Shown in pieces: positions 1-20,475 of a stretch of 20,475 nt of DNA. Source of the stretch: a virus; IMG/VR virus record IMGVR_UViG_3300030329_004528, positions 1-20,475 of that record; one strand, written 5' to 3'. The notes beneath the pieces are model-generated. The model saw only the letters and a list, made by a program, of their open reading frames with translations. It did not search any database and was not told the DNA's origin. The first letter of the stretch is position 1; each line of letters begins with the position of its first letter. Both the position numbers and the translations under genes were made by a program.

Positions 1-251
1 TCGTTGCCATCGGCCTGCGCTGTAATGTGCTCGGCCAGCAGCCCGGCCCAGTAGTTTTCGGCGGTCTGGAACATCTCGGGGTTGTACCATTTGCCTTCCG
101 TGTTCACGCCTTCCTTTCGATAGAGCGGCGGCATGGGCTTGGGGACATCCATGAATGTCGCGGCGATGTCTCTGTATTTCTCCAGCGCTTTTTCAAGGCA
201 CTCCAATTCGATTAGTCTGTATGTCATACCGTAAATGTCCTGTACTCTCAT
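1..251 (-). CDS. Hypothetical protein, 3' end outside window
   Basis: Leftward open frame that starts at an ATG at 251-249 and runs off the left edge, giving 83 visible codons. The start is supported by a 4-nt ATGA overlap with the stop of the gene upstream on the same strand (TGA at 250-248), typical of translationally coupled phage genes. The visible protein begins MRVQDIYGMTYRLIELE and has an amphipathic helical N-terminus (about residues 10-30) followed by a Pro-rich stretch and WY/YW aromatics. I do not recognise the family. It is the last visible member of the leftward operon of small genes. An in-frame Met at residue 9 is an alternative start. Confidence 0.7.
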   Translation of the reverse strand, partial: MRVQDIYGMTYRLIELECLEKALEKYRDIAATFMDVPKPMPPLYRKEGVNTEGKWYNPEMFQTAENYWAGLLAEHITAQADGN

Positions 252-439
252 ATTATGTTGTAGGGTTGAAAGGTCTTGCCCTTGCTTGGGTGCTTTTCGA
301 CATGGCGATCGACCATGTTTAGAAACTCCGCTTCTAGGCGGTTGAGGTAGGCGTCGCTGACGCGCGTCAGCCCCGCAACCTTGGCCCTCTTGGAGCCAAG
401 GATGCGGGTGCGTGTTAGTTTTCTGTTTATGTAACTCAT
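248..439 (-). CDS. Small basic hypothetical protein
   Basis: 63-aa protein beginning MSYINRKLTRTRILG. I chose ATG 439-437 because it overlaps the upstream gene's stop as TGATG, and the frame ends with ATGA coupling to the next gene. A longer reading of the same frame, up to about position 700, would lie antiparallel in codon phase to the well-formed gene 439-741 and has arginine-rich, shadow-like composition, so I reject it. The N-terminal half is rich in Lys and Arg (SKRAKVAGLTRV) and the C-terminal half is an acidic/basic helix (YLNRLEAEFLNMVDRHVEKH). This could be a small nucleic-acid-binding or regulatory protein, but no family is recognised. Confidence 0.65.
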   Translation of the reverse strand: MSYINRKLTRTRILGSKRAKVAGLTRVSDAYLNRLEAEFLNMVDRHVEKHPSKGKTFQPYNII

Positions 440-741
440 CAGTCGTCCTTGTTCATATCTGCGGCTTGCGTGACCCACTCCGGCAAGGGCGCTTTCAGCG
501 TAGATTTGTCCTGTATCGCGTACCAAGCCAGCGCCTCGTTGAGTAGATCCGCTGCCTTGGCCATCCGCTTCAGCTCGTCGTACAGGCTGTTGCGCGTGTC
601 GAGGCGCTCCAGCACTTCGTGGCCGACGGCTCCGTCTCCATCTCCTCCGACATAGGTCTGGCCGTAGGCGTGGAGAATCCCCGGCAGGATGCCCTCCCAA
701 GTGGGCGTTAGGTCGATCGTTTTATTGGTTTTTTCGCTCAT
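439..741 (-). CDS. Hypothetical phage protein
   Basis: 100-aa acidic protein starting MSEKTNKTIDLTPTWEGIL. The start is chosen because GAAAGGA lies at a good Shine-Dalgarno distance upstream on the minus strand. The 20 codons further upstream overlap the preceding gene and are therefore unlikely to be translated. It is predominantly helical (LERLDTRNSLYDELKRMAKA, then DLLNEALAWYAIQ), with a WV near the C-terminus. It lies 13 nt after the upstream gene's stop and overlaps the next gene as TGATG. The pattern of a central helical hairpin with an aromatic-rich end is common among small phage accessory proteins, but I cannot assign a function. Confidence 0.7.
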   Translation of the reverse strand: MSEKTNKTIDLTPTWEGILPGILHAYGQTYVGGDGDGAVGHEVLERLDTRNSLYDELKRMAKAADLLNEALAWYAIQDKSTLKAPLPEWVTQAADMNKDD

Positions 742-754
742 GTGTTCTGTCCTT

Positions 755-1045
755 TCAATAGTCGTTTTCGTGCCAAACTTCCCCCGCTGCTGCTGGATCA
801 AACCAGCTCGGCGGTGAGTCGGGGAGCGTTGGGGCTGTAAGCCGCCCTGCGTGGCCCTCTACGGGCAGGCTGGGGTGTTTTGCCTGCGCCTCCTCCATCG
901 TGTCGAAGAACTCGACAGGGATGTCCTGCTGCTGGCCTGCGAGCACGCTGCTCGACCCGTAGGTCTTCGTCGCGTACACGGCCCAGCCGTCGTGTTTGTC
1001 TTTGCGTATTGAGTGGGGTTTTGTTGTTTTATCTTCTCTGCTCAT
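755..1045 (-). CDS. Hypothetical phage protein with C-terminal PPSWFDP motif
   Basis: 96-aa protein. The C-terminus (PDSPPSWFDPAAAGEVWHEN followed by DY) is of a kind I associate with small conserved hypothetical proteins of phages, where a PPxWFDPxxxGExW-like tail recurs. That resemblance is from memory, not a search. The N-terminal half has a basic leader and a small alpha/beta segment (GWAVYATKTYGSSSVLAG) followed by a helix (TMEEAQAKHP). The start ATG at 1045 has no convincing Shine-Dalgarno, only an A-rich leader (CACCACAAAACA), and it follows a GC-rich hairpin at 1061-1087. Function unknown. Confidence 0.75.
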   Translation of the reverse strand: MSREDKTTKPHSIRKDKHDGWAVYATKTYGSSSVLAGQQQDIPVEFFDTMEEAQAKHPSLPVEGHAGRLTAPTLPDSPPSWFDPAAAGEVWHENDY

Positions 1046-1060
1046 TGTTTTGTGGTGTTA

Positions 1061-1091
1061 CGCCGGGCGGGAATTACCCCGCCCGGCTGGG
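1061..1091. repeat. GC-rich inverted repeat, copy 1 of an identical pair
   Basis: Arms GCCGGGCGGG (1062-1071) and CCCGCCCGGC (1078-1087) are perfect 10-bp complements around a 6-nt loop. The 31-bp unit 1061-1091 recurs identically at 1860-1890. It lies in the junction between two leftward genes, just upstream of the start codon at 1045. No T-tract follows on either strand, so it is not a classical intrinsic terminator. An mRNA-processing, stability or protein-binding element is possible. Confidence 0.8.
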
Positions 1092-1094
1092 GTT

Positions 1095-1298
1095 TCAGTT
1101 GGCCCATTGCCCGCCGCCTTCGCGCGGTTCATGGGTTGGCTCGCCGCTACAGCGCGGCCCGATTGCCTCCTCGATCATGTTGTCGATCCAGCGGCGGTTG
1201 CGCTTCAAGAAGTCGCGCATGGAGCCGCCTTCCCTCTGTCGCCAGCGGTACAGCCCCTCGTCGTTGTTGACCCATTGCTCGCGCTCGGTGTCGTTCAT
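1095..1298 (-). CDS. Small hypothetical phage protein (EQWVNNDEGLY type)
   Basis: 67-aa protein beginning MNDTEREQWVNNDEGLYRWW-like (actual residues LYRWRQREGG). The start at 1298 is supported by GGGAGG about 7 nt upstream and by an ATGA overlap with the preceding gene's TGA (1297-1295). The segment EQWVxNDEGLYxW followed by a helix (MRDFLKRNRRWIDNMIEEA) resembles short conserved phage proteins I have seen annotated as hypothetical. The C-terminus is Gly/Pro-rich and probably disordered. Charged and aromatic residues dominate. No enzymatic motif is visible. It is followed by the first GC-rich hairpin of the operon. Confidence 0.75.
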   Translation of the reverse strand: MNDTEREQWVNNDEGLYRWRQREGGSMRDFLKRNRRWIDNMIEEAIGPRCSGEPTHEPREGGGQWAN

Positions 1299-1540
1299 CG
1301 TGCGCCCTCCCATTTGCTTTGCATATCGAGCCAGCGCCGCACGCGCCCGACGGCGCGTGGCTGGCTGTAGTCTTGCGGGACACGGTTCCCGTCCTTGTCG
1401 CGTGCGTCGATCTCGTCATTGATCGCGGTGCGGATCATTGTGTCGTCTGCGTTGTTGGGTAGGTTGAGAGCAACCAGCGTGCAGATGTCCGTGATCGTCC
1501 AGCGGATCGGCGGGTCTTCCTTGTAGTTTTTCCAGCTCAT
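1295..1540 (-). CDS. Hypothetical protein
   Basis: 81-aa protein starting MSWKNYKEDPPIRWTITDI. The start at 1540 is preferred over an in-frame ATG seven codons upstream because the minus strand reads AGAAAGGAAAAAACCA immediately before it, giving a usable Shine-Dalgarno, whereas the upstream ATG lies within that same leader next to a hairpin. It contains a helical segment (ICTLVALNLPNNADD) and a charged middle (MIRTAINDEIDARDKDGN), ending in a Trp/Arg-rich stretch. It overlaps the next gene by 4 nt (ATGA). No family recognised. Confidence 0.7.
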   Translation of the reverse strand: MSWKNYKEDPPIRWTITDICTLVALNLPNNADDTMIRTAINDEIDARDKDGNRVPQDYSQPRAVGRVRRWLDMQSKWEGAR

Positions 1541-1557
1541 TGGTTTTTTCCTTTCTA

Positions 1558-1585
1558 CCAAGGCGGCGCTTTCGCGCCGCCCTGG
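1558..1585. repeat. GC-rich inverted repeat in operon junction
   Basis: GGCGGCGC (1562-1569) and GCGCCGCC (1574-1581) are perfect arms around TTTC, extended after one mismatch by CCA (1558-1560) and TGG (1583-1585). The hairpin sits between the stop at 1594 and the start at 1540 of leftward genes, directly upstream of the next gene's Shine-Dalgarno. No T-run follows on the minus strand. Confidence 0.7.
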
Positions 1586-1593
1586 TGGTGGTT

Positions 1594-1839
1594 TCAGACG
1601 ACGCCAGCGGCGCGTCCCATATCGTCCGCCACGCGCAGATCATGGTCGTCTGCGTGGCCCTCTGCGGGTTTCTCTGCGAGGTCTGCGAACAGCAGCAGCG
1701 CAGCGCGCGTGTTCTCCTGTTGCATCGCCTCAACGATGGCCTGCGCCTTGCGCTTGCCAAAGCCGATCACCTTGCTGCCGTCCTTGTGCAGCTCAATTAT
1801 CGGGTTGCCCTTATATGTGCTGTTTTTTGTCTCGATCAT
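1594..1839 (-). CDS. Hypothetical phage protein
   Basis: 81-aa protein starting MIETKNSTYKGNPIIELHKD. The start is supported by AGAAAGGA eight to nine nt upstream on the minus strand. The N-terminal half suggests a small beta-hairpin unit (TYKGNPIIELHKDGSKVIGFG), a pattern frequent in short phage proteins. A helix follows (KRKAQAIVEAMQQENTRAALLLFADLA), then an acidic tail. It is flanked on both sides by GC-rich hairpins (1558-1585 and 1860-1890). No catalytic motif. Function unknown. Confidence 0.75.
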   Translation of the reverse strand: MIETKNSTYKGNPIIELHKDGSKVIGFGKRKAQAIVEAMQQENTRAALLLFADLAEKPAEGHADDHDLRVADDMGRAAGVV

Positions 1840-1859
1840 GTTTAGTCCTTTCTGGGTTG

Positions 1860-1890
1860 CGCCGGGCGGGAATTACCCCGCCCGGCTGGG
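1860..1890. repeat. GC-rich inverted repeat, copy 2 of an identical pair
   Basis: Arms GCCGGGCGGG (1861-1870) and CCCGCCCGGC (1877-1886). The sequence from 1860 to 1890 is the same as 1061-1091. It lies between the stop at 1895 and the start at 1839 of leftward genes, with the downstream gene's Shine-Dalgarno between hairpin and ATG. No T-tract. Exact conservation, loop included, suggests recent duplication or selection for a specific binding site. Confidence 0.8.
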
Positions 1891-1894
1891 TTTG

Positions 1895-2317
1895 TTATGC
1901 TGGCAAGTGAATGGGCTTGCCGTCCCGATCCAACGCTCCTTGGCGCTTGTACTCTGCGAGGTCTGCCGCTGCCTCTGCGGCGTCGATGGCGGAGAAGCGG
2001 CGCTCCTCCTCGATCCGCTTCAGCTCCTTGAGTGCGGCGGCGTGCTGCGCCACGATAACGGGGCGCGTGCAGCGCTTTTGAACGCTTCCCAACTGGATCA
2101 CCTCGGAATCGAAATCCGACTCGATGCAGTAGCCCGTGACTTTGCCGTCGGCGTCGTGGGTGTATGTGATCCCGTTGTGGGCGCGCGCTGCGCTGTGGAT
2201 CGTGCCGCCCGGCATCCTGCGCGTGCCGATTGTCCAGCCGTCGGTGAGTGTCTCCATGCACCAACCGTGCGTGCGCTTTTCGATGATCGTGCGGGGTAGT
2301 TTTAAGCCTTCAGCCAT
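1895..2317 (-). CDS. Hypothetical protein with C-terminal coiled-coil-like helix
   Basis: 140-aa protein. GGAGGATT upstream of ATG 2317 is a strong Shine-Dalgarno that itself overlaps the end of the preceding gene (stop 2323-2321, 3 nt before the start). The N-terminal two-thirds looks like a beta-rich domain (TDGWTIGTRRMPGG, GITYTHDADGKVTGYCIESD). The C-terminal third is a charged helix (AAALKELKRIEEERRFSAI, then DAAEAAADLAEYKRQG) with coiled-coil character. It ends in DRDGKPIHLPA. No family recognised. The sequence is fluent and codon use matches its neighbours. Confidence 0.75.
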   Translation of the reverse strand: MAEGLKLPRTIIEKRTHGWCMETLTDGWTIGTRRMPGGTIHSAARAHNGITYTHDADGKVTGYCIESDFDSEVIQLGSVQKRCTRPVIVAQHAAALKELKRIEEERRFSAIDAAEAAADLAEYKRQGALDRDGKPIHLPA

Positions 2318-2320
2318 TGT

Positions 2321-2782
2321 TCAATCCTCCTCTGGCAGCCATAGCATCTCAACGACCCGCTGCCCGACCATTGTCCGGCCCAAAAGGAACTCCCAAGAGC
2401 CGATCGGGTGATCGCAAGTGTCGATTTCCCACGACCCCCAGCCCACCGGGCTGATCGCGTTCCGATCCATGACCTGAAGCACGGCGTCAGGCCCGTTAGG
2501 CGCTGGCCAGCGGTCAACCTCAAGGATCACCCTGAAGACATCCCCGCCGACGAATCCGGCGGAGCGCCTGCGGAGGTGCGGCACGACTTTTAAGGCGATG
2601 TCATCCAGCAGCCAATCGGCGCGCGCCATGTCCTTGGTCGTCTTGACGCCGAGCGTGTAGTTGAAGCACTTCACCAGCGGATGATGAAACACTTTTTCGC
2701 TCCCCCCTATGGCATACGCGCGCGCGTGAGCGAGCTGCGACGGCTCACAAGGGCCAGTCTGTTTTTGCGTTATTGTAGTCAT
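2321..2782 (-). CDS. Hypothetical protein, possible DUF6876-like
   Basis: 153-aa protein. The central segment with YTLGVKTTKDMARADWLLDD followed by IAL, then a hydrophobic strand, a CDHPIGSWEFLL segment and a final EMLWLPEED, recalls DUF6876-type proteins (YTxGVxxxxxxxxAYWLLDEI near the start, LPSE-like end). That assignment is from memory and tentative. The start ATG 2782 has an A-rich leader without a clear Shine-Dalgarno. It is the second gene of the leftward operon, separated from the first by a region of hairpins (2799-2847). Function unknown even if the family is right. Confidence 0.7.
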   Translation of the reverse strand: MTTITQKQTGPCEPSQLAHARAYAIGGSEKVFHHPLVKCFNYTLGVKTTKDMARADWLLDDIALKVVPHLRRRSAGFVGGDVFRVILEVDRWPAPNGPDAVLQVMDRNAISPVGWGSWEIDTCDHPIGSWEFLLGRTMVGQRVVEMLWLPEED

Positions 2783-2798
2783 ATTGCGTTTTGTTTGT

Positions 2799-2847
2799 GG
2801 AGCACTAGCGCTCCCCTATGCCCTCCCGGTGAGAGGGCAACGGGGAG
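2799..2847. repeat. Two overlapping hairpins in operon junction
   Basis: A short hairpin GGAGC (2799-2803) / GCTCC (2810-2814) overlaps a symmetrical two-tier hairpin. The latter has CTCCCC (2811-2816) pairing with GGGGAG (2842-2847) and, inside a 3x3 internal loop, GCCCTC (2820-2825) pairing with GAGGGC (2833-2838). The two structures share 2811-2814 and are therefore mutually exclusive, which is attenuator-like geometry. They lie between the stop at 2857 and the start at 2782 of leftward genes. Confidence 0.65.
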
Positions 2848-2856
2848 AGCTAACTT

Positions 2857-3159
2857 TTAATCGTTTTCCCATGCCTTGCGCGGCAGCTCGTAATCGTTTG
2901 CGCCCATCTTTTCACCGCAGGAGCAGCACTTGTAATCGTCGGGGAAATCCTCGTAGACCGCGCCGGGATAACATTCGATCCATTCGGAGGCTTTCAACTG
3001 TCCCTTGGCGCAGCACCACTCATCGTGCTCGCTCGACTTGTTACCGAACCAAACCTGATCGACGGCCATCTCCAGCCCGTTCATCGAGCACGCGCGGCAA
3101 ATGTCGTAGGTATTTCGATCGTCGTCATCGCGATCCATAACTGATTGGAATCTTGGCAT
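2857..3159 (-). CDS. Cysteine-rich hypothetical protein, putative zinc-binding
   Basis: 100-aa protein, first gene of the leftward operon. Cysteines cluster as CRAC (residues 21-24), CC (about 49-50), a single C in WIECYPG and CCSCGEKM near residues 78-85, a spacing consistent with one or two zinc-binding knuckles. It also has an acidic stretch (MDRDDDDRN) near the N-terminus. The start ATG 3159 lacks a Shine-Dalgarno and is preceded by an A-rich leader (AAACACAATAAA). It lies about 50 nt from the predicted start of the leftward transcript. As the promoter-proximal gene it is probably made early in infection. Function unknown. Confidence 0.75.
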   Translation of the reverse strand: MPRFQSVMDRDDDDRNTYDICRACSMNGLEMAVDQVWFGNKSSEHDEWCCAKGQLKASEWIECYPGAVYEDFPDDYKCCSCGEKMGANDYELPRKAWEND

Positions 3160-3214
3160 TTTATTGTGTTTTTTTGCGTTTTTTTAGTTATGGCAACCCC
3201 ATGTTGCCGCGCCC

Positions 3215-3242
3215 ATTCTATGTGAACTACATAGACTGTCAA
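3215..3242 (-). promoter_or_regulatory. Leftward promoter of the small-gene operon
   Basis: Read on the minus strand: TTGACA (3242-3237), 16-nt spacer, TAGAAT (3220-3215). The -35 is perfect for sigma-70-type consensus and the -10 is 5 of 6. It is correctly placed about 55 nt upstream of the first leftward gene in an AT-rich region. Confidence 0.7.
3217..3235. promoter_or_regulatory. Candidate operator palindrome
   Basis: TCTATGT-GAACT-ACATAGA: perfect 7-bp arms with a 5-nt centre, lying across the spacer and -10 of the leftward promoter. A lone half-site ACATAG occurs at 3262-3267, close to the rightward -35. A repressor bound here would block the leftward promoter. The adjacent ribbon-helix-helix gene (3314) is the natural candidate ligand, by inference. 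Confidence 0.55.
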
Positions 3243-3273
3243 TAGTTTTTTAATTCTTTTTACATAGTTTTTA

Positions 3274-3302
3274 TTGACACGCCTTTTTTGCGGGATTATC
3301 GC
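3274..3302 (+). promoter_or_regulatory. Possible rightward promoter
   Basis: TTGACA at 3274-3279 is a perfect -35. The only -10 at 17-nt spacing is TATCGC (3297-3302), which is weak. The 8-mer TATTGACA here is the inverted copy of TGTCAATA (3237-3244), so the two -35 regions are mirror-symmetric. A start near 3309 would make the first rightward gene (3314) nearly leaderless. Confidence 0.4.
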
Positions 3303-3313
3303 TTGCCGCTCGT

Positions 3314-3469
3314 ATGGCAACCTCAGCAACGAGCCGCAAAGTGATGGTGAGCTTTTCCATCGAGCCGACGGAGCTTGAGAGGCTTCGGCGCGCCGCCAGA
3401 GAGGCAGACCGGAGCTTGAGCGCTTACATCAGGAGCCGCCTACGCCACAGGCGGCGCAGAACAGCATGA
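3314..3469 (+). CDS. Ribbon-helix-helix DNA-binding protein, putative repressor
   Basis: 51-aa protein, MATSATSRKVMVSFSIEPTE followed by LERLRRAAREADRSLSAYIRSRLRHRRRRTA. The strand KVMVSFSI, helix TELERLRRAAREAD and helix SLSAYIRSRLR reproduce the MetJ/Arc/CopG ribbon-helix-helix layout, in which the strand residues contact the DNA major groove as a dimer. The C-terminus is Arg-rich. There is no clear Shine-Dalgarno, and the start is close to the predicted transcription start. The stop overlaps the next ORF as ATGA. It is the first rightward gene and lies beside a palindrome within the divergent promoters, so an Arc/Mnt-like autoregulator or early repressor is the likely role (inference). Confidence 0.75.
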   Translation: MATSATSRKVMVSFSIEPTELERLRRAAREADRSLSAYIRSRLRHRRRRTA

Positions 3470-3648
3470 CAACACAACAACGACTCGCAGAGACGGAAGC
3501 AGCCCGGCGCCTTTTTTCGCGCCTAGGGTATGCGATGCAACCCGACGCCGACGGCGTGAAACACTTCGAGAAAATCAGAGATGGCAAGGCTGACCGAATA
3601 CATCCCCGCCGGACTTTACAGCGCCCGGCAGGCCGCAGAGCTGCTTAA
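3466..3648 (+). CDS. Doubtful small ORF overlapping regulator genes
   Basis: 60-aa frame coupled to the upstream gene by ATGA. Residues 1-38 look protein-like (MTTQQRLAETEAARRLFSRL, then GYAMQPDADGVKHFEKI). The last third overlaps the following HTH gene in another frame and is Arg/Pro-rich, shadow-like sequence. Either a short real gene with a long overlap, or a remnant once fused to the following HTH protein and now separated by a frameshift. No Shine-Dalgarno. No family recognised. Confidence 0.4.
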   Translation: MTTQQRLAETEAARRLFSRLGYAMQPDADGVKHFEKIRDGKADRIHPRRTLQRPAGRRAA

Positions 3649-3820
3649 TCTGTCGGTGCGGACAATCCGTGAGCGGCTGGCATCGGGAGAGCTTGAGCGC
3701 CTGCCACTAGGGCCGCGCCAGATCAGGATCAGCAGCAGAAGTCTCAACGCCATGATCGCACAGCGCCTCGCTGCAGATAGAGCACATAAAAGAAAAGAAC
3801 CGACGCCGGAATCGGTTTAG
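3581..3820 (+). CDS. MerR/excisionase-type helix-turn-helix protein
   Basis: 79-aa protein. Residues 13-55 (YSARQAAELLNLSVRTIRER, then LASGELERLPLG and RQIRISSRSLNAMI) fit the HTH_17/excisionase pattern: a helix-turn-helix with S-A-R-Q-A-A-E-L and a wing ending in the R-I-S-S/L motif. Such small proteins act as transcription regulators or as directionality factors. No integrase is visible here, so a regulatory role is more likely. The C-terminus is basic (AADRAHKRKEPTPESV). The Shine-Dalgarno is weak. It is the second of three consecutive DNA-binding genes. Confidence 0.75.
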   Translation: MARLTEYIPAGLYSARQAAELLNLSVRTIRERLASGELERLPLGPRQIRISSRSLNAMIAQRLAADRAHKRKEPTPESV

Positions 3821-4106
3821 GGCGCAAATAATTCCAACAAAAGGGAAGCAGAGCCAGAACACGCCTAGAGCTAGATCATACGATAAACAATCGAGATGCA
3901 GAGAGCCAAAATGCTAACAAATAAGCCTATTCTACTCAATTTGTGTCAATTCCGTGCCAAATATCGCGACAAACAGTTTGACGCACGCGAACCGCGCACG
4001 CGAACGCGCCCGCGAACGCGCGAGGCGGGGGGGGGGTCATCGCGAAGCGGCCCCGGCCCTATCGCGACATGGATTACTACTCACGGAAAATCTAGTAAAT
4101 GGGCCT
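3821..4106. other. Intergenic region with GC-rich direct repeats and a G10 tract
   Basis: No convincing gene. The left half (3821-3960) is A-rich. The right half holds three direct repeats beginning CGCGAAC at 3986, 3999 and 4011 (13, 12 and 12 nt), then a run of ten G at 4027-4036. Two frames stay open through it (from ATG 3896 and GTG 3954), but their products are Arg/Thr/Pro repeats dictated by the GC repeats, so I treat them as non-coding. The region could hold a promoter or protein-binding sites for the downstream HTH gene. Confidence 0.5.
3986..4022. repeat. Three tandem GC-rich repeats (CGCGAAC units)
   Basis: CGCGAACCGCGCA (3986-3998), CGCGAACGCGCC (3999-4010) and CGCGAACGCGCG (4011-4022). 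Near-tandem, 12-13-bp period, CpG-rich. They lie about 90 nt upstream of the HTH gene at 4107. Confidence 0.7.
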
Positions 4107-4562
4107 ATGACAGATGAAATGATTTCAGAGAAGGAGCTGGCTCATCGATTAGGAGTCACCCGTAATGTCCTGCGATCTCATCGTGAGACCGATTTGGTAA
4201 AAAACGCCGATTGGAAAAAAAACGGGCGTGTCATTGAGTACACCAGCGCTGGCGTAGAGAGCCTGATGAAACTCTTGGGGGTAGAGGGGGCCAAAAACGA
4301 AAAAAACGGCGTCAGCGAGCGTTCTAGGCCCAAAGAAATGCTGGTGCTGGTTGCGGAGGGATTTCATCCCAGAAGATTCGCCAATTCAAAAATGCTTCCG
4401 ACGGTCACAAAGAGTGGCGAGGCCGTTTGGGTCAGGGTGAAGGACAACAAGAATTTCAGAGCTATCGACTATCGCAGGGAGCGCATGGAGCTGCCGGTGG
4501 TGTGGGACGGCAGGGTTTGGGTGCTTAACCGGCCCTGCCCTCGATGGCTCGGCAAATGGTGA
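4107..4562 (+). CDS. HTH-containing hypothetical protein, putative regulator
   Basis: 151-aa protein starting MTDEMISEKELAHRLGVTRN. Residues 6-30 (ISEKELAHRLGVTRNVLRSH) resemble a helix-turn-helix, and the following segment with DWKKNGRVIEYTSAGVESLM resembles the wing and dimer helix of MerR-like phage regulators. The C-terminal half (MLVLVAEGFHPRRFANSKM, then GEAVWVRVKDNKNF) looks like a small beta domain. I chose ATG 4107. An in-frame GTG at 3954 would add 51 codons encoded by GC repeats and the G10 tract. The Shine-Dalgarno is weak. It sits directly before the replication genes and may control them or assist initiation. Confidence 0.65.
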   Translation: MTDEMISEKELAHRLGVTRNVLRSHRETDLVKNADWKKNGRVIEYTSAGVESLMKLLGVEGAKNEKNGVSERSRPKEMLVLVAEGFHPRRFANSKMLPTVTKSGEAVWVRVKDNKNFRAIDYRRERMELPVVWDGRVWVLNRPCPRWLGKW

Positions 4563-4837
4563 GCGCTGAATGGCGAAAAATAGAGTTTCAGAAAATTGTG
4601 GAACGAGTCAACCACAAGCGGAGGAGGCTTCGCTGGTCTTGGGTCAAGATCGAGCGAGCTGGTCAACCCTCCAAGGTGGCGCTGGTCGATCCACAGGGCC
4701 AGTTGTGGCTCCTGAAGATGAACAAGGGCGCTTGGATTAAACCGTATGGGGAAACCTCTGACATGGCTGGCAATCAACGAGGAGATAGACAACCCAAGAA
4801 CAAAGCTGTTGCTGGTAGCAATGGCAGCGCTGGCTAA
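4544..4837 (+). CDS. Small basic hypothetical protein upstream of initiator
   Basis: 97 aa from ATG 4544, overlapping the previous stop by 19 nt. In-frame alternatives are ATG 4556 and GTG 4559, the latter giving a GTGA overlap with the preceding TGA (4560-4562). The central part (KRRRLRWSWVKIERAGQPSK, then VALVDPQGQLWLL) looks like a small basic beta-sheet unit. The last 30 residues overlap the initiator gene in another frame and look like by-product sequence (AGNQRGDRQPKNKAVAGSNG). No family recognised. Its position in the replication module suggests an accessory role. Confidence 0.5.
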   Translation: MARQMVSAEWRKIEFQKIVERVNHKRRRLRWSWVKIERAGQPSKVALVDPQGQLWLLKMNKGAWIKPYGETSDMAGNQRGDRQPKNKAVAGSNGSAG

Positions 4838-5519
4838 AGAGGAGAAAGGCAAACCTAACATGGTCTATGCAAAAAGAGAAACCTTGATGAAGTTCGCCAG
4901 CTTGACCCGAACCGGCTACTACGAATCAATAATAACGCTGAAAAGCAAAGGGTTAATATCCCCCGTTATCAGCGATTATGGCCAAACTTCCTTTATCGTT
5001 AATCTTGAGTCCGAAATACGGACAGAGTCCGAAATACGGACGGATGAGTCCGAAATACGGACGGATGAGTCCGAAATACGGACTCCCCTTACTAGTAATC
5101 CTAATACTAATCCTAATACTCTTATCATAGAGAAATCGGTATTCCTTGAAAGGGTGAAGATGGGAGCAGCGATCCCTCCTGACTTTGCCGATGAGTGGTA
5201 TGAGGATTGTATCCGTAAAGGCTACTTCCTCCAGCCCAACGGTAAGATCAGGCCGTTCGGGACTCAACTCCACCACATGGTGAGTGAATGTCAGTCTTGG
5301 TTTAATAAAAGGCGAAAAACTGCGCCGGATTCAACAAGGCCGGAATCCACCTATGAACGAAGGCAGCGCCTCGACGCCTTGGAGATTCTGATTAGGGAAC
5401 ACAACGGAAATCCCGATTCCAAGGAGCGTCAACGCGCCACACAGGAGGAAATTGCCGATTTCAAGGCACTCAAGAAGGATCGAAACCAAATACTAAACGA
5501 AATAGGACGAAGAAAATGA
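4746..5519 (+). CDS. Phage replication initiator, lambda O-like (winged-helix N-terminus)
   Basis: 257-aa protein. Residues 18-85 (helix TKLLLVAMAALAKEE, recognition part RETLMKFASLTRTGYYESII, then LKSKGLISPV) match the HTH_36/replication-protein winged helix that binds origin iterons. Residues 88-113 are encoded by four repeats and read as four ESEIRT units. A linker of SNPNTNPNT follows, then a C-terminal domain (133-190, with ADEWYEDCIRKGYF and GTQLHHMVSECQSWFNKRRK) like the end of many phage replisome organisers, and a charged tail. The gene overlaps the helicase gene by ATGA. By analogy with lambda O, it would bind the repeats in its own gene and recruit the helicase. The start at 4746 lacks a strong Shine-Dalgarno. 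Confidence 0.75.
   Translation: MGKPLTWLAINEEIDNPRTKLLLVAMAALAKEEKGKPNMVYAKRETLMKFASLTRTGYYESIITLKSKGLISPVISDYGQTSFIVNLESEIRTESEIRTDESEIRTDESEIRTPLTSNPNTNPNTLIIEKSVFLERVKMGAAIPPDFADEWYEDCIRKGYFLQPNGKIRPFGTQLHHMVSECQSWFNKRRKTAPDSTRPESTYERRQRLDALEILIREHNGNPDSKERQRATQEEIADFKALKKDRNQILNEIGRRK
5007..5083. repeat. Four iteron-like palindromic repeats, candidate origin
   Basis: GAGTCCGAAATACGGAC occurs four times without mismatch: 5007-5023, 5025-5041, 5046-5062 and 5067-5083. Start-to-start spacing is 18, 21 and 21 bp, close to two helical turns. Each copy contains GTCCG / CGGAC arms around AAATA, and the fourth extends to 7-bp arms (GAGTCCG / CGGACTC). All spacings are multiples of three and keep the initiator frame. 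The layout matches lambda ori, whose four O-binding iterons lie inside gene O. Confidence 0.8.
5096..5119. repeat. Two tandem AT-rich 12-mers, candidate unwinding element
   Basis: TAATCCTAATAC is repeated back to back at 5096-5107 and 5108-5119, within an AT-rich stretch (about 5090-5150) immediately downstream of the four iterons. Iterons followed by AT-rich direct repeats is the standard arrangement of a DNA unwinding element at iteron-based origins. The reading frame codes SNPNTNPNT here. Confidence 0.65.
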
Positions 5520-6955
5520 CGGAATCAGAGACTTTACACTCAATCGACGCGGAAAAAGGGCTGCTGGGCTGCTGCATAGCCGATCCGGCCACCAGTTTAA
5601 GTCTGATTATTGATCGGCTAGGCACAATCACGCCTGAAAAATCGTTCTACGCTGTCCGGCACAAGCTCATTTTCAAGACCATGTGCAAGATGTTCTCCAA
5701 TGGCGACGCCATCAGTCTGGCTTCGCTCAATGTGGAGCTAAAAAAAGCGGAGCCGGATCAGGATTTCATCCAGTATCTTTGTGAGCTTGAAGATTTGGCG
5801 GTAACGCCCGGCTTGGCAGAATATTTCCTTCGCGAAGTGTGGGAACAGATGCTGCGGAGGCAGACGATCCGAGTCTGCAATACCATCGTCACCGAGCTGA
5901 AGAAGCCGGAGGATCATGGGGGCATCCCGGCAGTCGTGGATCGGGCCGAGGTGGCCCTGCTGGATGCCAACTCGAAAAACAAGGGCGGCGACAGTCAATC
6001 TCTGGATCAACTGCTCAACGATTTCGCCGTTGAGATGGACAATTACAAGTACGGTGAGGGCCGAATTACCGGCATCTCCACCGGGTACGAATACTTGGAC
6101 AAAATGACCGGCGGATTGCACCCGTCTGAAATGGTCGTTTTGGCTGGCCGCCCCGGTTCTGGGAAAACCTCGATCGGGATGAACATCGTGGAAAACATGG
6201 TCATGGCTGGCAAATCGGTGGGGGTGTTCTCACTTGAAATGAGCGCCCTAGAGCTGGTCAAGCGCCTGATCTTCTCCCGTTGTCGTGGGGATTATCAAAA
6301 GTACCGCACCGGCTTCATGGATAAAAAGAAGGATTTGCCTCCCGTCAGCCATGCTGTCGCGGAATTTTCGGGCAAAGGGATTCACATCGACGACGGTAAC
6401 GGAACCATCACCGACATCCGTGCCAAGGCACGCCGGATGAAGCAGATGCACGGCATCGACTTGGTTGTCATCGACTATGTCCAACTGGTCGCCGGGGATT
6501 CCAATTACCAATCCAGAGAGAACGAGGTCGCCAAGGTTTCGATGGGGATCAAGCAACTGGCCAAGGAGCTGAATGTGCCGGTGCTCGCTCTGGCGCAAAT
6601 GAACCGGGAATCCGAAAGGGATTCTGGAAACCGCGCCCCCCGCATGACGGATTTACGCGAAACGGGTCAACTGGAGCAGGATGCAGACTGCATTATGATG
6701 CTGCACGAAGTCCGGCCCAAGGACGAGAAGGAGGAGGAGGATTGGAAGAAGGCCGGGATCGGTGAGAACGCCAAGACCGGCTGGGACTGCGCGGTGCTGG
6801 CCAGAAACCTCTACATCACCAAGCAGCGCAACGGCCCGGTGGGCGATTGCCATTTCATGTTCCACAAATCCTCCATGACTTTTGAGGAAAGAACCCCATC
6901 CAAGGTGGAGGAGATGATAATGCACAATGGGAAATTAAAGGATTTGGCAACATGA
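5516..6955 (+). CDS. dnaB: Replicative DNA helicase, DnaB family
   Basis: 479-aa protein, near full length for DnaB. The N-terminal domain (about 5-110, with DAEKGLLGCCI and the YxxxHxxIF-like YAVRHKLIFKTM) is followed by a linker helix and a RecA-type ATPase. The ATPase shows Walker A GRPGSGKT at 211-218, catalytic Glu in SLEM (241), Walker B LVVIDY at 316-321, the LAQMNR motif near 359-364, and DLRETGQLEQDAD (379-391) with the conserved arginine. It unwinds DNA 5' to 3' as a hexameric ring at the fork. It overlaps the initiator gene by ATGA, so the two are probably made together. Having its own helicase suggests it needs the host loader or relies on the initiator for loading. Confidence 0.95.
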   Translation: MTESETLHSIDAEKGLLGCCIADPATSLSLIIDRLGTITPEKSFYAVRHKLIFKTMCKMFSNGDAISLASLNVELKKAEPDQDFIQYLCELEDLAVTPGLAEYFLREVWEQMLRRQTIRVCNTIVTELKKPEDHGGIPAVVDRAEVALLDANSKNKGGDSQSLDQLLNDFAVEMDNYKYGEGRITGISTGYEYLDKMTGGLHPSEMVVLAGRPGSGKTSIGMNIVENMVMAGKSVGVFSLEMSALELVKRLIFSRCRGDYQKYRTGFMDKKKDLPPVSHAVAEFSGKGIHIDDGNGTITDIRAKARRMKQMHGIDLVVIDYVQLVAGDSNYQSRENEVAKVSMGIKQLAKELNVPVLALAQMNRESERDSGNRAPRMTDLRETGQLEQDADCIMMLHEVRPKDEKEEEDWKKAGIGENAKTGWDCAVLARNLYITKQRNGPVGDCHFMFHKSSMTFEERTPSKVEEMIMHNGKLKDLAT

Positions 6956-7161
6956 AGACGAAATACGGTTGGAGTGCTGTCCGCCACAGGCATTTTATGC
7001 AGCGGTCTTTGAGTGAGAGGGAGAGGTTGGAACGGGCGCATCCAACCCCTTGTCCTTGGAAGTATAAGCGTGAACATAAAGTTTATCCGAAGCCGGTTCA
7101 CGCAAACTGTTGCAGTCAATGGGAGAGGAAGTGGAACGGCTATTGGTGGGAGGAGGCGTGA
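6952..7161 (+). CDS. Small basic, Trp-rich hypothetical protein
   Basis: 69-aa protein coupled to the helicase gene by ATGA. It is rich in Arg, Lys, His and Trp (WKYKREHKVYPKPVH, ERKWNGYWWEEA) with two adjacent cysteines (ANCCSQW), so a small nucleic-acid-associated or metal-binding protein is possible, though no motif is diagnostic. The ATG is preceded by TTTGGCAAC rather than a good Shine-Dalgarno, so expression probably depends on coupling. No family recognised. Confidence 0.55.
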   Translation: MKTKYGWSAVRHRHFMQRSLSERERLERAHPTPCPWKYKREHKVYPKPVHANCCSQWERKWNGYWWEEA

Positions 7162-7172
7162 ATTTAGGCAAC

Positions 7173-7304
7173 ATGAAAAAACCTTGCCGCATAAAGGCGA
7201 GGATGCTTGGCAACACCGTAGCTTCATGTTCCCCGCCGAGTGGTGGGGGTGGCCGCAGCTCCGGCTGGTTTTATTGGTTTTTCCTGCCGGGGCTGGAACT
7301 TTGA
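7173..7304 (+). CDS. Very small doubtful ORF
   Basis: 43-aa frame starting MKKPCRIKARMLGNTVASCS, with a Gly/Ser linker and a hydrophobic aromatic end (GWFYWFFLPGLEL). The upstream sequence TTTAGGCAACATGAA resembles that before the gene at 6952 (TTTGGCAACATGAA). Its stop lies 1 nt before the next start (7306). It could be a tiny membrane-associated peptide, or simply a gap between genes. Confidence 0.25.
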   Translation: MKKPCRIKARMLGNTVASCSPPSGGGGRSSGWFYWFFLPGLEL

Positions 7305-7305
7305 G

Positions 7306-7509
7306 ATGTGGAAAAAAATGAAAGATCAGGAGCCGGAAAGCGGCGCGGAGGTGCTGGTGAAGGAGGCAGGCGGTCTGCCTCCCTCCCTGCGCTGGCTCGC
7401 GGAATACGACTCTGGAAAAGGCGGGTTCCACATCGTCAACGGAGGTTTTTTGGAGACCGGGGATGTTTCTCATTGGATGGAAATCCCCCCGGTTCCAGAG
7501 GAGAAATAA
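7306..7509 (+). CDS. DUF551-like hypothetical protein
   Basis: 67-aa protein starting MWKKMKDQEPESGAEVLVKE. It follows the DUF551 layout as I remember it: an N-terminal W-x-x-M/I region with EPESGAEVLV (LPExGxxVLV-like), a central strand with W (LRWLAEYD), and the characteristic end VSHWMEIPPVPEE (consensus near VTHWMPLPEPP). The family is widespread in phages and has no established function. ATG 7318 (second Met) is an alternative start. It is followed after 2 nt by the next gene. Confidence 0.7.
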   Translation: MWKKMKDQEPESGAEVLVKEAGGLPPSLRWLAEYDSGKGGFHIVNGGFLETGDVSHWMEIPPVPEEK

Positions 7510-7511
7510 CA

Positions 7512-7733
7512 ATGGCAAAAGTAAAAAACGGACGACTGTTCAAGGTCGAAAACAAGGGCCGAAAATTCGGCGCAAATGAGTTCTATGCCTTCACCTATCT
7601 GGAGGACAGCGACGGCGACAACGAGACTCCCTATTTGTTCACGCCAAGCCAGTTGGAGGTGGCCAAGATTCGGGCGGAAAAGAACCCAGAGGACTTGCTC
7701 AAGAAAGACAGACTCACCGATTGGTTTGATTGA
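7512..7733 (+). CDS. Hypothetical phage protein
   Basis: 73-aa protein starting MAKVKNGRLFKVENKGRKFG. AGAGGAGAAATAACA before ATG 7512 is a strong Shine-Dalgarno. It appears to be a compact beta domain (GRLFKVENKGRKFGANEFYA then FTYLEDSDGDNETPYLFT) followed by a helix (PSQLEVAKIRAEKNPEDLL). Small proteins of this type, ending in a helix of xxQLEVAxxRAxKNPEDxx, recur in phages and are usually unassigned. The stop overlaps the next ATG as TGATG. Longer reading of this frame upstream overlaps the DUF551-like gene and is rejected. Confidence 0.75.
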   Translation: MAKVKNGRLFKVENKGRKFGANEFYAFTYLEDSDGDNETPYLFTPSQLEVAKIRAEKNPEDLLKKDRLTDWFD

Positions 7734-8113
7734 TGACAGCTTACTTTCCTTGTGAATATTGTGATTTGAAACAGTTAATGGACGATGATCCTTATTTGTT
7801 TCATGGGCTTACCAAAGAAAGAGAGATAAAGTTCAAGGAATGGTTGCCTAATAATATGCACATCTATGACGCCTTCTTTCGGTACGCTACTGAATTAAGG
7901 TGTCACGGACACAGAGAGTATTATTCCGCCCGTGCCATTTGGGAACGGTTGCGATGGGACACTTTGCTGCAAGATTCTGGTGGCCCTCCCCCCAAAATTT
8001 CTGATCTGAATATGCCTTTTGTTTCGTGGCTGGCTATGTATGCGGAGCCACACTTGAGTGGGATGTTCAGGAAACGCAGAAAACGGGAAGAAGGAGGTTC
8101 TCTTAATGAATAA
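7733..8113 (+). CDS. Hypothetical phage protein
   Basis: 126-aa protein. Starting at ATG 7733 (TGATG overlap) is preferred over TTG 7730. It begins with a CEYC pair. The middle (NNMHIYDAFFRYATELRCHG then YSARAIWERLRWDTLL) and the end (MPFVSWLAMYAEPHLSGMFR then KRRKREEG) resemble a small phage family of unknown function with an SARxIxExxRW core and a final F-x-x-R/K motif. The gene is visibly more AT-rich than its neighbours, which may indicate a separate origin. No catalytic motif identified. Confidence 0.7.
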   Translation: MTAYFPCEYCDLKQLMDDDPYLFHGLTKEREIKFKEWLPNNMHIYDAFFRYATELRCHGHREYYSARAIWERLRWDTLLQDSGGPPPKISDLNMPFVSWLAMYAEPHLSGMFRKRRKREEGGSLNE

Positions 8114-8273
8114 AGAAATAAAGGCCATTTTGGAGGAGCCGGAAACTGAAGACCGGCGTGAACTGGAGCGGAAGGTTTCACATATAAGAGTCATCGATCT
8201 GGTGGTCTCTTTCATTTCCATTCTGTTCAAAATCGTCTGTCTGAAAGTCAGGAACTTCATCAAGAAGCTATGA
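8106..8273 (+). CDS. Small protein with C-terminal membrane segment
   Basis: 55-aa protein, MNKEIKAILEEPETEDRREL then a hydrophobic stretch VIDLVVSFISILFKIVCLKV (about residues 27-46) and a basic end RNFIKKL. GGAGG about 10 nt upstream supports ATG 8106. It overlaps the previous stop by 8 nt and the next start by ATGA. The layout (charged cytoplasmic N-terminus, single membrane helix, basic tail) suggests a small inner-membrane protein of unknown role. AT-rich like the preceding gene. Confidence 0.6.
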   Translation: MNKEIKAILEEPETEDRRELERKVSHIRVIDLVVSFISILFKIVCLKVRNFIKKL

Positions 8274-8638
8274 AACAAAAAAACAAACTATACCATTACA
8301 ATGCCGAAATCACCCGCGTCGTGGATGGCGACACGGTCGATGCCTTCATCGATCTGGGGTTCGATATGCACTCAAAGCAGCGCGTCAGGCTCTTTGGCAT
8401 CAATACGCCGGAGTGTCGAACGCGGGATAAGGAGGAAAAGAAGAAGGGTCTTGCGGCCAAGGCGTTCGTTTGTGAGTCGCTCAAGCAGAACAAGAACAAA
8501 TGCGTCATCAAGACCCGTCTGGACAAGAAGGGGAAATTCGGGCGCGTGTTGGGGGTTGTGTATGTGGCCGACTACAACTTGAACTCTCTGCTCGTCGAGA
8601 AGGGCCATGCCGTCAGGTATTACGGGGGGAAACGGTAG
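8270..8638 (+). CDS. Thermonuclease-family nuclease (SNase homologue)
   Basis: 122-aa protein of the staphylococcal nuclease family. It shows the VVDGDT motif (17-22), RLFGINTPE (40-48) and KFGRVLG (89-95). R40, E48 and R92 correspond to the catalytic Arg35, Glu43 and Arg87 of the archetype, and D21 to a calcium ligand. Asn45 replaces the usual Asp40, a change seen in some phage-type homologues. The end LNSLLVEKGHAVRY is also typical. No signal peptide is visible, so it should act inside the cell as a Ca-dependent nuclease on host DNA or RNA. It is coupled by ATGA to the upstream gene and lies 1 nt before the next. Confidence 0.9.
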   Translation: MKQKNKLYHYNAEITRVVDGDTVDAFIDLGFDMHSKQRVRLFGINTPECRTRDKEEKKKGLAAKAFVCESLKQNKNKCVIKTRLDKKGKFGRVLGVVYVADYNLNSLLVEKGHAVRYYGGKR

Positions 8639-8639
8639 C

Positions 8640-8858
8640 ATGATGTCTGACGAGGAGATCAGGGACGACGCGCTGGTGGCCTTTTCGCTCCGTGCGACCG
8701 CGAAATTCAACAGCGGCATCAGGGAGCATAACCCGAACGGAGACCGGGGCATGATGAAGATGACTCAACTTCAGCGGATCAAGGCGGCTCAAGAGGAGTG
8801 CATGGACACTTGGTTTTACCTTTATTCGATGGAAATCGCAGAACTGGAAAAACGCTAA
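8640..8858 (+). CDS. Hypothetical phage protein, possibly MazG-like helical
   Basis: 72-aa protein starting MMSDEEIRDDALVAFSLRAT. GGGGGGAAACGGTAG upstream gives a usable Shine-Dalgarno. The central FNSGIREHNPNGDRGMMKM and the end RIKAAQEECMDTWFYLYSME resemble short phage proteins in which an E-E-x-x-D helix (EECMD) recalls all-alpha NTP pyrophosphatases of the MazG type. The other helix expected to complete that site is not obvious, so function remains tentative. The stop overlaps the next ATG as TAATG. Confidence 0.65.
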   Translation: MMSDEEIRDDALVAFSLRATAKFNSGIREHNPNGDRGMMKMTQLQRIKAAQEECMDTWFYLYSMEIAELEKR

Positions 8859-9079
8859 TGAGAAAATCAAAAGGAATGACCGGCGGCTCAATCAAGCAGC
8901 CGGATGTGCTGGAGGACGGCAGCGACATTGATCCGAGCCAGATCGTTGGCCTTAAAAAACTGATAAACGACGGCAGCAACCGCTTTTGGGCGAAGCGCGG
9001 CATGGTCGATCCCTCGACCGAGCGGGGGTATCACTATGGACAAAAATCAAAATCTAAAGGAACAGAAAACCCCGGCTAA
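8858..9079 (+). CDS. Small basic hypothetical protein
   Basis: 73-aa protein starting MRKSKGMTGGSIKQPDVLED, with a Lys/Gly-rich end (GYHYGQKSKSKGTENPG) that overlaps the next gene by 44 nt. It contains a short helix (PSQIVGLKKLINDGSNRFW) and AKRGMVDPSTERG. No family recognised. Start supported by TAATG coupling to the preceding gene. Confidence 0.6.
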   Translation: MRKSKGMTGGSIKQPDVLEDGSDIDPSQIVGLKKLINDGSNRFWAKRGMVDPSTERGYHYGQKSKSKGTENPG

Positions 9080-9677
9080 ATCCCCTCTCCTGCCTGCTGC
9101 TGTTCAGAATGAACTGTTTTCGGACGAGGAGTTTGCCTCTGGCCGGGAGCTGGTGGAAGCCTACGAGGCCAAGCCGGGGAAGTTCAGCGGAAAGATTCTG
9201 GAGCGCCGCAAGGAGCTGGTGGACACGATCCTGATGCACATTGTCGATGGCTGGTCGGCCCTTGCGATTTCAAAGGTTTACCGCATCAGTAGAAACTCCA
9301 TCCAAGCTCTGATTCAGCGCGCCGAGGACGATGGCCGGATCGCCGCCTTTGAGAATCGCTTGGCGGGGGCTTTGAAGTACAATGTCATGCTTTCAACCGA
9401 GGTGGTTCAAGAGCATTTGGAGTCTGGGAATGCCACCATGAAGGATGCCTACATGAACATGGGCATTAGTGCGGATAAGCTCTTTGTTCTCTTGGGTAAG
9501 GCCACCAGCCGGGTGGAGCACAGTTACAAGGACAATAGCAAGGAGTACGAGGCGGATGTGAAGGCGCTGATCGAGGAGGGGAAGAAACTTTTAGAGGAGA
9601 AAAAAGTGGCAATCGATGTCGAATCAAGAACAGAAATTCAAGGGGTTCAAGCAGACCCCGTTCGCGGCGATACCTGA
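9036..9677 (+). CDS. Putative terminase small subunit
   Basis: 213-aa protein starting MDKNQNLKEQKTPAKSPLLP. The identification rests on position immediately before the large terminase, plus a DNA-binding-like centre: ILMHIVDGWSALAISKVYRI followed by SRNSIQALIQRAEDDGR resembles a helix-turn-helix of the small-terminase/homeodomain kind, then helices (NVMLSTEVVQEHLESG, ADKLFVLLGKAT) that could form the oligomerisation region. The acidic C-terminal helix (ALIEEGKKLLEEKKVA) could contact the large subunit. GGGGGT upstream serves as Shine-Dalgarno. It overlaps the previous gene by 44 nt and the large subunit by 62 nt. A generic HTH regulator is the alternative. Confidence 0.65.
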   Translation: MDKNQNLKEQKTPAKSPLLPAAVQNELFSDEEFASGRELVEAYEAKPGKFSGKILERRKELVDTILMHIVDGWSALAISKVYRISRNSIQALIQRAEDDGRIAAFENRLAGALKYNVMLSTEVVQEHLESGNATMKDAYMNMGISADKLFVLLGKATSRVEHSYKDNSKEYEADVKALIEEGKKLLEEKKVAIDVESRTEIQGVQADPVRGDT

Positions 9678-11325
9678 AATCACGCCGGAGGAACTGGCCA
9701 TTATCGGCCAATCCAAGGGGTTGAGGAAGGTGATGGATGTCCTTGAGCGCCGTGAGAAGATCATTCATGCCGCCAAGGTAGATCCGCTGCGTTCGGGCAT
9801 CGTGCTCGATCCTTGGAAGGATGCCTACCGGCTGCTGGAGGAATGCGATGAAATTTTGATTCTGGGAGGCAATCGCGCCTCCAAGACGGATTTTGCGGCG
9901 CGGGTAGCCGTGGAAACTATGGTCGAGGAAGACCGCCGTAATGTGTGGTGTCTGCACTCTACTCTGCCGAGTTCGATCGAGATGCAGCAGCCTGTTATCC
10001 GCCGCTATCTCCCCACGGAGTGGCGTGACATCGGGAAGCAGGGTCAAACCACCAATGTTCGCTGGACAGACAAGGGCGGTTTTGCCGATCAGGTTTTTAT
10101 TCTCCCCAACGGCTCCCGTTGCCGCTTCTTAAATTACTCCATGCAGGAGAGCGTGTTTGAGGGCGGCGAACTTGACCTGATCTGGGCCGACGAGCTGATC
10201 GGGTACGAACTGGTCAAGACGCTCCGTTTCCGTATCGCCACCCGTTCCGGCAAGCTCATCATCTCGTTCACGCCGGTCAAGGGCTACAGCATGGTGGTCA
10301 AGGAGTTCATTGCAGGGGCAAGGGTTCTGGAGTCCCGCCCTGCCCCTCTGCTTGAGCAGGATCGGGTTCATGTGCCAGGTTGTCCGCCGGGCGAGATGCC
10401 CTACATCCTCCAGCCCATGCGCGGCAACGCGCGCGTGATCTGTTTTCACTCCATCTGGAACCCGTTCGGCGGGTACGGCAACATCGTCAAGATGCTGGAG
10501 GGCAAGACCTCGGAGGAAATCAAGATTCGGGCCTACGGCTGGGCCGAGCGTCTGGAGGGCAAGGCGTTCCCCAAGTTCAACGAGAAGGTTCATGTCGTCG
10601 ATCCCAAGGACATCCCAACCAAGGGAACCCGTTACTGCTCCTGCGATCCCGGCGGAACCAAAAACTGGTTTCTCAAGTGGTATCTTGTGGATGATCTGGA
10701 TCGGGTCTGGCTGTACCGGGAGTGGCCGGATCGCAAGCAGTACGGCGAATGGGCGCTGCCGGGCGACAAGCCGGACGGCAAGCCGGGGCCAGCCCAGACC
10801 CCGTTGGGAATGTCGATCCTCTCCTACAAGCGCCTGCTGGCCGAGCTGGAGGGTTCCGAGGAAATCTTTGAGCGCGTGATCGATCCGCGCGGCGGAGGGG
10901 CGGAGGTTCCCAACATCAAGCAGGGTCAGAGCATCATCAGCATGATGGAGGAGGAACAGACCTCTATGGACGGCGAGGTGGTGGGGCCAGCTTATATCTG
11001 GTACGCCGGGCCGGGCGGCGACATCGAGGACGGGATCACGGTCATCAACGATATGTTTGATTTCGACGACACCCAGCCGGTCAACGCCATGAACAGCCCC
11101 CGCTTCTTCATCTCCAGCGCCTGCGAACAGAGCATCTATGCCTACTCGGAATACACCGGTCTGGACGGATTGAGGGGCGCGCTCAAGGATGTGGTTGATC
11201 CTGATCGCTACCTGTTCAAGCGCGGCGTCTTCTATGTGGACGATCATGTGATGCAGGCCACGGGCGGCGCGCAGCCGCTCGGCGCGTTTGGGCGCTCGGC
11301 GCGGTATTCGGACTTTGACTTATGA
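9616..11325 (+). CDS. terL: Terminase large subunit (packaging ATPase/nuclease)
   Basis: 569-aa protein that drives DNA into the prohead and cuts concatemers. The ATPase domain has Walker A GGNRASKT (84-91), a variant with Ser where Gly usually precedes Lys, Walker B LDLIWADE (186-193) with catalytic Glu193, and coupling motif SFTP (217-220). The nuclease domain starts near YCSCDPGGTKN (340-350), with Asp344 as first metal ligand, Asp423 in ERVIDPRGGG, and a C-terminal acidic cluster (527-543) as likely further ligands. The start is chosen at ATG 9616 within the upstream gene. It ends ATGA-coupled to an HTH gene. Subtype (cos or headful) cannot be decided from sequence alone. Confidence 0.93.
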   Translation: MSNQEQKFKGFKQTPFAAIPEITPEELAIIGQSKGLRKVMDVLERREKIIHAAKVDPLRSGIVLDPWKDAYRLLEECDEILILGGNRASKTDFAARVAVETMVEEDRRNVWCLHSTLPSSIEMQQPVIRRYLPTEWRDIGKQGQTTNVRWTDKGGFADQVFILPNGSRCRFLNYSMQESVFEGGELDLIWADELIGYELVKTLRFRIATRSGKLIISFTPVKGYSMVVKEFIAGARVLESRPAPLLEQDRVHVPGCPPGEMPYILQPMRGNARVICFHSIWNPFGGYGNIVKMLEGKTSEEIKIRAYGWAERLEGKAFPKFNEKVHVVDPKDIPTKGTRYCSCDPGGTKNWFLKWYLVDDLDRVWLYREWPDRKQYGEWALPGDKPDGKPGPAQTPLGMSILSYKRLLAELEGSEEIFERVIDPRGGGAEVPNIKQGQSIISMMEEEQTSMDGEVVGPAYIWYAGPGGDIEDGITVINDMFDFDDTQPVNAMNSPRFFISSACEQSIYAYSEYTGLDGLRGALKDVVDPDRYLFKRGVFYVDDHVMQATGGAQPLGAFGRSARYSDFDL

Positions 11326-11525
11326 AATTCAACGATCTGCCACTTCTGCTCAAGCCGTATCGAGTCTCGGAGATCACCGGGATGACGAAGCGGCGGCTCC
11401 GTGATCTGGTCAGTAATGGCGAGCTGGAGGTGATCTACACGAAAGGACGGCGTCAACCTCTCTACAAGCGGGAGAGCGTCAGGGTGTTTTTAAAGCTGGA
11501 AGGAAATGAAGAACTACGAAGATAA
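11322..11525 (+). CDS. Small HTH protein after terminase
   Basis: 67-aa protein, ATGA-coupled to the large terminase. LKPYRVSEITGMTKRRLRDL (9-28) followed by VSNGELEVIYTKGRRQPLYK is a helix-turn-helix with a wing of the MerR/excisionase type, and RESVRVFLK a final helix. Small HTH genes are unusual between packaging and capsid genes. It may regulate the adjacent intergenic repeats (11752-11789) or act with the terminase, both inferred. Overlaps the next ORF by 20 nt. Confidence 0.7.
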   Translation: MKFNDLPLLLKPYRVSEITGMTKRRLRDLVSNGELEVIYTKGRRQPLYKRESVRVFLKLEGNEELRR

Positions 11526-11745
11526 AGAAAAGAGGAACGCGGACTTGGCTATTCTTGCCGTCGATCACCGATTCGGCGCGTTGCTGGACTTGTTGGGCGA
11601 ATTGCATATCGCGGAATCCGTGATCGCGAGCGACCCCAACATTGCCTCCGATCATGGTCGGCTCGCCTTTTATGTGGGCCGGATGGATTGTTACCGGCTC
11701 ATTAAAGATCATTTGACGGCTCTGGCCGGAGATGATGATACCTAA
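11506..11745 (+). CDS. Hypothetical protein
   Basis: 79-aa protein starting MKNYEDKEKRNADLAILAVD. GGAAGGA lies close upstream of ATG 11506. It is helical throughout (FGALLDLLGELHIAESVI, then LAFYVGRMDCYRLIKDHLTA). The phrase GRLAFYVGRMDCYRLIxxHL suggests a small helical bundle as seen in other short phage proteins, family not identified. It is the last gene before the intergenic repeat/terminator region. Confidence 0.65.
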   Translation: MKNYEDKEKRNADLAILAVDHRFGALLDLLGELHIAESVIASDPNIASDHGRLAFYVGRMDCYRLIKDHLTALAGDDDT

Positions 11746-11751
11746 TTTCGC

Positions 11752-11789
11752 ACCGTTTAATACCGTTTAATACCGTTTAAACCCGTTTA
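11752..11789 (+). repeat. Four CCGTTTA repeats at 10-bp spacing
   Basis: CCGTTTA begins at 11753, 11763, 11773 and 11783, exactly 10 bp apart, in units ACCGTTTAAT, ACCGTTTAAT, ACCGTTTAAA and CCCGTTTAGA. Helical phasing puts all copies on one face of the DNA, as expected for cooperative binding sites or a bend. The TTTAAT parts resemble a -10 box, but no matching -35 is visible. Confidence 0.7.
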
Positions 11790-11795
11790 GACATA

Positions 11796-11810
11796 CCCGG
11801 TGTTGCCGGG
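11796..11810 (+). other. Small hairpin between repeats and terminator
   Basis: CCCGG (11796-11800) and CCGGG (11806-11810) form a perfect 5-bp stem around TGTTG. It is followed by GGGAGGAACTGAACCC, then GTG and TAA, i.e. a Shine-Dalgarno-like sequence with an immediate start-stop pair before the terminator. Could be part of a short structured RNA or leader. Confidence 0.4.
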
Positions 11811-11818
11811 AGGAACTG

Positions 11819-11853
11819 AACCCGTGTAAGGCTGATCCCTTACGCGGGTTTTT
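11819..11853 (+). terminator. Intrinsic terminator
   Basis: Stem AACCCGTGTAAGG (11819-11831) pairs with CCTTACGCGGGTT (11838-11850), complete except for one G-U wobble. The loop is 6 nt and the 3' arm runs into a T5 tract (11849-11853). It should end rightward transcription from the replication/packaging genes, or attenuate entry to the capsid operon that begins at 11911. Confidence 0.85.
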
Positions 11854-11910
11854 CTGTTGGTTGACCCGTTAAAAAATCAACCGCTGTTAACCGTCTTGCA
11901 GGTAAAAGCA

Positions 11911-12972
11911 ATGGAAGCACAAGTTATAGATGCACAAGAAGGCGCAGCGACCGCCGAGGAAACTCCCGTCGCGGATAACATCTCCTTTGAGGGTCTGGGG
12001 GAGTTGTTGAACCAGAAACCAGCCCAAGAGCAGGAACCCGCTGAAGGTGTGGATGAGCCGCCTCCAGCGGATGCACCGTCCGAGCCAGAGGAAACAGCCG
12101 ATCCGGCTGAACCAGAACAAGCCCCAGAGGAGCCGGAGCAATCCAGCCCTGACGAGGCCGACGCTGGGATCAGCGACAAGGCGCAAGCCAAAATCGACAA
12201 ACGGATCAGCAGTTACGCGGCTAGGGCCAAGGCAGCAGAGGAACGGGCGCGGGAAATCGAGCAATCAGTCGAGACGCTCCAGTCCGAGAAGGCCAAGTTG
12301 CAGGAACAGATCGAGAAGGCAGGCACGGAAACGCTGCTTGCCGGTGATCCCCTAGCTGATGTTGTCAGCAAGGGCGAGCTGATCGAGCGGCGGAAGCAGT
12401 TTCGGGATTGGCGGCGCTGGGCGAGCCGGAACATGGACGGGGGAACTTTCTCCTTCGGTAACGGCAAGGAGCAGGAATACACCGCAGAGGAGGTTCAGCG
12501 GATACACGACAACGCCGAGGATATGTTGGAAATACACATCCCGGCGCGGGAACAGTATCTGGAGAACCACTCCCGTTTTGAACAAATGGTCGGGGAACAG
12601 TTTCCCGAATGGAGTGAACCCAGCAGCAAGGCTTACCAAGAAAACATGGAAGTCGTGCGGCAGATGCCGGAACTCAAGCGGTTCCCCAACTGGAAACAGT
12701 TGGTGAGCGTTTTCCGGCTTGGGTATCAGGAGTATGACAAAATGCTCCAGCCAACCGAGAAGCCCAAGTCCAAGAAGGTTGAGGCTCCCTCAACGCCGAC
12801 CAGCGTTCCATCCCCCTCCGCAGCCCCCGCCCCGGCAAAGAACGCGAATCTGGAAGCTGAACTCGCCGCAGCCCAAAAGGCCGTGGACGACTCCAACGGA
12901 TCAGCCGATGCCTATGCTCAAATGCTCATAGTGAAAGACCGCCTAGCGCAAGCGCAGGCGTCAACAACCTAA
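11911..12972 (+). CDS. Putative scaffold protein
   Basis: 353-aa protein starting MEAQVIDAQEGAATAEETPV. Located immediately before the capsid gene. The N-terminal 110 residues are acidic, Pro/Glu-rich and probably disordered (EPEETADPAEPEQAPEEPEQ). A coiled coil follows at about 105-155 (AKAAEERAREIEQSVETLQS then EKAKLQEQIEKAG), then a helical domain (LIERRKQFRDWRRWASRNMD, PAREQYLENHSRFEQMV) and a Pro/Ala tail ending in a helix. This acidic, coiled-coil-rich build with a short C-terminal helix is usual for phage scaffolds. I rejected a TTG start at 11857 because it would run through the terminator hairpin and choose ATG 11911. Confidence 0.75.
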   Translation: MEAQVIDAQEGAATAEETPVADNISFEGLGELLNQKPAQEQEPAEGVDEPPPADAPSEPEETADPAEPEQAPEEPEQSSPDEADAGISDKAQAKIDKRISSYAARAKAAEERAREIEQSVETLQSEKAKLQEQIEKAGTETLLAGDPLADVVSKGELIERRKQFRDWRRWASRNMDGGTFSFGNGKEQEYTAEEVQRIHDNAEDMLEIHIPAREQYLENHSRFEQMVGEQFPEWSEPSSKAYQENMEVVRQMPELKRFPNWKQLVSVFRLGYQEYDKMLQPTEKPKSKKVEAPSTPTSVPSPSAAPAPAKNANLEAELAAAQKAVDDSNGSADAYAQMLIVKDRLAQAQASTT

Positions 12973-12984
12973 AAAGACAAAACT

Positions 12985-13980
12985 ATGGCTAGTGCAAACA
13001 GCTATGCTTCTCCCTCCACCGATGGTGGCAACAGGGAAGACTTGCGAGATGTGTTAACTATACTGGAGCCAGAACAGACTCCAGTTGTCTCGGCTATTCG
13101 CAAGGGGCCGGGGCCACGGGGAACCTTTACCGAGGTTCTAGCAGATGAGCTGGATAAACCGCAGATCGGCGGTCAACCAGAGGGCAAGGACATTACATCG
13201 TTCTCAAACAAAGCCACCAAGCGTCAGCGCTTTGGAAACTATATCCAAATCCAGACGCGGGACTTTGGCGTGACCGATGTTCAGCAGTTGGTCGATACCG
13301 CCGCAGTCAGCGACGAGTACGGCTACGCCAAGATGAAAACGCTTCGCGAGATGAAGCGCGACATCGAGGCCACCATCTGCTCGGACAACGATCGCCAGAG
13401 TGGCAACGGAACGGATGAATGGAAGACGCGAGGATTATTCCGCTGGTTGCGGGGTACGGCCAACAACGCCCCTATTGATATTCCTGTCGAGTACCGCACT
13501 CCTGCGGCTCAAGACACATCGGCCACCGTTACTGAAACGGTCTTGAACAATGTGTTGCAGAGTCTCTTTGAGACTCACTCGGCCAAGAACTCCTACATGG
13601 GGGTCTTTTCTCCGAATGTGGTCGAGATCATTGACCTGTTCACTCGCATCGAGGGAAGCAGCGGTCGGGAGCGTTACACGATCAACGACAATGCGGCCAC
13701 CAAGACCATCAACCTTGAGGTCAAGGTGTTCAACAGCTCGTTCGGTCGCTTGAACATCCTGCCGTCGGTGTTCCTAAACTGGGACACCTCGGCCAACTCG
13801 TTTGATGACGACGCAGGACTGATCCTCGATCTGAAACTGCTGGAGCTTCAATACATGATGCCCCTCACCGTTCACAATATGGACGACGAAGGCGGCGGAA
13901 AGCGTGGGTACGCGAAGACCATTTACAGTCTTTGTTGTAAGAATCCGAAGGGTTTGGCGCGGATGCTCGCTGCTGACTAA
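12985..13980 (+). CDS. Major capsid protein, SU10/DUF5309 type
   Basis: 331-aa protein. The N-terminal segment (LTILEPEQTPVVSAIRKGPG, then PRGTFTEVLADELDKP) and the following FGNYIQIQTRDFGVTDVQQL with KRDIEATICSDN match the SU10 major-capsid family (DUF5309), a HK97-fold capsid of podovirus SU10-like phages, as I remember the consensus. It follows the scaffold directly and is followed by a decoration-like gene. The C-terminal half (YMGVFSPNVVEIIDLFTRIE, LNILPSVFLNWDTSAN) contains the strands of the P/A domains. No prohead protease gene is nearby, so maturation cleavage is not expected from this window. Start MASANSYAS has a weak A-rich leader. Confidence 0.85.
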   Translation: MASANSYASPSTDGGNREDLRDVLTILEPEQTPVVSAIRKGPGPRGTFTEVLADELDKPQIGGQPEGKDITSFSNKATKRQRFGNYIQIQTRDFGVTDVQQLVDTAAVSDEYGYAKMKTLREMKRDIEATICSDNDRQSGNGTDEWKTRGLFRWLRGTANNAPIDIPVEYRTPAAQDTSATVTETVLNNVLQSLFETHSAKNSYMGVFSPNVVEIIDLFTRIEGSSGRERYTINDNAATKTINLEVKVFNSSFGRLNILPSVFLNWDTSANSFDDDAGLILDLKLLELQYMMPLTVHNMDDEGGGKRGYAKTIYSLCCKNPKGLARMLAAD

Positions 13981-14009
13981 TAACTGATAAAGGAAAGGAT
14001 AATAACATA

Positions 14010-14465
14010 ATGAGACATTATCGTTTAACAAATCAGGAGAGGGCTGGAAGCGGGTTCACGGATCAATTCGTGATCGAAGGCAAGGAACTGACGGCTGCGG
14101 CTGCAACGCAAACTATTGCATTAACAACTGAAACCAATGCTATAGTGGATGATGTTGTTGTTGTTCGGCTTGATGAAAAAATAACCGGGCCTGCTGGCAC
14201 GGTTAAGGTAGAAATTGGTACGACTGCTGATCCGAATTATCATTGTACTTTGTCTGCTGACTTAAAGGCTGCTGCCGCAGGAGCCTTAACGGGGTCAGTT
14301 TCGACATCTACCCGTGCCGTTACGGTCATCAGCTCGTCCACGGCGATAAACGCCAAGTTCACGGAGGGGGGTAGCAATCAGTTCGACGCTACAACCAATG
14401 CCGGACAGGTGTCCGTATTCATGCGGATCGTTAGAAGTAGCGATCTTGGATACGACCAGTCGTAG
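14010..14465 (+). CDS. Possible capsid decoration/head protein
   Basis: 151-aa protein starting MRHYRLTNQERAGSGFTDQF. AAAGGAAAGGATAATAACATA before ATG 14010 is a good Shine-Dalgarno. It is beta-rich with many Thr, Val, Ala and Ser (ALTTETNAIVDDVVVVRLDE, VKVEIGTTADPNYHC, RAVTVISSSTAINAKF, VSVFMRIVR), as expected for a small immunoglobulin-like or head-decoration sandwich. Position directly after the capsid gene supports this. It is more AT-rich than the genes on either side. A tail or fibre-related role is possible. Confidence 0.55.
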   Translation: MRHYRLTNQERAGSGFTDQFVIEGKELTAAAATQTIALTTETNAIVDDVVVVRLDEKITGPAGTVKVEIGTTADPNYHCTLSADLKAAAAGALTGSVSTSTRAVTVISSSTAINAKFTEGGSNQFDATTNAGQVSVFMRIVRSSDLGYDQS

Positions 14466-14779
14466 TGGCTGACATACTCATACCGAAGTTCGGGGGGCGG
14501 GGGCGCGATGGCGCTTCCGTCGCCCGTGCTTTGTGTGATCCAGAGCTTCACCAGAAATACATCAACGCCGAGAAATCGAAGTACCGGCGCAACGCTCAAA
14601 AGATTTTTCAGAGATACAAAAACCGTCAGCGCCGACCGGGATCAGAATACGATCTGGAAGCGGTGATCCCTGCCCGAACCTTCTTCCGCTGGATGCAGAC
14701 CGATCCGCACTTCTGGGAGGATGACGGCAATGTTAAAAAATTCATCAAGGACAACCCAGAGGTTAAGCCGTGGAAGTAG
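14465..14779 (+). CDS. Small basic structural-module protein
   Basis: 104-aa protein, GTG start at 14465 overlapping the previous TAG (TAGTG). It begins MADILIPKFGGRGRDGASVA, is rich in Lys and Arg (KYINAEKSKYRRNAQKIFQR), and ends with an aromatic segment (ARTFFRWMQTDPHFWEDDGN). It could be a small head-completion or DNA-binding protein. No family recognised. Overlaps the next gene by 10 nt. Confidence 0.65.
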   Translation: MADILIPKFGGRGRDGASVARALCDPELHQKYINAEKSKYRRNAQKIFQRYKNRQRRPGSEYDLEAVIPARTFFRWMQTDPHFWEDDGNVKKFIKDNPEVKPWK

Positions 14780-15795
14780 TCAAGTATTCTGATTTGGTAA
14801 AGCGCGTGTGCGCGCTGGCGCAGCGCGTTTACAGCGAATTAAGCAACGACGACAACGACCTGATTGGAATATACCTCGACCAGCGCCTCAAGCTGATCTG
14901 GGAATACTACGATTGGCCGGAACTCAAGCGCGCAGAGAAGCGCTACTACCGGCCCCTCTACGCCACGGCCACCACTTACAGCGCCGGGCTGGAGGTCTAT
15001 TACCCGACCGAGAAGAAATATTATCAGGCGCTCAAGGCCACAAACGGCAACGCCCCCACCAGCACCTCTCATTGGGCCGAGTCCAAGCAGAGCTATTCCG
15101 GCGACTCATGGGTGAGCGGAACCACCTATGCCGTGGGGGATACTGTTCTCTACGCCGTGGACGGCAATTACTACGCCTGCCACACCGCGCATACTGCCAG
15201 CGGCACGCTCACGCCGGACGGCGCGGGGGGCAATGACAGGTGGGGCAAGCTCACGGAGCTTGACCAGTATGTTGCGTGGGAGCAGACCGGCGAAAACAAG
15301 ATTGGCGACATCATCGAGGTCTGGGATCAGAACCCGCGCACCAACAACAAGGCGGAGCCGGAAACCTATTTCCAAAGTGAAAACGGCATCCAAGTTTTGA
15401 ATGGGCCAAACTTTGTTTTTGTGGAATACAGGCAGCGCCTCCCCCACCTCCTGTACACCGCATGGGCGACGGGATCGGACTATGGTGAAAACGATGTCGT
15501 CCGTTTCCCTGCAACCGGCGCAGACTTTGATTTATACAAGGCGACAGGCGATCACACGCCCAGTAATTCCAATAAGCCAGAGGAAACGGGCGCGCCTTGG
15601 TCTTTGATTCAAATCCCGCGCGACTTCTCCGCGTACCTTTCCCACGGCGCGGCGTCGAACCTGTTGCAAGTGGACGAGAAGGAGACGCTCGCGCTGGCGC
15701 AGGAACAGTACGCGGAGCAGGCATTGAGCGAGCTGCTCGACCGGGTCGAGCGACAGGAGCAGCAGCAGCGTCAGATGAAGGTTTTACAGAGGTAG
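14770..15795 (+). CDS. Neck/head-tail adaptor-like protein with carbohydrate-binding-like inserts
   Basis: 341-aa protein, GTG start. The N-terminal helices (YSDLVKRVCALAQRVYSELS, DNDLIGIYLDQRLKLIWEYY) and the C-terminal helical end (DFSAYLSHGAASNLLQVDEK then LALAQEQYAEQALSELLDRV) resemble the helical core of short-tailed phage adaptor proteins (P22 gp4/T7 gp11-like). The middle is unlike an adaptor: three segments (about 66-103, 117-165 and 231-280) share a pattern of TY-x2-G-x-V-Y-x3-YYxA and a final W, typical of chitin/cellulose-binding CBM5/12-type modules. That would expose sugar-binding loops near the portal. The adaptor assignment is inference from layout and position after the capsid genes. 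Confidence 0.55.
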   Translation: MEVVKYSDLVKRVCALAQRVYSELSNDDNDLIGIYLDQRLKLIWEYYDWPELKRAEKRYYRPLYATATTYSAGLEVYYPTEKKYYQALKATNGNAPTSTSHWAESKQSYSGDSWVSGTTYAVGDTVLYAVDGNYYACHTAHTASGTLTPDGAGGNDRWGKLTELDQYVAWEQTGENKIGDIIEVWDQNPRTNNKAEPETYFQSENGIQVLNGPNFVFVEYRQRLPHLLYTAWATGSDYGENDVVRFPATGADFDLYKATGDHTPSNSNKPEETGAPWSLIQIPRDFSAYLSHGAASNLLQVDEKETLALAQEQYAEQALSELLDRVERQEQQQRQMKVLQR

Positions 15796-15802
15796 ATTTG
15801 TC

Positions 15803-16018
15803 ATGGCAGCAAACAACGATACACTAAAGGAAGGGGTACAGATTCTGTATCAGGTTACACGGCAGTCGGGCGTAGCGGCGGATGTTCACGATCGATGTCT
15901 GAAGGCAGCGCAGGAGCTGGTGGCTCATCTTGATGGCGATCCCGGTTCAAACTCGGATCAGCCGGAAATCGTGATGCCGGGTGCGCGAGGTAAGTCAAAG
16001 GAACCAGTTAAAACATGA
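15803..16018 (+). CDS. Hypothetical protein
   Basis: 71-aa protein starting MAANNDTLKEGVQILYQVTR. CAGAGGTAG upstream provides a Shine-Dalgarno. It has two helices (TLKEGVQILYQVTRQSG, DVHDRCLKAAQELVAHLDGD) and a disordered, charged end (NSDQPEIVMPGARGKSKEPV). It overlaps the next gene by ATGA. No family recognised. It may serve as a small structural or lysis-accessory protein. Confidence 0.6.
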   Translation: MAANNDTLKEGVQILYQVTRQSGVAADVHDRCLKAAQELVAHLDGDPGSNSDQPEIVMPGARGKSKEPVKT

Positions 16019-16185
16019 AAAAAAGCAAAACAGTAATCGGGGCCATCGGGGCCATCTTGGCGGCGGCGGGGGGTTATTTGAGCGGCGAGCTTGAGATCGG
16101 CGCGGCAATCAATGTCCTGACGACATCGATATTGGCAATCTTCCTTCGTCACGGAGTGAAGAAAGCAGAGGACGCAGCCAAATGA
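16015..16185 (+). CDS. Small membrane protein, putative holin
   Basis: 56-aa protein starting MKKSKTVIGAIGAILAAAGG. Two hydrophobic segments (about 7-21, VIGAIGAILAAAGGY, and 31-43, AINVLTTSILAIF) are separated by a short loop with SGELEIG, then a basic end RHGVKKAEDAAK. Size, two membrane helices and position just before a lipoprotein-containing pair agree with a holin, which would trigger lysis by permeabilising the inner membrane. It could instead be a different small membrane protein of the structural cluster. Start is coupled to the previous gene (ATGA). Confidence 0.6.
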   Translation: MKKSKTVIGAIGAILAAAGGYLSGELEIGAAINVLTTSILAIFLRHGVKKAEDAAK

Positions 16186-16202
16186 TAGATTATCGATAAC
16201 AC

Positions 16203-16484
16203 ATGGGAATTATCAGGGCCATTGCGACCTTGATAAACGCCTTTCCGTCGCTGGCGAAACTTTTGGAAAGGATCAATTCTGCGATCAAGGAAAAGAACGC
16301 CCGTGAAAATTACGACCGGAAGGCTGATGCGATTGATGCTGCTGTCCGTGCTGCTAACAGCGGGATGTCAGCACGCTCGGTTGAATGGAGTGGATCAGAT
16401 GCTGGAGCATCCGCAGTTTCAAGCGGCGGCGCAGGCAGCACCACAGTTCACAACGGAAGTAATGAAGAAGCTGGCAGAGTATGA
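16203..16484 (+). CDS. Putative inner spanin-like or accessory protein, overlaps lipoprotein
   Basis: 93-aa protein starting MGIIRAIATLINAFPSLAKL. The first 50 residues form an amphipathic/hydrophobic helix followed by a charged helix (ERINSAIKEKNARENYDRKA). Residues after about 53 overlap the nested gene at 16303 in another frame and are low-complexity Ser/Gly/Ala, suggesting the sequence there is constrained by the other frame. There is no obvious Shine-Dalgarno. With the nested lipoprotein it could form a two-component spanin (Rz/Rz1-like), but the membrane helix is weak and the assignment is speculative. Confidence 0.45.
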   Translation: MGIIRAIATLINAFPSLAKLLERINSAIKEKNARENYDRKADAIDAAVRAANSGMSARSVEWSGSDAGASAVSSGGAGSTTVHNGSNEEAGRV

Positions 16485-16506
16485 GTACGAACTGGAGCGG
16501 CGCTGA
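16303..16506 (+). CDS. Small lipoprotein, putative outer spanin or lysis protein
   Basis: 67-aa protein, GTG start, nested in a different frame within the gene at 16203. The N-terminus MKITTGRLMRLMLLSVLLTA followed by GC is a signal peptide with a lipobox-like LTAGC, cleaved before Cys22. The mature part (EHPQFQAAAQAAPQFTTEVM then KKLAEYEYELERR) is helical and ends in a Glu/Arg-rich tail. Alternative start ATG 16327. Lipidation would place it in the outer membrane of a Gram-negative host. An Rz1-like outer spanin is the best guess, though it is not proline-rich as Rz1 is. The stop overlaps the next ATG as TGATG. Confidence 0.6.
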   Translation: MKITTGRLMRLMLLSVLLTAGCQHARLNGVDQMLEHPQFQAAAQAAPQFTTEVMKKLAEYEYELERR

Positions 16507-18899
16507 TGCCAGAATACATCACAGACGGGGATCAGGGGTTTGTCGGGGTCAACATGAACCTCGACCCCGCGCTGCTTGAGCCGGGTCATGCAGCCGAGGC
16601 AATCAACAAGCGCTTCAAGAACGGTGTCGCTCGCACCCGGCCCGGCCTCGTCAAGCTCAACTGGAGCAATCTCGCCAAGGCCGACTACGAGAACAAGACC
16701 TACGCCGAGAACGACATAGTCCGCTACAGCGGACGCAAGGCGACCAGCATCACCGGCACATCGCCAAACCAGACCTTCACCACGGCCATCGTCAGCGACG
16801 GCTTTGACTTTGCCTCCGGCTACAACTTCGAGGCCGATCCCGGCGGCTGGACAAAGGGAACCGGCTGGACAATCAACACCTCGGCAAACAAGGCCACCTC
16901 TGACGGCTCGCAATCCGCCCTTTCAAATTTAACGCACGCGATCGACACAGCGCCGGGCCACGCTTACAAGGTCACATTCACCATCCTTGATTACAGCGGG
17001 GGAACCTTGGAGCCGTTCCTTGGTAACGCCGACAACGGGATTTCGCCCGTCTCTGGAAATGGAACCCATACCGTTGTGCTCACGACATCTAATCCCGAAG
17101 ACACGATCCATTTGCAGGCGTCAGCCGATTTCGTTGGGTCGGTCAAGGATGTCAAGCTATGTGAACCGGCTCAAGTGCAGCAAAACGCCAACACCGGCCC
17201 GGCGTCCAACCCGTTCATCGGCCCCTATTTCAAGCGGACAAGCGTGGCCACCCACACGCACCCTGCTGCGAGCTACGCGCTTGTGAACAATGTGGAGACA
17301 TGGACGGTTTCATCGAGCTGGACGGATTTGGGTTCCAGAATCTTTCCGTTCAGCACCGTCTACGGCGCTGGCGTCTTCAACGATCCCAACAACGAGGAGT
17401 ATGTCATCATTGCCACCAGCGACGGCATTTACGCCACCAGCGAGGGGTTCCTGACATTCAAGCTGCCGGGGCTGGCCAGCGTGGATCGGGATGTGACATT
17501 CGTGCAGGCGTTCAACCAGATGGTGATGTTTCGCGGGGAGAATCAGGCTCCAATGGTGATGGCCGATCTGGCCAAGGGCTTTGTCTCTGTCACGCAGGAG
17601 GACACCGATTTGAGCATCGAGGACAATGACTTCGATGGAACCGACACCATCCCGAACGCGGAGAATGGGATCTACTTTCAGAACCGGCTGTTGATTCCCC
17701 ACCAGCGTGACCTAGTGGCTGCCAGCGACTACCTCAATGTCACGCGGTATCAGCCGGTTCTGTCTAACTTCAGAATCAACCAAGGCTCCGAGGACAAGCT
17801 GGTGGCGCTGCACAAGTTCGACGCCTCCACCGTGATCTGTTTCAAGTCCAGCTCGATCTACATGGTGCGGAACATCTACGGCAACCTCACCGACATTGTG
17901 CTCGACGAGCTGACCAACGCCTACGGCTGTTTCGCCGCCAAGAGCATTGCCAGCGTCGGGCGCGATGTGTGGTTCCTCTCCGACAAGCGCGGCATTTGCA
18001 GCCTCGGCATCACCCAGAGCGGCGCGGTGCAGGGCGCTGACGAGCCGGTTTCAAGGCCGATCCAGCCGATCATCGACCGCATAAACTGGAACGCGGCCCA
18101 CAAGGCCGTGAGCGCCTACAACCAGAACCGCTTCTACTGCGCGCTGCCCATAGACGGGTCGGATTCGCTGAATGTCATCGTCTGTTATGACTTTCTTTCA
18201 GGCGCATGGGCCGGGATGGATCAGGGCATCAAGGATTCCTCCGATTTCAAGGTCAAGGAGTTCATCCAGCCCAAGATCGCCGGGCGCAAGCGACTCTGTT
18301 TTCTGGACGAGAACAACACCATCAACCTCTACGACGATGAGGAGTACGGCGGTGTGGTGGATCAAACCCTCAACGCCGACGGCTCGCTCACCAACTACAA
18401 CATCGAGGACAAGCTCGTCAGCCGGGGCTACAACCTCAAGAACATGGAGCGCAAACATTGGCACGCGGCGCGCGTCTGCGCGCAGAGCCTCAACCCCAGC
18501 TTCACCGTGCGCGCCACCGTGGACGGCGCGGAGGAGACGGAGACGGTCAAGGGGCCGATCACATTCGACCGCACCAAGTACGACAAGCCCTTCTATCAGG
18601 CCGACTTTGTCGCCACCAATGTCAATCAGGATTTCTCAACCAAATATCGTCAGGACTACTCGATCTCGCTGGCTGAAGACGGAAGCACGGCGGCGGGTCA
18701 GTTGTGGCTCTCTAAAGACAACGCCGACGGGCCGGGAGTGTTCCCCGATCTGCATCAGGAGTCGCAGAACAAGGTGCGGCTCAAGGCGGACGGGCGTTAT
18801 GTCCAGATCGATGTGCGGAACACGCAGGGCAGTCTGAAGATCAGCTCGATCTTGGTGGACGGCTTGCAGGACAAAATGAACTTAAACAAGGATACATAG
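16506..18899 (+). CDS. Large tail protein, propeller-like, with inserted domain
   Basis: 797-aa protein starting MPEYITDGDQGFVGVNMNLD. The N-terminal piece (PALLEPGHAAEAINKRFKNG then VARTRPGLVKLNW) resembles the start of propeller-type tail proteins related to P22 gp10 (packaged-DNA stabilisation), as I remember them. Residues 60-78 resemble part of a carbohydrate-binding module and about 105-220 (GWTKGTGWTINTSANKATSD then VTFTILDYSGG) a galactose-binding-like beta sandwich inserted into it. The rest shows blade-like repeats (FDASTVICFKSSSIYMVRNI, GRDVWFLSDKRGICSLG) and a beta-rich end. It probably plugs or extends the short tail below the adaptor. Start is TGATG-coupled to the lipoprotein gene. 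Confidence 0.7.
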   Translation: MPEYITDGDQGFVGVNMNLDPALLEPGHAAEAINKRFKNGVARTRPGLVKLNWSNLAKADYENKTYAENDIVRYSGRKATSITGTSPNQTFTTAIVSDGFDFASGYNFEADPGGWTKGTGWTINTSANKATSDGSQSALSNLTHAIDTAPGHAYKVTFTILDYSGGTLEPFLGNADNGISPVSGNGTHTVVLTTSNPEDTIHLQASADFVGSVKDVKLCEPAQVQQNANTGPASNPFIGPYFKRTSVATHTHPAASYALVNNVETWTVSSSWTDLGSRIFPFSTVYGAGVFNDPNNEEYVIIATSDGIYATSEGFLTFKLPGLASVDRDVTFVQAFNQMVMFRGENQAPMVMADLAKGFVSVTQEDTDLSIEDNDFDGTDTIPNAENGIYFQNRLLIPHQRDLVAASDYLNVTRYQPVLSNFRINQGSEDKLVALHKFDASTVICFKSSSIYMVRNIYGNLTDIVLDELTNAYGCFAAKSIASVGRDVWFLSDKRGICSLGITQSGAVQGADEPVSRPIQPIIDRINWNAAHKAVSAYNQNRFYCALPIDGSDSLNVIVCYDFLSGAWAGMDQGIKDSSDFKVKEFIQPKIAGRKRLCFLDENNTINLYDDEEYGGVVDQTLNADGSLTNYNIEDKLVSRGYNLKNMERKHWHAARVCAQSLNPSFTVRATVDGAEETETVKGPITFDRTKYDKPFYQADFVATNVNQDFSTKYRQDYSISLAEDGSTAAGQLWLSKDNADGPGVFPDLHQESQNKVRLKADGRYVQIDVRNTQGSLKISSILVDGLQDKMNLNKDT

Positions 18900-18900
18900 G

Positions 18901-20031
18901 ATGCCATTATCAATCACAGTACAAGCAAACGAATCGTTCCCGGCCAACGAAGCCGTGACGCTCGCGAAACTTCGCAGCGCCGCCAAGCCCAGCGTGGCCA
19001 TCAGCGGCTCTGTCGGGTCGGACGATCTTGCGGCCAATAGTGTTTCGGGAACAAACATCGCCGCCTCCTCCATCACCGCCGACAAGATGGGCTTGGCCGC
19101 AATCACGGGCGAGACGGGGAACACCACCCGCAAGGGCGTTATTCTGGTCAGCGGCACGACCAGCACCGACAAGCAGTACGGCGAGCTGTATGCCGGGAAG
19201 GTCAACCAGTTCCTGATCGGGACGGGAACCGTCTCGGAAGGGGCATGGACAGGCACTTACGATCTCAAGAGCAAGGCGCTCTCCGCCGCCTCCTCCGTGG
19301 AGGTGACGGCGCAGGGCGACAATGACTTCGCCCTGACCATCAAGGACGACGCGGTGGTCAAGTCCATGATGACCAACAACTCGGTCGGCAACAGCGAACT
19401 CTCCGGCTATGCCGTGACGCTCAACAAGATCGCGCCGGGCGGCGGGATCGCGGCAGATGGCGGCATCGCAGAGAACGACTCCTCCTTCTGGGGCGGCGTG
19501 CTCGACATCAACCCCAACTCAAAGGTCGCTGGCTACGCCGGGGAAGTGGCGGCGCTCCAGCCGACAGCAGCCAATCAGGTCATCTACTCCGAGGCATCAG
19601 GCGCTCGACTCAAGTTCGGGGCGCACCCGTCCATTCCGACGGCTTGGGTTACGGCTAGGCAAAAGGGAGGGACGCTGAATTGGGAAGGCTCTGGTACGGT
19701 TGACAACACGGATTTCAGCATTATCTCGGCACGGGGTGTTGCCTCGGTGGAGCGAACAGGGCTTGGAACCTACAAGATAAAATTTGACGCCGGATATTAC
19801 GAGACAGCCCAAGCGGTTCAAGTTACAGGGTCAGGGTTTTTTGACTACAATAATGTAGTGTTCCCGGTTGGCGGCACTCTGCATGACACAACTGGCGTCA
19901 CGGGTAACACAATCACAACCAGCAACGATGTGCAGGAGATGACTGTTACCTTTTACGGTGGTGTTCACTCTCTAACGCTTGCGCAACTTTACAAACGAAA
20001 TCCAACTATATTCCAGCTCTATTTCTATTGA
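18901..20031 (+). CDS. Tail fibre-like protein
   Basis: 376-aa protein starting MPLSITVQANESFPANEAVT. AAGGATACATAGG upstream gives a good Shine-Dalgarno. It is Thr/Ser/Gly/Ala-rich with repeated short strands (SVGSDDLAANSVSGTNIAAS, SSITADKMGL, VGNSELSGYAVTLNKIA), as in trimeric fibres. The C-terminal part (DFSIISARGVASVERTGLGT then YKIKFDAGYYETAQAVQV) resembles a small beta-sandwich found at the tips of phage receptor-binding proteins. It probably contributes to host recognition. The stop overlaps the next ATG as TGATG. Confidence 0.7.
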   Translation: MPLSITVQANESFPANEAVTLAKLRSAAKPSVAISGSVGSDDLAANSVSGTNIAASSITADKMGLAAITGETGNTTRKGVILVSGTTSTDKQYGELYAGKVNQFLIGTGTVSEGAWTGTYDLKSKALSAASSVEVTAQGDNDFALTIKDDAVVKSMMTNNSVGNSELSGYAVTLNKIAPGGGIAADGGIAENDSSFWGGVLDINPNSKVAGYAGEVAALQPTAANQVIYSEASGARLKFGAHPSIPTAWVTARQKGGTLNWEGSGTVDNTDFSIISARGVASVERTGLGTYKIKFDAGYYETAQAVQVTGSGFFDYNNVVFPVGGTLHDTTGVTGNTITTSNDVQEMTVTFYGGVHSLTLAQLYKRNPTIFQLYFY

Positions 20032-20475
20032 TGATTACTGACGCAAAGATCAGCAGCGCTGCGAAGATCAACCCGGCCAAGATTGCTCCCGCCCAGGTGG
20101 GGCAGCTCATGGTGGCGCAGGCCAACGGCAAATACGCGCCCGTCACCATCAGCGGTGACGCCAAGCTGGCTCCAGACGGCAAGCTGCGCCTCAAGAATGT
20201 CGCGCCTGCCACGACTGCGGACTTCCAGAACCCAAACGAGCAGGCACTCAAGCGCTCCGACTTGAAGGAAGGCAAGACCCTCGTCGGCGGCGCGACCACG
20301 CCGGTTGAAGTGCCGGTCGGCACGGGCGCAAACGCCATCCCGCAAAGAGACTCCAGCGGCAACCTCAAGGCCGAGACGGCAGACAACGCTGACAAGCTGG
20401 ATAATCAATCTGGCACATATTACACCAATGTAGACAACCATGTTTACCCAGATCAAACGACAACCGAGACGAACG
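20031..20475 (+). CDS. Tail fibre-like protein, 3' end outside window
   Basis: ATG at 20031 (TGATG overlap) opens a frame that runs off the right edge, 148 codons visible. It starts MITDAKISSAAKINPAKIAP and contains VTISGDAKLAPDGKLRLKN, similar to the SGDAxLxxDGxxxL phrase frequent in tail fibres, and DNADKLDNQSGTYYTN, similar to the ADKLDGxxxxYY repeats of fibre stalks. The codon use matches the preceding fibre gene. The receptor-binding end lies outside. Confidence 0.75.
   Translation, partial: MITDAKISSAAKINPAKIAPAQVGQLMVAQANGKYAPVTISGDAKLAPDGKLRLKNVAPATTADFQNPNEQALKRSDLKEGKTLVGGATTPVEVPVGTGANAIPQRDSSGNLKAETADNADKLDNQSGTYYTNVDNHVYPDQTTTETN

Follow-up and report, generated by a model that had tools for sequence, protein, structure and literature searches.

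A probable lambda-type replication origin inside the initiator gene of an uncultured tailed phage

Features of the locus

The window analyzed here, the whole stretch of DNA under study, comprises 20,475 bases of the 22.7-kb viral record IMGVR_UViG_3300030329_004528 (IMG/VR), from an uncultured phage. It encodes a terminase (9616-11325) and an SU10-type major capsid protein (12985-13980; Pfam SU10_MCP, E = 6e-51), and the phage is therefore a tailed one. A gene for a winged-helix initiator is followed directly by the gene for a 479-aa DnaB-type helicase. Features are listed by window coordinates and strand, with the basis of each assignment in brackets.

4746-5519, plus strand: initiator gene, 257 aa (ORF, AlphaFold2 secondary structure and pLDDT, HTH_36 match in the relative L002, weak PHROG replication-initiation matches)
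4896-4961, plus strand: codons 51-72, including the predicted recognition helix, residues 55-67 (41% aa identity to the relative L001, vs. 92% for codons 1-50)
5007-5023, plus strand: iteron 1, GAGTCCGAAATACGGAC (repeat search)
5025-5041, plus strand: iteron 2 (repeat search)
5046-5062, plus strand: iteron 3 (repeat search)
5067-5085, plus strand: iteron 4, extending to a perfect 19-bp dyad, GAGTCCGAAATACGGACTC (repeat search)
5087-5137, no strand assigned: least stable 50-bp segment of the gene (nearest-neighbor profile)
5096-5119, plus strand: two perfect tandem 12-mers, TAATCCTAATAC, an AT-rich candidate unwinding element (DNA identical in L001 and L002)
5516-6955, plus strand: replicative helicase of the DnaB type, presumably the client of the initiator (DnaB_C, E = 4e-78; DnaB N-terminal, E = 6.7e-12; PHROG 19, E = 2.6e-93)

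A MerR/excisionase-like gene lies just 5' of the initiator gene. A 97-aa ORF (4544-4837) runs into the initiator gene in a different frame and shares 92 bases with its start; L001 retains most of this reading (4775-5092), which suggests that the overlapping gene is real. An SSB gene (Pfam SSB) separates helicase and terminase in L001 (9130-9483) and L002 (3136-3471); at this position the window has an SNase-type nuclease gene (8270-8638), and no SSB-like ORF was noticed there. The AT skew changes sign near 3.2-3.4 kb (window 1-3300 vs. 3400-20475), where gene direction appears to switch, in a divergent early region with small uncharacterized minus-strand genes.

Iterons and AT-rich 12-mers

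Repeat searches confirmed the arrangement described in an earlier note on this DNA. Four identical 17-bp copies with palindromic arms lie at 5007-5023, 5025-5041, 5046-5062, and 5067-5083 (start spacing 18/21/21 bp), and the two AT-rich 12-mers that follow them form, in correct register, a perfect tandem pair (5096-5107 and 5108-5119). Each iteron is an inverted repeat, GTCCG-AAATA-CGGAC, and the symmetry of iteron 4 is wider than that of the others (GAGTCCG-AAATA-CGGACTC). Among the 12-mers of the 20,475 bases, only those of the iterons recur at least three times, and no site within 3 mismatches of the 15-bp iteron core was found elsewhere in the 22.7-kb record. The 50-bp segment from 5087 falls in the lowest 0.03% of the window for stability. 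The DnaA-box pattern gave a single match in the window, at 7307, which equals chance expectation. The earlier note had also proposed a GC-skew switch at the origin as a check; cumulative GC skew, computed for the window and the L001 and L002 contigs, gave no origin signal and was uninformative, because it tracks gene orientation.

The initiator protein

An AlphaFold2 model was built on a three-sequence alignment (mean pLDDT 67) and predicted an N-terminal winged helix (about residues 5-85; elements H17-29, E39-41, H44-51, H55-67, E71-75, and E81-85), a disordered linker (90-126), and a helical C-terminal domain (130-255). The predicted disorder spans most of the iteron and 12-mer codons. The repeats thus lie, as the earlier note had it, inside a winged-helix replication gene that precedes a DnaB helicase (from 5516).

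Structural neighbors of residues 2-90 were winged helices generally, including the plasmid RepA structures 4pql, 4pt7, and 5kbj, all tied; for 4pql, Z was 9.1 with an rmsd of 3.9 over 91 residues, a tie with unrelated winged helices. BFVD matches were mostly phage helix-turn-helix proteins, one of them a replication protein O. The HTH_36 profile was matched by L002 (27.9 bits, cutoff 25), and the window (12.7) and L001 (13.5) scored below the cutoff in the same region. L002 also weakly matched PHROG replication-initiation families, two of which are named O-like. The Pfam profile PF04492 (Phage_rep_O) was matched by the lambda, phi80, and P22 initiators and by none of the window, L001, and L002 proteins. 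No RepA_N match was found for the initiator in Pfam at E up to 10, and hhalign comparisons with lambda O and phi80 gp15 were not significant, although the recognition-helix regions were aligned. For the C-terminal domain, BFVD yielded no significant match, no PDB chain reached a Z of 8, and no helicase-loading fold was recognizable. By these profiles, the initiator appears to be a diverged HTH_36-like winged-helix protein, and it falls outside the lambda O sequence family.

Relatives keep the palindromes and change the peptide

Viral and genome contigs were searched with initiator, C-terminal, helicase, and terminase queries, and with iteron and 12-mer DNA patterns. Besides the window, the candidate origin segment was found in these contigs only in two full relatives, the IMG/VR contigs L001 (initiator 70% identical over the aligned protein) and L002 (53%). 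L003 and L040 start beyond the origin segment, L039 is without the initiator gene, and no phage record was matched when the initiators of the window and L002 served as tblastn queries. An exact 17-mer match in L004, the sole such match elsewhere, was dismissed (unrelated gene, opposite strand). Matches to TAATCCTAATACTAATCC other than those in L001 and L002 look like unrelated genes, and the likeness to Stenotrophomonas phage TPWB-10 is confined to a stretch of repetitive, AT-rich DNA.

The earlier note had allowed for a repeat number that varies between relatives; instead, L001 and L002 each have four repeats, in the same codons and at the same 18/21/21 spacing as the window, copy 2 of L002 being degenerate. 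Their cores are TTCTC-AAATA-GAGAA and GTCTC-AAATA-GAGAC, against GTCCG-AAATA-CGGAC in the window. When the 8 distinct repeat sequences are taken together, 90% of their arm positions pair (62.5% at most if the partner is shifted along), and three of the five arm pairs have changed on both sides; as the four copies evolve in concert, the number of independent paired substitutions is only two or three. The arm changes are largely nonsynonymous (GAA to CAA, E to Q; CGG to GAG, R to E), and the linker peptide ESEIRT of the window is replaced by DSQIEK/ESQIET in the relatives. Because the changes alter amino acids, the palindrome was kept at the expense of the peptide. The earlier note had counted relatives that keep the peptide without the DNA repeats as evidence against its reading; the reverse was seen, with DNA symmetry and spacing kept and the peptide changed.

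The AT-rich segment is conserved as DNA. In codons 114-131, 14 of 15 comparable degenerate codons were identical in the three phages, vs. 29 of 65 elsewhere (Fisher p = 0.0005). The latter background was taken from degenerate codons outside the iterons in the aligned part of the gene; the gene start, which overlaps the upstream ORF in another frame, if anything lifts it. The lowest-stability 50 bp of the gene lies at offset 342-344 in all three phages.

Selection on DNA within the coding region

As a control, 20,000 random synonymous versions of each peptide were generated with the codon usage of the window. For the window, none of the 20,000 equaled the real sequence in arm complementarity (20/20), in copy identity (102/102), or in the AT content of the segment that follows, and for L001 at most one reached the observed values. 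L002 gave a less clear result for the arms (44/20,000) and for copy identity (375/20,000), whereas its AT content stood out just as strongly. The repeated peptide therefore fails to explain the DNA of the window and L001. With symmetry and melting sequence kept and the peptide changed, selection is shown to act on DNA inside the coding region. The suggestion of the earlier note that ESEIRT exists because the DNA must keep the iterons is supported, as the relatives change the peptide and keep the palindrome, and the recoding controls agree.

What the DNA is kept for could be read in several ways, and the alternatives to an origin are less likely. The repeats could act as RNA, forming successive hairpins in the initiator mRNA and so regulating how the replication genes are translated or transcribed. 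The same symmetry yields hairpins (folding z-scores -3.8, -2.7, and -3.6 in the three phages), and the paired arm changes also fit RNA stems. However, L001 and L002 do not fold into four separate hairpins at minimum free energy, the loop sequence AAATA hardly varies, the 18/21/21 spacing is fixed, low-stability DNA is fixed beside the repeats, and the established phi80, P22, and lambda origins share this anatomy, which together make this role very unlikely. Equally improbable is that the repeats serve not as an origin but as an operator of the replication operon, to which the initiator or some other regulator of the phage binds. Dyad repeats are typical of operators, the MerR/excisionase-like gene is close by, and such a function could coexist with that of an origin; yet the site lies mid-gene and is followed by a DNA-conserved AT-rich segment at the stability minimum of the gene, for which an operator gives no reason. 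That ESEIRT is a functional linker repeat, with the DNA repeats a by-product of tandem duplication, would suit the in-frame position of every copy and the identity of the window copies, as after recent duplication, but is extremely unlikely given the altered peptide and retained palindrome of the relatives, the recoding controls, the predicted disorder of the linker, and a four-copy spacing common to three diverged phages.

Co-divergence of the predicted recognition helix and the iterons

Between the window and L001, amino acid identity was 92% over codons 1-50, 41% over codons 51-72, and 67% over codons 73-87, and further 3' it was 38% in the iteron codons, 92% in the 12-mers, and 81% over codons 132-188. 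Codons 51-72 form the second half of the helix-turn-helix, with the predicted recognition helix. Nucleotide identity dropped and recovered at the same borders. On this alignment, the predicted DNA-reading part and its putative target sites diverge as one block. A more tentative reading, somewhat less likely than not, is that codons about 51-113 are a compact module for origin specificity, in which some 190 bp hold the recognition helix, the wing, and the four target sites. This module would change as a unit, by cassette recombination or rapid coevolution, its half-site type having switched between CTC/GAG and CCG/CGG; three sequences were available for this comparison. If true, such initiators would form a natural series from which the recognition code of HTH_36-type initiators could be read.

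Origin assignment and proposed mechanism

Theta replication of the phage very probably starts in this segment, which shares its build with the origins of lambda, phi80, and P22. Several dyad-symmetric iterons lie in the initiator's own gene just past the predicted DNA-binding domain, AT-rich and easily melted DNA lies directly past the iterons, and the helicase gene is directly 3' (5516), as in P22. The layout kept in the relatives, taken with the phi80 and P22 anatomy, argues that the segment would work like a lambda-type origin, and the proposal of the earlier note, a lambda-style origin inside the initiator gene, is supported by this match.

In the mechanism proposed, the initiator would bind every dyad-symmetric iteron through its winged helix, probably in dimeric form, so that each GTCCG half-site is read by one recognition helix. 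Four such dimers, spaced about two helical turns apart, would bend or wrap the DNA in a complex resembling the O-some. The TAATCCTAATAC repeats next to it would then melt, and the C-terminal domain might help load the single strand with the DnaB-type helicase that the phage itself encodes in the following gene. Because the repeats fall in codons of a linker predicted to be disordered, the DNA can dictate the peptide, and ESEIRT would result.

Sequence alone thereby assigns a candidate origin to an uncultured lineage of phages, within a gene missed by the lambda O profile. The three relatives make a small natural experiment in which DNA symmetry and the melting sequence are constant and the peptide is altered, and the co-divergence of helix and sites gives concrete predictions on binding specificity and on plasmid-like incompatibility of related phages.

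Comparison with known origins

In phi80 gene 15, four annotated gp15 sites of the TTCCCGAAAACGGGAA type lie inside the initiator gene at 20/21/21 spacing. They are palindromes of the TTCCCG-AAAA-CGGGAA type, with the inner half-site CCG/CGG as in the window, and the linker peptide is also repeated (FPKTGKSFPKSGITFPKT). The phi80 initiator differs in being a Phage_rep_O protein, and the next gene is lambda-P-like, not a helicase. In P22 (genes 18 and 12), four repeats within the gene for an O-like initiator are followed by AT-rich DNA and then by a DnaB-like helicase gene; the iterons are of the ACC/GGT type at 20/24/23 spacing, and the initiator matches Phage_rep_O.

In lambda, four inverted-repeat iterons come straight after the DNA-binding domain of O and are followed by AT-rich DNA. 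These iterons are of the ATCCCTCAAAACGAGGGA type, with the half-site CTC/GAG as in L001 and L002, whereas their spacing is 20/24/23 and a separate loader, P, serves the host helicase. The lambda repeats lie in different frames, so no repeated peptide is found there. O proteins of the lambda type form dimers, and the smallest site for lambda O is an imperfect inverted repeat of 19 bp (PMC7466680).

Inverted arms around an A-rich center are common to lambda, phi80, P22, and the window. The half-site likeness of the window to phi80, and of its relatives to lambda, may reflect chance, convergence, or a shared recognition mode; the same two types, CTC/GAG and CCG/CGG, separate lambda from phi80. 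Origin specificity reportedly differs between lambdoid phages (Grosschedl and Hobom, 1970s). A lambda hybrid with P22 replication escapes inhibition aimed at lambda-type replication (PMC3349717), which fits type-specific origins.

The RepA_N plasmid initiators (pSK41, pTZ2162) are also winged-helix proteins, and 4pql, 4pt7, and 5kbj were among the structural matches, but the phage initiator is without a RepA_N profile match and this structural match ties with many other winged helices. Most characterized iterons of RepA_N plasmids are direct repeats with inverted arms round an A tract (PMC7145576), and the pSK41 origin, which has iterons, is cited as situated within the rep coding sequence (PMC3155836). 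The lambda-type origin design is known; new is this phage example, with an initiator that is not of the Phage_rep_O family.
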